Origin: Bacillota bacterium
Lineage (GTDB): Bacteria; Bacillota; Sulfobacillia; Sulfobacillales; Sulfobacillaceae
Assembly (NCBI GenBank): GCA_021784595.1
Contig: JAJYHT010000061.1
Location: 1 to 64,000 of the forward strand
Length of the DNA: 64,000 nucleotides
Reading direction: 5' to 3'
The notes beneath the pieces were generated by a model. The model was not told the DNA's origin. It ran no database searches and saw only the letters and a program-made list of their open reading frames with translations. The position numbers and the translations under genes were made by a program. This document shows, piece by piece, positions 1 to 64,000 of the stretch (the first letter of the stretch is position 1; each line of letters starts with the position of its first letter).

Positions 1-334
1 TCCCCGTTATTTAACTGCAAGAACTCCCCTCACCACCCATCATTGAAACCACGAGCTAAGTATCCGCCCGATTATCCCCAAAACCATTTCCAAGGCTTCC
101 GTAACAGACCCTATCCCAACCCGCTCCTTAACTCTGTGTCCCTTAAGTGGACCGAATGGACTGAATACCAAACCTCTACTAAGTTTGAGAGGGCGGAAAA
201 AGGGTGGCGGCCCCATTTCGGGCGATGCATGGCCATTGTGTCGCAATCTTGCTGTCATATGCTCTAAATGCGGTACAGCATCGGATGAGACCGTATAATC
301 ATAAGAAACGGTCTAAAGGAGATCTTAAACGATC
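1..334. other. intergenic, nothing recognised
   Basis: No convincing gene, repeat or RNA is visible in this stretch. The two overlapping open frames on opposite strands have no recognisable domain and no SD. The last 30 bases contain the SD-like AAAGGAG at 315-321 that probably serves the ada-like gene. Confidence 0.5.
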
Positions 335-901
335 ATGCTGACGGTAAGCGACGAGTTGTATGAGGCCATTTGCCGCCGTACATCGACATTCGATGGAAGG
401 GTGTATATCGGGATTGTATCCACTAAAATTGTTTGCTTTCCTTCTTGTCGCTCCCGTCAACCCAAACGAGAAAACATTCGCGCCTATTCCACTCTTTTGG
501 AAGCGACCCAGGACGGATTTAGGCCATGTAAGCGGTGCCGCCCTGAACAACCTAAAGGCGAGTCTCCAGCTGCCGAACTTTTCCGTAACGTCGAAAAGAT
601 TATGACGTCGCGCTTCGAAGAACCGCTTACCCTACAATGGATGGCACAAGAACTCTATATCAGTCCAACCCATTTACAGCGCACCATAAAAGAATTTACC
701 GGACTTTCTCCAGCTGAGCATCTGACCCGCATTCGTATGGCTCGGGCCCAGGAATTGTTATTAGCGGGCTCCCTGCCTATCGCTACAATTGCAAAACAGG
801 TGGGATTTCGCAGCGTTTCACATTTCACAGTCCGATTTCAACGTTTTTTCAACGTTTCTCCCGCACTCTACCGTAGGGCTCGTCATGACGGCAATGGATG
901 A
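335..901 (+). CDS. Ada-type methylphosphotriester-sensing AraC regulator (AdaA-like)
   Basis: A 188-residue transcription activator of the adaptive response to DNA methylation. The N-terminal part is the Ada zinc domain: Cys34, Cys38, Cys65 and Cys68 are spaced as in Ada, where the first cysteine accepts a methyl group from phosphotriesters and switches the protein on. Residues about 85-185 form an AraC-type double helix-turn-helix. The C-terminal O6-methylguanine methyltransferase domain of E. coli Ada is absent, so the layout is that of Bacillus AdaA. The SD AAAGGAG lies about 13 bases before the ATG. It overlaps the start of alkA, so the two are probably one transcript and the product likely controls its own operon (inference). 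Confidence 0.88.
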   Translation: MLTVSDELYEAICRRTSTFDGRVYIGIVSTKIVCFPSCRSRQPKRENIRAYSTLLEATQDGFRPCKRCRPEQPKGESPAAELFRNVEKIMTSRFEEPLTLQWMAQELYISPTHLQRTIKEFTGLSPAEHLTRIRMARAQELLLAGSLPIATIAKQVGFRSVSHFTVRFQRFFNVSPALYRRARHDGNG

Positions 902-1814
902 AACAGAACACCTTCGGTTCCCCGACGGCATTTGGACCCTGCCAGTTTTGCCGCCATTTCAATTTCAGGAGATTGTACAATATCTCAGCCGTTCCACCCA
1001 AGAAGTCCTTTTTGGGGTGGAAAGCGGTGTCATCTATCGACTAGTTGTTGTTGGTGCAGAAGAAGCCGCGATTGAAATCACGGGAACTGACCGTTATATT
1101 CAAATTAGGTTTGTAGACTCTCCATTGCCATCACTCACCGTCCAAGAGAAGGTAGTCCAATTTGTCAAAGAGTGGCTGGATCTCGATCGAGATCTCACTC
1201 CTTTCTATCAACAGATGCGCCAGTGTCCGATCATGGGCAAAGTGGTAGAAAAACACCAGGGACTGCGTCTAGTCGGGATTCCTGACCTGTTTGAGGCGCT
1301 GGCTTGGGCCATCATCGGACAGCAAATTACACTGTCGTTCGCCTATATGTTAAAGCATGACCTCGTCACAACATTCGGGCCATGCCGCACCATTCAAGGC
1401 CGCGAATATTGGCGATTCCCCAGCCCGCAGAGAATGGCGCAAGTCGACTTGGGGACACTTCGCGAGCTCAGATTTTCCCGTCAAAAGGCCACATATCTAA
1501 TCTCGGTCGCTAATCAATTGGCGAAGGGAGATCTATCTAAATCCCAGCTCCTAAATATGGGAGACTTTCGCGCGATGGAAGCGGCATTGACCCAATTGCC
1601 CGGCATCGGTCCTTGGTCAGCTCATTATGTACTGATGCGCTGTTTGAGAGACCCTACCGCATTTCCCGTCCAAGATGTCGGCCTGCAAAACGCGGTAAAG
1701 ACCCAAATGGGCACCAAGCAGAAACCCACCGTGTCAGACCTGCGGCAATTAGCCTCCCGATGGGCTGGGTGGGAGGCCTATGCCACATTCTACCTATGGA
1801 AAACGCTCTATTGA
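885..1814 (+). CDS. alkA: DNA-3-methyladenine glycosylase II (AlkA family)
   Basis: Base-excision repair glycosylase that removes alkylated purines. Helix-hairpin-helix motif LPGIGPWSAHYVLMR near residue 238 is followed by the GPD-type region PVQDVGLQ, whose Asp264 is the expected catalytic residue. About 309 residues, close to E. coli AlkA (282), with the N-terminal TATA-box-like domain present. The start is uncertain: ATG 885 or ATG 894, both inside the end of the upstream ada-like gene; the frame is open further upstream but that would overlap it by over 100 bases. The pairing with an Ada-type activator is classic and supports the function. Confidence 0.87.
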   Translation: MTAMDETEHLRFPDGIWTLPVLPPFQFQEIVQYLSRSTQEVLFGVESGVIYRLVVVGAEEAAIEITGTDRYIQIRFVDSPLPSLTVQEKVVQFVKEWLDLDRDLTPFYQQMRQCPIMGKVVEKHQGLRLVGIPDLFEALAWAIIGQQITLSFAYMLKHDLVTTFGPCRTIQGREYWRFPSPQRMAQVDLGTLRELRFSRQKATYLISVANQLAKGDLSKSQLLNMGDFRAMEAALTQLPGIGPWSAHYVLMRCLRDPTAFPVQDVGLQNAVKTQMGTKQKPTVSDLRQLASRWAGWEAYATFYLWKTLY

Positions 1815-2009
1815 ATCCAGGGAGCCTGCCGTCGTTGCGACGTTTGACAAACCGCCATGGTGCCACCGATCTTATCACGCCACCACCGTGGACTACGAAC
1901 CGTAAAATCCTTAGGGACCCATACCTGAGGCAAGGTCAGCCCAACGCCCATAAGGAACAACGGGAGCTGATTTGAGAAAACGAGAACCCTATCGACGAAA
2001 CCATTTCTT

Positions 2010-3914
2010 TCAGGAATGGAGAGAATTGACCGCCTTAGCCATTAACTCTGCATACACTTGGGCTCCGCTAGGATTCAAATGCACACCATCGGGATAAAAA
2101 TATTGGTTGTGGTTCGCACTTGCTGCATACCAATTGACCAGCGTCGTATGCGGAAATGTTGCGGCTACTTGAGCCAGTGTCGCATTAACTACATTTTGCC
2201 ACGGTCTAGGCACCCGCGTATTGACCAAAATAATTTGTTGTACTGGTCCTAAGGACTGTAGCAAAGAGACCAACTGCCCTTGGGTGAATGGCCCGTTCGT
2301 TCCCAATTCAAGAATAATCCGCCGCCCTAATTCCCCTTTACTGCGCAACTGGGCAATCACCGCGGGCGTTTGGTAGAGCTGGCGTCCAACCTGGGCGCTT
2401 ATCACAATTCCTGGAAACAACTGCTTTAGGTATGGCGAAGCGTCAATCATCACAGAATCGCCAATGGCCGTCATGCCCGCACCGCTTTGTGGCGTGGGTT
2501 TCGCCACAGTAACGGTGGGCGTGGCTTGCGAAACTTCCGCCGTCATCCCATGGCCATCCTCGCCCGCTCCGAAACTGTTTGCTTTTAGAGCGCCACCACT
2601 ATGTCCGATTGCGTCATGTGTCTTAAACAACAAGGGTGAGGGAATAGGGATTGTAGAGCCTAGGGAGGAGACCGGGAACGCGCCCGCGCTTGGCATCGAA
2701 GAAGGCACCAGACCCATCAGTCCCACTCCGGCCACTGCCAATATCATCGCGCCTCCCAATAGAGGAATCCACCGCAGGCCAGGGACCCAATGCCATCCCT
2801 CTAGGCGAGCTTTGTGCCACCATCGGCCAAGCGAGCCATGGCGAATGGGCTCCTCAATGTACTTCCAGGAGAGCGCAGCCAATGCCACGCTGAAAGCGAC
2901 TTGAAGACCTGCCCCGAGAAGATTGGTCCCTTTGGTATCCACGGTGGGGCTGGTCAAGATGATGACAGGATAGTGCCAGAGATAAATTCCATAGGAGCGC
3001 ACGCCAATCCATCGCAACGGTTTGAATCCAAGTATTTTGCTTAGAAGAGACGTCGGATACGTTAGCGCCGCCACAACCCCAGCGGTGGCCAGCGAGAGCA
3101 CCACCAACCCTCCCCGATACAAGAAGGGTTGGTATTGGTTGGTTTTCCACATCATGAAGAGCACCACCATGATCCCGATGCCACCGACAACATCCAATAC
3201 ATTTTGAACCCAAGGTTTTATAACACTGTTTGAAAGCTTCCCGCTACGCCACACTAGGGCTAATGCGCCTCCAATCAGCAATCCAAATGCACGGGTGTCC
3301 GTACCGTAATATACGCGGTCGGGATTGGTTCCGGGCTGGTAAATCAGGGCCATCGCACAGGCCGACGCTGCCGCCAGTGTCAACGTGGCTCCCAAAAGCC
3401 AGCCCCTTCGTGGAATATATCGAAGACCCAACCCCAACAATAACGGCCAGATAAGGTAAAATTGCTCTTCCACCGCCAATGACCACAAATGCGTCAAGGG
3501 AGAAGGCGGCCCGAAACTGGCAAAGTATGAAACATGATGAAAGATGTACCACCAGTTACTAACATACAGCACTGCTGCCAAGACATCTCCACGCAGGAAC
3601 GCCAATTGAGAACGGTCAAATATGGTCACCCAAGCCACAACCACTGCCAGCATGACGAAAAGTGCAGGAAGTAAGCGGCGAGCCCTGCGGGTCCAAAAAT
3701 CCTTAAGATCGATCCGTCCTTTTTGTTCCCAACCAGCTACTAAAAGGTCTGTGATCAAATATCCTGAAAGGACAAAGAACACCCCAACTCCTAAAAGTCC
3801 CCCAGAAGCCCAGCTGAAGTTAAGATGATAGGCTATCACTGCGAGCACCGCGATAGCTCTCAGGCCGTCCAATCCTCCCATGTAGCGTCCATGGCCCGAA
3901 ACTGGTTTCGGCAT
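2010..3914 (-). CDS. membrane O-acyltransferase with SGNH domain (OatA-like)
   Basis: A 634-residue two-part protein. Residues 1 to about 400 are an acyltransferase-3 domain with about ten membrane helices, starting with the family signature GLDGLRAIAVLAVIAYH; the C-terminal part, outside the membrane, is an SGNH hydrolase-like domain with Ser487 in GDS and Asp609/His612 in DGVHLN. This is the build of peptidoglycan or cell-wall-polymer O-acetyltransferases such as OatA, which move acetyl groups across the membrane and onto a glycan. A Pro/Ser/Gly-rich linker separates the halves. SD GGGAGG lies 8 bases before the ATG. It is a single-gene unit; the glycan acceptor cannot be read from sequence. 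Confidence 0.85.
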   Translation of the reverse strand: MPKPVSGHGRYMGGLDGLRAIAVLAVIAYHLNFSWASGGLLGVGVFFVLSGYLITDLLVAGWEQKGRIDLKDFWTRRARRLLPALFVMLAVVVAWVTIFDRSQLAFLRGDVLAAVLYVSNWWYIFHHVSYFASFGPPSPLTHLWSLAVEEQFYLIWPLLLGLGLRYIPRRGWLLGATLTLAAASACAMALIYQPGTNPDRVYYGTDTRAFGLLIGGALALVWRSGKLSNSVIKPWVQNVLDVVGGIGIMVVLFMMWKTNQYQPFLYRGGLVVLSLATAGVVAALTYPTSLLSKILGFKPLRWIGVRSYGIYLWHYPVIILTSPTVDTKGTNLLGAGLQVAFSVALAALSWKYIEEPIRHGSLGRWWHKARLEGWHWVPGLRWIPLLGGAMILAVAGVGLMGLVPSSMPSAGAFPVSSLGSTIPIPSPLLFKTHDAIGHSGGALKANSFGAGEDGHGMTAEVSQATPTVTVAKPTPQSGAGMTAIGDSVMIDASPYLKQLFPGIVISAQVGRQLYQTPAVIAQLRSKGELGRRIILELGTNGPFTQGQLVSLLQSLGPVQQIILVNTRVPRPWQNVVNATLAQVAATFPHTTLVNWYAASANHNQYFYPDGVHLNPSGAQVYAELMAKAVNSLHS

Positions 3915-4305
3915 TTTTCAAACCTCCCTGAATCTGAAACCACACCACTGCTCCTAGACGAACTGATTAAGACAATCCATATTGTGGTGCCAACCCGATT
4001 CCCCATCTCCTCGGGCCATTTCATGTGGTCAGAAACGCAAAGACATCCATGTGATTTGAGAGCAAGCCAGTCCTTGATCCCAGGCAGAAAGACACGGTCT
4101 ACAACCGTAAATTTAGGTTATCCGTTTCTTGCTCGGCATCGGAATCACGGCTCTCGGAAAGTTTCTACCCGCTAAACGTCTTTTATCTTATCAGGGTTAC
4201 CGATTTAATCTACGATTGCATAAAAATATTAGAACACTCCCTCTCGAGATTTCGCCAGCATATACGCGATCGCCTGTCAAGGATAACGCCCCGGTTCGGT
4301 AAAAA
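3915..4305. other. intergenic, nothing recognised
   Basis: About 390 bases between the acyltransferase start and the terminator of the zinc-ribbon gene. AT content is higher than in the flanking genes. It must hold the acyltransferase promoter, but I could not pick a good -35/-10 pair. No repeat or RNA is evident. Confidence 0.4.
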
Positions 4306-4325
4306 GACCCCCTATGAAGGGGGTC
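4301..4325 (-). terminator. rho-independent terminator of the zinc-ribbon gene
   Basis: Seven-base perfect stem GACCCCC (4306-4312) with GGGGGTC (4319-4325), six-base loop, followed on the minus strand by five T residues (4305-4301). The stem overlaps the stop codon of the gene it ends. Confidence 0.85.
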
Positions 4326-4578
4326 AAATCGGAATAAAGTGTTGCCGTTTGACCTTTTTACGCATTTGCTGCCGGTATCGTCGTGCCGTCGTCAAATGCC
4401 GCACTCCGGGTGGGTACAGACGCACCAGTACAGTTTGGGGAATGGTCACCTGGAGATTCCCGCACAAGGTGCATTGCCGGCCTTCGACAACGGTGACCAT
4501 CGCCCGTATTCCCTCAATATTCAGCGGACCCGTGAGAATCACATCTTCCGATCCACAAATCGGACATCGTTCGTCCAC
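4324..4578 (-). CDS. small protein with two CxxC knuckles (YgiT-type zinc ribbon)
   Basis: Small protein with CPICG near its start and CTLCG about 32 residues later, which should bind one zinc ion. The spacing and the following basic tail resemble the YgiT/MqsA-type zinc-finger domain seen in antitoxin-like or regulatory proteins, but no helix-turn-helix follows and no toxin gene adjoins. Start choice: GTG 4578 has the best SD (GGAGG, 8 bases before); ATG 4593, ATG 4620 and GTG 4674 are in frame upstream, giving up to 116 residues. The tail is very basic (RRYRQQMRKKVKRQH). The gene is followed by its own terminator and preceded by DnaA-box-like sites. Confidence 0.6.
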   Translation of the reverse strand: MDERCPICGSEDVILTGPLNIEGIRAMVTVVEGRQCTLCGNLQVTIPQTVLVRLYPPGVRHLTTARRYRQQMRKKVKRQHFIPI

Positions 4579-4677
4579 TATGCCACCCTCCATTTCAGTA
4601 CCCACAAAGTAAGGGAACATTTCTTCTATTTCGGAATTTCGCTTTTGAACAAGCCATTTCCTGCCTTTATACACAGT

Positions 4678-4720
4678 TCATCCACAGTTTTTTCACACGG
4701 TTATCCCCAACATATCCACA
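4678..4720. promoter_or_regulatory. cluster of three DnaA-box-like 9-mers
   Basis: TCATCCACA (4678-4686), TTATCCCCA (4701-4709) and ATATCCACA (4712-4720) each differ from the DnaA box TTATCCACA at one base, all in the same orientation within 43 bases. They sit directly upstream of the zinc-ribbon gene. Seen in sequence; DnaA binding is inference. Confidence 0.5.
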
Positions 4721-4744
4721 AATCTTGACAGGACTTTGTCGAAC

Positions 4745-6289
4745 TTACACCCCTTGCCACCAAACTCGTTGTCCGGCTACGGCAGTTCCCACCACTGTCA
4801 GATTCTCCCAACAACGTTGCATCAGTGCCGCCACCGGGTCATGACGCCAAAACGTAAAATCTGCCTTAAAGCCGGGGGCCAAAACCCCAGCTTGCCGCCC
4901 ATCGGCTAATGCGGGCAATCGCGTATAGGCATCCAGGGCTTGGGTGGGTGACAAAGCCTCATTTACAGGCCAGAGGTCCTGTGGGCGGTCCGGGGGCGCT
5001 CGGTGGACGGCCATCCATAGTCCCCATCGTACATCAGGCGTAGCAATCGGTGCATCCGAGCCAAAGACCACCACTGTTCCATGTTGCCATATTGACCGAA
5101 ACCGAAATGCGTCTGTCCATCGATTCCCCCAGTACTCTTGGGCGATCGGGTAATCATCTACCATGTGCACCGGTTGCATGGACAAGGCAAAGTGATCGCT
5201 TAAGAACTCTAGGTCCTGGCTATCCAGCAATTGTGCATGCTCCACGCGATGCAACGGGGAAGAGTACCTAGCCAGGCTTAATATCGCAAGCGCTTGATGG
5301 ACGGCTTCGTCTCCAATCGCGTGCATGGCAACCGCCATTCCCATGCGACCCGCGTCATCCACCAAGGCCTTTGCCGTAGACGGGCTGAGCACGGGTACTC
5401 CCCGGTAGTCGGCCTGACCTTCATAAGGAGTTTTCAGCCACGCCGTTTGGGAGCCCAAGGCCCCGTCCCAAAACAGCTTTATTCCCTTTATCCGAAGCCT
5501 GTCCCCCCCAAATCCTCCCCTAATTCCACTGGCTCTCAACGGAACCAGAGCCGTATCAGGCAACATGACATCGATCCGCATCGGGAAGTCGGCTTCATCA
5601 ATGGTTTGCAGAGCTTGCAATCCCGGCGGCTGTTCCATGCAGGTCGCCCCTACCAGTCCCAACCGGGACGCCTCGTGCATCCCCCGTTTCACATCTTTGC
5701 GATTGATTTCTAAAGAGGGTTCTTCCATGCCTGCTAAGGCCCATTGCACCTGCTTTTCTCGTATGATCCCAGTCGGCTCGCCATGATGGTCGCGTTCGAT
5801 CACGCCGCCCGCCACGGGCTTTGTGTCGCGCGAAAGTCCCAGTATTTCCAACGCCTCACGGTTGAGCCAGGCGGAATGGTGGTCGTGGCTGAATAACAAG
5901 GCGGGATGCCCCAGGCTCACCAAACTCAATGCGCTTGCCGTGGGGGGCTGGTCCCAATTGTGGGAATTCCAACCCCCACCCAAAACCCACTCTCTTCCGT
6001 CAACACGCTTTTGTGTCCATTGTCGGATTAGATCCATTGCCTCGGACCGTGAGACGTCGGGAGGAATCGACACACGGCGAAAACTCCGCCCATATTCCAA
6101 CAAATGTATATGGCTATCCCAAAAACCGGGGGTAAGAAAGGCCCCTTCGCAATCCACCACCGCGTCCCGTCCAGTTTTCATAGCCAACAGCGACGCTGGT
6201 CCGATTTCCACAATGCTCCCTGCATCGGTGACCATTACTTCAACGCCGTGCACATGTGACGAGAAATTCGTCCAATATTGATAGGCCAT
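4745..6289 (-). CDS. amidohydrolase, YtcJ/AepA-like (amidohydrolase family 3)
   Basis: A 514-residue metal-dependent hydrolase. The first metal-binding motif HxH is at His60/His62 in FWDSHIHLLEYG, and later motifs HAIGDEAVH, HRVEHAQLL and VFGSDAPI supply further ligand histidines and the catalytic aspartate. N- and C-terminal strands form the usual small beta domain. Members of this group act on amides, formamides or cyclic imides; the substrate is not readable here. It starts 22 bases after the upstream SDR gene and is likely in one transcript with it. The SD before the ATG is weak (GGGTGA). Confidence 0.8.
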   Translation of the reverse strand: MAYQYWTNFSSHVHGVEVMVTDAGSIVEIGPASLLAMKTGRDAVVDCEGAFLTPGFWDSHIHLLEYGRSFRRVSIPPDVSRSEAMDLIRQWTQKRVDGREWVLGGGWNSHNWDQPPTASALSLVSLGHPALLFSHDHHSAWLNREALEILGLSRDTKPVAGGVIERDHHGEPTGIIREKQVQWALAGMEEPSLEINRKDVKRGMHEASRLGLVGATCMEQPPGLQALQTIDEADFPMRIDVMLPDTALVPLRASGIRGGFGGDRLRIKGIKLFWDGALGSQTAWLKTPYEGQADYRGVPVLSPSTAKALVDDAGRMGMAVAMHAIGDEAVHQALAILSLARYSSPLHRVEHAQLLDSQDLEFLSDHFALSMQPVHMVDDYPIAQEYWGNRWTDAFRFRSIWQHGTVVVFGSDAPIATPDVRWGLWMAVHRAPPDRPQDLWPVNEALSPTQALDAYTRLPALADGRQAGVLAPGFKADFTFWRHDPVAALMQRCWENLTVVGTAVAGQRVWWQGV

Positions 6290-6311
6290 CAGCTTTCACC
6301 CATTTCTCCCT

Positions 6312-7109
6312 TTATGCCAATCCCCGATGTACGCCGCCATCGATATCTACGGAAGTTCCGGTGACCAGGGCAGCGCCATCAGACAATAAGAAACACACCA
6401 CATTGGCCACATCAAGCGCAGTCGGCAAGCGACCCAACGGACCCCGCCGACGCATGTCGTCCAGCACTACATCTACTGCCGTGTGGCGAATTTGCGCATA
6501 ACTTTCAGCCATTTTGTGCAACAGATCAGTCTCGGTTGATCCGGGATTGACATTGATCAGACGGATGTGGTCTGGGCTGACTTCGTCCGCCAACGCTTTG
6601 GTTACCGCACGCAGAGCTCCATTGACTGCGCTAGCGATAGCCAACTGAGGATTAGGATCTTTGCCGGCCACCCCCACTAGATTAACCACCACGCCGTCTC
6701 CACTCCGTTTCATGAAGGGAATAGCAGCTCGCATCAGTGCCAAATAACCCCAAAATTTGACGTCAAAATCCTCATGCCAGTTGTTCCAGTTGGCTCCCAT
6801 GACGGTTGCCACTCTTGCCCCGCCGGCGGCATTAACCATATAGTCAAGCCTTCCCCATAAGGAGACCGCCGCGTGAACAATCATACTGGCCGTTTCTTCG
6901 CTGCCATCAATCGTACACGCCTCAGCCACGGCTTGGCCTGGACCCAGTAGAGAAAGCGCGCGGACTGTTTCCTGCAGCGTGGCTGCATGTTGCGACACCA
7001 ACAAAACATTGGCTCCCGATTCGATCAAAACTTCAGCCACAGCGCGCCCAATACCACGGCTGGCTCCCGTCACAATGGCAACCTTATTCGTAAATTCGGC
7101 ATACTTCAT
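6312..7109 (-). CDS. SDR-family protein lacking the Ser-Tyr-Lys catalytic residues
   Basis: A 265-residue Rossmann protein. The cofactor motif TGASRGIG is intact at residues 14-21 and the NNAG position reads NAAG. However, where classical SDRs have YxxxK this one reads ASAVN (Ala159, Asn163), and the catalytic Ser region is NLVGVAG. It may therefore bind NAD(P) without ordinary ketoreductase activity, or use other residues. Start: ATG 7109 has a strong SD (GGGGGGAAG, 7 bases); an in-frame ATG at 7169 overlaps the stop of the upstream gene (ATGA) and cannot be excluded. It is probably cotranscribed with the amidohydrolase. Confidence 0.75.
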   Translation of the reverse strand: MKYAEFTNKVAIVTGASRGIGRAVAEVLIESGANVLLVSQHAATLQETVRALSLLGPGQAVAEACTIDGSEETASMIVHAAVSLWGRLDYMVNAAGGARVATVMGANWNNWHEDFDVKFWGYLALMRAAIPFMKRSGDGVVVNLVGVAGKDPNPQLAIASAVNGALRAVTKALADEVSPDHIRLINVNPGSTETDLLHKMAESYAQIRHTAVDVVLDDMRRRGPLGRLPTALDVANVVCFLLSDGAALVTGTSVDIDGGVHRGLA

Positions 7110-7165
7110 TGCGCTTCCCCCCTGCACCAGGATCCATACTCCAACCATATGCAGAGATTTGCGGT

Positions 7166-8263
7166 TCATGAAGGCAGCTGTGGTTTGGTGGGCAAATACC
7201 AGGCTAAAGAAAATCCGTTGCCAACTGCTATCGATTGGCCGGGTCCTTTTGCCGCAGGAAATACCGGTTCTTGATTTTGGGATAAGGAAGCTCTAAAAAG
7301 ACTTTGGGGCAAAATTCGGCTAGTCCTGGTCGACAAGTTGACCATAGCCAATGCCACTTGACTGGATACCGGGTCCCACAGGCTCAAAATAACAGAATAA
7401 TTGTTGTTCCAAAGAAAGTTTGTGGATCCGCCAACCCACGGGGTTACATGGGTTGCGCTAGGTGTCCAAGCTGCAGGCACTGCTATCAGATGATGGTCGC
7501 CAGTTTTTATATTTTGTGTCCACAGAAGATTAGCTAATTTAGGGGAAGACGCCACCGTACTGACCAGACAGACCATTTGGCCCGCTTGGACCCCCAACTG
7601 CACCGGAACACCCGGCAGAGCGAAAGATGTCTTTTTGCCGCCAGCCTGAAGCCATACTATCCGGTCGGGATTTGACACCGCCGCCATCAACGCCCCATCA
7701 GGCGCTTCACTAATCGAAATGGGCGTCCCTATTTCGGTGCCGGTTTGTTCAATCGCATTGTTTTTGATAAGCCAATAGCGCCATTGATTGGCTTGCAATT
7801 GTTCAACCACCGCCCAGATGTCGTACCCTAGCGGAAAAATTCTCCATGTCCCGGCAGCGTCAGGCTCGAGCGAAATCGTTCCCTTTGGACCATGCCATTG
7901 GTTGCCAGACCCTATCCACGATAATTGCCCGCCACTCCCCAATCCGACGGCACTGGCTGAGACCGGTCCTGGAGCAACGAACAAGTTTTCTGAAATCGGA
8001 TTCAGCCGCATGAGGGTGCTGGCCCCGGGAACGTTGGTCCACTGAACCAGCAATGCCAATTGATGGTTATCTGCCACCATAGCAGCCACGCGGCCTTCCA
8101 ATAGGGACTGCGATGATTTTAGGGAAATTTGACCGACGCCCGGGAAACTCGCGGGCAATGCCAGCGGGCTAGGTGAAGGCGATGCACTCGACGACCACCC
8201 ACAGCCGCCAGCACCAAACAACAATATACTGGCAACCAGCCATGACCAGCTTGCGGTTCGCAC
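7166..8263 (-). CDS. exported protein, possible lipoprotein, function unknown
   Basis: About 365 residues. The N-terminus has a hydrophobic segment (WSWLVASILLFGAGG) followed by Cys and a Ser/Pro-rich linker (SASPSPSPLALP), which suggests an exported or lipid-anchored protein, although the lipobox is imperfect (AGGC). The rest is rich in beta-strand-like repeats with tryptophans, suggestive of a propeller, but no family is recognised. Start: GTG 8263 is preceded by a G-rich SD; an upstream ATG at 8335 would overlap the NUDIX gene. The stop overlaps an alternative start of the SDR gene, so translation may be coupled. Confidence 0.6.
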   Translation of the reverse strand: MRTASWSWLVASILLFGAGGCGWSSSASPSPSPLALPASFPGVGQISLKSSQSLLEGRVAAMVADNHQLALLVQWTNVPGASTLMRLNPISENLFVAPGPVSASAVGLGSGGQLSWIGSGNQWHGPKGTISLEPDAAGTWRIFPLGYDIWAVVEQLQANQWRYWLIKNNAIEQTGTEIGTPISISEAPDGALMAAVSNPDRIVWLQAGGKKTSFALPGVPVQLGVQAGQMVCLVSTVASSPKLANLLWTQNIKTGDHHLIAVPAAWTPSATHVTPWVGGSTNFLWNNNYSVILSLWDPVSSQVALAMVNLSTRTSRILPQSLFRASLSQNQEPVFPAAKGPGQSIAVGNGFSLAWYLPTKPQLPS

Positions 8264-8306
8264 GTCGACACCCCCACCCCTATTGTGCGACGTTTCGACA
8301 CGACTT

Positions 8307-8744
8307 TCAAGGCGCCGACGGCAATTGTTGGGCACGCGCTTTTACCGCAGATTCGATAATGACACGTTGCGTCGGCAACAACTTTTCCGGCAATTCTCCA
8401 TCGTAGGGAATCCAACTGGAAGAGACAATTTCTCCATCTGCCGACAGCACCCCCTCAGCAGCGATTGCGGCTTCGGCCCAATACCCTACTTCCAAATGGC
8501 GGCGGGATGGGAATTCCGCATAAAGCCAATGCACAAGACCTAGATCAACGCGCGCCTCTTCCCAGACTTCCCGGCGGACAGCGTCCTCCAGTGTTTCGCC
8601 ATAATGGACCCATCCGGTAGGCAGGCCCCAGGGATATCGAGGTCGATAACTGTGCTCCAAAAGCAGAATGCGGTTTCGATGGAAGATAACCACCACCACA
8701 GCTAACACAAATTTAGCCTGGGTCCACCACATTAATTTCTGCAT
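8307..8744 (-). CDS. NUDIX hydrolase
   Basis: Pyrophosphohydrolase of about 145 residues. The NUDIX box is clear: GWVHYGETLEDAVRREVWEE, fitting Gx5Ex7REUxEE, which binds the divalent metal. The substrate (nucleotide or sugar derivative) is not evident. The frame is open upstream to 8966, but a terminator for the preceding gene lies inside that extension (8823-8852), so the start is placed at ATG 8744; ATG 8732 is another option. It lies 43 bases before the exported protein gene, probably the same transcript. Confidence 0.78.
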   Translation of the reverse strand: MQKLMWWTQAKFVLAVVVVIFHRNRILLLEHSYRPRYPWGLPTGWVHYGETLEDAVRREVWEEARVDLGLVHWLYAEFPSRRHLEVGYWAEAAIAAEGVLSADGEIVSSSWIPYDGELPEKLLPTQRVIIESAVKARAQQLPSAP

Positions 8745-8814
8745 GCTCCGCCGCTTCAAGGTTTTGCCCAATAGTCGCAAGAACCACCGTCGAACTCTTG
8801 CCAGCGCTGCCGAA

Positions 8815-8852
8815 AAAGAAAAACGCCCCCGCCGTGGTGACCGGGAGGGCGT
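8815..8852 (-). terminator. rho-independent terminator of the 62-residue membrane gene
   Basis: GC-rich stem ACGCCC...GGGCGT (8823-8852) with a run of T residues after it on the minus strand (8822-8815). It ends the mutase-membrane protein transcript and makes a start of the NUDIX gene upstream of it unlikely. Confidence 0.8.
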
Positions 8853-8862
8853 ACCCTCTGCC

Positions 8863-9051
8863 TTATAGGCCAAGCGATACGATCGCCAAGCCGACAGCAG
8901 CCATAGCGACCCCCAAAATCCCATAAAACGGAATTGCTTTACCAAATCCTGGCGTTTTATGCTCAAATAGCATCACCACAGCTAGCATGATGCCTAAAAT
9001 AATTAAGATGGTCCCTAGGGACAACACGCCAGACATATTGCCCAACGGCAT
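8863..9051 (-). CDS. small two-helix membrane protein
   Basis: 62 residues, nearly all hydrophobic, with two predicted membrane helices (about 10-30 and 42-61) joined by the polar loop FEHKTPGFGKAIP. It is not recognised as a named family. It follows the mutase gene by 18 bases with a G-rich SD and ends at a strong terminator, so it is cotranscribed with the mutase. No functional link is known. Confidence 0.6.
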   Translation of the reverse strand: MPLGNMSGVLSLGTILIILGIMLAVVMLFEHKTPGFGKAIPFYGILGVAMAAVGLAIVSLGL

Positions 9052-9069
9052 GTTTGGTCACCCCCCCGA

Positions 9070-10704
9070 TTAAAATACCGGACGCTCGCGCCATCCACCG
9101 AACACGTCTTTCATTGATTGTACAATTTCCCCTTCGGTTGCGCCAGCCCGCACCGCTTCAATAATTTCCGGCATGATGGCGGCGTTGGGATCTTGGCATG
9201 CCAACCGTAAGCTATTGAGTCGCGCCTGAACTCGGGCAAGGTCTCGCGATTGCTTAAACTTTCGCAATCGGGCAACCTGCTGCGGCTCGACTTGGGGGTC
9301 GATCTTCAACAAGGGTATGCGGTCAGTCTCTGCTTCCACAAAAGCATTGACTCCGACCATGATTTGTTCGTGATTTTCCAGTTCTTTTTGGTACCGATAC
9401 GACGCTTCCGCAATCTCACGCTGAAAAAACCCGTTTTCAATGCCTTCCAGAACCCCTCCCATTTCGTCAATGCGTTGGAAATAGGCTTCCGCTTCCTCTT
9501 CTAAACGTGTTGTCATCGCCTCTACAAAGTACGAGCCGGCCAATGGGTCAACGGTATTGGCCACGCCCGTTTCATAGGCGATAATTTGTTGTGTTCTGAG
9601 CGCAATCTTTACCGATTTTTCGGTCGGCAACGACAACACTTCGTCCATAGAATTGGTATGCAGAGATTGAGTGCCGCCCAGAACTCCCGCCAACGCTTCG
9701 AACGCCGTTCGCACGATGTTGTTTTCCGGTTGTTGTGCGGTTAAGGAGCAGCCCGCAGTTTGGGTGTGAAACCGCATCATCCACGATCGTGGATTTTTGG
9801 CACCATACTTTTCTTTCAAATGACGGGCCCATATTCGGCGAGCTGCCCGAAACTTAGCAATCTCTTCAAAGAAATCTATATGCGAGTTAAAGAAAAAGGA
9901 TAATCGGGGCGCAAATGCATCCACATCCAGCCCCGCTTTAATGCCAGCCTGCACATACGCAAAGCCATCAGCTAAGGTAAACGCCAATTCCTGCGCAGCG
10001 GTAGCTCCTGCCTCTCGAATGTGATATCCACTGATGCTGATGGAGTTCCATTGCGGCACTTGATGCGTTGCAAAGGTCATCATATCAGTGATGACCCGCA
10101 TGGAGGGGCGGGGCGGAAAGACCCATTCTTTTTGCGCAATGTATTCCTTGAGGATATCGGCCTGCAACGTGCCCCGAATTTTATCCCACGAGACGCCTTG
10201 ACGTTCGGCGGCCACCAAATACATAGCCCATACTATGGGAGCAGGTCCGTTAATGGTCATTGAAGTCGACACTTGGTCCAAAGGAATTTCCGCAAACAAC
10301 TGCTCCATATCCTCAATGGTATCGATCGCCACGCCTTCGCGTCCCACTTCTCCCAAACTGTGGGAATCATCCGAATCAAATCCCATAAGCGTGGGCATGT
10401 CAAAAGCCACCGACAGTCCGGTCTGTCCTTGCTCCAACAAATATTGAAACCGTTGATTGGTCTGTTCGGCAGTGCCAAAGCCGGCAAACTGCCGCATAGT
10501 CCAAAGACGTCCCCGAAACATGTTGGGATGGATTCCACGGGTAAATGGATATTGGCCTGGCTCTCCAATGATGGCATCGCCTACGTCTTCCACTCCATAG
10601 ACCTCGCGCACCGGAATGCCAGACAATGTACGAAATTCCCGATTCCCTTGATATGGATCGGTGTTTCCCTGTATCGGGACGTCCACTTTTCCCTCCGTTG
10701 CCAT
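9070..10704 (-). CDS. B12-dependent acyl-CoA mutase, large subunit (methylmalonyl/isobutyryl-CoA mutase family)
   Basis: A 544-residue TIM-barrel subunit without the C-terminal cobalamin-binding domain (DxHxxG is absent), so it needs a separate small subunit that is not in this window. Substrate-site residues do not match classical methylmalonyl-CoA mutase: the TIRQYAGF motif reads TMRQFAGF (Tyr to Phe) and the next loop reads [13 protein letters not shown] with SLGEVG, as I recall for isobutyryl-CoA mutase. It lacks the Asp of 2-hydroxyisobutyryl-CoA mutase (VAFD rather than TDFD). Isobutyryl-CoA or a related branched substrate is therefore a serious alternative to methylmalonyl-CoA. A cobalamin adenosyltransferase gene is encoded 15 kb away and leucine dehydrogenase close by. 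Confidence 0.85.
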
Positions 10705-10774
10705 AGTATGCTCCTTTCTTGATCTCCAGCGACTTTTTCACAATTTCATTATAATGGTTAAGGAGGTGTTTGGG

Positions 10775-11428
10775 GTGGCTCGCAAAATTCCCGCTTATGC
10801 CCACGTGATTAGATACTTGCGCGAATCGCATCAAATGTCTCGGCAACAATTGGCCAGCCGCCTAGCTGTTCAAGATTATTACATTGGCTACATGGAAGAC
10901 GGCTACCGCTTCCCTCGACCGCGCCAAGTGCAAATGTTGTCACACATTTTTCATTGGTCTCCCTTCGAGTTGGCGCTCATGGCCGATGTAGAGATCCCGT
11001 ATCCCGATTGGCCCGGCCTGGATGACCTCGATGCTTGGCTGAACTTAGCCCATCAGTGGATCGGCATCGGCGATGTCATTCACCGTTATACCTTTGCCAA
11101 AACGCTGTATATTCATCCCAATTGGTTGGAAGACTTGTACCAGATTTCGCCCGAATTGCGACAAACAGTAACAGAATATGGATTTATCGCTGTCTATGGG
11201 TTGGTCCGCGACCGTTGGCATGCCCTGTCGGTCCCCTCTACACGGGAGAGGCTGCCCCAGAGTCTAGATGACATTCTCCAAGCCTTCATGAACGATCCCG
11301 CCAAAGGGGCTGCAATCCAAGAGGAATCCATGCCCAAGTGGTGGTACGGACTGACTGCCCGACAAAAAGCTGCTGTACAAACTATCGCCGTAACGCTAGC
11401 TCATGACCCAGGGCTCCCCCTTGACTAG
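10775..11428 (+). CDS. XRE-family DNA-binding regulator
   Basis: About 217 residues. The N-terminal 65 residues form a lambda-repressor-type helix-turn-helix (VIRYLRESHQMSRQQLASRL, then YIGYMEDGYRFPRPRQ). The remaining 150 residues are not recognised and could sense a ligand. Start GTG 10775 follows SD AAGGAGG; the frame opens further upstream (ATG 10754) but the SD lies after it. It is divergent from the acyl-CoA mutase gene and convergent with leucine dehydrogenase, so it may control the mutase (inference). A palindromic ATTATAAT (10749-10756, -10-like on both strands) lies between the divergent genes. Confidence 0.75.
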   Translation: MARKIPAYAHVIRYLRESHQMSRQQLASRLAVQDYYIGYMEDGYRFPRPRQVQMLSHIFHWSPFELALMADVEIPYPDWPGLDDLDAWLNLAHQWIGIGDVIHRYTFAKTLYIHPNWLEDLYQISPELRQTVTEYGFIAVYGLVRDRWHALSVPSTRERLPQSLDDILQAFMNDPAKGAAIQEESMPKWWYGLTARQKAAVQTIAVTLAHDPGLPLD

Positions 11429-12498
11429 GGAGCCTTGGTATAGATACGGTGAATGGCGTGATATAGGGCGATCCGCTCCTCGACCATGTGCATTGCAACG
11501 GTGGCTGTTGATTGATGAGTAGCCTCCGCTTGATGAAACACCGTAAGTAATAAATCGTAAATATTGTCTACTTGATGGTGAACCCTCTCGCTGCGATAAC
11601 CTTGGATTTCATCAGCCACCTGAATCAACCCACCAGCATTGGCAATAAAATCAGGAGCATATGTAATACCCCGTTCTTGGAGGCGATCTCCAAACGACGG
11701 GTCTTTTAATTGATTGTTGGCCGAACCGGCCACAATTTGACATTGCAGCTTGTCGATTGTTTCCTCATTAATGACATTTCCCAATGCGCAAGGTGCCAGT
11801 ACATCGCAAGGAGTCTCCAAAATGGCCCAAGGATCAGCGGGCTCAATGCCCAGTTCCGAGACGATTTTTCCGACCAATTGCGGATTAATATCGGCTGCCA
11901 CCACCACACCGCCTTCTTGCAAAGCACGTTTAGCTACGTGGTAGCCCACCTTTCCCAAGCCCTGAATCGCAATCTTGCGGCCCTCCAGGCTGGTATTGCC
12001 AAACCGATACATCAAAGCCGCGTGAATCGCGTTGATAACGCCTTCTGCCGTAATGTCTCCGGTATCGCCCGCTCCGCCATAAGCTTTAGGAAGCCCTACC
12101 AGATGCTTGGTTTCTCTCAAAGAATAAACAAAATCATCTCCCGTGGTGCCCACATCCTCGCCCGTAGAGAAACGTCCGTTAAGCGTCTCAATAAAGCGTC
12201 CCAAAGCTCGAAACAACGCTTCTGACTTTGCCTGGGCAGGGTCCGCAATCATCACCGCCTTGCCGCCGCCGTAGTCTAATCCTGCCACTGCCGCCTTGTA
12301 GGTCATGCCTTCAGACAACCGCAACACATCTTCCAATGCGGCATCTTCTGTGCTATAAGGCCACATCCGGCAGCCACCTAGAGCCGGTCCCAGAGTAGTG
12401 TCGTGAATGGCAATAATGGCTTTAAGACCCGATGCTTTGTCATAATTGAAAATTATCTGCTCGTGCCCACGTCTTTCCATCTCCTTGAAGATTTCCAT
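11425..12498 (-). CDS. bcd: leucine dehydrogenase (branched-chain amino acid dehydrogenase)
   Basis: NAD-dependent oxidative deaminase of Leu, Val and Ile to 2-oxo acids. 357 residues. Catalytic Lys80 sits in GLDYGGGKAVM, substrate-site GGCRMW is at 41-46, and the dinucleotide motif is GLGKVGYHVAK. Start ATG 12498 (MEIFKEM) is chosen because it matches Bacillus leucine dehydrogenases; the frame extends 20 residues further to 12558 without family support. It converges with the XRE gene with 4 bases of overlap. Together with the nearby mutase it suggests a route for branched-chain carbon, for example valine to isobutyryl-CoA to butyryl-CoA (inference). Confidence 0.9.
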   Translation of the reverse strand: MEIFKEMERRGHEQIIFNYDKASGLKAIIAIHDTTLGPALGGCRMWPYSTEDAALEDVLRLSEGMTYKAAVAGLDYGGGKAVMIADPAQAKSEALFRALGRFIETLNGRFSTGEDVGTTGDDFVYSLRETKHLVGLPKAYGGAGDTGDITAEGVINAIHAALMYRFGNTSLEGRKIAIQGLGKVGYHVAKRALQEGGVVVAADINPQLVGKIVSELGIEPADPWAILETPCDVLAPCALGNVINEETIDKLQCQIVAGSANNQLKDPSFGDRLQERGITYAPDFIANAGGLIQVADEIQGYRSERVHHQVDNIYDLLLTVFHQAEATHQSTATVAMHMVEERIALYHAIHRIYTKAP

Positions 12499-12580
12499 CG
12501 TCGGTGCTTCACCGCCCTTGACTATTGTCGTCTTCCTCTCGATGTCGCGTACGATCATCGTCGCTCAACTTTCGCTTATA

Positions 12581-13426
12581 TTATAGCCGACGACTATCAA
12601 CTTTCCCATGCTCGCCTTTCCCTAATGGAGAACGCCCTGTGTTTGCCGATGCGACCTCGCTTCCGGCCCAAAATGCCGCACTGTCACCCATCCCAGGCAC
12701 GGGAGAAATATAGCCGCCATCGCGCTGCGGCGGCAAGACCTTTGGCCATGCGGGATCAGTTTGTGCAACGGTCGCGGGACGCAAGACTCCTACTGGCGTT
12801 TGTTGTGCTCCTTGGCCCATGGGATTGTCTCGCAAGAGTTCTTCCACCAGTTCTCGAGAAATGCCCTTAGACCAAGCCAACACCTCGCTGCCGACATCGT
12901 TTACATCGACCACGGCTGCCCCTGCACCCAGTTTTTTACTCAGACTGTCGACTAGTGACTGCGCTTTAGCAGGCGCCAACACAATATATTGGTTGAAAGG
13001 GGGGATGGTGGTAGGCCCTGGTCCATCAATAGCCGCCACCTGACGACCCGCCACTCGGTAAAAGTCCCCCGAACGCCCTAATATCCGATCGATAGCACCC
13101 ACTGTAGCCGCCAACAAAATACGTCCCAATCCCACTTCGCGGATAGCCATTTCCATTGTTTCTGCGCGGCGCAGGCCCATGCCGTAACCCAACTGACGGA
13201 CATGGCGCGAGAGAACTCGGGCAATAGGCCTAGGTTTGATACTTTTTAATAAAATAGCGCGTCCTTCCGCTATCGCAACAATTTTTTCCCCAAGTACCAC
13301 AATGTCGCCCGCTGCTACCCGACCTTCCAAGTAGGGCAAGAGGGTGTGATCCAATCGTTCACCCGCACGCACTAAATGCGTGCGCAACACATAGCGTTGA
13401 TATCGTTGAGCCCCAATTTCCCGCAT
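12581..13426 (-). CDS. coenzyme F420-0:L-glutamate ligase-like protein
   Basis: About 281 residues resembling CofE-type gamma-glutamyl ligases found in many Firmicutes: the segments THLVRAGERL, GDIVVLGEKIVAIAEG, GPGPTTIPPFNQYIVLAPA and DVNDVGSEVLAWS follow that family. CofE adds glutamate to F420-0, but stand-alone homologues exist in species without F420, and no other F420 genes are in the window, so the real substrate is open. The start is uncertain: ATG 13426 is closest to the conserved region; GTG 13453 and an ATG at 13672 are in frame upstream. The C-terminal 70 residues are low-complexity and unconserved-looking. Confidence 0.65.
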   Translation of the reverse strand: MREIGAQRYQRYVLRTHLVRAGERLDHTLLPYLEGRVAAGDIVVLGEKIVAIAEGRAILLKSIKPRPIARVLSRHVRQLGYGMGLRRAETMEMAIREVGLGRILLAATVGAIDRILGRSGDFYRVAGRQVAAIDGPGPTTIPPFNQYIVLAPAKAQSLVDSLSKKLGAGAAVVDVNDVGSEVLAWSKGISRELVEELLRDNPMGQGAQQTPVGVLRPATVAQTDPAWPKVLPPQRDGGYISPVPGMGDSAAFWAGSEVASANTGRSPLGKGEHGKVDSRRL

Positions 13427-13689
13427 TGGTTTCTCAATCCATGTTCCCACACCGTTCTGTGTCGAACCAATTTCCGGGTTAGATGGCTTTCCTATCAAAA
13501 GGCGGCACCCCTTTAAAGTCGATTTTTTGACCCCGTTACTGCGTTGCTCCCGGTAGTACTGTACGGTATGCTGAGCCCCTGCTCGTGCTACCTGAAGTTT
13601 AGCGGAACCTCTTGGCACGATTGGGTAATCTCGGAAAGAAAACTGGACCCTGGGTTTTTTAAATTGAACCACCCCACGCCGTCATTGGA

Positions 13690-14300
13690 GAGTTCTACTA
13701 TCGCTGGAAAAGAAGCGGCATAGCTTCGCGCTGGACCCGTCCAATGGCCCCCGAGGCGGCGTGGGGGCATTTTTTGACCCCGCTTCAATTTCAGTCGACG
13801 TCCCGATGACCGGCGTAGAGTGCCGTGTCGATGCCGCGTTTCGGGATGCAATCGCCGTAGAAAGGCGTAAAAGGTACCCACGGCCGGCACGTCGGTCGGG
13901 CGATTCCATCCCCAGAGGCGGCAGAGCCATACGGATTGGCAGGCCATCGCGACGCCATCCACCAAACTGGGGATTTGCCGGACGGTGATGAGCCCCAACG
14001 CGCGGCGTAGTTGAAAAGTAAGCGTCCTGCTGTATGGGTTCCGGCTCCAGCCCTTCCTGCCGGAGGTCAGCGTGGCCCCGCCCATCATGGCGCCCGTCGC
14101 CAACGCGGTGGTTCATCGCCAGTACGGCACGGCGCCGCTTAGGGCCAAATTCGGATTGCGCAGCACGATCCGAGGATTTACTTCGCGGTGTGAATCATGC
14201 AGTTTCGGGGGCGTTAGGCCTCAACCATCGTTGTGACCCACGATAAGCAGTGGCCGCACCACCGAGCCGTCGTCTGCCGGCTCCAACCGGCGGGGGATCG
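13690..14300 (-). pseudogene. decayed transposase, N-terminal part
   Basis: Read on the minus strand, one frame gives KLHDSHREVNPRIVLRNPNL, LTFQLRRALGLITVRQ and PTDVPAVGTFYAFLRRL followed by a basic stretch, which looks like the N-terminal third of a DDE transposase as found in Firmicute insertion sequences. At least two in-frame stops (near 14118 and 14221) break it, and the catalytic part is missing. GC content is visibly higher than in neighbouring genes. No terminal inverted repeats were found. The family name is not certain, as this rests on recalled similarity. Confidence 0.5.
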
Positions 14301-14682
14301 CACGCCGTCGAGTGCGGACCTCACATTCCAACTGCAGATGGCACACAGCCATGCATACATTCTATGGTTGCTTGTCTGGTCTAGGATTGACATCTTTGTT
14401 CACGGTATGGGAGCGGGTTTTAACTCGCAAGCTCTTTTCAACACGTTTCACGCTTGTACCCCCGAATTCATGATATGGAATCATATCAGGGTTGTCAGGG
14501 CCAGCGAAAAATTTGCCGCAGAGGTGCCCTATGTTTTTGCACCAAGCCCGACAGTGACATGTACATGGCAATTCAAGCGCCATTTATTGCAATTCAACCG
14601 GGAATCGTGGCGCCATCATCAATGTTGGCAATAATGAAAGCAATCCACCGCACCTTAACCACTTTGAGACAGGAGGCCCCAT
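14301..14682. other. upstream region of the propionyl-CoA synthase-like operon
   Basis: About 380 bases without a gene. The SD of the first operon gene (AGGAGG) is at 14671-14676. A TTGACA occurs at 14387-14392 but lacks a -10 at the right distance. No convincing promoter, repeat or RNA structure was identified, so the operon's control site remains unassigned. Confidence 0.35.
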
Positions 14683-15501
14683 ATGGAATCTCCCATGGTG
14701 ACTGCGACCATTAATCCCCAACAATTGCTGAAAGATCAGGTAACCATCATTACGGGCGGCAACGGCGGATTGGGTCGCGCTATGGCCTTTAAATTTGCTG
14801 AAGCCGGCGCTCATCTAGTCCTGGCCGCCACCAACCGCCATACATTAGAACAAGCTCGCCAAGATCTTGAGCTTTCAGGCACAACATCGCTGGCGATTTC
14901 GTGTGATGTCAGCTCACCTATGGATATACAACGGTTAGTGGACATGACCATGGAACAATTTGGGAGAATAGACATTCTCGTCAATAACGCCGGGATTTCT
15001 GGCCCTACCAAGGCGGTTACGGAAATCAGCCTTGCAGAATGGAACCATACCATGGATGTCAACTTGACCGGAGCCTTTCTTGCCTCCCAAGCCGTATTGC
15101 CCTCAATGATTTCACAGGGCAAAGGTCATATCATCAACATTTCGTCAATCTTTGGCAAAAGAGGATATCCCTATCGCAGTGCCTATGCGGCAAGCAAATG
15201 GGCACTCATTGGGTTTACTCAAACACTGGCTTTAGAAGTCGGTAAACACAATGTCCGTGTCAACGCCATCTGCCCGGGCCCTTTAAAAGGGGATCGCATC
15301 GAACGTGTGTGGCAGGAGCGAGCCCGCGTGCGCAACATCCCATGGCAGGCTATTGAGGAAAAAATGGTGCGCATGGCTGCATTGCGACGTATTCCCGAAT
15401 TAGAGGAAGCCGCCAATGTGGCATTGTTTTTAGCCTCTGCCCAATCCTCCGCCATGACTGGACAGGCGCTCAATGTGTCGGCAGGAACGGAAATGCGATA
15501 G
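14683..15501 (+). CDS. short-chain dehydrogenase/reductase
   Basis: A 272-residue classical SDR with all key residues: cofactor motif TGGNGGLG, NNAG, catalytic Ser in NISSIFG and YAASK. Absence of a basic residue right after the glycine loop and the later ATNRH segment leaves NADH or NADPH open. ATG 14683 is preceded by AGGAGG at 7 bases. It is first in a three-gene operon, 14 bases before the iron-type alcohol dehydrogenase. Context suggests oxidation or reduction of a short hydroxy acid or aldehyde feeding the fusion enzyme, for example 3-hydroxypropionate/malonate semialdehyde (inference). Confidence 0.82.
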   Translation: MESPMVTATINPQQLLKDQVTIITGGNGGLGRAMAFKFAEAGAHLVLAATNRHTLEQARQDLELSGTTSLAISCDVSSPMDIQRLVDMTMEQFGRIDILVNNAGISGPTKAVTEISLAEWNHTMDVNLTGAFLASQAVLPSMISQGKGHIINISSIFGKRGYPYRSAYAASKWALIGFTQTLALEVGKHNVRVNAICPGPLKGDRIERVWQERARVRNIPWQAIEEKMVRMAALRRIPELEEAANVALFLASAQSSAMTGQALNVSAGTEMR

Positions 15502-15515
15502 CAAGGAGGACTGCA

Positions 15516-16661
15516 ATGGCAATCACAACCCGCACACTGGGCTACCCTCTACGTGTAATGCATGCGCATGGACACTTGTCCGAGGCCCTTTTAGACTTGG
15601 CTGTTGAGATGGGACCCCGCCCCCTTATTCTCTATGGGCAGTCCCAGTCTGAAGTTGCAGCCCATATCCATACCTTATTCGACAACGCCAAGCTGCTTGC
15701 CTATCCCGGAGGAGAACCCGATTTAGCTACTCTTTTGGAGTTGGCAAGCTATCCAGCGAATCCCACCGCTATCCTTGCGATCGGCGGCGGATCAGTCCTA
15801 GACAGCGCAAAACTGCTAGGTGTCTTGTGGCCCCTGCGCGGCCAAGGAATTGGGTTGAAAGAAGTCTTGGCAAGTCCGGCTCTTATCACCGCGGCACTTC
15901 CCGTCATCGCGGTCCCCACTACAGCCGGGACGGGTTCAGAAGTGACGCCGTATTTGACAATTACCATTTCTCACGACACCACCAACGCAGAAAAACGCCT
16001 CTTAACCAGTCGATATTTGGTTCCACAAATTGCTGTGCTTGATGCGACATTAACCCTAAACCTGCCCCAGGACGTGACACGAAACACCGGCATAGACGCT
16101 TTTACCCATGCATTGGAGGCTTTTTTGTCCACCAAGTCCAGCCCCTGGTCGGACCCTTGGTCGGTGGCCGCTATGTCCCAACTATGGCAAATGTTGCCCG
16201 TAGTCCTCCGCGAACCCTCCAATATCGCTGCCCGCCAAACTGTAATGGAAGCGGCGACCATGGCTGGATTTGCCTTTGCCCATGCCTCCGTCGCTTTGGT
16301 ACATGGAATGTCCAGACCTTTAGGCGCTTGGTTTCATTTACCGCATGGGTACGCTAACGCCATTTTGCTCCCGGCTGTAATGCGGTTCAGTCTGCCGCAT
16401 TTAACAGCGGAGCGAGAACAAATGCTTCGCGATGCGTTGCTGTTGGCGCCCGCGGTGTCCTTGGCGGATGCCATTGAACAGTGGCTGAAAGAGATGAAAG
16501 TCGCTCCCTGGCCCGTGCAACATGAGGTGCGCAACCATCTCATGGAAAAGGCTCCCGCAATGGCACGCCAAGCTCTTTCCAGCGGAAGTCCCGCCAATAA
16601 TCCCAAAGTCCCTGACATTGACATGATCGTGCGCCTCTACCAATCATTAGCCCGTGTTTAA
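15516..16661 (+). CDS. iron-containing (group III) alcohol dehydrogenase
   Basis: 381 residues. The metal ligands of the family are all present: Asp194, His198, His263 and His277 (GIDAFTHALEAF, LVHGMSRPLG, HLPHGYAN), as is the NAD-binding GGGSVLD at 90-96 and PTTAGTGSE. Members reduce aldehydes or oxidise alcohols such as 1,3-propanediol, 4-hydroxybutyrate or 3-hydroxypropionate. SD AAGGAGG lies 8 bases before the ATG. It ends 27 bases before the large fusion gene. A role in making or consuming 3-hydroxypropionate is the simplest reading of the context, not shown by the sequence itself. Confidence 0.85.
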   Translation: MAITTRTLGYPLRVMHAHGHLSEALLDLAVEMGPRPLILYGQSQSEVAAHIHTLFDNAKLLAYPGGEPDLATLLELASYPANPTAILAIGGGSVLDSAKLLGVLWPLRGQGIGLKEVLASPALITAALPVIAVPTTAGTGSEVTPYLTITISHDTTNAEKRLLTSRYLVPQIAVLDATLTLNLPQDVTRNTGIDAFTHALEAFLSTKSSPWSDPWSVAAMSQLWQMLPVVLREPSNIAARQTVMEAATMAGFAFAHASVALVHGMSRPLGAWFHLPHGYANAILLPAVMRFSLPHLTAEREQMLRDALLLAPAVSLADAIEQWLKEMKVAPWPVQHEVRNHLMEKAPAMARQALSSGSPANNPKVPDIDMIVRLYQSLARV

Positions 16662-16688
16662 TATCAGTGATTCAAGGAGGCTTCATTG

Positions 16689-19600
16689 ATGGCATCATCA
16701 GAAATTAAGACGACTTCCACACCTCAGTGGTCTTCTTTATCGCACTTCAGTTGGGAAGACCAGTTGGAATATCACGGCAAAGCGGCCCAGCGCCTTCTAG
16801 CCTGGTATAGTCCTGAACACCGCGCTTGGCTGCAATATGACCCGCATAACGCCCAGTGGAAAGGATATCGCGTTGTTGACGCTGCGCCCCTTTCCCTGCT
16901 CCAACCATGGCATGATGCGCCGTGGGAACGCCTTTTCGATGATCATGAGGCCCCGTTCTACCAATGGTTTGTGGGTGGTCTAACCAATGCCGGGTATGTC
17001 GAAGTGGATCTGCCCATGCTAGACAACCACGGTCAAGATGTGGCGTTCCGTTTCGAAGGGGACCGCTGGGACCCCGATAAAAATCAAGGACAGGGCGGGC
17101 CCGTAGATGAGCGCCGCATCAGTCGGCGCGATTTGTTTTGGGAAACCGCACGACGTAGCGTCATTCTTAAAACTTTGGGGTTGCGGACAAACGACCGAAT
17201 TGCTCTGAATTGCCCTAACATTCCCGAGCAAATTTACTACATGGAAGCCGCCAAGCGTCTGGGCATCATTTATACGCCTGTGTTCGGTGGATTTAGTGAT
17301 AAGACGTTGTCGGATCGCATTGAAGATTCCCAAGCCAGTTTAGTCATCACCGCAGACGGTGGATACCGCAACGCGGAATATGTGCCTTATAAAAGCCAGT
17401 ATACCGACCCTGCACTAGACAACTACGTTTCCACAGCTAAAGCTCTGTCCATCCTCCAAATTGAGTTGAAAGATGCACTGGATCCCGACTTGGCAGCCAA
17501 AGCTCACGGCGTGTCGGTAGAGCGTCTGGGGGACGATTTGACGGTTGCTCCGTCCGATGTCATGCAAACCTTGGGGCATCTCATTAACCACTTTAACCTA
17601 TCAGCCGATATCAGTTATCGTCTTCGCAGAAAGGTTCTCGACGGCTTAGCACAAATGCCCGCGCGGGTCACCCATGGGGTGATTGTCATCCGACACACCG
17701 GCCACCAGGACTTTGTCGCCACAGCCCGCGACCATCTAGACCATGATTTGTTATCCGAGGCAGACCGCCTGCTTTTGTCCACGGCGCAGCGTCTCGGACA
17801 TCGCGTGAAGACCATCAGCGATCTCCACACGCTCGGCGATCGTGAATTGGTGCAGATCGTTTGGGCACTGGTGCCTCCTCAACCCGTGGAAGCCAATCAA
17901 CCGCTGTTTATCATCTACACCAGCGGCAGTACTGGCAAACCTAAAGGTATCGTGCACTGCCACGGCTACCTGAGTCAGGTTTTGGACACCATGGACCAGG
18001 TTTTCGACGCTCAGCCATCGGCAGGAGATGTTCTTTACGTGGTGGCCGATCCCGGGTGGATAACGGGTCAAAGCTACATGATAGCAGGGGCCCTAGGGCG
18101 TCGCATTCCCTCGGTAATTACGGAAGGCTCGCCTATTTTCCCACATGCCGGACGGTTTACCAGCATCATTGACCGGCATCAGGTAACTCTCTTTAAAGCT
18201 GGCTCGACCTTTATGAAAAGCATTCTGGCCAATCCAGAAAGTGTGCAATTAATGCGGCGCTATTCCACGAGACATTTGCGCACCGCTACCTTTTGCGCAG
18301 AGCCTGTTTCCCCAGCAGTACAGTCCTTTGCGATTGATAACGTGACACCTCGATACATTAATTCATATTGGGCCACTGAACATGGGGCCATTGTGCTTTC
18401 GGTAGAACCTCGCGCCACCGTGTTGCCAGACACGAAAACTTACCCCTTGCCTTATATTGATGCCTGGGTCGGTCAAGCCGAAGGATCAGATATAGCGCCG
18501 GTGCCGCTCGGCGTGAAAGGCGAGTTGGTGATTGCCAACCCTTTTCCGAGTTTGTTCCGCTATGTGTGGGGAGACGTTCAACACTTTGGAGAACCCGGCT
18601 GGCGGGGCGACCAAGATCGCTACCAACAAACGTATTTTCGTCGTCATGGGGATGGATTTGTGTACATCCAAGGGGACTTCGCCATCGCGCACCTGGACGG
18701 CAGCTTTACGTTACATGGCCGGTCCGACGATGTGATTAATGTCTCTGGTCATCGCATGGGAACGGAAGAGATTGAAGGAGCCCTCTTAAAAGATCGGGTG
18801 CATAACCCAAAGTCACCCGTGGGCAACGCCTTGGTGATCGGTGCCCCTCACCCCGAGAAAGGATTGGTGCCTATTGCCCTGATTGCCACAGCACCTGGGC
18901 GCGTCCTTTTGGAGCGGGACATCGCTCGGCTAAAGGGATTGGTGCGCCAAGAAAAAGGCGCTGTCGCAGTACCCTACGATATTTTGGCGGTGTCAGCCTT
19001 TCCGGAGACGCGCAGTGGAAAATATGTACGCCGTCTGGTAGCGCAGATATTTCATGGCCAACCGATCGGAGACACCTCAACCTTAAAAAATCCCGAGGTA
19101 TTGCCCGACATTATCGGCCTGGCCCAAACTTGGCGCCAACAAGAACAACGGCGTGAACGCCCCAATCCCTCCTTGGCCTTTGATGGCCGCTTTGTGACCA
19201 TCCGCACCACCCCCGATCCCTACCGTCGGGACGCCCGCATCGCAGTCTGTTTGTTGCACAATGCCCCCGTCAATGCCTTATCCGAACGTGTATTGGATGA
19301 AATACTGGTCGCTTTGTCCGAGGTCCAAGCCGCTCCTTATGCCTTAAGTGTGTTGGTGATGGCCAGCGAAATTCCTGGTGTGTTTGTTGCAGGAGCCGAC
19401 ATTAAAGAATTGAAAGATGGATTTGACGATTGGAATGCCCTCCACGTGCTGCCACGTAAGGCACAAGCCGTGGCCAAGGCCTTGGAGGAAATGCCTTGCC
19501 CTACCGTTGCCTGCCTTGATGGAGCAGCTTTAGGGGGTGGCAACGAACTAGCAATGGCTACGGATCTGCGCATCGCCCATCGAGAAGTTGAAATTGGACA

Positions 19601-22016
19601 GCCAGAAATCAACCTTTACATTAACCCAGGATATGGGGCCACACAACGCTTACCCCGTTGGCTCCATGACAGCGCTGGGTCCCATGGCCTAAACAGAGCG
19701 TTGTGGCTCTTGTTGTCAGGACGCACCATGAGTGCAGAAGAAGCTTTTCAATTGGGATACATCGACCGTCTGGTCTCCGGCCAAGCATTATCGGAAGCCT
19801 TGACTTGGTATCGTTCACCGGACGGGAAAAGAGCCATTGAGTCAGCTTTCGCTCATCGGTCCGAACGTTTAGCGGCGTGGCGAAGCCCTGCGCCTTGGCC
19901 CCAAGACTTTGTATTGGACCACCATGTCCAACGCGCCATCGCACATCATAGCCATACCCCGCGGGAAACCGTGGCTGCCGCCATTTTGCATTTAGTGACC
20001 GACGGTTGGGTCCAAGGTCTAGAAGTCGGGTTGGCAAAAGAAGCCAACACCTTTACCCAGTTGGTGCTTAGTCCTGAGAAAGGCCGCGATGGTATCACGC
20101 GATTTCTAGAAAAACGCAGCTTGCCATTACCAACCCGAGATATTTCCCAATCCAATCCCGAAGAGCTGGAATCTATGGGCCTTCTGTTGCCTATTGGCCA
20201 CCCGTTCATCCCCGGCCTCACTCCCATCCCGCTATTTCAATGGGCACAGGGAGTTTCCAAGGATGCTGCCACTGGTCTTGCTCTGCACGGAGATCCCCAA
20301 GTATCGGAGCGCAAAGTCATCGTCAAAGTGCCCACGGTCGGCCCTAACCAAGTTTTGCTTTATATGCTGGCTTCAGAGGTCAATTTCAACGACATCTGGG
20401 CACTGACAGGCGTACCCGTATCACCTTTTGATCTGCATGATAAAGATATTCATATTACGGGCAGTGGCGGCGCTGGAATTGTGGCGGCGATGGGATCCGA
20501 GGTGCAGCGCGAAGGCCGTCTAGCACTGGGAGCATTAGTAACTATCTATTCAGGACAGAATGATGTTCTGCATCCTGATGTGGGACTAGATCCCATGTTT
20601 GCAGGATTTCACATTCAAGGCTATGACACTCCTGATGGCTCTCATGCGCAGTTTCTCTTAGCAGATGCTCCACAAGTGCATCCCAAGCCATCCCATCTGA
20701 CAATAGAAGCGGCCGCAAGCTATACTCTCGCACTAGGCACAGTATTTCGCACCTTGCACAACACACTGGCCATTTTGCCGGGCAAACGACTCTTTGTGGA
20801 AGGCGGGGGTACGGGCACCGGACTCGAAGCCGTTAAAAGCGCTGCAGCCATGGGGGTTCAGGTTACGGCACTGGTCTCGGACGCCATTCGGGGTGAACGG
20901 ACATTGACACATGGCGCGCATGCCACCATCAATCGCCGCGACCCAGAGTTTTCCGAAATTTTCACAGCGGTTCCCCGCGACCCGGCAAAATGGCAAGATT
21001 GGGAGAAGGCCGGAGCGTCTTGGGTCTCTCGCTATCGTCAAGAAAACCATGGCTATGATGCGGACTACATTATATCCCACGCAGGAGAGAAAATGTTTCC
21101 GCGTAGTTTTCAATTATTGGCCGAGGGCGGAACCATTGCCTTTTTTGGAGCCTCGACCGGCTATCACTTCACCTTTTTAGCCAAACCCGGCGCGTCCACT
21201 CCAAAGGCCGTGCTGGAACAGGCCGCCGTCAAACCAGGGATGGGTGCCGTAATTTTCTATGGAGTTGACCCTCGTCAAGTCGATGATGAGATGGGTCTTA
21301 AAGCAATAGAAGCCTTGCGCGCTAGACATTTAGACATTGTCGTGATTACGCACACCGACGACCAAAGCCATTTTGTCCAAGGACTGGGTTGGGGAGATCA
21401 AGTGCGCGGCGTGCTCAGTTTGGAACACTTGAGAAAACAAACTCAGGATCCGTTGGAGTGGCCTGATGGATTTGTCGAGTTGCCTGATCCGAAAGAGGAT
21501 CCCCAGGCCTTTCGTGAGACAATTCGCCATTACAACGATATGGTCGTCAAACCTTTGGGATCTAAACTGTCTCGCTACTTTCGCTCCACCACCAACCCCC
21601 GCGGCTATCCCGACATCATCATTGAACGATTAGGGTATGATAGTCTAGCCCATAGCGTCAGCCTAGTCAGACCCTTTACTGGCCGTGTGCTGTATTTTGA
21701 AGAGATGGCCGGACAGCGACTCAGTTTTTATGCTCCGCAACTGTGGATGCGGCAACGCCAAATTATTATGCCCACCGCATCGATAAAAGGAACCCACCTG
21801 TCCAATGCCTACGAGGTCCAGGAAATGAACCATCTTATCGAATTGGGGCTGCTAGAGATAACCGAACCTGTGGTGGTGCCATTTGATCACTTGGCAAACG
21901 CGCATCAGGCCATGTGGGAAAATCGGCATCAAGGCGCACAGTACGTCGCTAATATTGCCCTCCCGGAATTAGGATTGCGCACTCGCCAAGCTTTGTTTCA
22001 GAGTTGGGGAGTTTAG
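16689..22016 (+). CDS. pcs: propionyl-CoA synthase-like trifunctional fusion
   Basis: One 1775-residue frame with three enzymes in order. Residues 1 to about 815: acyl-CoA synthetase, with TSGSTGKPKG at 411-420, NSYWATEHG, GRSDDVINVSGHRMGTEE and catalytic Lys778 in SGKYVRR. About 830-1110: enoyl-CoA hydratase, with AGADIKEL, GGGNELAMATD (Glu953) and PEINLYINPGYGATQRL (Glu973), so both catalytic glutamates are kept. About 1190-1775: MDR-type enoyl-CoA reductase with GGGTGTGLEAVKSAAAMG near 1372. This order and length match propionyl-CoA synthase of Chloroflexus (about 1820 residues), which turns 3-hydroxypropionate into propionyl-CoA using ATP, CoA and NADPH. Start ATG 16689 (TTG 16686 also possible) follows AAGGAGG. 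A terminator follows. Confidence 0.88.
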   Translation: MASSEIKTTSTPQWSSLSHFSWEDQLEYHGKAAQRLLAWYSPEHRAWLQYDPHNAQWKGYRVVDAAPLSLLQPWHDAPWERLFDDHEAPFYQWFVGGLTNAGYVEVDLPMLDNHGQDVAFRFEGDRWDPDKNQGQGGPVDERRISRRDLFWETARRSVILKTLGLRTNDRIALNCPNIPEQIYYMEAAKRLGIIYTPVFGGFSDKTLSDRIEDSQASLVITADGGYRNAEYVPYKSQYTDPALDNYVSTAKALSILQIELKDALDPDLAAKAHGVSVERLGDDLTVAPSDVMQTLGHLINHFNLSADISYRLRRKVLDGLAQMPARVTHGVIVIRHTGHQDFVATARDHLDHDLLSEADRLLLSTAQRLGHRVKTISDLHTLGDRELVQIVWALVPPQPVEANQPLFIIYTSGSTGKPKGIVHCHGYLSQVLDTMDQVFDAQPSAGDVLYVVADPGWITGQSYMIAGALGRRIPSVITEGSPIFPHAGRFTSIIDRHQVTLFKAGSTFMKSILANPESVQLMRRYSTRHLRTATFCAEPVSPAVQSFAIDNVTPRYINSYWATEHGAIVLSVEPRATVLPDTKTYPLPYIDAWVGQAEGSDIAPVPLGVKGELVIANPFPSLFRYVWGDVQHFGEPGWRGDQDRYQQTYFRRHGDGFVYIQGDFAIAHLDGSFTLHGRSDDVINVSGHRMGTEEIEGALLKDRVHNPKSPVGNALVIGAPHPEKGLVPIALIATAPGRVLLERDIARLKGLVRQEKGAVAVPYDILAVSAFPETRSGKYVRRLVAQIFHGQPIGDTSTLKNPEVLPDIIGLAQTWRQQEQRRERPNPSLAFDGRFVTIRTTPDPYRRDARIAVCLLHNAPVNALSERVLDEILVALSEVQAAPYALSVLVMASEIPGVFVAGADIKELKDGFDDWNALHVLPRKAQAVAKALEEMPCPTVACLDGAALGGGNELAMATDLRIAHREVEIGQPEINLYINPGYGATQRLPRWLHDSAGSHGLNRALWLLLSGRTMSAEEAFQLGYIDRLVSGQALSEALTWYRSPDGKRAIESAFAHRSERLAAWRSPAPWPQDFVLDHHVQRAIAHHSHTPRETVAAAILHLVTDGWVQGLEVGLAKEANTFTQLVLSPEKGRDGITRFLEKRSLPLPTRDISQSNPEELESMGLLLPIGHPFIPGLTPIPLFQWAQGVSKDAATGLALHGDPQVSERKVIVKVPTVGPNQVLLYMLASEVNFNDIWALTGVPVSPFDLHDKDIHITGSGGAGIVAAMGSEVQREGRLALGALVTIYSGQNDVLHPDVGLDPMFAGFHIQGYDTPDGSHAQFLLADAPQVHPKPSHLTIEAAASYTLALGTVFRTLHNTLAILPGKRLFVEGGGTGTGLEAVKSAAAMGVQVTALVSDAIRGERTLTHGAHATINRRDPEFSEIFTAVPRDPAKWQDWEKAGASWVSRYRQENHGYDADYIISHAGEKMFPRSFQLLAEGGTIAFFGASTGYHFTFLAKPGASTPKAVLEQAAVKPGMGAVIFYGVDPRQVDDEMGLKAIEALRARHLDIVVITHTDDQSHFVQGLGWGDQVRGVLSLEHLRKQTQDPLEWPDGFVELPDPKEDPQAFRETIRHYNDMVVKPLGSKLSRYFRSTTNPRGYPDIIIERLGYDSLAHSVSLVRPFTGRVLYFEEMAGQRLSFYAPQLWMRQRQIIMPTASIKGTHLSNAYEVQEMNHLIELGLLEITEPVVVPFDHLANAHQAMWENRHQGAQYVANIALPELGLRTRQALFQSWGV

Positions 22017-22031
22017 CGTGATTACGCCGTA

Positions 22032-22069
22032 AAAGAACCCGCCTGCTGTCGAAGCAGAGCGGGTTCTTT
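22032..22069. terminator. bidirectional terminator between pcs and aldolase
   Basis: Long hairpin: AAAGAACCCGC (22032-22042) pairs with GCGGGTTCTTT (22059-22069), and an inner CTGCT/AGCAG extends the stem around a five-base loop. A or T runs on both sides fit use by the two convergent genes. Confidence 0.85.
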
Positions 22070-22084
22070 GTCCATTGCCCAGAT

Positions 22085-22990
22085 CTATCCCGCATAATGG
22101 GACAATAACTGGTGAATTTCTTGAGTCAATTCCATCGCGTCAGCATAGGATTGTTGCCATACATTGCGGCCAAATATCAACCCGCTGGCACCAGCCTCCA
22201 TGCACTGGCGCGCCTTGGACAGGCTAGCCTCACGAGAACCTTTTTCGCCTCCAGCAAAGATGACCAGCGATTTCCCAGCCGAGTTCACTACTTGACGCAA
22301 TGCCGATTCCACCGTCCACTCGCGTTGATAGGCTTTAGGCGCCTTAGCCAGTTTGGCCGGATCAATTTTGGGCACGTTCAACTTGATGACATCGGCACCC
22401 AACTCCTGAGCAACCCGGGCCGCATAATCCACCGCGTAAATGGTATCCTTGCCACCTTTGCTCTCAATGGCAGATCCGCGCGGATAGGACCATACCACAA
22501 TCGGCATGCCAAATCTTACCGCATCTTCGCGTACGGTGCGAAATTGCTCGAAGTCTTCGTCCTGGCGTTCCGAGCCCACATACAACGTGTAGCCTACCGC
22601 ATCTGCCCCAAGGCGCACCGCGTCCTCGACGGTGGCATTCAATGGCGATAACGGTGCTTCATCCGGGGGAACTTCGGTTTTGCCATTAAGTTTCAAAATA
22701 AGAGGGATTTTCCCCGCGTATTCTGGGTAATATTTTTCCGCCAACCCTATTTGAACAGCTATGGCCGAATATCGTCCCTCCACCGCAATGCGAAATTGAA
22801 ATGTGGGATTGGCGCTGTCAGGTGCCTCTAAAAAGTCGCGCGGTCCATGCTCGAGCCCCTGGTCGATCGGCAACACCATGAGGGTCCCATTAGCAGGGCC
22901 TGATCCATACAGCAATCGGTGCAATCGGGCTTTTTTCCCGGTCGAAAGATTCAGTTGATCCAAATGGGCTCGTGTTGCTTGGCCAGCCAT
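22085..22990 (-). CDS. fbaB: class I fructose-bisphosphate aldolase, DhnA type
   Basis: Schiff-base aldolase of glycolysis and gluconeogenesis, 301 residues, in the archaeal-type/DhnA family. [13 protein letters not shown] near the N-terminus, the Lys in [11 protein letters not shown] (Schiff base), FAGGEKG and the phosphate-binding [13 protein letters not shown] are diagnostic. SD AAGGATTGAGG precedes the ATG. It stands alone, convergent with the propionyl-CoA synthase-like gene across a shared terminator. A second activity as fructose-1,6-bisphosphatase, known in some archaeal relatives, is not indicated. Confidence 0.88.
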
Positions 22991-23845
22991 GTCCTCAATC
23001 CTTTCGGGTATGATGATCCAGAACTTTCAGGTGGAAATATTGTTAGAATATTACGATTGTACCATACCTTGGCGTCAGTCGAAGCCTTCTCAGTGGCTGG
23101 TTCGAAAGATTGCCAGAAATTTATTGCCCACATTCTGACATCTTTATTATGCCATCAAAGGATATAAACGTCGAGCCAAAAACAGCCAACCGCGAATCGT
23201 GGAACCAGCTGAGCGGCGGGGATGGCCAACCAACATTCTGTGGCATAGGGTCACACAAAAATTTCCCGATGTGGCTCGCGCACTCTCCGACCAGGGTCAA
23301 CGCTCGGCCATATTCACGACTATCAGAGCAAGACAATTCCTCGCCATCTTTCACGTGACCGCCACCAGTGAGGGGCATGAGGCTTCGCTCATCGCGGATC
23401 CGTGGCTGGGCGTGAGGGCGGCGCAAGAGCGCCCGGAACTAGTCAAGACTCATGACATCGCCGGGCAACAAAGTGTTGCCTCTTGATTGCCATTTGTTGC
23501 CATGCCTGCCGCAGTGCCCCCACACCTGATAGAAGGATAAGATGTAGCACAATGCTGTGGACCGATCGAAGAGGGCGGGTTTATTGCCCGAGGTACCGGC
23601 GTTGTCGGGCTGCGTAGCCGAAGGCACCCGGCAGCGATGGCCGGGGATGCGATTCGCGAATACCAAGCCAGTCTGTCTTAAAACTCATGGAGAGCTTTGG
23701 CCTCCCGCTCGGCCATTCACAGGGCGGTAAAGCGCCCCGTTCGATTCTCCAGGGTCCTCCTTGTGCATGAGGCTTATGGTTGAACCAGTCATCCCCCGTT
23801 CAGGATTTCACCTTAAAGCACACGGCCAGAATGGGGGCACGAAGC
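22991..23845. other. non-coding, partly GC-rich and decayed
   Basis: About 850 bases without an intact gene. The first 150 bases are AT-rich and should hold the aldolase promoter. From about 23160 to 23740 the GC content rises and open frames look like broken coding sequence: for example a short plus-strand frame ending at 23679-23681 (codons for HPAAMAGDAIREYQASLS) reads like the C-terminus of a protein, but a stop lies about 50 codons upstream. This may be insertion-sequence debris. No terminal repeats were found. Confidence 0.4.
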
Positions 23846-23880
23846 AAAAAGGCGCTCCCGGATTAAACTCAGGAACGCCT
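23846..23880 (-). terminator. rho-independent terminator of the ferredoxin-NADP reductase gene
   Basis: On the minus strand AGGCGTTCC pairs with GGGAGCGCCT around an AT-rich loop, followed by five T residues. It begins 17 bases after the stop codon. Confidence 0.75.
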
Positions 23881-23896
23881 GGCCGCTTCCTACAAT

Positions 23897-24838
23897 CTAG
23901 TGTGCAGTCTTTCGAATCCATTCGCGGGCCGCTTCCACGGCCGTCGCCGCTTCGCCAAAACCTGCCGCAATTAACTTGACTTTCCCTGGATAGGAGACAA
24001 TGTCGCCGGCCGCAAACACCCCAGGCAAGTTAGTCGCCATGGACGATGCAACATGAATTTCGTGTCCCTCCATCTCCAGTCCCCAGGTTTTAAACACAGC
24101 AGTTCCAGCCACCAAACCAATCGCCACGATTACCTTGTCCATGGGCCAGGTCTGCACCCGGTCCTGATCACGCCTGAGCACATCCACCGATTGGACATGT
24201 CCAACCCCCGATACCCGTTTCAGTTCTGCATTGGGAACCAGATGAATCTGAGGTGCTTGCTGCAATTTAAAAAAACTATCGGCGTGGCACTGAAAACTAT
24301 CACGACGATGAATCATCGTCACTTCTTGGGCGACATCTGACAGTGCCATTGCCCAGTCGGCGGCTGAGTCTCCTCCGCCCACAACCAGAACCCTTTGGTT
24401 GCGAAAATCTTCCAAACGGTTGACCACGTAGTAAAGTCCTTGGTGCTCATACTGGTCAATGGCCGGATCGTTGAACTTCCTGGGAAGAAAATCCCCAATT
24501 CCGCCCGTTATGAGTACACTTAGAGTCTGGTAAGCACCAGTTTCTGTCATTACCCGCCATCCCTGGTCCATCCTTTGAATGCCGGTTACGGTTTGATTGA
24601 CCATGATACGGGTAGGATACTGTCCCGCCTGCTCTTTCAATCGTTCAACCAATTCATGCCCGCGGATCATCGGAAACCCGCCCACATCATAAATCGGCTT
24701 CTCGGGATATAGATGCTCCAACTGGCCTCCGACCCGATCCAACTTCTCCACCAAAGTAGCCTGCATATGGTGCAGACCTGCGATATAAAGACTGAAAAGT
24801 CCGCTCGGACCTCCGCCAATAATGATGATGTCTTCCAT
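23897..24838 (-). CDS. ferredoxin-NADP(+) reductase, thioredoxin-reductase-like
   Basis: A 313-residue FAD/NAD(P) protein. FAD motif GGGPSGLFSLYIAG at the N-terminus, second dinucleotide motif GGGDSAADWAM in the middle, and the C-terminal FAD segment AAGDIVSYPGKVKLIAAGFGE, which marks the YumC-type ferredoxin-NADP reductases. The redox CxxC of thioredoxin reductase is absent, consistent with this. It moves electrons between ferredoxin and NADP in the cytoplasm. SD AAGGAAG lies 11 bases upstream of the ATG. Monocistronic. Confidence 0.87.
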   Translation of the reverse strand: MEDIIIIGGGPSGLFSLYIAGLHHMQATLVEKLDRVGGQLEHLYPEKPIYDVGGFPMIRGHELVERLKEQAGQYPTRIMVNQTVTGIQRMDQGWRVMTETGAYQTLSVLITGGIGDFLPRKFNDPAIDQYEHQGLYYVVNRLEDFRNQRVLVVGGGDSAADWAMALSDVAQEVTMIHRRDSFQCHADSFFKLQQAPQIHLVPNAELKRVSGVGHVQSVDVLRRDQDRVQTWPMDKVIVAIGLVAGTAVFKTWGLEMEGHEIHVASSMATNLPGVFAAGDIVSYPGKVKLIAAGFGEAATAVEAAREWIRKTAH

Positions 24839-24942
24839 CTAGTGTGTCGCTTCCTTTATGTCGTCGTACTTTTTAGGGCCGTTCCTTAGTGTACCGAACC
24901 CCGAACGCCACTGTCAAAATCTGAAGTATTCACTTAATTTGA

Positions 24943-24948
24943 TATAAT
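24943..24948 (+). promoter_or_regulatory. probable -10 box of the HD-domain gene
   Basis: TATAAT stands 19 bases before the ATG region with an AT-rich upstream stretch. The -35 match (CTGAAG, 16 bases upstream) is weak, so only the -10 is proposed. Confidence 0.4.
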
Positions 24949-24966
24949 AGCCAAAAAGGGGGCGCC

Positions 24967-25542
24967 ATGATGAGCCAAAGCTGGCCTAGCCGAGATCAGG
25001 CGTGGGCTTTATTAAACGAATACACCAAAAACCCGTCACTGATTAAACATGCCTTAGCAGTGGAAGCCGTGATGCGAGCATTAGCCGAACAACATCAAGA
25101 AGACACCGATCTCTTTGGATTGGTTGGTCTATTGCACGATTTTGACTATGAACGATTTCCCGAAATTGGCCAACATACGATAGAAGGGGGAAAAATACTT
25201 GCTGAACATGGATTCCCCGACATTATCATCCAGGCCATCCGCTCTCATGTGACCGAAAATGGCATCGCCCGCGACTCGCTATTAGAGAAAGGCATTTACG
25301 CGTCGGACGAATTGACTGGCTTTGTTGTTGCGGTCACGCTGGTAAACCCACAACAAAGCCTCTCAGAGGTTAAAACGGCCTCCGTAAAGAAAAAGCTTAA
25401 AGATAAGGGGTTTGCGCGAGGAGTCAATCGCCAGGATGTCTACGATGGCGTGCAAGGACTTGGCGTGACTTTGGAAGAATATATAGAGTTTATCGTGGCA
25501 TCCCTAAAACCCCACGCCGAGGCGATAGGACTTCATCCCTAG
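24967..25542 (+). CDS. HD-domain phosphohydrolase-like protein
   Basis: 191 residues. HD-superfamily pattern: His28 in SLIKHALAVE, His57-Asp58 in LLHDFDYE, later H70 (GQHTIEGG) and SHVTEN, then SDELTG, as in bacterial HDIG proteins. The motifs should bind one or two metal ions and hydrolyse a phosphoester, but the substrate is unknown. The gene can start at ATG 24967 or the next codon. A G-rich SD (GGGGGCGCC) precedes it. The stop codon lies inside a 10-bp hairpin. Confidence 0.78.
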   Translation: MMSQSWPSRDQAWALLNEYTKNPSLIKHALAVEAVMRALAEQHQEDTDLFGLVGLLHDFDYERFPEIGQHTIEGGKILAEHGFPDIIIQAIRSHVTENGIARDSLLEKGIYASDELTGFVVAVTLVNPQQSLSEVKTASVKKKLKDKGFARGVNRQDVYDGVQGLGVTLEEYIEFIVASLKPHAEAIGLHP

Positions 25543-25563
25543 CCGACCTCGGCTAGGGATTCA
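25536..25563. terminator. terminator hairpin between convergent genes
   Basis: Perfect 10-bp stem TCCCTAGCCG (25536-25545) and CGGCTAGGGA (25550-25559) with a four-base loop, followed by TTCATTTT on the plus strand. It includes the stop of the HD gene and ends next to the convergent DUF2203 gene. Confidence 0.75.
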
Positions 25564-25971
25564 TTTTCCGGGCAATGGGCGCCGGCCGGCATAGCCTTCA
25601 TCCAACCCGTGGAAATATCCCACCACTGGTTCATCCATGCGCCAGCATAAATAGACTTCTTCTCCATCGATCAACGCGGGAAAGTCTATCAATCCCACTT
25701 CTACATCTGTCACGCGGCATCCCAGTTCTGAGATAGCGCCTAAAATTTTATTGGCGTCCGCGACCACTTCATCAAACTCCCGCTTGGCCACTTGGTAATC
25801 GGTCATCATAATGAGATTGCCGTCTTTTCGGTAACCCACCTCGCGAATGTCCCGCATTTCCTCATATTTCCCCCGAGCGGCTCCCTGGAGCGCTTGAAGC
25901 GACTGCATTTGTTCAGTAAGACGCGGTACAAGGGCGTTGGATTCTTCTACAGAAAAATATTTAACCGCCAT
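25561..25971 (-). CDS. DUF2203 family protein
   Basis: 136 residues matching the DUF2203 pattern: YFSVEESNALVPRL at the N-terminus, a helical middle, and the C-terminal VGLIDFPALIDGEEVYLCWR and GYFHGLDEGY. The conserved WR...DE...YFH residues hint at a metal or ligand site, but no function is known for the family. SD GGAGGG lies 7 bases upstream. It lies 23 bases after the cobalamin adenosyltransferase gene and is probably cotranscribed with it. Confidence 0.85.
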   Translation of the reverse strand: MAVKYFSVEESNALVPRLTEQMQSLQALQGAARGKYEEMRDIREVGYRKDGNLIMMTDYQVAKREFDEVVADANKILGAISELGCRVTDVEVGLIDFPALIDGEEVYLCWRMDEPVVGYFHGLDEGYAGRRPLPGK

Positions 25972-25994
25972 GATGACCCTCCTCGCTCCTTGCC

Positions 25995-26540
25995 CTAAAA
26001 TTTTGCCTCAGCATCGCCAACCCCGTCAAGGTGGTTCACTAGGCGCGCTGCCACAAAAATCAAATCCGACAACCGATTCAGGTACTTGACATGCATAGTC
26101 AAGTTGGGGTCTTCGAGCGCCAACGAGACCACCCGTCGTTCCGCCCTCCGTACGACAGTGCGCGCCACCTGCAAATGAGAGACGGCCGGGGATCCTGAGG
26201 GCAGAATAAAATGGCGCAAGGGTTCTAATTCCTGATCCCATTGGTCAATCACAGTCTCTAAATATGATACGTCATCTTCATTCGTCCGGTTCTCCCGGTC
26301 TGGATTGATATTGGACAAATCTGCTCCTAGTGCAAATAACCGATGTTGAATACGTTCCAAGACTTGATCAATTTGAGGATACTTGTCGGTATAGTTTCTT
26401 GCCAAACCTATCACGGCGTTTGCCTCATCCACCGAACCATATGCTTCAACGCGCACAGAATCCTTGGATACCCGTTTTCCGACAGCACGCCCCCAAAGAC
26501 TGGTTTGTCCCAAATCGCCGGTCCGCGTATATATTTTCAT
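25995..26540 (-). CDS. cob(I)alamin adenosyltransferase, PduO type
   Basis: Makes adenosylcobalamin from cob(I)alamin and ATP. 181 residues. TRTGDLGQTSLWGR is the N-terminal ATP-binding loop; VRRAERRVV and NRLSDLIFVAAR are the conserved C-terminal signatures. The cofactor product is required by mutases such as the one at 9-10.7 kb, so this gene supports that enzyme being functional. Start ATG 26540 (MKIYTRTGD) is preceded by AGGAGG at 7 bases; two codons upstream is another ATG too close to the SD. Confidence 0.92.
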   Translation of the reverse strand: MKIYTRTGDLGQTSLWGRAVGKRVSKDSVRVEAYGSVDEANAVIGLARNYTDKYPQIDQVLERIQHRLFALGADLSNINPDRENRTNEDDVSYLETVIDQWDQELEPLRHFILPSGSPAVSHLQVARTVVRRAERRVVSLALEDPNLTMHVKYLNRLSDLIFVAARLVNHLDGVGDAEAKF

Positions 26541-26801
26541 AGCCATTCCTCCTGCCTTTCCCGTTGCTTCATACCCATGACCCATCAGCCTCGAATCTTT
26601 CCAAGCCCCATAGGTGGAATCGAAGATCGGTTGCAAGCCTAAACCTTACACATCCCTTGACACGCTGGCAATACAGGCCAGCCGTGCGTTCATCAAAATG
26701 CAGAGAGTTGCCCCGGAGATATCTCCTCAAAAGCATAAAAATCACTTTTGGGTAAGGACGCCCAGATATCCAGCGCCTTGGCCCCGCAATCCTGTTATGG
26801 C

Positions 26802-27629
26802 TTATTGTACCCGAAGTAGTCCCCGATGATCATACAGCAACAGCACGACCGCCAACGTCATCATCGTGGCAGACAAAATCTTTCGGCTGCGACCTTGTTC
26901 ATGGAATCCGATGACCCCAATCACCGTCGCGCCTACACCCGCCAATGCCGATATCACTTCGATTAACGTAACCGGCATCATCCCTAGCAAAAAAAAGAGC
27001 GTCAGATAAGAACCTCCGTTCGCCGCTGCCGCCCCCGCGCCCCATAGAGGCCGTTCTCTGAGCAACTTGCCAGCAGCTCCCAACTGCCCGTAGGCTAAAG
27101 CAACGACCGCCATCCATAATGTCACCGTAAGATACAGACTCGCGGCATAACCCAAAGGATTCAGACCGGCATGAGCAACATCCATCAGGCGACCCGCCAC
27201 CAGCACTAGGTCACTAAGCACCATCCACAAAACCCCACGACTAAAGTGGCGTCCTACACCGCCCAACCAAAAAGCCCCGGCCACAAAGCCCGCTACGGCC
27301 ACCCACGCCCAGTACGTTCCCGTAGGATGCCACAGAAACAACATGACGGGCGTGGCATTGGCCCATGCACTCACTTGCCCCACTTCCCCTTTAGCCAGTG
27401 AAGTGGTGTAAAGGCCAAAAGACAAGGCGTAGACCGCGCCTGGCCAAAAGGCCTGGGGAACAAAGCGACCCACTCCCATAACCCATGCCGCCAGCCATAA
27501 AATCCCTGCCGCTCCTCCGTAGGCCACCACCATAGTGGCCAATGGCGAGCGATTGTCCCCTAAACCGTGAAATAATACCCGCTCACTGCTAAGAAGCCCG
27601 AGGCGCGCTAATATCCACCACACCACCAT
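26802..27629 (-). CDS. EamA/DMT-type membrane transporter
   Basis: 275 residues with about ten hydrophobic helices arranged as two repeats of five, the pattern of drug/metabolite transporter (EamA) proteins. The C-terminal repeat contains PVTLIEVISALAGVGATVIG, typical of the fold. Substrate unknown. It starts 38 bases after the VanW-family gene with a G-rich SD and probably shares its transcript. Confidence 0.7.
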   Translation of the reverse strand: MVVWWILARLGLLSSERVLFHGLGDNRSPLATMVVAYGGAAGILWLAAWVMGVGRFVPQAFWPGAVYALSFGLYTTSLAKGEVGQVSAWANATPVMLFLWHPTGTYWAWVAVAGFVAGAFWLGGVGRHFSRGVLWMVLSDLVLVAGRLMDVAHAGLNPLGYAASLYLTVTLWMAVVALAYGQLGAAGKLLRERPLWGAGAAAANGGSYLTLFFLLGMMPVTLIEVISALAGVGATVIGVIGFHEQGRSRKILSATMMTLAVVLLLYDHRGLLRVQ

Positions 27630-27667
27630 GTGTCCCCCCGGACTACTCTATGGACAAAGATCCGCAT

Positions 27668-28537
27668 TTAGCCTGGCGAGGACGCTGGATTGGTGTCAAG
27701 AATTCGTGGGCTGGGCCGATATTGGTCAATCCCTAAATCTTTTCTTTCGATGCCTTGGGGCGTTTGAATCTCTAGCCAAGAAGAAACCCGCACTCCCTCT
27801 TGACCGGGAGCCAGTATTTTGGTTTCTCCCGGTTTCAGATCGCGATCAATGCGCGTGATGGTGCGAAACGGGTACTTCGCCAAAATTTTATGATGGACTG
27901 AAATTTCAGGACCCGGACTGGCGCCCCACAATGCGATGGTCAGATGCCGGTTGCCAGCCTGGGCCGTGACCAAAACCGGACTGGTGCGGTTGTTGCGAAA
28001 TTGAAAGTTTAGATAGTCCGAAGACACGGTAGCGTCCTCGCCAGGCGGCAAGTATGGCACCGTTAGACCGTGCTGATGCCTCTCCACAACAGGCAACCCT
28101 GTGCGCAATACCGCTGAGTACAATGTGCTGGCGCCTTGGCAGACACCACCGCCCACTGAGGGCACAATCCTCTCCCCGACAAATGCCCGGCCCCATCCAT
28201 AACCATTTTCTGCGGTATACGGTCCGACCACCGCATAGTACGAAAAAATCTGGCCTGGTTTTATCATAACCCCATTTAAGCGTTGTGCCGACAGCTCGAT
28301 ATTCTTTGCTTGGCTTGGTGTCGCGTGATAATAGTTAGTGGTTCGGGTTCCGAGCAAGTAAGAAAGCTTTACGCTTCTGGCTTGCGATTCACCAGGCACT
28401 TTTTCACCCACTACGGGACTATTGGCGTGATACTCCATCTGAGTCCAGAGCGCACCGCCATGCGGGGCCATCAGGGCAGGAACCGGGGAATTGGGCCAAA
28501 TAGCCAGCCAGAGAGTCAAAAACCATAACCGCAGCAT
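27668..28537 (-). CDS. VanW family exported protein
   Basis: About 289 residues with a signal peptide (LRLWFLTLWLAIWPNSPVPALM). The VanW domain spans about 95-235: NIELSAQRLNGVMIKPGQIF, GGGVCQGASTLYSAVLRTG and LNFQFRNNRTSPVLV are signature segments, including the conserved Cys. VanW proteins occur in vancomycin-resistance clusters and widely in Firmicutes; a role in the cell envelope is assumed but the activity is unknown. Start ATG 28537 has AAGGAGA at 7 bases; ATG 28543 is too close to the SD. Confidence 0.85.
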   Translation of the reverse strand: MLRLWFLTLWLAIWPNSPVPALMAPHGGALWTQMEYHANSPVVGEKVPGESQARSVKLSYLLGTRTTNYYHATPSQAKNIELSAQRLNGVMIKPGQIFSYYAVVGPYTAENGYGWGRAFVGERIVPSVGGGVCQGASTLYSAVLRTGLPVVERHQHGLTVPYLPPGEDATVSSDYLNFQFRNNRTSPVLVTAQAGNRHLTIALWGASPGPEISVHHKILAKYPFRTITRIDRDLKPGETKILAPGQEGVRVSSWLEIQTPQGIERKDLGIDQYRPSPRILDTNPASSPG

Positions 28538-28728
28538 GAGCATTCTCCTTTATCTCACAGTGTTCACCCCTAGGATGTACGATTTGCAAAATTTTACTTC
28601 AGGACAAACAGGTATTCCCTGGATGATGCCGTCGCATCATAAAAGAGCGATGTTGGAGCAACGGCCGGACCGTTAGATATATGAAAACTCTTTTCACAAA
28701 GGAATTATGATGCGAAGGGAATGTGCAG

Positions 28729-30072
28729 ATGCGGAGTCTTCTTAGGATTTGCCTCATTTTGGGCCTGGCCTGCTTGGGATATTGGGAAGCCTCCGTATAC
28801 AATCCCGAACAAGCCGTGCAATATGCCCACCAGCATTGGAATTGGACGATAGCCTCCGGTCATGCTAGTCAAGCCACACTAGGCAAACGAATCGAAACTC
28901 GACGCCAGGTTCCTGCCCCAGGGTGGTTTCAGCCTAATTTTCAGTGCGCTGAATTTGTCGGCAGGTCATTAGCGGCGGCCGGCATACCGATTCCTCTGGT
29001 GGACGCCCATAATCCTGGGTGGCCGACTTTGGTCAATGTGGATTGCCAGATTTACTTCATGCTAAGCCACGGCTATGCCACTGTGGAGAACCAGACGCAA
29101 GTTCGGGTGGGAGATGTGGCGTTGTTTCGCTATAACAGACTAGGTCAAGCAGCTAGTCCTACGTATTGGTCCCACATAGCCTTGGTGGTGAATGTACATC
29201 CTTTATTGTTGGATGCCCATAACGCGGCGCATAAAGACACGCCATGGCGTGTCTTGGCGCAAGGGACACTGGACACGGCATTTCTTCATATCCATGCCAA
29301 AAGTCATTGCGGCCATGTACCATGGCATCCTCGGCAGGACAGTCTGGTCATTGTCCACTACCGAAATATCGCCTCGCTCAATGGACAATTCACTTTGTAC
29401 CGCAACCAGGTGTACCGTGTGGCATCGGCCAACCCATGGGGTCAATTGACACTGTGCGGGATTCCCGGACAATATTGGCAAGTCGGATTTTATCCTCTTA
29501 GGCCATCGCCCCCTATTCTTAGGGGCCCTATTCGGGCGCAACGGCTCGAATGGCCGTCGCGCAAAGACATACAACCTATCCTTCTGTATGGCCGGTTCCC
29601 CATTTATGGCATGACACCTCACGGAAGACTCTTATTGGCCGGAGTTGGCCTTCCCATACCCACCTGGACCGGCCGCGCCCGTCTCTTGGAAACTCTCAAT
29701 CCGTCAACTCACTCGCCATGGCACAAAATCTCGCCGCAAGCGGTTACTTTATTTTCCCCTCATCTCGTCTATTTGCTGCCGAGTGAGGGATCGCCGATAT
29801 TAGCCAAGGCCTGGTCTGGAACGGTCACCGTGCTGGATGCCATTTGTCGAACCAACCACCAATATTGGGGACAGGTTGAATGGTCTGGTGCTCATTTGGG
29901 CATTGGCTACATTCCGCTCCACGACTTACGTCCTACGCGCGCGAACTTAACAACTGGCCCGCTTTCGTTAAGCACTCCCAACGGCGCTGTCCTGATAGGT
30001 CCGGATACTACGCTGGCCGACCGCCACGGCCACTTCGCTTATGCTGGGCAGTGGGTGAACCCAGTCTCTTGA
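28729..30072 (+). CDS. exported protein with amidase_6-like cysteine hydrolase domain
   Basis: About 447 residues. A signal peptide or membrane anchor (LLRICLILGLACLGYW) is followed by a domain with Cys73 in FQCAEFVGRSLAAAG, His in YWSHIALVV and DAHN, the order seen in 'putative amidase domain' (NlpC/P60-like fold) proteins. Residues about 215-445 are beta-rich and might be cell-wall-binding repeats, but no named repeat is recognised. SD AAGGGA lies 8 bases before ATG 28729. It is divergent from the VanW gene, so both may share envelope-related control. Confidence 0.62.
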   Translation: MRSLLRICLILGLACLGYWEASVYNPEQAVQYAHQHWNWTIASGHASQATLGKRIETRRQVPAPGWFQPNFQCAEFVGRSLAAAGIPIPLVDAHNPGWPTLVNVDCQIYFMLSHGYATVENQTQVRVGDVALFRYNRLGQAASPTYWSHIALVVNVHPLLLDAHNAAHKDTPWRVLAQGTLDTAFLHIHAKSHCGHVPWHPRQDSLVIVHYRNIASLNGQFTLYRNQVYRVASANPWGQLTLCGIPGQYWQVGFYPLRPSPPILRGPIRAQRLEWPSRKDIQPILLYGRFPIYGMTPHGRLLLAGVGLPIPTWTGRARLLETLNPSTHSPWHKISPQAVTLFSPHLVYLLPSEGSPILAKAWSGTVTVLDAICRTNHQYWGQVEWSGAHLGIGYIPLHDLRPTRANLTTGPLSLSTPNGAVLIGPDTTLADRHGHFAYAGQWVNPVS

Positions 30073-30123
30073 CCCGTCCCCCCGCACTCGTTAACATGAA
30101 GTATCTCATTGAGGAGGTCGTCA

Positions 30124-31278
30124 GTGCGCTCAATCACCATAGGCTTATTAGGACTGGGAACTGTAGGACAAGCCCTGGTCCAACTCATCCAAGAGTCCTA
30201 CCCGGACATCCAGATCACCAGGGCACTGGTTCGACAGACGGACCGCCCACGAAAAGTTTTAGTTCCCTTGACCATCAACCCCGATGATATTCTTTACGAT
30301 CCCACTATCGATATTGTGGTCGACGTCATGGGAGGTCAGCAGCCTGCTTTCAAGTGGCTGTCCACCGCACTTCAACGGGACAAGGACGTAGTGACCGCCA
30401 ACAAGGAAGTCATGGCGTATCGCGGTCCACAACTACTAGAGTTGGCCCACCAACATCACCGAGAGCTGCTGTATGAAGCTAGCGTAGCGGGAGGAATCCC
30501 ACTTTTAGATGCGCTATCCCATCATTTGGCGTTAGTGCCAGCAACCCGTATCGAAGGTGTCCTCAACGGCACATGCAATTTCATTCTCTCGCTTATGGAA
30601 CAGGGCGATAACTACCCAAAGGCCTTAGCAGAGGCCCAACGCATGGGGTATGCCGAGCAAGATCCCTCAGCTGACGTCTTGGGATTCGATACCGCGCGAA
30701 AGCTGGTACTGTTATCCCGATTGGGATTTCATGCCGAAGTGGCGGCTGAATTCCCTGCGGTCCGGGGCATAGACGGCGTGACCGCGAGTGACGTCGGTCG
30801 ATTAGCCTCTTTTGGCTGTGGAATGCGGCTGGTGGGAAGCGCCGCTCTCCAAGCCAATCGCCTCTTGCTATCTGTCACCCCCACCGTATTTCGAAAAGGA
30901 CATCCATTTCTCGGATTGCAAGGCCCGCAAAATGCGGTGCAGGTGGTGACTGCGGCCGGAACCTTCTGGTTCCAAGGCCCAGGTGCAGGGGGTCTGGCTA
31001 CCGCGACCAGCATTCTGTCGGATATTCTTCGCATTCGGCGCTCGGTACCAGACCGGGAAGCCAACGTTGCCACGCAATATCCCATAGCCAGGTTTGAACA
31101 CCCGATCATTTGTTTTTCCCAAGACCCCGACCGCGCACTGCCGCTCGCTCTCTCCGGCGAATTGCGCCGCACCGAACACTACGCTATTTTGTCGAGCCGA
31201 CTGTCTTTAACTGACGAAGATTTGTGGGGTTTGCGTCAATTTGAATGGGGGGAAGAGGAAGAGCCCACCTTCAGGTGA
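30124..31278 (+). CDS. hom: homoserine dehydrogenase
   Basis: Reduces aspartate semialdehyde to homoserine for threonine and methionine synthesis. 384 residues. NAD(P) motif GLLGLGTVGQAL at the N-terminus, VVTANKEVMA (catalytic Lys), GGIPLLDALSHH, the signature ILNGTCNF variant VLNGTCNFILSLM, and EAQRMGYAEQDPSADVLGFD are all present. The C-terminal ACT domain of Bacillus Hom is missing, so feedback by that route is not expected. Start GTG 30124 has SD GAGGAGG 8 bases upstream. thrC and thrB do not follow. Confidence 0.92.
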   Translation: MRSITIGLLGLGTVGQALVQLIQESYPDIQITRALVRQTDRPRKVLVPLTINPDDILYDPTIDIVVDVMGGQQPAFKWLSTALQRDKDVVTANKEVMAYRGPQLLELAHQHHRELLYEASVAGGIPLLDALSHHLALVPATRIEGVLNGTCNFILSLMEQGDNYPKALAEAQRMGYAEQDPSADVLGFDTARKLVLLSRLGFHAEVAAEFPAVRGIDGVTASDVGRLASFGCGMRLVGSAALQANRLLLSVTPTVFRKGHPFLGLQGPQNAVQVVTAAGTFWFQGPGAGGLATATSILSDILRIRRSVPDREANVATQYPIARFEHPIICFSQDPDRALPLALSGELRRTEHYAILSSRLSLTDEDLWGLRQFEWGEEEEPTFR

Positions 31279-31282
31279 GCCC
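31261..31282 (-). terminator. hairpin ending the polA-ssp transcript
   Basis: Read on the minus strand, GGGCTCACC pairs with GGTGGGCTC around a TGAA tetraloop (nine pairs, two of them G-U), followed by TTCCTCTTCC. It lies 11 bases after the small spore-protein gene and overlaps the hom stop codon. The T-tract is weak, so a terminator role is likely but not certain. Confidence 0.55.
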
Positions 31283-31293
31283 TTCCTCCCGGG

Positions 31294-31446
31294 CTAACGT
31301 CGCTGCATTTGTTCTTCGGCCAGGCGTATCGCCTCTTTCACCAACATGCCGCAATCGCGGGCGGAAACAGCGCCCCATCCTTCTTCGCGGACGAGTTGCG
31401 CTACGCCTAAACGCTCCCCGAGCTTCATCTTGGTTTCTTCCGACAT
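31294..31446 (-). CDS. small acid-soluble spore protein-like, alpha/beta type
   Basis: A 50-residue gene, start ATG 31446 with SD AAGGTGG at 8 bases. The sequence contains KLGERLGVAQ and EEGWGAVSARDCGMLVKEAI, then AEEQM. The motif WG..xxR.CG.MV..AI..AE.QM matches both the second spore protein in this window (63.3 kb) and the short alpha/beta-type SASPs of clostridia, which coat and protect spore DNA. The N-terminal half of full-length SASPs is shortened. It ends a long minus-strand gene run and would be expected to have its own forespore promoter, which I could not define. Confidence 0.78.
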   Translation of the reverse strand: MSEETKMKLGERLGVAQLVREEGWGAVSARDCGMLVKEAIRLAEEQMQRR

Positions 31447-31460
31447 GACTTTTGCCACCT

Positions 31461-32048
31461 TTACCACCCCCATGCTTCAGTGTTTGTAGAAATTGTCCAA
31501 GCATACATCACGCGATAAAAGTGTTTATAGGTCATGACGCGATAGACAAAGTTGCGCGTTTCCGGATAGGGAATATCTAGGTAATTGGGATTGGCCTGGT
31601 GCAACACACCTTGGGTCAACCAGGTGGCCACAGTTCGAGGCCCACTGTTATAAGAGGCTAGCGCCAACACCAAATTGCCGTGGTACAAAGTCAACAAATG
31701 GTGCAAATACCAAGTTCCCAACTCCACATTCAGATCCACTTGAGTCAAATTTTCTGCAGTAATATTGTGTTGTCCGGTTTTTGCGCCAATCCACTGGGCA
31801 GTCTGAGGCATAATCTGCATCAAGCCGACCGCCCCCCGCCCGCTCACCGCGTTCGGTCTAAAACCGCTTTCCACCCGAATTACGGCCGCTACCAAATAAG
31901 GGCTGATCTGATTTTGCTGGGCCGCCTTCAACACCGTCGCACGATATGGCCATGGCAAAAAATAACGATATGAAAACACCGCCAAAATTAGTAATCCCAG
32001 CAATATTACCCATCGACCAGTTCTGCTCGTTTTTTTGCGTTTTGCCAT
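31461..32048 (-). CDS. lytic transglycosylase, SLT family
   Basis: 195 residues. One N-terminal membrane helix (WVILLGLLILAVFSYRYF) anchors a single SLT domain outside the cell. Catalytic Glu60 sits in IRVESGFRPNAVS, followed by GAVGLMQIMP and the substrate-groove segments LALASYNSGPRTV and YPETRNFVYRVM. It cleaves peptidoglycan glycan strands to anhydro-muropeptides. Similar small enzymes downstream of coaE are common in Firmicutes. It overlaps the coaE gene end by 43 bases, so they are cotranscribed. Confidence 0.9.
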   Translation of the reverse strand: MAKRKKTSRTGRWVILLGLLILAVFSYRYFLPWPYRATVLKAAQQNQISPYLVAAVIRVESGFRPNAVSGRGAVGLMQIMPQTAQWIGAKTGQHNITAENLTQVDLNVELGTWYLHHLLTLYHGNLVLALASYNSGPRTVATWLTQGVLHQANPNYLDIPYPETRNFVYRVMTYKHFYRVMYAWTISTNTEAWGW

Positions 32049-32620
32049 AAGCGGGTTACCTCGTCCTTCAGTGCATTAAGACTTCCTCGATTATCAATAA
32101 CGAAATGGGCATGCTGCAGTTTTTGATCCAATGGCATTTGCGCCCTGATACGCCGCCCGGCCTCACTGGCATCCAGATGATCCCGTTCTGTAACCCGTTT
32201 TTCCTGCAATGCTGGGTCCGCATAAACAACCCACACTTCATCCACCATTGTATGCAAGCCTCCCTCAATTAAGAGAGGAACATCCAAAACGGCGGCCAAG
32301 ACTCCTTGCTGTCGTAAAACTTCCAGCTGTTCCGCCATCATGGCGCGCACTCTAGGATGAACCAATTGATTGAGAAGCTGCCTCTTTTGACTATCGTGAA
32401 ATACCAAATAACCAAGTTTGCGACGGTGAATTTCCCCGTTTGGTCCCAAAACGGACCAGCCAAATCTCTGCCAAATCTCTCGCCATACCGGCTCGCCACG
32501 GGCCTGAGCGGCATGGGTCAATTCGTCGGCATCGACGATTGGCACGCCGAGGCTTCTAAGTATGTTGCTGACCTCTGATTTTCCGGACCCAATGCCCCCG
32601 GTGAGTCCAATCACCCGCAT
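32006..32620 (-). CDS. coaE: dephospho-CoA kinase
   Basis: Last step of coenzyme A synthesis. 204 residues. The P-loop GLTGGIGSGKS, VDADELTHAAQ, LLIEGGLHTMVDEVWVVYAD and the LID-type RDHLDASEAGRRIRAQM are classic. Start ATG 32620 (MRVIGLTGG) is the best family match; GTG 32629 adds three residues. It begins right after the substrate-binding-protein-like gene and overlaps the transglycosylase gene. The polA-mutM-coaE order is common in Firmicutes. Confidence 0.95.
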   Translation of the reverse strand: MRVIGLTGGIGSGKSEVSNILRSLGVPIVDADELTHAAQARGEPVWREIWQRFGWSVLGPNGEIHRRKLGYLVFHDSQKRQLLNQLVHPRVRAMMAEQLEVLRQQGVLAAVLDVPLLIEGGLHTMVDEVWVVYADPALQEKRVTERDHLDASEAGRRIRAQMPLDQKLQHAHFVIDNRGSLNALKDEVTRLWQNAKKRAELVDG

Positions 32621-32629
32621 CAAATTCAC

Positions 32630-33919
32630 CTAACCTCGAAATGTGATAGAATGCCAGTTCAATGCCCCGTTAGCAAACGACGTAGCAGACAACACGTCCT
32701 GATTCCATAGCCAAAAATTCCCTCTATGCATCAAGGGCAGTGTTTTGCCCGCCTTAAACCAATTCTGCGTCCCAATGTAGGCGGCAATCTGCCCAGATGA
32801 GGCCAGCGCGCGTATTTGGCTGGCGCTTGACACGCGCACCGAAACTTTGCCCGCTGTTAGGTGCGCTAACGAACGAGCCAGGACCACAGCAGCTGTATCC
32901 TGTCCATTAACCCACACCGTCATCGGATGTCCCGCCGGCATTCCCGAAGGCCACGAATACCCCAGGGCACTTACCCGTCCGGCGAAAGCCCGATCAACCC
33001 ACTGGCGGACCGGCGCCTTTACGGGGTAGGTGCTGGCGTGAGGGGACTTTGCTCCCCAGAACAAACTTAATGTCCCAGGCGTCGGCAGGAAGGTTACTTG
33101 ACGGCTGAGGCGGGTTGGCATCGCGGCCAGTTGGTTGGCGGGCACTGGCAACACCGTCACCGTCTTGTTAATGAACCCTAACAGTGCCAAATGAAACGAC
33201 GAGTAGAGTTCTAGATCAACGCGCGTGGGACCGCTGCCCGTCACACGTTGAAAACTCAAGTGGTCCAAAGGAACCCAATTAGTTAAACGATAGCCGCCGG
33301 TGCCCAGCAAGTTGGTGAATTGCCAATTTGGACCGCCCTGCACCTGATCTGACAGGGGTACGATGGACAGTGCGGGATTGGCGAGATTTCGCAAAAAACC
33401 CAAACTGGCCGGGGTTTTTAATGTAATAGTCAACGTGTTTTTACTGACCACCCGAATCCCCGACAAATAGTTCTGGTGTCCTGATATGACGCTTCGGTAT
33501 CCTACCACATTGCGCAAAAGGACGCGGGCAACCGGGGAGTTCACGGTGGGCAGCAACGGTCGAGCCAACGCTTCTTCCACTGTGGACGCTGTTAATGACC
33601 GGTTGTTGGCTAGCTTGTGACTGCCTACGACTACGGTCACGGTGTGGCCTTGAAATGTCACCAACGACGCCGCGCCGGGTACAACCTGACCAGCGCTGGT
33701 TTCAGACAACAAAGGCTCGAACACGTTGTCATCGACTTGCCAATCTGCCGGGGTACTGGCTAGCGCTGGGTCCAGGTTCTGGGGCATCGCCCAAATCACT
33801 TCGACCAAAGTGGTTTGGGCTGGTGACGGCTCAACCACGTGAGGCTTGGGAATGGTAATTAGCAACGCAGGAACCAAGGCCAATCCCAATAAGGCCCATG
33901 GCCAAAGACGAATATTCAT
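32630..33919 (-). CDS. extracellular solute-binding protein-like (family 5, divergent)
   Basis: 429 residues with a signal-anchor (PWALLGLALVPALLITI). The part from about 40 shows features of peptide/nickel-binding SBP_bac_5 proteins: EVIWAMPQNLDPALAS, DNVFEPLLSE, VSKNTLTITLKTP and LLGTGGYRLTNW. It is shorter than the usual 520-600 residues, has no lipobox Cys, and no ABC permease or ATPase gene adjoins it, so binding without an ABC partner, or use of a distant one, must be assumed. Its ATG overlaps the stop of the 63-residue gene (ATGA-type). Confidence 0.68.
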   Translation of the reverse strand: MNIRLWPWALLGLALVPALLITIPKPHVVEPSPAQTTLVEVIWAMPQNLDPALASTPADWQVDDNVFEPLLSETSAGQVVPGAASLVTFQGHTVTVVVGSHKLANNRSLTASTVEEALARPLLPTVNSPVARVLLRNVVGYRSVISGHQNYLSGIRVVSKNTLTITLKTPASLGFLRNLANPALSIVPLSDQVQGGPNWQFTNLLGTGGYRLTNWVPLDHLSFQRVTGSGPTRVDLELYSSFHLALLGFINKTVTVLPVPANQLAAMPTRLSRQVTFLPTPGTLSLFWGAKSPHASTYPVKAPVRQWVDRAFAGRVSALGYSWPSGMPAGHPMTVWVNGQDTAAVVLARSLAHLTAGKVSVRVSSASQIRALASSGQIAAYIGTQNWFKAGKTLPLMHRGNFWLWNQDVLSATSFANGALNWHSITFRG

Positions 33920-34110
33920 TAGGCTCGTTTCCCTGGCAGCTTCTCCAATTGCTGTGGCGTTAAATCCTTTTCCGATATGACGTCGAGCTTAACTTTTCCC
34001 TCAAGCGGAATAACCTCGATTTCCCCGCGAATACTTAATTTATCCCATAACATGGACACTACTTGATCCGCTTCTTCTCTCGACTCGAGCAAAAGACTAA
34101 ACTGCTGCAT
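33919..34110 (-). CDS. 63-residue protein of unknown function
   Basis: Charged small protein, possibly an alpha/beta fold with alternating strands (FSLLLES, EIEVIPL, VKLDVIS) and one helix (EEADQVVSMLWDKL). No family recognised. A good SD (GGAGGG, 7 bases) precedes it. It lies 4 bases after mutM and overlaps the next gene by the ATGA arrangement, so it is a real, translated part of the polA-mutM operon. Confidence 0.6.
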   Translation of the reverse strand: MQQFSLLLESREEADQVVSMLWDKLSIRGEIEVIPLEGKVKLDVISEKDLTPQQLEKLPGKRA

Positions 34111-34114
34111 TATG

Positions 34115-34954
34115 CTAACCCTCCAAGTCTTCCAGCATCGGTTGGCATTGCTGGCAAAAGTGACTGGTGCGTGATTGGATCACCATACTCTGAATAGGTG
34201 CCCCACACCTGACACAGGGATCGCCTGTGCGTCCGTAAACCGCCAAATATGCCTGATTTTCACCAGGTTGTCCCAACGCGTCCACATAATCGGAGAACGA
34301 AGTGCCTCGGTGTGCAATACTAACACGCAGAACCCGTCGAATGGAGCCGACCAATCGTCTTGACGCTTGCCGTGAAATGGCCGCACCCTCGGTCAGGGGA
34401 TGGATGCGGGCCCCAAACAGCGCCTCATCCGCATAAATATTGCCTAATCCTGCCACGAGTGATTGGTCTAACAACAATGTTTTAATCGACGATCTTCGCG
34501 CTGACAATCGGTCTCGTAAATAATCCCCGGTAAACTTGCGGTCGAATGGTTCGAGTCCCAACTTGAGGGTGTGCTCCCCAAACTCTAAAAAATATCCTAT
34601 ACGACCGAAACGGCGAGGGTCCACTAATCGCAATTCAGCTTCCCCAGGCAATCCAAGCACCATATGGGTATGGGTGCGCCATGAAGTGGTTGTTGGCTCT
34701 ACCACCAACCGGCCACTCATACCGAGGTGGATCACAAGGGCCGAACCGTCGTGAAACTGGATAATCAAATATTTGCCCCGGCGTCCTATCGATTGTACCA
34801 CAAGGCCTGGCAAGCGTCCTCGAATAAGTTCCGCTGCCATCGTGCCCATTTTTACCATTCTTCCATCTAAATGCGGAACCCTCACCACCGCGTGATTGGG
34901 CAACACACCAGCCAAATAGGTTCTTATGGTTTCCACTTCAGGTAGTTCAGGCAT
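34115..34954 (-). CDS. mutM: formamidopyrimidine-DNA glycosylase
   Basis: Removes oxidised purines such as 8-oxoguanine. 279 residues. The N-terminal PELPEVE contains the catalytic proline, GNIYADEALFGARIHP is the helix-two-turn-helix region, and the C-terminal zinc finger has CVRCG and CQQC. Starts 6 bases after polA and is in the same transcript. The usual partner in a replication/repair operon. Confidence 0.96.
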   Translation of the reverse strand: MPELPEVETIRTYLAGVLPNHAVVRVPHLDGRMVKMGTMAAELIRGRLPGLVVQSIGRRGKYLIIQFHDGSALVIHLGMSGRLVVEPTTTSWRTHTHMVLGLPGEAELRLVDPRRFGRIGYFLEFGEHTLKLGLEPFDRKFTGDYLRDRLSARRSSIKTLLLDQSLVAGLGNIYADEALFGARIHPLTEGAAISRQASRRLVGSIRRVLRVSIAHRGTSFSDYVDALGQPGENQAYLAVYGRTGDPCVRCGAPIQSMVIQSRTSHFCQQCQPMLEDLEG

Positions 34955-34960
34955 GCTTTA

Positions 34961-37516
34961 TCACCAAGTCCGCTCCCATTTGACCATGTTTTCCCAGTTG
35001 TCTCCTATTTTGAACTCCACCACTAAGGGCACCTTCAAACTTAGAGCATGCACCATGTGATTTTCCGCTTCTTGGGACAAAATCTCGACTTCGCTTGGTT
35101 CCGCGTCCCAAATTAGTTCATCGTGCACTTGCAGCACCATGCGGCTCTTCAATTGGCGTTCGTCAGCGACATTCTGAATGCGGATCATAGCCACTTTGAT
35201 CAAGTCTGCCGCACTGCCTTGAATTACTGTGTTCATAGCCATTCGCTCCGCATACTGCCTTTTGGCCCGGTTGGCTGCATGAATGTCTGGCAATGGACGA
35301 ATCCGGCCCATGATAGTGGATACTTGACCTGTTTGCCGAGCTTGTTGGATGATTCCCTCAAAGTACTCTTTCAGCCGGGGATAACGGGCAAAATATTTGG
35401 CGATGTATTCTTTAGCCTCGGCCCGCGATACTCCGGTGTCGCGCGCCAAACCAAAATCGGAAATGCCATAGACAATTCCAAAATTTACTGCCTTAGCCCG
35501 ATTGCGCCAGACGGCATCGACTTGATCAATCGGCAAACCAAAAATTTCGGCCGCAGTACGTTGGTGAATATCTTCTCCCCGTACAAACGCCGCAATCAGA
35601 TTTTCGTCACCTGACAAATGGGCCAACATTCGCAACTCAATTTGGGAATAGTCAGCCGCCAATAAGCGGTGGCCCTGAGATGGGATGAATACCGCTCGCA
35701 CCTGCCGACCCAAAGGCAGACGAACCGGGATGTTTTGCAGATTTGGGTCGCTCGAGGAGAGTCGCCCGGTTGCGGCAACCGTCTGGTGAAAGGTCGTATG
35801 GACACGACCATCTTTGGCAATCAACGGCAATAGGCCATCAACGTATGTCCCTTGAATTTTCATGTGCTGGCGGTATAAGAGCACCTTATCCACCAAGGGA
35901 TGCAATGGCGCCAACTCTTCGAGTGTTTCCGCATCCGTGGAGTATCCGGTTTTGGTTTTTTTCAACGTTGGCAAGTTTAATTTGTTGAATAGGATGTCGC
36001 CCAGTTGAGAAGGGGAATTAATGTTAAAGGTCGTGCCAGCCAACTGATAAATTTCGTCTTGCAATGACAAAATGGCCTCTTTCAACTGTCGGCCCAAGTC
36101 GCGCAATCGGTCAGCATCCACGTTGATTCCCGTAGCTTCCATGCGAGCCAACACAACAATCAAGGGGACCTCCACATTCCGATACAAAGGTCGCAGTTGT
36201 TTTTCCTCGATCGATTGGCTTTGCTCCTGAATCAAGACTTCTATTAAAGGGAGCACGTGTTCGGGACTGCTGGACATCGAATAGCCATGGAGGGCGGCTA
36301 TATCGTAAAGGTCATATCGCGATAATTCGGAGTTGAGCAAATAAGCCTGGATTTTCCCATCTTCCATAACAGCAGGGGGCTCAAAGCCATGGTTCACGGC
36401 ATACCGCATCATCTCCTTGCTGCCCCAAGCCCAGACCATCATCGTTTTGGAGATTTCTTCCCAAGTTGTTGCCATATACTGGCGCAGCACCGGATCCATG
36501 ATCCATGGTTGATCGTTTTCGTCCATCCAGATCACAAAGGCGCGGTCTTTGATCAACGGAAATTGCCCGGCAATAACCATACCGGTTTTCTTTGCTCCTC
36601 CTGTGGGCGCAGTCTCTGCCATGGATGAAGGAGTGTCACTGGTGTTCGGATCGGCGCTGGCAACCCGACGTCGAAGCGCCACCAATTGGTAGCGATCCAA
36701 CAATTGGTTGAGCGTGTCGCTGGATTGCAGACGAAATGGTTCCTCCACAGTTGGCCAGGTCACCGGGGCGTCGACCACAATAGTGGCCAAATCCCTCGAC
36801 TGTCGGGCCTCGCTTTCATGGCCCAACAACGCCTTTTTCCACCGAGTATTAGTAATTTGTCCTAAATCCCGCAACAAATTTTCCACCGTGCCAAATTGGC
36901 CTAATAACGCGAGGGCTGATTTCTGGCCAATACCGGCCACACCGGGAATATTATCAGAGGCATCCCCCATCAATCCCTTCAAATCGGGTACCTGCTTAGG
37001 CTCTACGCCCATCTTGTTTCGTACCGCCTCCGGTGTCATACGGTCCACGTCGGTTATTCCCGTACGCGACGTCAAGAGTACTTCAACCCCATCGTCCACC
37101 AACTGCAACAGATCCCGGTCTCCCGTCACGATTTTGGTAAGATAGTGCCGCTGACGTCCTAATTCAGCCAAAGTGCCGATGACATCATCGGCCTCATAGC
37201 CGGGCACCGCCATCACGGGAATCTCCAGTGCCTTTAAGAGATCTTGTACCACGGTTACCTGTTGCCGAAAATCCTCGGGACTTTCGGGCCGATTAGCCTT
37301 GTACTCGGCATACTGCTCATGGCGGAAAGTTTTTGCTGGCGCATCAAACACCACCACCACGCGGTCTGGGTGTTCCGCTTCCGCCACTTTGAGCAGCATG
37401 CTGAAAAATCCATGCACCGCCCCGGTTGGAATGCCCTCGGTAGTCGCCAGGGCAGGCAGTGCATGATATGCCCGATATAATAGACTGTGTCCATCGATTA
37501 GAAGCTGGGTGGCCAT
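34961..37516 (-). CDS. polA: DNA polymerase I
   Basis: 851 residues from ATG 37516 (SD AAGGAG, 7 bases); the frame is open 63 codons further upstream but without family support. Residues 1 to about 290 are the 5'-3' exonuclease (LLIDGHSLLYRAYHA, GYEADDVIGTLA, GDRDLLQLV, DNIPGVAGIGQKSA). The next domain lacks the DxE metal residues (it reads VIWMDEND), so 3'-5' proofreading is probably lost, as in Bacillus stearothermophilus Pol I. The polymerase part has ADYSQIELRMLAHLS, RAKAVNFGIVYGIS and QVHDELI. First gene of the polA-mutM operon. Confidence 0.96.
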   Translation of the reverse strand: MATQLLIDGHSLLYRAYHALPALATTEGIPTGAVHGFFSMLLKVAEAEHPDRVVVVFDAPAKTFRHEQYAEYKANRPESPEDFRQQVTVVQDLLKALEIPVMAVPGYEADDVIGTLAELGRQRHYLTKIVTGDRDLLQLVDDGVEVLLTSRTGITDVDRMTPEAVRNKMGVEPKQVPDLKGLMGDASDNIPGVAGIGQKSALALLGQFGTVENLLRDLGQITNTRWKKALLGHESEARQSRDLATIVVDAPVTWPTVEEPFRLQSSDTLNQLLDRYQLVALRRRVASADPNTSDTPSSMAETAPTGGAKKTGMVIAGQFPLIKDRAFVIWMDENDQPWIMDPVLRQYMATTWEEISKTMMVWAWGSKEMMRYAVNHGFEPPAVMEDGKIQAYLLNSELSRYDLYDIAALHGYSMSSSPEHVLPLIEVLIQEQSQSIEEKQLRPLYRNVEVPLIVVLARMEATGINVDADRLRDLGRQLKEAILSLQDEIYQLAGTTFNINSPSQLGDILFNKLNLPTLKKTKTGYSTDAETLEELAPLHPLVDKVLLYRQHMKIQGTYVDGLLPLIAKDGRVHTTFHQTVAATGRLSSSDPNLQNIPVRLPLGRQVRAVFIPSQGHRLLAADYSQIELRMLAHLSGDENLIAAFVRGEDIHQRTAAEIFGLPIDQVDAVWRNRAKAVNFGIVYGISDFGLARDTGVSRAEAKEYIAKYFARYPRLKEYFEGIIQQARQTGQVSTIMGRIRPLPDIHAANRAKRQYAERMAMNTVIQGSAADLIKVAMIRIQNVADERQLKSRMVLQVHDELIWDAEPSEVEILSQEAENHMVHALSLKVPLVVEFKIGDNWENMVKWERTW

Positions 37517-37645
37517 CTTTGGGCTCCTTAAATGATATAGTCTATGGTAACAAGATTTGAACAGATCAACAAGAAAAGGCAAGAAAACAACCATCATCTT
37601 GCAACGGAAGAAAAAAGCCATATTCTTGAGGAGGTTTTTTCCGCA

Positions 37646-38326
37646 ATGCCACAATGGATGTTCATTCATGGAGCTGCCGCCAACCACCATACTTGGGCGC
37701 GCCAACGCCGCCTGCCATGGGAGACCTGGATGCCGGATCTGCCCACCCTAAATTACGTCCCGCCTCGACACCTGATCGAAAATCTGGCTGATTGGTGTTT
37801 AGCGCAACTAAGCGCGCCCACCATTCTGGTGGGCCATTCCATGGGCGGCGCCATCGCCCAGACCATGGCTCTAAAACAACCTGACGCCGTGGCAGGCCTG
37901 GTGCTGGTAGGGACAGGGCCACAGTTGCCGGTCAACAACCAGTTGCTGGACTTGTTGTCCAATGATCCGGCCGCAGCATTAGAAAAAATTGCTCGTTGGT
38001 CAGTCAGTCGCGACGCCGACCCTAAATTGTTGCAAGTTAGCATCGAGATGGCGCAAAGCGTGCCTAAAGAACGTGCGTTGCAAGAATTCACCGCGTGCCA
38101 GTTCTTTGATGTCCGCCATCAATTGCACCGCGTTACCTGCCCCGTATCTTTAATTCGCGGCACTGAGGATAAAATGACGCCCTTAGCGTTATCCAATGAA
38201 TTCTTGACCATATGGCCCAATTTGCCGGTCTTTGAGATTGCTGGCGCCGGCCATTTGATGATGTTGGAACAGCCTGAAAAATTCAACGACATTTTGGGCG
38301 CCATAAGGACAACTTTGGGACAGTGA
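37646..38326 (+). CDS. alpha/beta hydrolase
   Basis: About 226 residues. Nucleophile elbow GHSMGG, Asp in RGTEDKMTP and His in GAGHLMMLE complete the triad; MFIHGAAANHHTW supplies the oxyanion region. Start ATG 37646 has SD GAGGAGG 11 bases upstream; the frame continues upstream to the polA promoter region without support. Substrate unknown. It is divergent from polA. Confidence 0.82.
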   Translation: MPQWMFIHGAAANHHTWARQRRLPWETWMPDLPTLNYVPPRHLIENLADWCLAQLSAPTILVGHSMGGAIAQTMALKQPDAVAGLVLVGTGPQLPVNNQLLDLLSNDPAAALEKIARWSVSRDADPKLLQVSIEMAQSVPKERALQEFTACQFFDVRHQLHRVTCPVSLIRGTEDKMTPLALSNEFLTIWPNLPVFEIAGAGHLMMLEQPEKFNDILGAIRTTLGQ

Positions 38327-38503
38327 GATCGCGCTAGCCGGGACATAAGAACACGGGTGCATCCAAGCACCGGATCCGACCGTCTTGCGGGATACCCAAG
38401 ACACCATCAGTGATTATTCAAAAGGTATGGTATGACTTAATTCATCCATGATACGATGAAATACGCGCATCGGTACGTGATTGTTGCGAAAGAAGATGGA
38501 TAA

Positions 38504-39364
38504 ATGACAAATTCAGAGGATACACGTGCAATTCCCCGCAAATCGGGTTTCCTTTCGGTCGACGGCGAGAAATTGTACTATGAAGCGGTTGGCGCGGGTG
38601 AACCCGTAGTTTTTTGTCATGGGCTAGGGGGCAACGGCGGTATCTGGTATCAGCAAGTGGCGGCATTCGCAAGCGACTACCGCGTCGTCGTCTGGGACCA
38701 ACGGGGCTTCGGCAGATCGACAGACAATGAGCACCGATCTAGCCCAGCGACCGCAGTGCAAGATTTGTCTCGCGTGCTCGATCATCTCAGCATTGAGCGA
38801 GCCCATCTCATAGGTCAATCGATGGGTGGTTGGGCAGCATTAGGTCTGACGGTACGGGCGCCTGAACGAGTGCGCTCCCTCGTATTGGCTTCCACAACCG
38901 GGGGAATCCCATTGCCACCCGAAATCCTTCGCAGTGTTACACAAGAACCCGCCCCTGAGCGACCGCAAACCCAGTTCCTAGGGCAACATCCCGCCCTAGA
39001 CGAGCGTTTCGTTGAACGAGATCTTGCCCTTTCCTATTTGTACCAAGTACTCGGTAGTTTCGGCACAGAACGTTCTAATGCCTCCTTGATGGCCGAACTT
39101 CTAACCACAACGTATGACCCCGATCGGATCGCCCAGATTGATTGCCCAGTGCTGTTCGTTTTCGGTGAGAATGATCAGGTTATCCCCGCACCATTGATCA
39201 AGGCTTTAGCGGTATCTGTGCGTGGAGCACTGACTGTAGAAATTCCGGGAGCCGGGCATTCTCCATACTTTGAGTCGGCGTTTACATGGAACGCCATCGT
39301 AAGGCGCTTTTTACAGAACCGGACGGTTCCTTCATCAGAATCACTCGTCGATGGGTTGTGGTAA
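38504..39364 (+). CDS. alpha/beta hydrolase
   Basis: 286 residues. Oxyanion segment FCHGLGGNGGIW, nucleophile elbow GQSMGG, Asp in FGENDQVIP and His in GAGHSPYFES. The pattern VVVWDQRGFGRST is typical of esterases, lactonases and haloalkane dehalogenase relatives. It lies 177 bases after another hydrolase but is only distantly similar, so not a recent duplication. Substrate unknown. Confidence 0.82.
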   Translation: MTNSEDTRAIPRKSGFLSVDGEKLYYEAVGAGEPVVFCHGLGGNGGIWYQQVAAFASDYRVVVWDQRGFGRSTDNEHRSSPATAVQDLSRVLDHLSIERAHLIGQSMGGWAALGLTVRAPERVRSLVLASTTGGIPLPPEILRSVTQEPAPERPQTQFLGQHPALDERFVERDLALSYLYQVLGSFGTERSNASLMAELLTTTYDPDRIAQIDCPVLFVFGENDQVIPAPLIKALAVSVRGALTVEIPGAGHSPYFESAFTWNAIVRRFLQNRTVPSSESLVDGLW

Positions 39365-39550
39365 AATTCACCTGATCGCACACGCATCTAAACATGGATG
39401 GGATCTTTCGTGGGAATAAGTCTGCGTCAAATCCGGTATAACAGGGTGCTGCAAGGCGAAAATTTGCAAGAAGGAAAAGATTCCCTCTTCAATATGCGCC
39501 TAGATTATTAAGAAATGCGAGACGCTATTGGTTCGCAGTCCGCATAATAT

Positions 39551-39577
39551 GAAAAGAGGAGTCACTTGGACTCCTCT
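39551..39577 (-). terminator. terminator of tRNA-Leu
   Basis: Perfect nine-base stem AGAGGAGTC (39555-39563) and GACTCCTCT (39569-39577) with a five-base loop, followed on the minus strand by four T residues. It starts nine bases after the tRNA 3' end. Confidence 0.85.
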
Positions 39578-39585
39578 CAAACTCT

Positions 39586-39673
39586 TGGTGCCGAAGGCCG
39601 GACTTGAACCGGCACGTGGGATCACCACACGCGATTTTGAGTCGCGCGCGTCTGCCTATTCCGCCACTTCGGC
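39586..39673 (-). tRNA. tRNA-Leu(CAA)
   Basis: 88 bases on the minus strand. Acceptor stem GCCGAAG pairs with CTTCGGC, followed by discriminator A and an encoded CCA. The anticodon stem CGCGA/TCGCG closes the loop CTCAAAA, whose anticodon CAA reads UUG. The long variable arm (GTGTGGTGATCCCAC region) is typical of leucine tRNA, and the TPsiC arm GGTTCAAGTCC is present. Confidence 0.95.
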
Positions 39674-40219
39674 GCCGACTCGCTTATTATATCAGGTGAT
39701 GGTGATTGATTCAACACATGTTTTAGCGTTTTGTGAAGGGTCCACCTCAAAATTGTGTCGAGGTTCCCGCGGCCTTGCGAAAATACGTCTCTTGCCCGTG
39801 CTTAGGGTCTAACGCGATTTTATGGGCGAGAATCATGACTATGCCCCTTGGACGGGCGTGTTTCACGCCGTCCAAAAACTTTTGGTTCTTCCGAGAGCGG
39901 CTGCCGTACAACCGAGTCAAAAACATGGTGATGATTTCAAGAACATCGTGTGCCCACTTCCCCTAAAAGGGTATTATCGCGTGATCGCCTAACAAGAAAA
40001 GTTTGAATTCATATCACTTATCATGTTTAGCTCCCTACCCTAAAAATTTTCGGGCATTAAGCGGACTTGTCTCTATGCGTGGTATCCCCAATTACCAACA
40101 GCCAGATGTCCCTAAAAACAGTGACTGGGCCATTTCGCTGACCGCGTGGCCAACGCCGCAAAATGCTTTAGATTGTGTCGCCGATATAACGAAAGCCAAC
40201 CATTGCGCATCACATCGGG
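39674..40219. other. intergenic, one hairpin
   Basis: About 545 bases without a gene. At 39850-39873 a near-perfect hairpin (GGACGG-G-CGTG with CACGCCGTCC, one bulge) is present, but no T-tract follows on either strand. The tRNA promoter should lie just right of 39673: TTATATCA there resembles a -10 on the minus strand. Nothing else recognised. Confidence 0.4.
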
Positions 40220-41311
40220 TCACCCTGTGCCGTCTGTCATGGATACGGCACCCATCTCGACGTCTTTTCCCGTTGGATTCTTAAGTTTTTGCGGTGCATT
40301 GCTGACCATGATCGAAGCGCTCATTACAAAGATCATAGGCAATCCGGAATTAGGATCCGTGCCCAGGCCTCCCAAAACGCCAAAATCCTGTCCCAACCAC
40401 CAGGTGATAAACGCCCACAGCATCGACGCAATCGCGATTTGCCGGCCCCCTTTCCACAACCAGCCAATCCCAAGCACCGCCATAACTATGGTGATAATCC
40501 CATTCATCGCATGCGGGTACCGCAATAAAATATTGCCCGTCGCATAGAGTGGTGCAGACACCCACGATGGTTGAGCCATTTCTGCCATATTAATAGTAGG
40601 ACCAGCCAATACTCTAGCGGACCAAAAGCCGTTGCCAGGCCACGCTTGTAACATCGCCAAGCCTAGCCATAGACCACCCACAATCCACCGCATTCGCTTT
40701 TGGATGCTGCCAATTCTCCATCGGTTGGGCGACACCAACAGTAGCCAGGCCGCGATACCATAAAACACCACAGATCCGGGAGTGCCCGTCAGCCATGTAT
40801 TGTTTCCTGGCACGAAGAGCCCTCCCAGTCCTTCACCCATGACCCACACGATAAGGCTCCACCCGATGGAAGCCCATAGGCCCACTCGGCCTAACCGAGT
40901 GTCCCGACCCACTAGAATCATCAATCCCAAAAAAATTTGGGCCCACACCGTCATGGTATCCCAAAAGATAGGGTGCCCCGCCCAAACGATGATGCCGCGT
41001 TCCATCAGATTCGCAATGCCTATAGGTTGTCCATTTAAAATAGGCACCAAATAATGGGGCACAAATTCACTGCTCATGGCTGGTTGGGCTTGCAGCAGGC
41101 CATCCAAAATCCAAAGACCGCCAAAAGCCCCGCGTAAAAGGCGGCGGCCCGGCACTTCATCCTCCATAACATGACTGATGACTCTATCCTGATGGCGTCT
41201 GCGAAGCAAAAACATAAAGACGGCAACAAAAGCGACCGCGAGCAGCTCTTTGAGTAATAACCCGTAAAACAGGGCCAATATCGCAGCAGTAGGATTATTA
41301 CTCATGTCCAC
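40220..41311 (-). CDS. multi-pass membrane protein of unknown function
   Basis: 363 residues with about nine or ten hydrophobic helices. Conserved-looking polar segments are GLWILDGLLQAQPAM, GEGLGGLFVPGNN and WWLGQDFGVLGGLGTDPNSG; the last resembles a motif I recall from uncharacterised actinobacterial and Sulfobacillus-type membrane proteins. The combination of acidic and aromatic residues inside helices might bind a metal or haem, but this is speculation. Monocistronic. Confidence 0.65.
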   Translation of the reverse strand: MDMSNNPTAAILALFYGLLLKELLAVAFVAVFMFLLRRRHQDRVISHVMEDEVPGRRLLRGAFGGLWILDGLLQAQPAMSSEFVPHYLVPILNGQPIGIANLMERGIIVWAGHPIFWDTMTVWAQIFLGLMILVGRDTRLGRVGLWASIGWSLIVWVMGEGLGGLFVPGNNTWLTGTPGSVVFYGIAAWLLLVSPNRWRIGSIQKRMRWIVGGLWLGLAMLQAWPGNGFWSARVLAGPTINMAEMAQPSWVSAPLYATGNILLRYPHAMNGIITIVMAVLGIGWLWKGGRQIAIASMLWAFITWWLGQDFGVLGGLGTDPNSGLPMIFVMSASIMVSNAPQKLKNPTGKDVEMGAVSMTDGTG

Positions 41312-41664
41312 GGGAGCATTACCTCCAAACAGTAAAGACTAGGATAACGAGCATTATAAGAGACCAGCTGGAGTCCAGCAATGAAAACGCATGCTCTTGC
41401 AATGGATTCCCACTATCATCCGGCCCCTGCTTTGCATAGTTTAGCTCACGGACTAAAACCTATTCCTGGATCGCAGAATTTTGTTCTCCTCAAGCAGCAC
41501 TCCTAGAAACGGATCCCGGAGTCTGGCCGTGCAGTGCTGCCGCCAGACCAGACAAAAACGTTTTTCAAAAATTCCTGAGGGCTGCATGATTGCTTTGTGA
41601 CATCATGCCCCGATTTCTCGTTAATATAGTAGCGATGGTTTCTCAAGGACTAAGGAGTGGAGCC
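41312..41664. other. intergenic, nothing recognised
   Basis: About 350 bases between divergent genes. A TTAATATAG element near 41622 lies 40 bases before the small secreted gene and may be its -10, with TTGTGA at about 41595 as a possible -35. No repeat or RNA found. Confidence 0.35.
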
Positions 41665-41967
41665 ATGACAAGCCGTACCTACTTGCTAGGAGGCATGCTC
41701 CTGATGGGGATGTTGGCATTAGGCTCGACAACCTCGCCTAATGGTTGCCCACCGAATGCGATTGCCGTGCCGGCTGGGTTTAATCCTGCAACGGCAAGTA
41801 ACGCCCAATTAGCGAAATATGGGTTCATGCCAAAACCTTATCCCGATCGTGCAGTTCAGCCATCCTGGTGGGTGCAAGCGATGGCACATTCCCGCTGTTT
41901 CCTGCCCCCTGGTTCCCATCCGGTTCCCGGAGCATCGGACCCGCCGCCTCCCAAGCCTGGAGCCTGA
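41665..41967 (+). CDS. small secreted protein, similar to the lead segment of G1-type peptidases
   Basis: 100 residues. SD AAGGAG lies 7 bases before ATG 41665. An N-terminal signal peptide (LLGGMLLMGMLALGST) is followed by GFNPATASNAQLAKYGFMPK and WWVQAMAHSRCF. I recall a motif of this form (dPttASnaqLaaYGFPPRP...W) in the stretch that precedes the glutamic-peptidase (G1, eqolisin) domain of acid-adapted bacteria, but here the protein stops before any catalytic domain. Two cysteines may form a disulfide. It may be a remnant or a stand-alone form. Confidence 0.55.
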   Translation: MTSRTYLLGGMLLMGMLALGSTTSPNGCPPNAIAVPAGFNPATASNAQLAKYGFMPKPYPDRAVQPSWWVQAMAHSRCFLPPGSHPVPGASDPPPPKPGA

Positions 41968-42218
41968 ACCTCACGCGGCACTCCTATTGTACAACCCATA
42001 AATCAGGCATATCACCTGTGCCATGTGCTAGAATTTTTTTGTAATGAAGGGTTATCGTTTCCCTAGCGAAAACCGATAATCCAGATCTTCCTCTCGGATC
42101 ATCCGGGCTTGTTGCACTCGCAGCGGCCCCTCATCGGAAGGATGGCTTCACATGAGCCCGGTACGACGTAATATCGGTCCGTCCCCGGAATTAGGTTTGG
42201 TTATGAACCACTTCTGCT

Positions 42219-42551
42219 TCAGACCTTGATTGAAGACACTACGACCCCGGCAATCACCAGCGCCAATCCCACCCAGCCATACGTCGTGGGAGATTGCCTA
42301 GCTAACACCATTATGCCAAATAAAGATGCCGCTACCGCCGCCGCGAACATCACTAGCTGTATGGGCAATAAGGGCCAATGATGTTGCTGTGTGGCTCTCA
42401 TAGCCCAAAGCGGCGCCCCGACGGTGAAAATAAACAGAGGAGATACAATCAACATATACTTCCACAGTGGCCACGACATGCGTAAAAAAACATAGATCAA
42501 CACATAAAACACAAACTGCGACAATACTAATAATGTTATAGCCTTATACAC
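42219..42551 (-). CDS. small four-helix membrane protein
   Basis: 110 residues with four hydrophobic helices, in size and layout like a small multidrug-resistance subunit or half of an EamA transporter (the end, YGWVGLALVIAGVVVSSI, is typical of the last helix of such proteins). The Glu14 of true SMR pumps is absent, so efflux by that mechanism is doubtful. Start GTG 42551 follows AAAGGAG at 6 bases. Alone in its transcript. Confidence 0.6.
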   Translation of the reverse strand: MYKAITLLVLSQFVFYVLIYVFLRMSWPLWKYMLIVSPLFIFTVGAPLWAMRATQQHHWPLLPIQLVMFAAAVAASLFGIMVLARQSPTTYGWVGLALVIAGVVVSSIKV

Positions 42552-42715
42552 TGCGCGCTCCTTTAGGGGTCAGGTCGACCCGTCGTTTCGTTTGTTGACT
42601 CTATACTAACATGCCTGCCAAAGGATTTTTGCCATTGCACAGGAATAGCTTAAGATGGAAAAATGCCGCGGCAGAGCTTTTAAGGGCTGCCGCGGCATCG
42701 AATGTTCCTAGGGCA

Positions 42716-44131
42716 TTACGCATTAAAATAAAGCTCGAACTCCATCGGATGGGGTCTGAGGTTGACCGCATCCACTTCATTGGTTCGCTTGTAGTTAATC
42801 CAAGTTTGGATAAGATCCTCGCTAAAGACGTTGCCCTCCAACAAAAATTCATGGTCACTCTCTAGTGCTGCCAAAGACTCTGCGAACGAGCCTGGAACAC
42901 TGCCTATCTTCGCCAAGTCCTCAGGAGATAATGCGTAAATATTCTTGTCCAGCGGACCAAACCCCAATTTCACAGGGTCTAAATTGCGGCGCACGCCATC
43001 TAGTCCAGCCATCAAAATCGCAGCAAATGCCAGATACGGGTTGCTGGTGGCGTCCGGTGTGCGGAATTCAATCCGGCTGGCCACCGACTTGTCGGTTACC
43101 GGAATCCGAATGGCAGCTGAGCGATTTCCTCGCGAAAATACAATGTTGACAGGCGCCTCATATCCTGGCACTAGACGACGGTACGAATTGGTGGACGGAT
43201 TGGTGAAGGCCAGCAAAGCCGGCGCATGGATCAGAATACCCGCAATATAACTGAGGGCTAAAGGTGACATGTGCGCATAGCCTTCTTCTTCATAGAACAG
43301 AGGTTTGGAGTCCTTCCACAGCGATTGGTGAACGTGCATTCCGTTGCCATTGTCCCCAAAAATGGGCTTAGGCATGAAAGTGACCGTCTTTCCAAAGCTC
43401 TGTGCCACGTTGCGCAACACATACTTATACATCATCACAGTGTCTGCCTGCTTGGTCAGGGTAGAAAAACGCAAGTCAATCTCGCCTTGCCCTCCTGATG
43501 CCACTTCGTGATGGTGCATCTCGACGCGAATGCCAACTTTTTGCAATGTCTTTACCATGGCCGACCGAATGCCATGAGTGGAATCCAATGGAGGCGTGGG
43601 AAAATATCCTTCCTTCACACGCAGGGTATGCCCTAATCCACCTTCGCGTCCTGAATTCCAGTCCCCTTCACCGGAATCGATCGCATACATCGCTTCGTGT
43701 CCCCGGTTGACAAATCGAGCCGAGTCAAAAATGAAAAACTCCAACTCCGGACCCCAATAGGAGACGTCCGCAAGACCGCTGGACTTTAAATATTCCTCGG
43801 CATTTTGTGCAATGCGGCGGGGATCGCGCTGATAGTTGACGTGCTGCGGATCGGTGACGTCGGCGATAATGCTAAGGGTCGGCACCTCAAAAAACGGGTC
43901 CACCACAGCTGTCGAAGGATCCGGCATCATAAGCATGTCACTCTCTTCAATGCCCCGAAACCCTCGCAAACTGGACCCGTCAAACGGCACCCCGCTAGTA
44001 AAGGTCTCCTCGTCGATCTCGCTCACTGGCAACGTGACATGATGCCAGGTTCCCGGTAGGTCTATTAGGTGTATATCAACCATCTCGATGTTCTTCTCAC
44101 GGATCAAGCGCAAGACGTCTTCAGCTTTCAC
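42716..44131 (-). CDS. glnA: glutamine synthetase, type I
   Basis: ATP-dependent ammonia assimilation. 471 residues from GTG 44131, chosen because AGGAGG lies 6 bases upstream and inside the longer frame. GPELEFFIFD, NGNGMHVHQSL (with KPIFGDNG before it), NRSAAIRIP and RIEFRTPDATSNPYLAFAAIL are the catalytic signatures. The length and the segment DKNIYALSPEDLAK, which contains the tyrosine that is adenylylated in the I-beta subdivision, make it look I-beta-like and not the 444-residue I-alpha form of Bacillus. No glnR or glnE gene is nearby. Confidence 0.93.
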   Translation of the reverse strand: MKAEDVLRLIREKNIEMVDIHLIDLPGTWHHVTLPVSEIDEETFTSGVPFDGSSLRGFRGIEESDMLMMPDPSTAVVDPFFEVPTLSIIADVTDPQHVNYQRDPRRIAQNAEEYLKSSGLADVSYWGPELEFFIFDSARFVNRGHEAMYAIDSGEGDWNSGREGGLGHTLRVKEGYFPTPPLDSTHGIRSAMVKTLQKVGIRVEMHHHEVASGGQGEIDLRFSTLTKQADTVMMYKYVLRNVAQSFGKTVTFMPKPIFGDNGNGMHVHQSLWKDSKPLFYEEEGYAHMSPLALSYIAGILIHAPALLAFTNPSTNSYRRLVPGYEAPVNIVFSRGNRSAAIRIPVTDKSVASRIEFRTPDATSNPYLAFAAILMAGLDGVRRNLDPVKLGFGPLDKNIYALSPEDLAKIGSVPGSFAESLAALESDHEFLLEGNVFSEDLIQTWINYKRTNEVDAVNLRPHPMEFELYFNA

Positions 44132-44205
44132 GCGAATCCTCCTCATGTTTAACAAAATTCGCCCGGAAGGGCAACTTCTGAGCAAAAACTATCAATATGA
44201 CATTA

Positions 44206-44235
44206 AGTATATGTAGGAGTTTAACTCAATGTCAA
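44206..44235 (-). promoter_or_regulatory. probable sigma-A promoter of glnA
   Basis: On the minus strand TTGACA (44235-44230) and TATACT (44211-44206) with an 18-base spacer, 75 bases before the start. The spacer contains the palindrome GAGTTTAACTC (44217-44227), and TGACATT/AATGTCA repeats flank the promoter. These may be regulator sites (inference). Confidence 0.6.
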
Positions 44236-44637
44236 TCCATCTTGTTAAGTATTCATTAAAAACCTCACATCTTCTCTTGCTATTGTCAGGATGCCCAAAT
44301 TTAGCCTTTGCGCATGCAAATAAGCAAACATGAAAAGAGTATCCGGGTTTGTTGATGGCTCATTTAGGTTTTTCGGATGTCGTCACGCGGACGCACACCC
44401 GGATTGTGTAGGGGCGCAAGACCGGCGGCGGCTCAAGCGCTTATCCTCCAATCGACCGATGACGTCCCGTATTTTTCATGCGATGCGGTCATGAGCTTAT
44501 ACACCGAGTCCATTGTCTTTACTCGGATAAATGGTTAGCCGAAAGAGGGGGCATCGCGAAAACACGAGGTGATTAAACCCAGGGTGATGCTCTTCTTGCT
44601 TTTACCTCAGTTGCGGTCGTGGCTCCACTCAAAAATG
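44236..44637. other. intergenic, nothing recognised
   Basis: About 400 bases between the glnA promoter and the sodA terminator. Short open frames lack SD and domains. No repeat or RNA seen. Confidence 0.4.
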
Positions 44638-44670
44638 AAAAGAACTCGGAGTTAACAGCCGAGTTCTTTT
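44638..44670 (-). terminator. rho-independent terminator of sodA
   Basis: Twelve-base stem AAAAGAACTCGG (44638-44649) with CCGAGTTCTTTT (44659-44670), loop of nine bases. The A-run in the left arm is the T-tract on the minus strand. It starts 17 bases after the gene. Confidence 0.82.
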
Positions 44671-44686
44671 CTATGTTGTCCGATTC

Positions 44687-45286
44687 TCAGATGTGGTACT
44701 TGGCCAACCGGACGTTGATTTCGTTCCAATCCAGGTTCTTCATAAAGGCGTCGATGTATGGAGCACGTTTGACTCCGTAATCCAGCCCGTAAGCGTGCTC
44801 GTAGACGTCAAGAATGAGCAAAGGATATGCACCCCACGGCACTCCTACGTTGTGAGCATCCTGACCGTAAATGTGAAGTTTCTCATCATCGAGATCGTAG
44901 GCTAGCACGACCCATCCGCGAACTGCCAGTCCGGTCGCCTTAAATTCGGTTTCGAACTTTTGATACGATCCGAAGTCACGCTCTATGAGCTCACGAACTC
45001 GTCCTTGAGCTTGTCCGCCATGTCCCCCAAGGTTGTCGAAATACCATTCGTGGAGCTTGGATCCATTGAGGCAAAAGGTTTCCTCGGTCTTTAACGCCCG
45101 CAGTTCGCTATAAGACTGATTCGCCGCCGAAAAATCCACTGTTTCCATCTTGCGACGGATTTCGTTGAGCTTGTTTACGTATCCTTTGTATAAAATCCCA
45201 TAGTGTTGGTCGACCTCTTCTTTGCTGATGCCTTCCATGGTGAGGCAACTCTCTTTGAGATCACGAAATTTGCGATCCTCTGCCAT
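44687..45286 (-). CDS. sodA: superoxide dismutase, Fe/Mn family
   Basis: 199 residues from ATG 45286 (SD GGAGGAGG, 7 bases). The four metal ligands are present: His28 in DQHYGILYKGYVNKL, His79 in LHEWYFDNLGG, Asp160 and His164 in DVYEHAYGLDY. The metal cannot be read with certainty. Defends the cytoplasm against superoxide. The N-terminal 25 residues are divergent from the usual start. Divergent from hisC. Confidence 0.92.
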   Translation of the reverse strand: MAEDRKFRDLKESCLTMEGISKEEVDQHYGILYKGYVNKLNEIRRKMETVDFSAANQSYSELRALKTEETFCLNGSKLHEWYFDNLGGHGGQAQGRVRELIERDFGSYQKFETEFKATGLAVRGWVVLAYDLDDEKLHIYGQDAHNVGVPWGAYPLLILDVYEHAYGLDYGVKRAPYIDAFMKNLDWNEINVRLAKYHI

Positions 45287-45428
45287 TGTCCAACCTCCTC
45301 CGTCTGCTTCAGGAATTTCCTGGGACTCCAGTGCTAGTATACCAAATTCCAACCAAGGAGACATGTTGCCTCAATTCTTCCAATCGCATATCCTGAAGCC
45401 ACATCGTTGACCTCAAGGAGGAGATCTG

Positions 45429-46526
45429 TTGCACCCGCGAAAAGATATTTTGCTATTGCCTGGGTATACTCCTGGGCGCTCCATAAACACCGTAAAAGAA
45501 GCCACTGGGCTTTCAAATATTGTCAAGCTCGCCTCCAACGAAAGCTTGTGGGGACCTTCACCCAAAGTTGTCCAGGCCGTCCAAGACCTCGGACAAACCT
45601 TGCTGTATTATCCAGAAGTCAAACCTAGCAATCTTCTAAATCACATAGGTGCGTCTCACGGGCTGGACCCCGCGCTGCTCTTTTTAGGCAATGGGGCCGA
45701 CGAAATCCTGCGATTGGTCGCCTCCTGTTTCGTAGATCCCGACACCGAGGTTATTTATCCGCGCCCCAGTTTTGCCGCCTATGCTCATGCCACGCAAATA
45801 TTTGGAGGTCATGGCGTGGCTGTTCCCCTAACCGCCGACGGAGCCGTAGATTTATCCCAAGTGTTGCGAGCCATCACGGCTAAGACCCGGCTAATCTATC
45901 TTTGCAATCCCAATAACCCGACAGGCGGCGCCTTTAATCAAGATCAGTGGGAGCGCTTTGTGGCCCAAGTGCCGGATAATTTACCCGTGGTAGTCGACGA
46001 GGCCTATCGGGAATATGTCCAAATCCCGGATTATCCCAATGTCGAATCGCTTATTGTCCAAGGCCGGTCCTTTATCATGGTGCGCACGTTCTCCAAAATT
46101 TATGGTCTGGCTGCATTGCGGTTAGGTTGGGCTATGGCCCCGGCCCCCATCATTGACTGGCTTTACCGGGTGCGGGAACCGTTTTCGGTTAACTTGGCAG
46201 CAGAGCGTGCCGGCATGGCTGCCCTCGAGGATTCAGAATGGATAACGCGTGCCCGACATGAGACATGGCAAATGCGCACGATGTTAATCGATGAGTTAGA
46301 ACGTTTGTCCTTTCCTACCTGGCCCAGCCAAGCCAATTTTGTGACCTTTAAGGTCCCCGGTTCCAGTACCTATTGGGCCCAGGCCTTGGAGAGCCGCGGA
46401 TACATTGTCCGAGCCACAGACAGTTTCGGGTTGCCCGGCCACCTTCGTGTCAGCCTGGCTCCTGAGCCCATCATGCGGGGATTTCTTAATGCGCTGCGTG
46501 ACATCAGCCCCCCACAACCCTCGTGA
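45429..46526 (+). CDS. hisC: histidinol-phosphate aminotransferase
   Basis: PLP enzyme, step 7 of histidine synthesis. 365 residues. KLASNESLWGPSPKV, FLGNGADEILRL, CNPNNPTGG, VDEAYREYV and the PLP lysine in RTFSKIYGLAALRLGW are diagnostic. The start is TTG 45429, with SD AAGGAGGAG at 6 bases. It precedes the hisZGDBHAFIE cluster but is separated from it by an 85-base gap that has a consensus promoter. Confidence 0.92.
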   Translation: MHPRKDILLLPGYTPGRSINTVKEATGLSNIVKLASNESLWGPSPKVVQAVQDLGQTLLYYPEVKPSNLLNHIGASHGLDPALLFLGNGADEILRLVASCFVDPDTEVIYPRPSFAAYAHATQIFGGHGVAVPLTADGAVDLSQVLRAITAKTRLIYLCNPNNPTGGAFNQDQWERFVAQVPDNLPVVVDEAYREYVQIPDYPNVESLIVQGRSFIMVRTFSKIYGLAALRLGWAMAPAPIIDWLYRVREPFSVNLAAERAGMAALEDSEWITRARHETWQMRTMLIDELERLSFPTWPSQANFVTFKVPGSSTYWAQALESRGYIVRATDSFGLPGHLRVSLAPEPIMRGFLNALRDISPPQPS

Positions 46527-46532
46527 CAGGTC

Positions 46533-46560
46533 TTGACAGGACAGTTGGCAAAGGTATAAT
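46533..46560 (+). promoter_or_regulatory. consensus promoter of the hisZ operon
   Basis: Perfect TTGACA (46533-46538) and TATAAT (46555-46560) separated by 16 bases, 52 bases before the hisZ start. It allows the hisZ-hisIE block to be expressed separately from hisC. No T-box or leader peptide was seen. Confidence 0.85.
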
Positions 46561-46611
46561 CTAGCACAAGAACTTTAGTACAGTGACGCTTTATTTAGAT
46601 GAGGTGTTCGT

Positions 46612-47409
46612 TTGAATCAATGGCTACGTCAAAATTTGGAGCAATATCAATTACTCGTGCGGCTGCTGACAGGACTGCTGGATCGGGGATTTTATCCCAT
46701 ACCCACCGCACCCACTGGTCAGCAGACATTTCGCGTGGATCACACTCTGGCCATCATCGATTCGTTGAACCGCTTCCCCGATATGGGGCAAGGCGGTCCC
46801 TTGAAAATATTTTCAACGGGACCGGTCTATCAGCCCACATCGTCGCAGTGGACCGAAACACTAGACGTTGAAATCCTAGGTGGTTCGGACTCTGAATCGC
46901 TGGGAATTGTGGACGATTTACTGCGGTGGCTTTGCGATGGAGAAAATCGTCCCCACATGGTGATAGGGGACCTTCAAATCCTAACCCAAACCCTTACACT
47001 CAGCGGGATAACCAAGGAAGACATCGACACCTTCGTGGGATACTTGCGGACCGGCAACCGGGTTGATGCCGAATCCTTGCTAGCTCGCCGAGCTCCTTCC
47101 TACCAACGTCTTTTCCATATTCAATCATGGGATGGTTTGGAAATGAAAGGACCCTTTGCACCTCCCGTCGACCGACAGCGTTGGATGGCTTCATTAAGCA
47201 ACCTCAGCGACGTATCGTGGGATTTGGCCTCAGTCGGCACCTGGCCCTATTATAATGGGCTTGTGTTTAGCTTATATGGTAAAAACATCGGGCAGCCTCT
47301 CATCAGAGGTGGGCAATTTCAACTTACCTTAGGCGAGCGGGTTTGGCGCGGCATTGGCTTCACCGTTTTTGTAGGCCCGTATGAGTTATTTGCACGAGGG
47401 GTGATCTAG
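46612..47409 (+). CDS. hisZ: ATP phosphoribosyltransferase regulatory subunit HisZ
   Basis: Catalytically inactive histidyl-tRNA-synthetase-like partner of the short HisG. 265 residues, shorter than the usual 390, so part of the C-terminal anticodon-like domain appears to be missing. Segments FRVDHTLAII, GPVYQPTSSQWTETLDVEIL and the final GGQFQLTLG...GIGFTVFVGPYEL follow the synthetase-like core. It starts at TTG 46612 (GAGGTG SD) and is 2 bases from hisG. Function supported mostly by position before a short hisG. Confidence 0.8.
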   Translation: MNQWLRQNLEQYQLLVRLLTGLLDRGFYPIPTAPTGQQTFRVDHTLAIIDSLNRFPDMGQGGPLKIFSTGPVYQPTSSQWTETLDVEILGGSDSESLGIVDDLLRWLCDGENRPHMVIGDLQILTQTLTLSGITKEDIDTFVGYLRTGNRVDAESLLARRAPSYQRLFHIQSWDGLEMKGPFAPPVDRQRWMASLSNLSDVSWDLASVGTWPYYNGLVFSLYGKNIGQPLIRGGQFQLTLGERVWRGIGFTVFVGPYELFARGVI

Positions 47410-47411
47410 CC

Positions 47412-48050
47412 ATGTCGACACTGACAATTGCTATTGCCAAAGGGCGGATTTTAGATTCGATGCGCCCTCTATGGGAGGCGGCTATGAACGTGTGGCCAAT
47501 CCCGGACTCCACCCGCCAACTATGGTTTCCGCCCTCAGCCCAAACGCCCGGGGTTCTCATTGCGCGGGCCCGCGATATTCCCACCATGGTCTCGCTTGGA
47601 GTGGCTGATCTCGGTGTTGTAGGCCTCGATGTATTGCGGGAATATCCCCAACCGGACATCTTGGAAGTCGCCGATCTGAAAATCTCGCAATGCCGGATCG
47701 TCATGGCCGGAAGCCATGATAGCTGGCCAGAGGGTCCCGTGCGGATTGCCACCAAATATCCGCGCATTGCCAGGCAATTTCTTGAACAGCATCAAATTTC
47801 CGGGGAATTGGTGGCGCTGTCCGGCAGTTTGGAGTTGGCACCGGTATTGGGACTTGCCCCTTATATCGTAGACATTGTTGATACCGGCCAAACCCTTTCC
47901 GAACACGACCTTCATGAGATACTTACGATTATGGCATCCAGTGCTCGGCTGATTGCCAATCCGGCGCATTGGTACACCAAAGCAGAAGCTCAGGAATTTC
48001 GCGACGTTATGGCTTATCAAAGGGAGGAAGTGGGAAATGTCAAGCGTTAG
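47412..48050 (+). CDS. hisG: ATP phosphoribosyltransferase, short form
   Basis: First and committed step of histidine synthesis. 212 residues with IAIAKGRILDSM at the N-terminus, ADLGVVGLDVL, RIATKYP and the PRPP-loop region PYIVDIVDTGQTL. Short forms lack the C-terminal regulatory domain and need HisZ, which is encoded directly upstream. Its end overlaps hisD by 14 bases. Confidence 0.93.
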   Translation: MSTLTIAIAKGRILDSMRPLWEAAMNVWPIPDSTRQLWFPPSAQTPGVLIARARDIPTMVSLGVADLGVVGLDVLREYPQPDILEVADLKISQCRIVMAGSHDSWPEGPVRIATKYPRIARQFLEQHQISGELVALSGSLELAPVLGLAPYIVDIVDTGQTLSEHDLHEILTIMASSARLIANPAHWYTKAEAQEFRDVMAYQREEVGNVKR

Positions 48051-49239
48051 CCAAATTCTAGACGACATCCAGATCCGGGGATTGGACGCCGCATTGGAAT
48101 ATACGAAACAATTCGACGGAGCGGTAGTCTCTCCCTCCCAAGTCTTATGGGACCCCACGGCTGTTCCTCCTGTCACGTTGCCGCAAGCAGAAATGGAAGC
48201 TTTGGCCTTTGCCGCCACAAATATTCGGCAATTTCATGAAGCGACCCGTCCAAAAGATGTCCTGATTTCGCTTGAACCCGGCATTGAATTGGCAGAACGC
48301 TATGTGCCGTTAAAACGGGTGGGGATTTATGTACCCAATGGGGGATATCCTTTGGTATCCAGTCTTTTAATGCAAGTCATCCCCGCTCAAGTGGCCGGTG
48401 TATCGGATATCGTGGTGGCAATTGCTCCTCGTGGAGGATTGGATCTGGACCCTCGATGGCTTTTTAGCCTACAAATGCTCAACATTTCTCATGTGCTCCG
48501 CATAGGAGGCGCCCAAGCCATTGGCTGCCTAGCCTATGGGTTTAACAATTTTCCTCCGGTCGATCTCATTGCGGGGCCCGGCAACCGCTATGTGACAGAA
48601 GCTAAACAAGAAGCGTTTCGCCGCGGTCTGTGCGGCATTGACGTCATCGCGGGACCTTCTGAAGTTTTAGTGATCGTCAGCGACCCTTTGTTGGCGCCGA
48701 TGGCAGCATACGATTTATTGGCCCAAGCCGAACACGCCAGCGATGCCAAGGGCACTTTAGTCTCTTGGAACCCGGCAGTACATCAAACGGTAGAAAACAT
48801 TCTTGCTATGGAACGGGCTCAAAACACCGCCCCATTAGGGCAGATCGAACTCCGCTGGGTATCAGGCCCCGAACAAGCCGTTGCTTTGGCCAACCGAATG
48901 GCTCCTGAACATTTAGGATTGATGGGTCGAGAAGCCGAGTCGCTGGAATCCGACATCCGCACCGCAGGTGCGCTCTTTGTAGGGCAATATGCCGGACAAG
49001 CTCTAGGCGACTATACCGCAGGACCGAGCCATGTACTGCCAACTGGTGGCAGTGGCCGATTTTTGTCCGGCCTGACCACGCGCACGTTTATGCGTCGCAT
49101 GTCCGTAATCCGAACTCAGGATGAGTTGCCAGATACCTATTTTCACCACACCGAAAAACTGGCCCAAATGGAAGGTCTTCACTATCATGAAAAATCTATG
49201 CGGGTCAGACGACACCGAAAGGAGACCTTAAAGCGGTGA
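48037..49239 (+). CDS. hisD: histidinol dehydrogenase
   Basis: Last two oxidations of histidine synthesis. About 400 residues from ATG 48037 (SD AGGGAGG, 9 bases); the frame is open upstream inside hisG. RVGIYVPNGGYPLVSSLLM, GPGNRYVTEAKQEAF, IAGPSEVLV, LLAQAEHASDAK (zinc and catalytic residues), APEHLGLM and AGPSHVLPTGGSGRF are diagnostic. Confidence 0.95.
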   Translation: MSSVSQILDDIQIRGLDAALEYTKQFDGAVVSPSQVLWDPTAVPPVTLPQAEMEALAFAATNIRQFHEATRPKDVLISLEPGIELAERYVPLKRVGIYVPNGGYPLVSSLLMQVIPAQVAGVSDIVVAIAPRGGLDLDPRWLFSLQMLNISHVLRIGGAQAIGCLAYGFNNFPPVDLIAGPGNRYVTEAKQEAFRRGLCGIDVIAGPSEVLVIVSDPLLAPMAAYDLLAQAEHASDAKGTLVSWNPAVHQTVENILAMERAQNTAPLGQIELRWVSGPEQAVALANRMAPEHLGLMGREAESLESDIRTAGALFVGQYAGQALGDYTAGPSHVLPTGGSGRFLSGLTTRTFMRRMSVIRTQDELPDTYFHHTEKLAQMEGLHYHEKSMRVRRHRKETLKR

Positions 49240-49817
49240 GAGAGTCCACAGTAATCCGACAAACCCGAGAAACCAAAATATCTATCACCTTGCGGCTTGA
49301 TGCACCCGACACAGCCTCAGTCATTGAAACCAATCTTCCCTTATTCACACACTTCCTCACGGCTTTGACCTTCTACAGCGGTCTTTATTGGGACATTCAC
49401 GCGCTCGGTGATGTGGAAGTCGACCCGCATCATTTAGTGGAGGATGTCGGCATTGCCATGGGTCAGGCTTTAGACCAGGCTCTAGGCGACCGAACCGGTA
49501 TTCTTCGATTTGGTCAGCAGTATCTTCCCATGGATGAGGCGCTGGTTCTCTGCGTGCTCGACTTCTCTGGACGCGGTCAGTTATATTGGCAAGGCAGCTT
49601 TCCCGATCGGGCTATTAATGGAGTCAGCAGCGAGATCTGGCCCGAGTTCTTCAACGGTCTAGCACGACATGCCCGCATGACACTGCACCTTCGATACCTG
49701 GAAGGCATTAATGCCCATCATGTGTATGAAGCTGCCTTCAAGGCCTTGGGGCGCGCGCTGTCTCAAGCGGTGACCACTGTCGATAATCGCATGCCTTCCA
49801 CTAAGGGGTCTCTGTAG
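49236..49817 (+). CDS. hisB: imidazoleglycerol-phosphate dehydratase
   Basis: Step 6 of histidine synthesis. 193 residues. The manganese-binding histidines are visible in LFTHFLTAL, HHLVEDVGIAMG, MTLHLRY and NAHHVYEAAFKALGRAL. No histidinol-phosphatase domain is fused. The start GTG 49236 overlaps the hisD stop by four bases (GTGA). Confidence 0.92.
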   Translation: MRESTVIRQTRETKISITLRLDAPDTASVIETNLPLFTHFLTALTFYSGLYWDIHALGDVEVDPHHLVEDVGIAMGQALDQALGDRTGILRFGQQYLPMDEALVLCVLDFSGRGQLYWQGSFPDRAINGVSSEIWPEFFNGLARHARMTLHLRYLEGINAHHVYEAAFKALGRALSQAVTTVDNRMPSTKGSL

Positions 49818-49819
49818 CT

Positions 49820-50431
49820 ATGCTAGAAGTCGCGGTAATAGATTATGGCAATGGCAATTTAGGAAGTTTGTTAGCCGCTCTCGGGCGCTTAGACGTAAAA
49901 GCCCAGGTCTTAACACGTGCTAGTGACGCTGCGCCAGGCGCGGATGCCGTAATCTTCCCGGGTGTAGGTGCACTGGGTACGGTCGTCCAACATTTAGAGA
50001 CCAGTGGATTGCGGGCCCTCATCGAGCGTCATCTAGAGCGGCAGCGACCAATTTTAGGCATTTGCCTCGGCATGCAGTTATTTTTTGAAGAGGGAGCTGA
50101 AGGCGGGTCCGGATTGGGCTGGTTAAAAGGGAGCATTCCGGAATTAAACAGCCAGGTCTTGCCTCACATTGGGTGGAACACAGTCCAACAATTGGCGCCG
50201 CATACCGCCTTAACTGTCAATATCCCCCAAGATCCCGCCTATTATTTTGTTCACAGTTACCGGATTCTGCCGGCCAATCCCCATATTGTGGCCGGCATCA
50301 CAGAATATGAGGGAGAGCCTTTCCCCAGCGTTATTGTGGACCCTCCCCTGTACGGTGTGCAATTCCATCCCGAATTATCGGGCCATCTCGGGCACCGGCT
50401 GCTCGCGCAATGGTTGGAGGAGGTGCGATAA
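49820..50431 (+). CDS. hisH: imidazole glycerol phosphate synthase, glutaminase subunit
   Basis: 203-residue class I glutamine amidotransferase. Catalytic Cys in GICLGMQLFFEEG and His/Glu in VQFHPELSG, with IDYGNGNLGSL at the start. Forms a complex with HisF and feeds it ammonia. Two bases after hisB. Confidence 0.94.
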   Translation: MLEVAVIDYGNGNLGSLLAALGRLDVKAQVLTRASDAAPGADAVIFPGVGALGTVVQHLETSGLRALIERHLERQRPILGICLGMQLFFEEGAEGGSGLGWLKGSIPELNSQVLPHIGWNTVQQLAPHTALTVNIPQDPAYYFVHSYRILPANPHIVAGITEYEGEPFPSVIVDPPLYGVQFHPELSGHLGHRLLAQWLEEVR

Positions 50432-50435
50432 CGAA

Positions 50436-51137
50436 ATGATCGAAGTCTGGCCGGCTTTAGACATCTTTTCAGGACAGGCCGTTCGACTGCGGCAAGGACT
50501 TTACGACCAAATGACCATCTATCATCAGGACCCTCTGCACCTATTGGATGAACTGCCTTGCCCTTTGCCGAGGGTGCACTTGATAGACTTGCAGGGTGCC
50601 CGAAACGGTCAATTCAGCGAGTGGTCCTTGCTAAAAACCTTAAGTGGCCGAGGCCTTCACATCGAAGTCGGGGGAGGTTTCCGCACCTTGGAGGCGATCG
50701 CCTTAGGACTTGACCACGGTGCCCAGAGAATCATTTTAGGCAGTCAAGCGATCACCAATGAACAATTCGCGGCCCAGGCGATTCGTCGTTTTGGCCCCGA
50801 TCACTTAGTCCTAAGTCTTGATATTGCCGGGGAACATACGCGCATTCACGGATGGCAAGAAGACGGACCCAAACCAGATCTACTATGGCAGCAACGCTTT
50901 GCATTAGGATATCGGTTGTTAAACGTCACCGATATTTCCCGGGATGGAACGCTCCAAGGAGTGGATGACGCATTTTGGAGAGAATGGGCCAAAGTGCCCG
51001 GCAACGTGGGCGCAGGGGGCGGAATTTTGTCTTTAGCGGATCTTATACAGCTTGAAGATTTGGGCATTTCGCGCGCTGTAGTGGGCAAAGCGTGGCTTTC
51101 GGGATCTATCAATTTGAAGGATGTGCTAGGATGCTAA
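50436..51137 (+). CDS. hisA: phosphoribosylformimino-5-aminoimidazole carboxamide ribotide isomerase
   Basis: 233-residue (beta/alpha)8 barrel. WPALDIFSGQAVRL near the N-terminus, HLIDLQGA, IEVGGGFRTLE, LVLSLDI (catalytic Asp), TDISRDGTLQGVD and GAGGGI match HisA. Start ATG 50436 follows hisH by four bases. Overlaps hisF by seven bases. Confidence 0.93.
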   Translation: MIEVWPALDIFSGQAVRLRQGLYDQMTIYHQDPLHLLDELPCPLPRVHLIDLQGARNGQFSEWSLLKTLSGRGLHIEVGGGFRTLEAIALGLDHGAQRIILGSQAITNEQFAAQAIRRFGPDHLVLSLDIAGEHTRIHGWQEDGPKPDLLWQQRFALGYRLLNVTDISRDGTLQGVDDAFWREWAKVPGNVGAGGGILSLADLIQLEDLGISRAVVGKAWLSGSINLKDVLGC

Positions 51138-51889
51138 TGCCGCGGATCATACCCTGCTTGGACGTTCGACATGGCCGGGTCGTTAAAGGAGTGCGGTTTG
51201 AAGAACTGGCCGATAGCGGCGATCCCGTCATTTTGGCTAGTCAATATGCGGATCAAGGCGCAGACGAGATTGTCTGGCTGGACATTGCTGCGACTATCGA
51301 AGAGGCGCAATTGAGCTTGAACCTTATCGCCCAAGCGCGGGCTCTGTTGGCTATCCCCTTAACCGTGGGAGGTGGCATACGCTCTTTGGCGCATGTCGAA
51401 CAATTGCTAGCCCACGGCGCCGATAAGGTGTCGATCAATAGTTTTGCTTTGTCTCACCCCGACATCATTGCCGAAATCGCCTATCGCTGGGGGTCGCAGT
51501 GCGTGGTGGTGGCGATTGACGCCCGCCGTGAAGCAGACCACTACCAGGTATACAAAAATGGCGGAAGATTGCGTACCGACTGGGAGTTGGGCGAATGGCT
51601 CCGCACAGCCCAAGATCAAGGAGCTGGAGAATTTTTGCTCACTAGCATGGACCGCGATGGCACACAAGCGGGCTACGACTTAGCGATGTTGCAGTATGCC
51701 CAAAAGCATGTCGCGCGACCCATTATCGCATCGGGTGGCGCGGGCTCTGCCGCCGACGTGCTGCAGGCCCTTAAGGCAGGGCAACATGCTGTATTGTTGG
51801 CTTCGCTCCTCCATCAAGGAAAAACCACCATTGCTGCCCTCAAATCCTATTTAATCCAAGAAGGAGTATCTGTCCGATGGCCCGTCTAG
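51131..51889 (+). CDS. hisF: imidazole glycerol phosphate synthase, cyclase subunit
   Basis: 252-residue barrel. RIIPCLDVRHGRVVKGVRFE (Asp of the N-terminal site), WLDIAAT, TVGGGIRSL, KVSINSFAL, SMDRDGTQAGYD (second catalytic Asp) and ASGGAG are diagnostic. Start ATG 51131; the second ATG at 51137 is another option. Confidence 0.95.
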   Translation: MLMPRIIPCLDVRHGRVVKGVRFEELADSGDPVILASQYADQGADEIVWLDIAATIEEAQLSLNLIAQARALLAIPLTVGGGIRSLAHVEQLLAHGADKVSINSFALSHPDIIAEIAYRWGSQCVVVAIDARREADHYQVYKNGGRLRTDWELGEWLRTAQDQGAGEFLLTSMDRDGTQAGYDLAMLQYAQKHVARPIIASGGAGSAADVLQALKAGQHAVLLASLLHQGKTTIAALKSYLIQEGVSVRWPV

Positions 51890-52503
51890 TTGAACACGGC
51901 AAAACCTTGTATTCGGTCACTGTGCAAGATGAAAATTCTTTGAAAGTGCTCATGTCGGCGTTTGCCGATGACCAAGCGCTACAACTGACAAATTCCACGG
52001 GTTTGGCCCATTTTTACAGTCGAAGCCGTCAAACTCTATGGCGTAAAGGAGACACTTCGGGGAACCGGATTTTGGTGTCTTCAGTCATAGCCGATTGTGA
52101 CCAGGATAGCTATCTGTATCTCGCAACCCCAACCGGCCCCGTATGTCACTTGGGTACCGACTCCTGCTTTAGGGATTCTCCAAACGTGCCCAATCCGCTC
52201 AGACAACTGCAGCAATATATCCAACAAGCTGAGACTAAACCTCGGGATGGCTCGTACACCACGGCACTCTTGACAGGAGACTTGGAACGTCTAGTGAAAA
52301 AAGTGGGGGAGGAGGCAATAGAAGTCATCACCGCGGCTTACGCCTCCCCCCCTCGGCAACAGTCGGATCTGATCTGGGAAAGTGTAGACCTGTTATATCA
52401 TTTGAGCGTGTTATGGACCCGGTATGGCATCACTTTGGACGCTTTACAGACCGAGATCGTCCGACGTCACCAACCAAGTCCGCCGTCCGCACTCCGGCCA
52501 TAA
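51877..52503 (+). CDS. hisIE: bifunctional phosphoribosyl-AMP cyclohydrolase / phosphoribosyl-ATP pyrophosphatase
   Basis: 208 residues. The N-terminal half is HisI: FYSRSRQTLWRKGDTSGN and ADCDQDSYLYLATPTGPVCHLG (zinc cysteines). The C-terminal half is HisE: TALLTGDLERLVKKVGEEAIEVITAA. Steps 2 and 3 of the pathway. It overlaps hisF by 13 bases and its last 74 bases overlap the convergent unknown gene. Confidence 0.93.
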   Translation: MARLVEHGKTLYSVTVQDENSLKVLMSAFADDQALQLTNSTGLAHFYSRSRQTLWRKGDTSGNRILVSSVIADCDQDSYLYLATPTGPVCHLGTDSCFRDSPNVPNPLRQLQQYIQQAETKPRDGSYTTALLTGDLERLVKKVGEEAIEVITAAYASPPRQQSDLIWESVDLLYHLSVLWTRYGITLDALQTEIVRRHQPSPPSALRP

Positions 52504-53776
52504 GGGACACCACTGCCGGCAACAAACGGTGGCCAGCCATGGGCGGTGCCATGCGGCGCGCCGCCTGAGCAGCAGCCACTGCGCGAATTGCTACGGGGTT
52601 TCCCAAAACGGTGGCCTCTTCCCGCAACAAGGGCCAGAGCTCTCTTACCGCATCGCCCAAGCCTGCCGCCAAGGCATAACTCGCCTCTACATCGGCGTGT
52701 TCCATGGCCACCCACAAGTCCTCTACGGGATAGCGCGAAGTCCCTCGGGGAATCGCGGGCGCGATACGGTACCCAGCCACCGACATAGCAGCTATCCCCC
52801 ATGCCCAGGCCGACCACACCAAATGGCGTTCCTCGCCAGCCGAGCGATGAGCGGTAGACAGCGTCATCAAATCAATCACGCCCACAGTCTGCCGTGAGAA
52901 AAATTCCCACATCGACGGATTCACCGTTCCCAATGCATCAACCATTAATTCGGCGATAAGCCACCGCAAGTCCTGGGTTTTTAACGATAACGACACGCGA
53001 GCGAAATATTGCAGCAAAGATTGGATATGACCGTCATCATAGACTTGGGTCAAGGCTTGGTCTGGGTTGGCACTCGAAATCGATGGCAAATGTTCTTGGA
53101 GGATGGACTGAAAATAGCGAAGAAAATCCAATGGCCGGGTCACGTCGCCTTCCTCCACAGTCCACCCAGCTAATCCTTGCACCGGTGACTTCTCTGCGGC
53201 CATTGCCTGCCAACGGCATGCTAGACGCATTAATGACCATGGATCTTCGCCGGCCCAATATGAGGCTAAATCTCCACTCACTCGCCACAAAGAAGGCAAA
53301 ATGCCTCCTACATCGCGCTGAATTGGTTGTTTGACCAGACGCTCCATCAGTCCAGACAACCCCTCGCGATGAATCACGTTGCGCGCTTCCTGCTCGGCTA
53401 CGTCAGGCCGTTTGGCCATCCAGGCCTGCTCTAACCCCATGTTCTCTTCTATTAAAGAAGAGGATTCTAAAAATGGTCCACGTCGTCGCAACAGCCTGGC
53501 AAAAAGATCTTCGGCTATCCCCCAACCCGTGTCATCTGGATGGCGCACCAAATTCTCAATGAGTAGCCCGATGTCTGCAATGTCGTTTAAATACGCCTCG
53601 GCTTCAGATTCCCTAGGCGTTACCGCCATCCGCCATAATAGCCTGACAAACTCGGGATAGGGAAGCGCTCGCTGCCTCCAGTACTGAAGCCAGGCCGACT
53701 GATCGGCTATTGTTAGGCGGCCCATTTCATCTAGAATTTGGGGCCCCAATGACCGCCAGGTTTCATCCCACCGCAT
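52430..53776 (-). CDS. large soluble protein of unknown function
   Basis: About 448 residues, mostly helical, with many Trp and Arg, no signal peptide and no membrane helix. No family recognised. Start ATG 53776 has a GAGAGG SD at 9 bases; ATG 53785 is in frame but too close to the SD. It converges on hisIE and overlaps it by 74 bases, which suggests that no terminator separates them. Alone in its transcript. Confidence 0.6.
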   Translation of the reverse strand: MRWDETWRSLGPQILDEMGRLTIADQSAWLQYWRQRALPYPEFVRLLWRMAVTPRESEAEAYLNDIADIGLLIENLVRHPDDTGWGIAEDLFARLLRRRGPFLESSSLIEENMGLEQAWMAKRPDVAEQEARNVIHREGLSGLMERLVKQPIQRDVGGILPSLWRVSGDLASYWAGEDPWSLMRLACRWQAMAAEKSPVQGLAGWTVEEGDVTRPLDFLRYFQSILQEHLPSISSANPDQALTQVYDDGHIQSLLQYFARVSLSLKTQDLRWLIAELMVDALGTVNPSMWEFFSRQTVGVIDLMTLSTAHRSAGEERHLVWSAWAWGIAAMSVAGYRIAPAIPRGTSRYPVEDLWVAMEHADVEASYALAAGLGDAVRELWPLLREEATVLGNPVAIRAVAAAQAARRMAPPMAGHRLLPAVVSLMAGVRTADLVGDVGRSRSVKRPK

Positions 53777-53968
53777 GTGTTTCATCCTCTCGTATACCTT
53801 ATTGCCTCCTGCAATTGTACTGGAAGTTTGATCTCTTTAAGAAATATTAAGCCTGATCTCTGTGTGCGGTCTAGACACTCGCGCCACATCGGGGCACAAT
53901 AAGCCGTGAGAGTTTCTCAGTGGGAACAATATCGATGGTTTGTTATGGATAAACGAGGAGGAATCGGC

Positions 53969-54367
53969 GTGTCATTTCTTCGGTCGTGGGGCTATGCTAA
54001 ACAACGCTCCGTAACATCATATCAGGAACAACGCTTAAATGAATTGGTGGAGCGGTACCACCAAGTGCAACATAAAAATTTTGTTGATGAACTAGACGTG
54101 ACCCTAGCCATCCTGGGCAAAGAACTTCCCTTTAGTGAGTTGACTGTCGATGAAGCCAACCGCGTAGCGGCACATCTTAATGTCCGCATTGCTCTGTACA
54201 CATATTTTCAATCATACCTTAGGGACCCAGCGCCAGAATTCGCTGCCGAAACCCATTGGTTAGAAAAAGACCGCCAACTGCTGAACCGCGTCATCGCGCG
54301 CGCAGGGTGGGACACAGGCGAATACTTTTTACCGGCGCATCCACTGGACCAGGTGAGAAAACGATAA
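53969..54367 (+). CDS. small protein coupled to a two-component system
   Basis: About 132 residues, start GTG 53969 with SD GAGGAGG at 8 bases; the frame opens at 53906 too. Helical and charged (YQEQRLNELVERYHQVQ, THWLEKDRQLLNRVIARAGW); no domain recognised. Its stop overlaps the response-regulator start (TAATG), so the three genes form one operon. It may be an accessory of the signalling pair, but nothing in the sequence shows how. Confidence 0.6.
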   Translation: MSFLRSWGYAKQRSVTSYQEQRLNELVERYHQVQHKNFVDELDVTLAILGKELPFSELTVDEANRVAAHLNVRIALYTYFQSYLRDPAPEFAAETHWLEKDRQLLNRVIARAGWDTGEYFLPAHPLDQVRKR

Positions 54368-55038
54368 TGGAAACCGCCCGCATTCTGGTAGTGGACGACG
54401 AGCCCTCCATTCGGGAAATGCTAAACATGGGCCTGCGCCACCGAGGCTTTGTGGTGCAAGCCTGTGCCGACGCCGCCGAGGCGCTCAGCATCGTGTCGCA
54501 ATTTTCTCCTCATGCGGCGATTGTCGACGTGATGTTGCCGGGTGAAAATGGATTTCAGCTTAGCCGGCGCTTGCGCCAGGATCCCGACCTTTACATTCTG
54601 ATGCTGACCGCCCGCGATGCCGTGGCGGATCGAGTTCAGGGTCTAGAGGGAGGGGCCGACGACTACCTTATCAAGCCTTTTGACTTTGACGAATTAGTTG
54701 CCCGTCTCCGGGCTGGTCTGCGTCGCGTGCGAAAAGAAGAGACCGATGTCTGGCGTTATCAGGACTTGTCTATGGACGATGCCAGCCACCGTGTGCAACG
54801 GGGACAAGCTCCCATCAATTTGACGGCCAAAGAATATGAATTGCTGCGATATTTGATGTTAAATCCTGGCATCGTTCTGTCGAAGACCCAAATTTTGCAA
54901 CATGTGTGGGGTTACGATTATATCGGCGACGATAACTTAGTGGAAGTCCATATCTCTAGTCTGCGCGATAAGGTACAAGATTACGACAAAACCATTATCC
55001 AAACCGTGCGGGGTTTTGGCTATCGTTTAGGTGTTTGA
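54367..55038 (+). CDS. OmpR-family response regulator
   Basis: 223 residues. Receiver domain with acidic pocket VVDDEP, phospho-acceptor Asp54 in AIVDVMLPG and Lys in LIKPFDF; C-terminal winged helix (LTAKEYELLRYLMLNPG, VHISSLRDKV, IIQTVRGFGYRL). Controlled by the kinase that follows; the target genes are unknown, although the exported protein downstream is a candidate. The stop overlaps the kinase start (TGATG). Confidence 0.93.
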   Translation: METARILVVDDEPSIREMLNMGLRHRGFVVQACADAAEALSIVSQFSPHAAIVDVMLPGENGFQLSRRLRQDPDLYILMLTARDAVADRVQGLEGGADDYLIKPFDFDELVARLRAGLRRVRKEETDVWRYQDLSMDDASHRVQRGQAPINLTAKEYELLRYLMLNPGIVLSKTQILQHVWGYDYIGDDNLVEVHISSLRDKVQDYDKTIIQTVRGFGYRLGV

Positions 55039-56426
55039 TGCACGCTAAGAGGACGCTTACGGACCAGTTGATTGGACGTCAAATATTGTTGCTGGCCTTG
55101 CTGGTGTTTTTTATTGCTGTAAGCCAGTACATCATATTGCGCGCAGTCTTGCTCTCGACCGAGGCACGATCTTTGCATCAGGAAATCGCAGTGTTGGCCC
55201 CCATCATCCACCATCAGCTCATCTCCCATGGACAACCCAAGTTTCAGTCCTTGGCCAGTATTTTAAGTGCCCGCCTTACCGCGTCTGGCATCAATCTCAT
55301 CATAGCCGACAATGCGGGACAAGTGGTCTCCACTTCAGCCCGATTAATTGGGCCCACTCCTCCGCCGGTAGTATCGGGACATTACTTTTTATGGCAGGGA
55401 TATTTGGTCGTCACCAGCAAGCTCGGCGATCCGTTTTTTTCCGAGGGGCGCATGTGGCTCTTGACTCCGATGGAACCCATCCACCACATCTTGGACCGCG
55501 ACCTCTTACTAGTAGGGGCTCTAGGAGCCCTTATGCTGGCCATTGCCGCTTGGATCGGATCCCTGCTGGTGCGAAAGAGCCTAATGCCATTGGAACAAAT
55601 CCGTGCCAGTACAGCCCGGATAGCGCACGGAGACATTGGCCATACCACTCAGATTGCTGACGCCCCTGCGGAATTGGCCGAACTTGGAGACGCCATCAAC
55701 ACCATGTCACTCGCCATCAAAGATCTCTTCGACCAGGAAAAGCTACTGGCAGAGCAAATGCGCCGCTTCGTGGCCGATGCCTCCCACGAGCTCCGTACGC
55801 CCCTTACCGCCATCAATGGCTTTCTTTCCATTATACATCATGGGGATCTAAGCCCCGAGGAACAACAACAGGGTTTGGCCACCATCCGTTACGAAGGGCA
55901 AAGGATGGCCCGATTGGTCAATCAATTGCTGACCTTGTCGCGAATCGATACCGCCCCCAACACCGCAGTGGCGCCGGTGCCTTTAGACCTCCAACAATGG
56001 GTGGCAAACGTCAAGCCTATGCTGGCGACCTTAGCTCAACCCCACATTTTGGACTATCACGTAAAACCAGTCACAGTATCAGCCGATCCTGATCGGCTGA
56101 CCGAAATCCTCCTCAACTTGGTCGAAAATGCATCTCGCTACTCACCCACCGAAGCCCACATCGAAATTGTGATTCATGCGGATTCCACACACGGCATTGT
56201 GGAAGTGAAAGACCGAGGTCCAGGGATAGCCGAAAGCGATTTGCCGCATATTTTTGACCGGTTTTATCGCAGTGACCAAGCGCGCACCTCATCCTCGGGA
56301 GGAACCGGTCTGGGTCTGTCCATTGTGTTCGCGCTTGTGCATGCCCAAGGTGGCAAAGTAGAGGTTGCCAATCGACCGGCTCCTCAACATGGCGCCGTAT
56401 TCCGCGTAATCCTGCCTTTGGCCTAA
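55038..56426 (+). CDS. sensor histidine kinase
   Basis: 462 residues. Two membrane helices (about 13-34 and 155-178) flank an extracellular sensor region of about 115 residues. A HAMP linker follows, then the H-box VADASHELRTPL with His250, and ATP-binding motifs NLVENASRYSP, DRGPGI and GTGLGLSIV. The signal sensed is unknown. Confidence 0.93.
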   Translation: MHAKRTLTDQLIGRQILLLALLVFFIAVSQYIILRAVLLSTEARSLHQEIAVLAPIIHHQLISHGQPKFQSLASILSARLTASGINLIIADNAGQVVSTSARLIGPTPPPVVSGHYFLWQGYLVVTSKLGDPFFSEGRMWLLTPMEPIHHILDRDLLLVGALGALMLAIAAWIGSLLVRKSLMPLEQIRASTARIAHGDIGHTTQIADAPAELAELGDAINTMSLAIKDLFDQEKLLAEQMRRFVADASHELRTPLTAINGFLSIIHHGDLSPEEQQQGLATIRYEGQRMARLVNQLLTLSRIDTAPNTAVAPVPLDLQQWVANVKPMLATLAQPHILDYHVKPVTVSADPDRLTEILLNLVENASRYSPTEAHIEIVIHADSTHGIVEVKDRGPGIAESDLPHIFDRFYRSDQARTSSSGGTGLGLSIVFALVHAQGGKVEVANRPAPQHGAVFRVILPLA

Positions 56427-56519
56427 TCTTCAAGCAATCTTTAGTCTAACTTGGGATGAGCTTCAGCATCGTGTGGCAGACTAATTGACGGATTTCACCA
56501 ATCCAAGGAGGATTTGCCT

Positions 56520-57497
56520 ATGAAAACACGAACCCTGATTCCGATATTGACCGGTGTCGCTACGTGCAGTGTATTGGTTTTGGGCGCCACGTCTTTTGCT
56601 GCCAGTCCACCCAAAACCCAGACTGTCCACAGCTCACAATCCAAGATCGCCTGGGGCCACCATCGGCGGGCCATGAAACGTCACCTTAGCCAGGTGACCC
56701 AGGTGACTTCCACGACGGTCACGGTCCAAAGATCGGGTGGAAAGAGCCAAACCTTAAACCTGTCCGCGCTGCGGGTGCGCGCGGGAATCTACCCCGCCTC
56801 ATCAAGCCTTTTAGCTGTCGGACAGCGGGTTTTGGTATGCGACGTCAAATCGGCATCGCCCCAGTTGATTGTAATTCCCGTAGCGCATGGAGTGCTCACT
56901 CAAACAAACGGCAGTTGGACAGTGGTCAACTCCAAAGAGACGATCACCTTAAAGGGAGCGCCACAGCAATTGATGGGACTTTCAGCGCTGGCGCCCAACA
57001 AACACGTGATGGTGTTCGGACAAAAGAGTGGTACCACGGTAGTCCCCAATGTCATCGCGGCCCGTCCCCAACGCATGGAGGGCACCGTGGTCTCAAACCA
57101 AAACGGCACCCTTACGGTTAAAACCAAAACCAATGCCAGCCTTGTGATTAACGAAGCCAATCTGCCTATGGCAAAATGGCTGGCTAAGATTCCCGTTGGA
57201 CACCATGTGGTGGTCGTGATGGATCCCCTGACACAAAAGCCATTGGCGGTAATGCCTAGACATCACGATAAAATGGCTCGAATGGGCCGCTTTGCGGTGG
57301 GCAAGCTGACTTCGGACACCTCTCAAGCATTGGTGTTGCAAAATCCACTGGGCTCACAGACGGTTCCGTTATCAGGAACCACCGTAAATGTGGTGTGGAA
57401 AAACCATCCCAATGCCTCGCTGTCTTCAGTTCCTCTAGGCACTCCACTATTGGTTCACCGTACTGGTGCCCATGCCTTGGAGATACGGGTGTTTTAA
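56520..57497 (+). CDS. exported protein with DUF5666-like repeats
   Basis: About 325 residues with a clear signal peptide (LIPILTGVATCSVLVLGATSFAA). The mature part contains repeats of the type GTVVSNQNGTLTVKT with a following short beta element, reminiscent of DUF5666 OB-like repeats. It is rich in basic residues and lacks catalytic motifs. SD AAGGAGG lies before ATG 56520. It follows the two-component system in the same direction, 93 bases downstream, so it may be a target or an accessory (inference). Confidence 0.6.
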   Translation: MKTRTLIPILTGVATCSVLVLGATSFAASPPKTQTVHSSQSKIAWGHHRRAMKRHLSQVTQVTSTTVTVQRSGGKSQTLNLSALRVRAGIYPASSSLLAVGQRVLVCDVKSASPQLIVIPVAHGVLTQTNGSWTVVNSKETITLKGAPQQLMGLSALAPNKHVMVFGQKSGTTVVPNVIAARPQRMEGTVVSNQNGTLTVKTKTNASLVINEANLPMAKWLAKIPVGHHVVVVMDPLTQKPLAVMPRHHDKMARMGRFAVGKLTSDTSQALVLQNPLGSQTVPLSGTTVNVVWKNHPNASLSSVPLGTPLLVHRTGAHALEIRVF

Positions 57498-57523
57498 CCC
57501 TTCTTGCCAGAAAAAATCACTCA

Positions 57524-57570
57524 GTACAAAAGAGATGGACAGTCAAACAGGCTGTTTATCTCTTTTGTAC
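57524..57570. terminator. long hairpin after the DUF5666-like gene
   Basis: GTACAAAAGAGAT (57524-57536) pairs perfectly with ATCTCTTTTGTAC (57558-57570), with an inner partly paired loop. The T-runs lie inside the stem, not after it, so efficient intrinsic termination is not certain. It separates two convergent genes. Confidence 0.6.
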
Positions 57571-57624
57571 GACTGCTCGAATTCCAGATAAGTTCATTGG
57601 AAGAATGTCACACACAAGGGCTAG

Positions 57625-58050
57625 TTACTTCTCACTTGTGGGTCGAGCCGCACGTTTAGCTTGCACCATGGCTAAGAAATCCTCTTTCGGCAAGCAAAAT
57701 CTTTCGTGCCAACCCTCTCCAATTAGATCGAGGTCATCGTGCACCTCAATTTGAAATCGGATTTTTTGTCGATCTACTGCGGTGACAGTCGCCCGGGCAG
57801 TGACCTGAAATCCAAGCGGGGTAAGTTTTAAGTGTTTGAAATCTGCCAGAGTGCCCAGAGTCACCCAATCTTTGGGAAGCGCACTCGATAAGGCTCGGTC
57901 GGCCGCGATTTCCATGAGGTCCAGCAACATCGGAGTAGCCAACACCATGACCCCGTCATTGCCCAACGCATCCGCTAGATGCTCTGGCCCCACTACCCAA
58001 CTTGCCACTCCCTGCGCCCCTACTTGGGGTGAAAACTCCGATGCCTTCAT
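57625..58050 (-). CDS. hotdog-fold thioesterase (FlK-like)
   Basis: 141 residues resembling the stand-alone thioesterase group with FlK (fluoroacetyl-CoA thioesterase): MVLATPMLLDLMEIAADRAL, GTLADFKHLKLTPLGFQVTA and the final EGWHERFCLPKEDFL. His and Glu residues at these positions fit a catalytic triad of that fold. The real acyl-CoA substrate is unknown. SD GGAGTGAG is 7 bases upstream. Monocistronic. Confidence 0.78.
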   Translation of the reverse strand: MKASEFSPQVGAQGVASWVVGPEHLADALGNDGVMVLATPMLLDLMEIAADRALSSALPKDWVTLGTLADFKHLKLTPLGFQVTARATVTAVDRQKIRFQIEVHDDLDLIGEGWHERFCLPKEDFLAMVQAKRAARPTSEK

Positions 58051-58338
58051 AGTCTCACTCCTTCACTCTTACAAATCGCGTCATCTTATAACCCAAATGA
58101 TCTCTTTCCACTATCGAGACTGCAGAGTTGGCACCGTTGCCACAAAATGATGGCAGTCTTCGCCCAATCGGGGATCCCCGGTTGGGAGCGGGCATCACAA
58201 TCCGACCCTTGGGGTACATGGCCAAATATTCCGTAAGTAGATTGAGGACAGGCGGCGGGCGCTCACTAAGCATCCCGCCCGCTCCAATCACATCCTCAGT
58301 TCACGAATAGTGACAAAGCCGCAGCCCATGGCCTTGCC

Positions 58339-58545
58339 TCAGACAACCTGGTAGCCAGCCTCAGCCACAGCTTTTTTCAATGCTTCTACACTTGCTACCG
58401 CCGCGTCATATGTCACTTTGGCATCATTCTTCTCCAAACTGACATTAGCTGCCTTAACTCCAGGTACCGCTTTTAAAGCGTTGGTAACCGTCATCACACA
58501 ATGGTTGCATGTCATGCCTACAATCCCCAACTCAATCTTTTCCAT
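58339..58545 (-). CDS. copZ: copper chaperone CopZ
   Basis: 68-residue HMA domain with the metal site GMTCNHC. It carries Cu(I) and hands it to CopA, encoded directly upstream. The C-terminal fold ends AEAGYQVV as in other CopZ proteins. Fits the csoR-copA-copZ operon order. Confidence 0.92.
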   Translation of the reverse strand: MEKIELGIVGMTCNHCVMTVTNALKAVPGVKAANVSLEKNDAKVTYDAAVASVEALKKAVAEAGYQVV

Positions 58546-58569
58546 CGAAACTAATCCCCTTCCGTATGA

Positions 58570-60984
58570 TTATTCCCCTAAGATGTTCTCCGGCAATTCT
58601 ACCCTCATTTGCCGCAATGCGAGAGAATTTGTTACAACCGACACTGAGCTAAAGGCCATGGCCGCCCCGGCAATCATCGGCGACAGAATGCCAAACACCG
58701 CCAACGGAATACCCACCATATTGTAGAACAGTGCCCAAAAGAGGTTTTGACGAATTTTGGCCATCGTTTGTCTTCCAACTACCACTGCACGCCGAATGCC
58801 ATCCACCTCAGGACGAATCAAGGTTACATCGGCGGTTTCCACGGCAATGTCGCTTCCTTGGCCGACAGCTATCCCAATATAGGCTTTAGCTAATGCAGGT
58901 GCGTCGTTTATTCCATCACCCACCATAGCTGCACGGCGGTTGCGACGCGTCCATTGGGCAACCAGTTGCGCTTTGTCAGCAGGCGAAAGTTCCGCATGGA
59001 CCCGAAAAATGCCCACTTTGCGCGCCACCGCCTGGGCCGCAGCCCGCCGGTCTCCTGTCAGCATGGCCACCTCGAGTCCCATCGCACGCAAGTTAGCAAT
59101 CGCCTCTTTGGCATCATCCCGCACCTGGTCTGCAATCGCAATCATACCTATCAGATCCCTTTCGCGCGCCACGAAAACAACGGTGCACCCTTGCTGTTCC
59201 CACTCGTTAATGGCATCTTGCATCTTCCCCAAAGGCGCCCAGGAGACCCCGTAGGCGTCAAGCAGCGTTCGGTTTCCCAGCAAAACCATCTGGCCGTGGC
59301 TATCTTCCCCCACGATGCCCTGTCCTGGTTCTTGATAAATGCCACTAATCTCGGGCCATTGGTCTGTTCCAGGTGCCGCCTTTAAGATCGCTTTAGCCAA
59401 TGGATGGTTGGCTTGCGACTCCAGGGCAGCGGCCAACCCGAGCGTAGTGACTGCTGTGTTATCCTTACCCATGGCCACCACGTCCAAAACCTCTGGCTGC
59501 CCACGAGTAAGTGTCCCAGTTTTGTCCAGCGCAATCCATTTGACCTGGCTCATCCGCTCCAAGGCCTCACCGCTGCCAAACAAGACTCCGTGGCGTGCTC
59601 CTACGCCTGACCCAACCATCACGGCCGTGGGAGTGGCCAAACCCAATGCACACGGACAAGCCACCACCAAAACCGCCACCGCATGAAGGAGAGCGGCCGA
59701 CCAATTTCCCGTCAATCCCCCGGTCGTAATCAGAGTGAGTAAGGCGACCGCCATCACAGTGGGCACGAAAATATTGACTATGCGATCGGCGAAGCGTTGG
59801 ATGGGTGCCTTGGAGGACTGAGCTTCTTCGACCAGACGCACAATGCCTGCCAAAAGAGTATCTTCTCCAACTTTTGCCGCCCGCATCACAAACCGCTGAC
59901 CGCCTTGGTTTACTGTGCCCGCCACCACATCGTGCCCTTCGTGCCGTTCTTGCAAGAGCGGCTCCCCGGTCAACAAGGATTCGTCAATAAGACCCGCCCC
60001 TTCGATAATTTGACCATCAACCGGTATCCGCGCTCCTGGCAACACCTCAATCTGATCTCCCACTACCACTTGGTCGAGAGAAGTTTCTGTCCATTGATCA
60101 CCACGGCGCACAACCGTGGTGGCGGGCCTCAACGCCAATATTTGTTGCAGCGCCTCACTGGTCCGTCCTTTGGCCATAGACTCCAGGTACTTTCCGACCA
60201 GAATCAACGTAATCACCGTGGCTGATGAGTCAAAATACAGTGGCCCGCCCACCACCATGTCATAAATAGACAAGCCCCAAGCCGACAGCGTCCCAACTGC
60301 CACTAAAACATCCATGTTGGCATTGCCATGTCTGAGATTTACCCATGCTCGCCGAGTAAAACTCCATCCTGGCCCCCACTGGACAATGCTGGCGGTGACA
60401 AACTGCAATCCACCACTGACAAATATAGCAGGACCGACCGGCAACAGCATGTGAAGCATCGCCCACCATGCCGGCAGGCTGAACACAACGGCAATCCAGA
60501 CACGCCGACGCGCCATGCGGGACTCTTTTGCCTGGGTATCCTCTCCTGCCATCGTTAAAGCGCCAATTTGTTCCATGGCGCGTTGAAGCGCTTTAGGTTC
60601 TCCCAGACCCCGCAGCACGTCGACAGTGATGATGCCTTGAGCCGCATTAGTTCGGACCTTGGACACACCAGGCAGCGCCGCCACCCTTTTTTCCCATCTA
60701 GTCCGGATTGGGGCTTCATCTAGCCCGCTGACTTGAAATCGAAGCGTCTCAGTGCGCACCTGGTATCCAATATCGGTCACGGCGCGAACAAAGTCACCAA
60801 CCTCCACCGTGGTCGGATCAAAGACAATGTTGGCTTTTTCCATCGCTAGATTGACCTCGGCAGTTGCCACTCCCGGAATATGGCGCAGTTCCTTTTCAAT
60901 GCGCAATGAGCAACTGGCACATGTCATTCCGCCAATGTCTAACGTCATCCGTTCACGATGCTCTGATGTCTCAAGTGGGGACAT
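58570..60984 (-). CDS. copA: Cu(I)-exporting P-type ATPase
   Basis: 804 residues. The first HMA domain (residues 13-80) has GMTCASC. The second (about 82-150) has lost its CxxC: the corresponding loop reads VSGLDEAPIRTR. The pump core has TGE in LLTGEPLL, the CPC metal site (VVACPCALGLATP), phosphorylation site DKTGTLT and GDGINDAPAL, and the final metal-binding YN and MxxSS residues (FYNMVG, AMAFSSVSVV). Exports copper from the cytoplasm. SD GGAGG precedes the ATG. Confidence 0.95.
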   Translation of the reverse strand: MSPLETSEHRERMTLDIGGMTCASCSLRIEKELRHIPGVATAEVNLAMEKANIVFDPTTVEVGDFVRAVTDIGYQVRTETLRFQVSGLDEAPIRTRWEKRVAALPGVSKVRTNAAQGIITVDVLRGLGEPKALQRAMEQIGALTMAGEDTQAKESRMARRRVWIAVVFSLPAWWAMLHMLLPVGPAIFVSGGLQFVTASIVQWGPGWSFTRRAWVNLRHGNANMDVLVAVGTLSAWGLSIYDMVVGGPLYFDSSATVITLILVGKYLESMAKGRTSEALQQILALRPATTVVRRGDQWTETSLDQVVVGDQIEVLPGARIPVDGQIIEGAGLIDESLLTGEPLLQERHEGHDVVAGTVNQGGQRFVMRAAKVGEDTLLAGIVRLVEEAQSSKAPIQRFADRIVNIFVPTVMAVALLTLITTGGLTGNWSAALLHAVAVLVVACPCALGLATPTAVMVGSGVGARHGVLFGSGEALERMSQVKWIALDKTGTLTRGQPEVLDVVAMGKDNTAVTTLGLAAALESQANHPLAKAILKAAPGTDQWPEISGIYQEPGQGIVGEDSHGQMVLLGNRTLLDAYGVSWAPLGKMQDAINEWEQQGCTVVFVARERDLIGMIAIADQVRDDAKEAIANLRAMGLEVAMLTGDRRAAAQAVARKVGIFRVHAELSPADKAQLVAQWTRRNRRAAMVGDGINDAPALAKAYIGIAVGQGSDIAVETADVTLIRPEVDGIRRAVVVGRQTMAKIRQNLFWALFYNMVGIPLAVFGILSPMIAGAAMAFSSVSVVTNSLALRQMRVELPENILGE

Positions 60985-60999
60985 ATACTTGCCTCCGCA

Positions 61000-61275
61000 C
61001 TACCGCTTGACGACTTTGCGGATGATGTGCATGACTTCTTGGATCGAAGCTTCGCCGTTCTGGGTCTGAATAGCATCCGTTACACAGCCGGACAAGTGGC
61101 TTTCCAGCAGAATCAACGATACCTCGTCCATCGCGCCGGTAAGCGCACTAATTTGCTGCAGAATGTCCGGGCAATACCGTCCGTCATCAACCATCTTCAT
61201 GATGCCTTTGATCTGTCCCTCGATTCGCTTCAATCGAGCCATAAGGGAATCTCGATGCTGTTCATAGGCATACAC
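61000..61275 (-). CDS. csoR: copper-sensing repressor CsoR
   Basis: 91-residue helical repressor. The copper ligands Cys35, His60 and Cys64 (RYCPDILQQ, LLESHLSGC) match Cu(I)-binding CsoR. Apo-CsoR binds DNA and copper releases it. First gene of the csoR-copA-copZ operon, 15 bases before copA; the likely start is GTG 61275. Confidence 0.93.
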   Translation of the reverse strand: MYAYEQHRDSLMARLKRIEGQIKGIMKMVDDGRYCPDILQQISALTGAMDEVSLILLESHLSGCVTDAIQTQNGEASIQEVMHIIRKVVKR

Positions 61276-61292
61276 CGCTACGGCCCCCTTAC

Positions 61293-61316
61293 ATACTGGT
61301 ACTCCCCACCAGTATA
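61293..61316 (-). promoter_or_regulatory. CsoR operator overlapping the promoter
   Basis: Inverted repeat ATACTGGT (61293-61300) and ACCAGTAT (61308-61315) with a G/C-run spacer (ACTCCCC), as in CsoR operators. On the minus strand the right arm includes TATACT (61316-61311), a good -10, about 36 bases before csoR, so binding would block transcription. Function is inferred from position. Confidence 0.7.
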
Positions 61317-61344
61317 CCCATTACGTAGACGAAAATAAAGCCCA

Positions 61345-62193
61345 TTAAAATCGACTTCGTGCTGGCCATGCCACATGCAGTGCTTGACGCTCGCGCTCAT
61401 AGATGGTGACAAACTTTTCCGCGGCCTGTTCACCTGACAACAGTTCCAGTTTACGCACTTCCAACGGATCAGCGCGACGGATGATGTCCAATTCTTCCAG
61501 CGTGGGTTGCGGCGTCACCGCGATGTCCCCCTCTGGCATCTCCAAAACAAAACCCGTCTTGGCTTGCACGTCGTCCAGCGTGATCCCGGGATGGAGCGAT
61601 TGCACCGCCATCGAACCCTGGGGTCCTGTAAAGTTGAAAACCCCGAGATCAGTGACTAAAAGGGTGGGTGCCCCCCATGGCCCCAGATACTGATCACGTT
61701 CCGGCCCATTGCCCGCACCACTGCGAAAGTCGACCTTAGCCACCACACTTCTCGGATTATGATGGAGCACGTAGTAAAAAATTTGCGACAGATGACTGGT
61801 GTCTTCGGGAATGCCCCGCGACCCCACCAAAGCTACCTTAGGCTTCTCCCAAGGACCGATTGCGCTAATATTGACGTTGCCAAACTGGTCTATTTGCGCC
61901 GGGTTAATCCATATCCGAAACAAGTCGCAGAAAATCGCATCGAAAATTTCTTCCATCGTGAGAGGAATGCCCCGTTGAACATCCGTCAAAAACTGGCCTA
62001 GGGTTAGTGTAGGTAGTGGTGTGACTTCCATCCCTGATTCCGGCGTTGCCAGCACCGCCAATTCCGGCGCGTGGGTCTTTTGAGCTACCAAGGCCGCCAA
62101 CGCGCCAAATGCAGTAACTGAACTTACCAGAACTTCTCCAGTCAAATTCTTAGCCATGGTCGCTATCATCAACTCATCCAATGAATAGTCCAT
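61345..62193 (-). CDS. CoA-transferase family, beta subunit (GctB/IpdB-like)
   Basis: 282 residues. Family I CoA-transferase beta-subunit fold: TPESGMEVTPLP, FRIWINPAQIDQFGNVNISAIG, VALVGSRGIPED, GPWGAPTLLVTDLGVFNF and SLHPGITLDDVQAKTGFVLE match the group that includes glutaconate CoA-transferase and IpdB, a steroid-ring hydrolase subunit. The CoA-accepting Glu cannot be assigned with confidence, so transferase or hydrolase activity is open. It starts 20 bases after the alpha-subunit gene and both must act together. Confidence 0.78.
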   Translation of the reverse strand: MDYSLDELMIATMAKNLTGEVLVSSVTAFGALAALVAQKTHAPELAVLATPESGMEVTPLPTLTLGQFLTDVQRGIPLTMEEIFDAIFCDLFRIWINPAQIDQFGNVNISAIGPWEKPKVALVGSRGIPEDTSHLSQIFYYVLHHNPRSVVAKVDFRSGAGNGPERDQYLGPWGAPTLLVTDLGVFNFTGPQGSMAVQSLHPGITLDDVQAKTGFVLEMPEGDIAVTPQPTLEELDIIRRADPLEVRKLELLSGEQAAEKFVTIYERERQALHVAWPARSRF

Positions 62194-62213
62194 CCTCTGC
62201 CATCTCCCTCGTT

Positions 62214-63077
62214 TTAGACATGAAGCCGAGACACGAGATGTTCACGGCCGCCGACCCGGTCTAAATATTGGTTGTGCTCAGCCCAAACCATATTGTCTTT
62301 ATAAGCGTTCCAGCGCGCGGCATCACCCGTAGCTGCGATATATTCCTCCAAGTGTTTCAGATCGGCCCGGTATTCGGGAGCACAGCCGGTAGGATGGGCA
62401 CCCCATGCAATCTCGGTGACCCCTTGGGTATGAATGCGCAGCACCTGGACATCTCGTCCAAACTTTTGCAGCTCCTCGCCATTCAAGACGCGTTCACAAG
62501 ACATAAACGTCGTTCTAGCCGCCTTTGCACACAGCACATCAATGTGTCCATCGCCCAAAATTACCCCATTCCCTCGATCATCCGCATAATTAACATGGAG
62601 CAGTGCAAAGTCAGGGTGAATTGCTGGAACGGCCACCAAAGTCTGGCTACTGAAGGGATCCTCTATGGTACGAAACGACCTATTGACATGAAGCACATCC
62701 GTACCCAGTCCCGCACGGGTAGGCAAAAACGGAACCCGCTTAATGGCGGCGTCCAATCCTGCCATAACCGTATATTCCGTCCATTCTTCAAATTCGACTT
62801 GCTGAGTCTGTCGCGCAGCACGAAAGTGGGGCGCCAAGCCTAATACTTCAAATCCCACAAAGGCATAAATCACCTTAGATACCACGCCCAAACCAATCAA
62901 CAGGTCGACTTCGGGTCCACCCACATTGACAATCAATGTGAGGTTTTTTCGTCCACTGCGAGCTAGAGCGCGCACCAAGGCCATCGGTTTGCGGGACAAA
63001 GACGATCCTCCAATAGTCACGCTGGCGCCATCGGGAATCTGGTCCACCATGGCTTGGGCAGACAACAGTTTACTCAC
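62214..63077 (-). CDS. CoA-transferase family, alpha subunit (GctA/IpdA-like)
   Basis: 287 residues from GTG 63077, where SD AGGAGGTGG is well placed; the open frame begins eight codons upstream before the SD. Segments MVDQIPDGASVTIGGSSLSR, VVSKVIYAFVGFEVLG, EFEEWTEYTVMAGLDAAIK, FLPTRAGLGTDVL and VAVPAIHPDFALLHVNYADD follow GctA/IpdA proteins. Partner of the next gene. Physiological substrate unknown; no ring-degradation genes are in the window. Confidence 0.8.
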   Translation of the reverse strand: MSKLLSAQAMVDQIPDGASVTIGGSSLSRKPMALVRALARSGRKNLTLIVNVGGPEVDLLIGLGVVSKVIYAFVGFEVLGLAPHFRAARQTQQVEFEEWTEYTVMAGLDAAIKRVPFLPTRAGLGTDVLHVNRSFRTIEDPFSSQTLVAVPAIHPDFALLHVNYADDRGNGVILGDGHIDVLCAKAARTTFMSCERVLNGEELQKFGRDVQVLRIHTQGVTEIAWGAHPTGCAPEYRADLKHLEEYIAATGDAARWNAYKDNMVWAEHNQYLDRVGGREHLVSRLHV

Positions 63078-63257
63078 AATTTCCACCTCCTGATATGTCA
63101 CTTATACATTGCTATGCCAATCTCCTTCCCAGTATGGCAAATTAATCCACCCGAGGGCAAGCCATCTATCAAGACTAGAAATTGGCGAATGAAAATCAGG
63201 GTAATTGCGCCATATGCGGTGATACTAATGCCACGTCGGTCTCATGGAGGTGAGAAT

Positions 63258-63476
63258 ATGGCTCGTGGTAGCAACACCGGTAACCGCGCGTTAGTGCAGG
63301 GGGCAACCCGCGCACTCGACCAATTCAAATACGAGGTCGCGCGCGAACTCGGCATACAAGGAGTAGAAGATGGATATTGGGGCGACCTGCCCTCCCGCCA
63401 GTGTGGTGCAGTAGGCGGTCACATGGTCCGCAAGATGATTGAGATGGCAGAACAACAATTGGCAGGTCGCCGTTAG
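63258..63476 (+). CDS. small acid-soluble spore protein, alpha/beta type
   Basis: 72 residues, ATG 63258, SD GGAGGTGA. ALDQFKYEVARELGIQ contains the germination-protease cut site type (K-x-E-V-A-x-E-x-G), and the C-terminal half WGDLPSRQCGAVGGHMVRKM with AEQQL is the second SASP signature. Such proteins coat spore DNA and turn it to A-form, giving UV and heat resistance. Shows that the organism forms endospores. Probably transcribed in the forespore. Confidence 0.9.
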   Translation: MARGSNTGNRALVQGATRALDQFKYEVARELGIQGVEDGYWGDLPSRQCGAVGGHMVRKMIEMAEQQLAGRR

Positions 63477-63496
63477 CGACCGCCCGAAATATTTGA

Positions 63497-63540
63497 GGGT
63501 TTACCCGCGCATCCGTTAAAAGGCGCGGCTAAGCCCTTTT
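63497..63540. terminator. terminator of the spore protein gene
   Basis: GGGTTTACCCGCGC (63497-63510) pairs with GCGCGGCTAAGCCC (63523-63536), one mismatch and G-U pairs, followed by TTTT. It lies 20 bases after the spore-protein stop and just before the end of the convergent gene. Confidence 0.75.
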
Positions 63541-63546
63541 CTCCTG

Positions 63547-64000
63547 TCAGATTTCCAAAATGATTTTTCCAAACACCCCTGAAGATTCAAGGTGTTCATG
63601 AGCCTGATCTGCTTGCTCCAACGGATACGAGTGGTCAATTATTGGCGTCAACTCACCTCGTGCGAACAAGGGGAGAATCCGGGGCAATATGGCACTGCTG
63701 CCCAAAAATGCTCCAAGTATTGTTTGTCGTCTCCTAAACACCCGTCCCAATTCAAAACTGACCAATCCGCCAGTAGTGGAGCCCACGCTGACAATGGTTC
63801 CACCGCGGCGAGTCGCTGCCAAGGATTGTTCAAATGTAGACTGCCCTAATGAGTCAATGGTGATGTCAACACCGTGTTGCTGGGTCAGAGTCATCACTTC
63901 AGCAACCAAATCTTCTCCGCCATCCCACACTAAAATTTCATCAGCGCCGTACTGTCGCAAACGCTCAGGTTGTTTGAAGCTAGACCGCACCACGGCCAAT
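63547..64000 (-). CDS. quinone oxidoreductase-like MDR protein, C-terminal part (cut by window edge)
   Basis: Only the last 150 codons are in the window. The visible part is the end of a Rossmann domain and C-terminal catalytic fold of a medium-chain reductase: GADEILVWDG, VDITIDSLGQSTFEQSL, GGTIVSVGSTTGG and the final YPLEQADQAHEHLESSGVFGKIIL are typical of quinone oxidoreductases and zinc-free alcohol dehydrogenases. Substrate unknown. The gene begins outside the window on the right. Confidence 0.8.
   Translation of the reverse strand, partial: LAVVRSSFKQPERLRQYGADEILVWDGGEDLVAEVMTLTQQHGVDITIDSLGQSTFEQSLAATRRGGTIVSVGSTTGGLVSFELGRVFRRRQTILGAFLGSSAILPRILPLFARGELTPIIDHSYPLEQADQAHEHLESSGVFGKIILEI

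Follow-up and report, generated by a model that had tools for sequence, protein, structure and literature searches.

Organisation of the locus

The DNA analysed in the current work (64,000 nucleotides, referred to as the window) belongs to an acid-loving member of the genus Sulfobacillus. Positions 14683-22016 are occupied by three open reading frames, all on the + strand, which are given here together with the other features relevant to their interpretation:

9070..10704, − strand: methylmalonyl-CoA mutase large subunit, outside the operon (downstream step)
14683..15501, + strand: SDR dehydrogenase of 272 aa, proposed malonate-semialdehyde/3-hydroxypropionate (3HP) oxidoreductase (domain and PDB comparison)
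15516..16661, + strand: iron-containing (group III) alcohol dehydrogenase (Fe-ADH) of 381 aa (domain search)
16686..22016, + strand: propionyl-CoA synthase (Pcs) fusion (domain search, PDB match, alignment, tree)
22036..22070, + strand: hairpin, candidate terminator, between Pcs and a convergent aldolase gene (read from the sequence)
25995..26636, − strand: cobalamin adenosyltransferase, which makes the cofactor of the mutase (window ORF)

An earlier note on this DNA had described an SDR and an Fe-ADH followed by a fusion of about 1775 residues, with intergenic gaps of 14 and 27 bases, and the coordinates agree with this description when ATG at position 16689 is taken as the start of Pcs (1775 aa); an alternative TTG start at position 16686 yields 1776 aa. 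A Shine-Dalgarno sequence (AAGGAGG) is located upstream of Fe-ADH and of the fusion. At 22036..22070, a terminator consensus scan listed terminator-like sites on the − strand only. All three genes are under purifying selection as determined by comparison with S. benefaciens (pN/pS 0.12/0.82, 0.20/0.79 and 0.20/0.78). In genome G004, too, a gene for the large subunit of methylmalonyl-CoA mutase precedes the SDR by a few kb.

Identity of the fusion protein

Pcs converts 3HP with ATP to its CoA ester, and this by way of acrylyl-CoA and NADPH-dependent reduction to propionyl-CoA, all within one protein from which the toxic acrylyl-CoA is not released. The domain search of the fusion retrieved AMP-binding (synthetase), enoyl-CoA hydratase and zinc-type dehydrogenase/reductase domains in this order, corresponding to an acyl-CoA synthetase (residues about 70-812), an enoyl-CoA hydratase (about 849-1040) and an enoyl-CoA reductase (about 1200-1770). 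The resemblance to the domain order of Pcs, which had been pointed out previously, is borne out by an end-to-end alignment with the solved Erythrobacter Pcs (PDB 6eqo), the score of which (1747 bits over about 1750 residues) means that the match is not due to chance; the next PDB match reached 270 bits. Among characterised proteins, the fusion as a whole is closest to Erythrobacter Pcs, and not to separate enzymes of another pathway.

In the fusion, all three domains have kept their active-site motifs. Residues Lys778, Glu953 and Glu973 (numbering of the 1775-aa form, +1 in the TTG form), rightly noted before as being kept, sit in the motifs FPETRSGKY, GGGNE and GQPEINL, which are conserved among 66 aligned full-length Pcs sequences. 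In a tree rooted with 11 acetyl-CoA synthetase outgroups, the synthetase domain, whose placement had been suggested as a check, falls inside the Pcs clade and apart from the acetyl-CoA synthetases (SH-aLRT 100). Judged from its sequence, the Sulfobacillus fusion is a true propionyl-CoA synthase.

Distribution of Pcs and the genes beside it

Pcs loci were found by means of a Pcs-specific alignment. They are present also in Gemmatimonadota, Myxococcota and haloarchaea, and the view that Pcs is known mainly from bi-cycle bacteria and proteobacteria was too narrow; none was found in phages. In other organisms, a bifunctional malonyl-CoA reductase (MCR) is encoded within 5 kb of Pcs at 61 of the 65 informative loci. 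Within the class of Sulfobacillus, six of the 154 genomes searched carry Pcs, and SDR and Fe-ADH are located beside it in every one of them, in two layouts, being tandem in Sulfobacillus and divergent in a second family (f17). The trio is also together in G004, is located at the edge of a contig in G002 and is rearranged in three f17 genomes. The arrangement, for which a search of related genomes had been proposed, is thus shared by two families of the class and present in other Sulfobacillus. Pcs was not seen in two of the five Sulfobacillus genomes (G003, by loss, and G001, which is only 71% complete).

MCR-specific parts are absent from the five Sulfobacillus and three f17 genomes. In the host genome, SDR2, the extra domain and SDR4 of MCR were not found, and an MCR encoded elsewhere in this genome was rejected as a candidate. 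The earlier note had not recognised the SDR, Fe-ADH and Pcs arrangement as described, and no description was found in the literature searched either; the MCR-free Pcs operon with these two dehydrogenases is regarded as new here. A parallel is provided by Natribaculum, where Pcs without MCR lies beside carboxylase, mutase and Fe-ADH, together with a tartronate-semialdehyde/3-hydroxyisobutyrate-type reductase and a CoA-acylating aldehyde dehydrogenase.

The two small dehydrogenases and the downstream functions

The SDR carries the catalytic triad Ser155-Tyr168-Lys172 and groups with both catalytic domains of MCR in one SDR subgroup. In MCR, a Tyr/Arg pair holds malonate semialdehyde, and arginines of the extra domain and of SDR4 bind malonyl-CoA (PMC10470521). 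Sequence comparison places Tyr162 and Arg165 of the SDR at the positions of this pair, and the protein is proposed to be a malonate-semialdehyde/3HP oxidoreductase. The Tyr/Arg motif is not exclusive to semialdehyde reductases, since it is also present in single-domain SDRs without assigned substrate (5unl and one Bacillota SDR). The possibility that the SDR is a split-off MCR domain was rejected, as 5unl, its best single-domain PDB match, scores higher (167 bits) than the MCR domains (100-114 bits each), which form their own branch with wider sampling. Structure models of the SDR were poor from the single sequence and good when based on an alignment (pLDDT 85.7). Many single-domain SDRs (FabG, hydroxybutyrate and xylitol dehydrogenases) matched the model near-equally in Foldseek and VIA-align, and the model therefore provides no substrate information; MCR was not among the matches listed.

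The Fe-ADH contains the domains of its family and Asp194, His198, His263 and His277, which we take to be the four metal ligands. Its nearest relatives, about 34-43% identical, often adjoin a (methyl)malonate-semialdehyde dehydrogenase, namely a CoA-acylating methylmalonate-semialdehyde dehydrogenase (three in Rhodococcus, one in Acinetobacter and one on a haloarchaeal plasmid). PDB homologues include 1,3-propanediol dehydrogenase and lactaldehyde reductase, and NCBIfam equivalog cut-offs were not reached. The Fe-ADHs of Sulfobacillus and f17 are only 36-39% identical, each being closer to other Fe-ADHs.

Genes for propionyl-CoA carboxylase, methylmalonyl-CoA epimerase and the large subunit of methylmalonyl-CoA mutase are present, with a carboxyltransferase, an epimerase-like VOC protein and a mutase large subunit forming one cluster in the host's own genome; the window encodes another mutase large subunit. 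The search for malyl-CoA lyase retrieved one 279-aa HpcH/HpaI protein in G000 and a sub-threshold match only in G004, and a full 3HP bi-cycle is not favoured, as there is no good candidate in the latter. A malonyl-CoA reductase of the archaeal ASD type was rejected, since the search retrieved nothing beyond the expected asd- and argC-like genes, and so was a counterpart of the acylating aldehyde dehydrogenase of Natribaculum (matches only about 27% identical).

Proposed pathway and alternative explanations

The sequence data best support a reading in which propionyl-CoA would be formed from 3HP or malonate semialdehyde, and the two small dehydrogenases probably supply 3HP to Pcs. The operon would then represent an MCR-free 3HP module, a reading that we hold to be reasonably probable. 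Malonate semialdehyde, derived for example from beta-alanine or through a putative malonyl-CoA reductase, would be interconverted with 3HP by one of the two small dehydrogenases or by both, which may differ in the nicotinamide cofactor that they use. Pcs would activate 3HP to the CoA ester at the expense of ATP, dehydrate this to acrylyl-CoA, which would be kept inside the enzyme, and reduce it with NADPH. Flux would presumably continue from propionyl-CoA to succinyl-CoA via the carboxylase, the epimerase and the B12-dependent mutase. This reading draws on the identity of Pcs, the purifying selection, the conserved linkage to SDR and Fe-ADH, the absence of MCR, the subgroup and Tyr/Arg motif that the SDR has in common with catalytic MCR domains, the semialdehyde dehydrogenases beside Fe-ADH relatives, the Natribaculum parallel and the mutase/epimerase/carboxylase cluster. 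Against it count the wider occurrence of the motif, the low identity between the Fe-ADHs of the two families and the fact that no source of malonate semialdehyde was found. Two dehydrogenases for one step would, moreover, be redundant.

The near-constant coupling of Pcs to MCR elsewhere, and the grouping of the SDR with MCR catalytic domains, would also fit a complete replacement of MCR, in which malonate semialdehyde is made from malonyl-CoA by the SDR, or by an enzyme from another locus, and the operon forms the first, biosynthetic half of a 3HP cycle; the aldehyde dehydrogenase at the Natribaculum locus could perform such a step. This is unlikely, as the SDR is without the two parts of MCR (the extra domain and SDR4) that supply the malonyl-CoA-binding arginines (PMC10470521), neither an ASD-type paralogue nor a close relative of the Natribaculum enzyme was found, G004 has no convincing malyl-CoA lyase, and sulfobacilli are described as Calvin-cycle autotrophs. 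The versatility of the Fe-ADH family and the C3-alcohol enzymes among the PDB homologues could instead indicate that Fe-ADH oxidises 1,3-propanediol or reduces 3-hydroxypropanal, thereby feeding 3HP to Pcs. We consider this quite improbable, given that no aldehyde dehydrogenase was noticed next to the three genes in this class, that the genes next to the nearest Fe-ADH relatives encode semialdehyde dehydrogenase and not diol dehydratase, and that the equivalog cut-offs were not reached. Finally, release of propionate under hypoxia has been described for S. thermosulfidooxidans, S. sibiricus and S. thermotolerans, genome work having found no pathway for it (PMC4378227). At low oxygen, the operon might spend NADPH on propionyl-CoA, released as propionate. 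Such a reductant sink is very doubtful: the ATP used by Pcs is costly for a fermentation, Pcs could not be shown in the propionate-releasing strains, and it was not seen in the two genus genomes mentioned above.

Implications and comparison with known systems

The proposed MCR-free 3HP module suggests a variant, so far undescribed, of a known route for carbon assimilation. Pcs is taken to mark the 3HP bi-cycle. An MCR-free Pcs operon in two families, with different layouts, shows that Pcs is a separable module whose presence alone is no sign of the bi-cycle. More tentatively, Bacillota of this class may run an MCR-independent pathway from 3HP to propionyl-CoA, with a stand-alone SDR akin to the domains that built MCR, and the operon may explain carbon assimilation or propionate formation by sulfobacilli outside known pathways. 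As a concrete candidate, the operon could account for 3HP metabolism in bioleaching bacteria and also for propionate release, for which earlier genome work had no explanation, and the Pcs-paired small dehydrogenases could serve as parts for 3HP engineering.

With the 3HP bi-cycle of Chloroflexus and Roseiflexus, Sulfobacillus would share the formation of propionyl-CoA from 3HP and its further conversion to succinyl-CoA by carboxylase, epimerase and mutase, whereas it is without MCR, no convincing malyl-CoA lyase was found and its described autotrophy is the Calvin cycle. The SDR has the subgroup, catalytic triad and Tyr/Arg pair of domains SDR1 and SDR3 of bifunctional MCR (PDB 8hjw, 8hi4), but is one 272-aa domain instead of four SDR domains plus a malonyl-CoA-binding extra domain, with SDR2, the extra domain and SDR4 missing from the genome. 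Fe-ADH is paired with an oxidative semialdehyde dehydrogenase in Rhodococcus, Acinetobacter and Halorientalis plasmids, and with Pcs in Sulfobacillus. The fusion itself is 48% identical to Pcs of Erythrobacter sp. NAP1 (6eqo), with full-length homology, the same order of three domains and the same active-site motifs; in NAP1, MCR directly follows Pcs, whereas in Sulfobacillus SDR and Fe-ADH are located ahead of it.

Gene organization and identity of the fusion protein

The locus comprises three consecutive open reading frames (ORFs), two of which encode dehydrogenases (SDR and Fe-ADH) and the third a multidomain fusion protein:

14683-15501, + strand, SDR (ORF of 272 aa)
15516-16661, + strand, iron-containing alcohol dehydrogenase, Fe-ADH (ORF of 381 aa)
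16686-22016, + strand, fusion protein (ORF; 1775 residues when read from the ATG at 16689)

With the fusion starting at ATG 16689, the gaps of 14 and 27 bases and the length of 1775 residues given in the earlier note hold. An AAGGAGG ribosome site precedes both downstream starts, and inspection of the sequence shows a hairpin between the fusion gene and a convergent DeoC/LacD-family aldolase gene; on account of these sites, the gene spacing and the hairpin, the three genes look like a single transcript. Upstream, on the complementary strand (12581-13672), lies a gene whose product matches the F420-0:gamma-glutamyl ligase domain weakly, at 31 bits.

The earlier note had described the fusion as like propionyl-CoA synthase (Pcs), with synthetase, hydratase and reductase domains in that order and with the catalytic residues it could check kept, all of which was borne out. 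Pfam places AMP-binding, enoyl-CoA hydratase and zinc-type dehydrogenase domains in the same order, and the top match among PDB sequences, spanning residues 23-1774 with 1747 bits (second-best, 270 bits), is 6eqo, a chain named acetyl-coenzyme A synthetase by its depositors which we take to be the Pcs of Erythrobacter sp. NAP1. Identity to the Pcs encoded at the NAP1 genome locus (L099) is 48%, and the alignment of full-length Pcs shows conservation of the adenylation motif, of FPETRSGKY, GGGNE and GQPE, and of the reductase motifs. Set against an outgroup of 11 acetyl-CoA synthetases, every Pcs synthetase domain, that of the window included, falls into one group (SH-aLRT 100); within it, Sulfobacillus stands apart on a long branch, at a position that is not firmly resolved. 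By its sequence, the fusion is almost certainly a Pcs.

Genomic neighbourhood of Pcs

Sequence specific to the bifunctional malonyl-CoA reductase (MCR) lies within 5 kb of Pcs in 61 of 65 informative loci outside Sulfobacillus, a count which is only indicative as the sample is limited to 80 loci from public genomes, the best among 166 that matched two peptides; the four loci without it come from two haloarchaea and two proteobacterial contigs. The MCR-specific parts found no match in eight genomes of Sulfobacillus and of f17, a second family of the class Sulfobacillia, and a further search of the genus for MCR was likewise negative. Each of the six Pcs-bearing genomes of the class has SDR and Fe-ADH genes adjoining Pcs; Sulfobacillus has them in tandem and f17 has them divergent, with identities between the two families of 57-60% (SDR), 47-50% (Pcs) and 36-39% (Fe-ADH).

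The route from 3-hydroxypropionate (3HP) or malonate semialdehyde to propionyl-CoA proposed in the earlier note is supported by sequence and context as the likely one, and the trio probably, though with appreciable room for doubt, constitutes an MCR-free 3HP module. In f17, the SDR and Fe-ADH genes are followed by a LytS-like GAF sensor kinase and a LytTR-like response regulator (L144, 5622-7471; L140, 7428-9271), possibly a sensor of 3HP or another organic acid.

Predicted substrates of the SDR and Fe-ADH

The SDR has the triad Ser155-Tyr168-Lys172. In Roseiflexus MCR, malonate semialdehyde is held by Tyr172 and Arg175 of SDR1, while Tyr743 and Arg746 of SDR3 act in the malonyl-CoA step (PMC10470521). 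The same Tyr/Arg spacing, YxxRxxYxxxK, occurs in the window SDR, in five Pcs-linked orthologues and in 30/30 MCR domains examined; within a first set, it occurs in no other SDR of Sulfobacillus or relatives except 5unl, and wider sampling added one more SDR. Pcs-linked SDRs and MCR domains fall within one subgroup (29 rows, SH-aLRT 99) of quick, midpoint-rooted trees with long branches, in which a sister relation was not recovered. Motif and subgroup together support, and do not prove, a small hydroxy-acid or semialdehyde substrate. Reduction of malonyl-CoA by the SDR is unlikely because it lacks the malonyl-CoA-binding parts of MCR.

The Fe-ADH carries the metal ligands Asp194, His198, His263 and His277, and reaches no NCBIfam equivalog cut-off. 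Of nine inspected among its nearest plasmid relatives, a CoA-acylating methylmalonate-semialdehyde dehydrogenase directly adjoins five (three Rhodococcus, one Acinetobacter, and Halorientalis) and none of those from Vibrio, Tsukamurella, Streptomyces and Pseudomonas. By context only, the enzyme would be a 3HP or 3-hydroxyisobutyrate dehydrogenase.

Distribution and probable loss of the operon

A search of other genomes of the genus, advised in the earlier note, located the operon beyond the window's own genome (3.79 Mb): among five Sulfobacillus genomes, full-length Pcs is present in this one and in G004, with a contig-edge piece in G002. G003 (L111, 1507-3230; L133) retains an SDR remnant, adjoining the same aldolase gene as in the window, which stops at residue 222-225 and has the catalytic Tyr replaced by Cys; Fe-ADH and Pcs are gone from the locus, and its other flank carries a transposase-like gene, so that the operon was most likely lost in a natural deletion. 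Within the genus, SDR, Fe-ADH and Pcs are under purifying selection. Outside Sulfobacillus, Pcs was found among the 154 genomes of the class only in three of f17. Of 398 genomes sampled from the phylum, just two had Pcs: the genome that holds the window and one of those three.

Metabolic role

The genome has a cluster encoding a mutase large subunit, an epimerase-like VOC protein and a carboxyltransferase, and the window a further mutase large subunit and a cobalamin adenosyltransferase; with these genes, propionyl-CoA can, as predicted from sequence, reach succinyl-CoA. A full 3HP bi-cycle is not supported, nor is it needed, because published descriptions of Sulfobacillus have it growing autotrophically by the Calvin cycle, and mixotrophically. 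Hypoxic propionate release with no pathway found was reported for three species in a 2014 genome comparison of the genus, the main text of which mentions neither 3-hydroxypropionate nor a propionyl-CoA synthase (PMC4378227). The operon is a candidate source of this propionate if those strains carry it, though the Pcs reaction costs ATP.

The window also contains an FlK-type protein with a fluoroacetyl-CoA thioesterase fold (57625-58050, -), a two-subunit CoA-transferase gene pair (61345-63101, -) and a gene run which, judging translations by eye, resembles a compact histidine biosynthesis operon (45429-52503, +).

Comparison with other Pcs systems

A Natribaculum luteum plasmid (L195, 3121-19442) carries what appears to be a haloarchaeal 3HP module lacking MCR: its cluster holds Pcs, a thiolase, an acyl-CoA carboxylase, a methylmalonyl-CoA mutase, an Fe-ADH, a tartronate-semialdehyde/3-hydroxyisobutyrate-type reductase and a CoA-acylating aldehyde dehydrogenase resembling SauS. 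This independent MCR-less lineage likewise pairs Pcs with an Fe-ADH and a semialdehyde-type reductase, and has at its locus a candidate malonyl-CoA reductase, the SauS-like enzyme, of which no close relative was found in Sulfobacillus or f17. An unfused counterpart occurs on Haladaptatus plasmids (L197, 7986-9884): a zinc-binding dehydrogenase that stands alone and shares about 47% identity with the reductase part of Pcs, with separate enoyl-CoA hydratases and an acetate-CoA ligase encoded nearby. The main finding at the window's locus is the set of genes that neighbour Pcs, a new variation on a known system.
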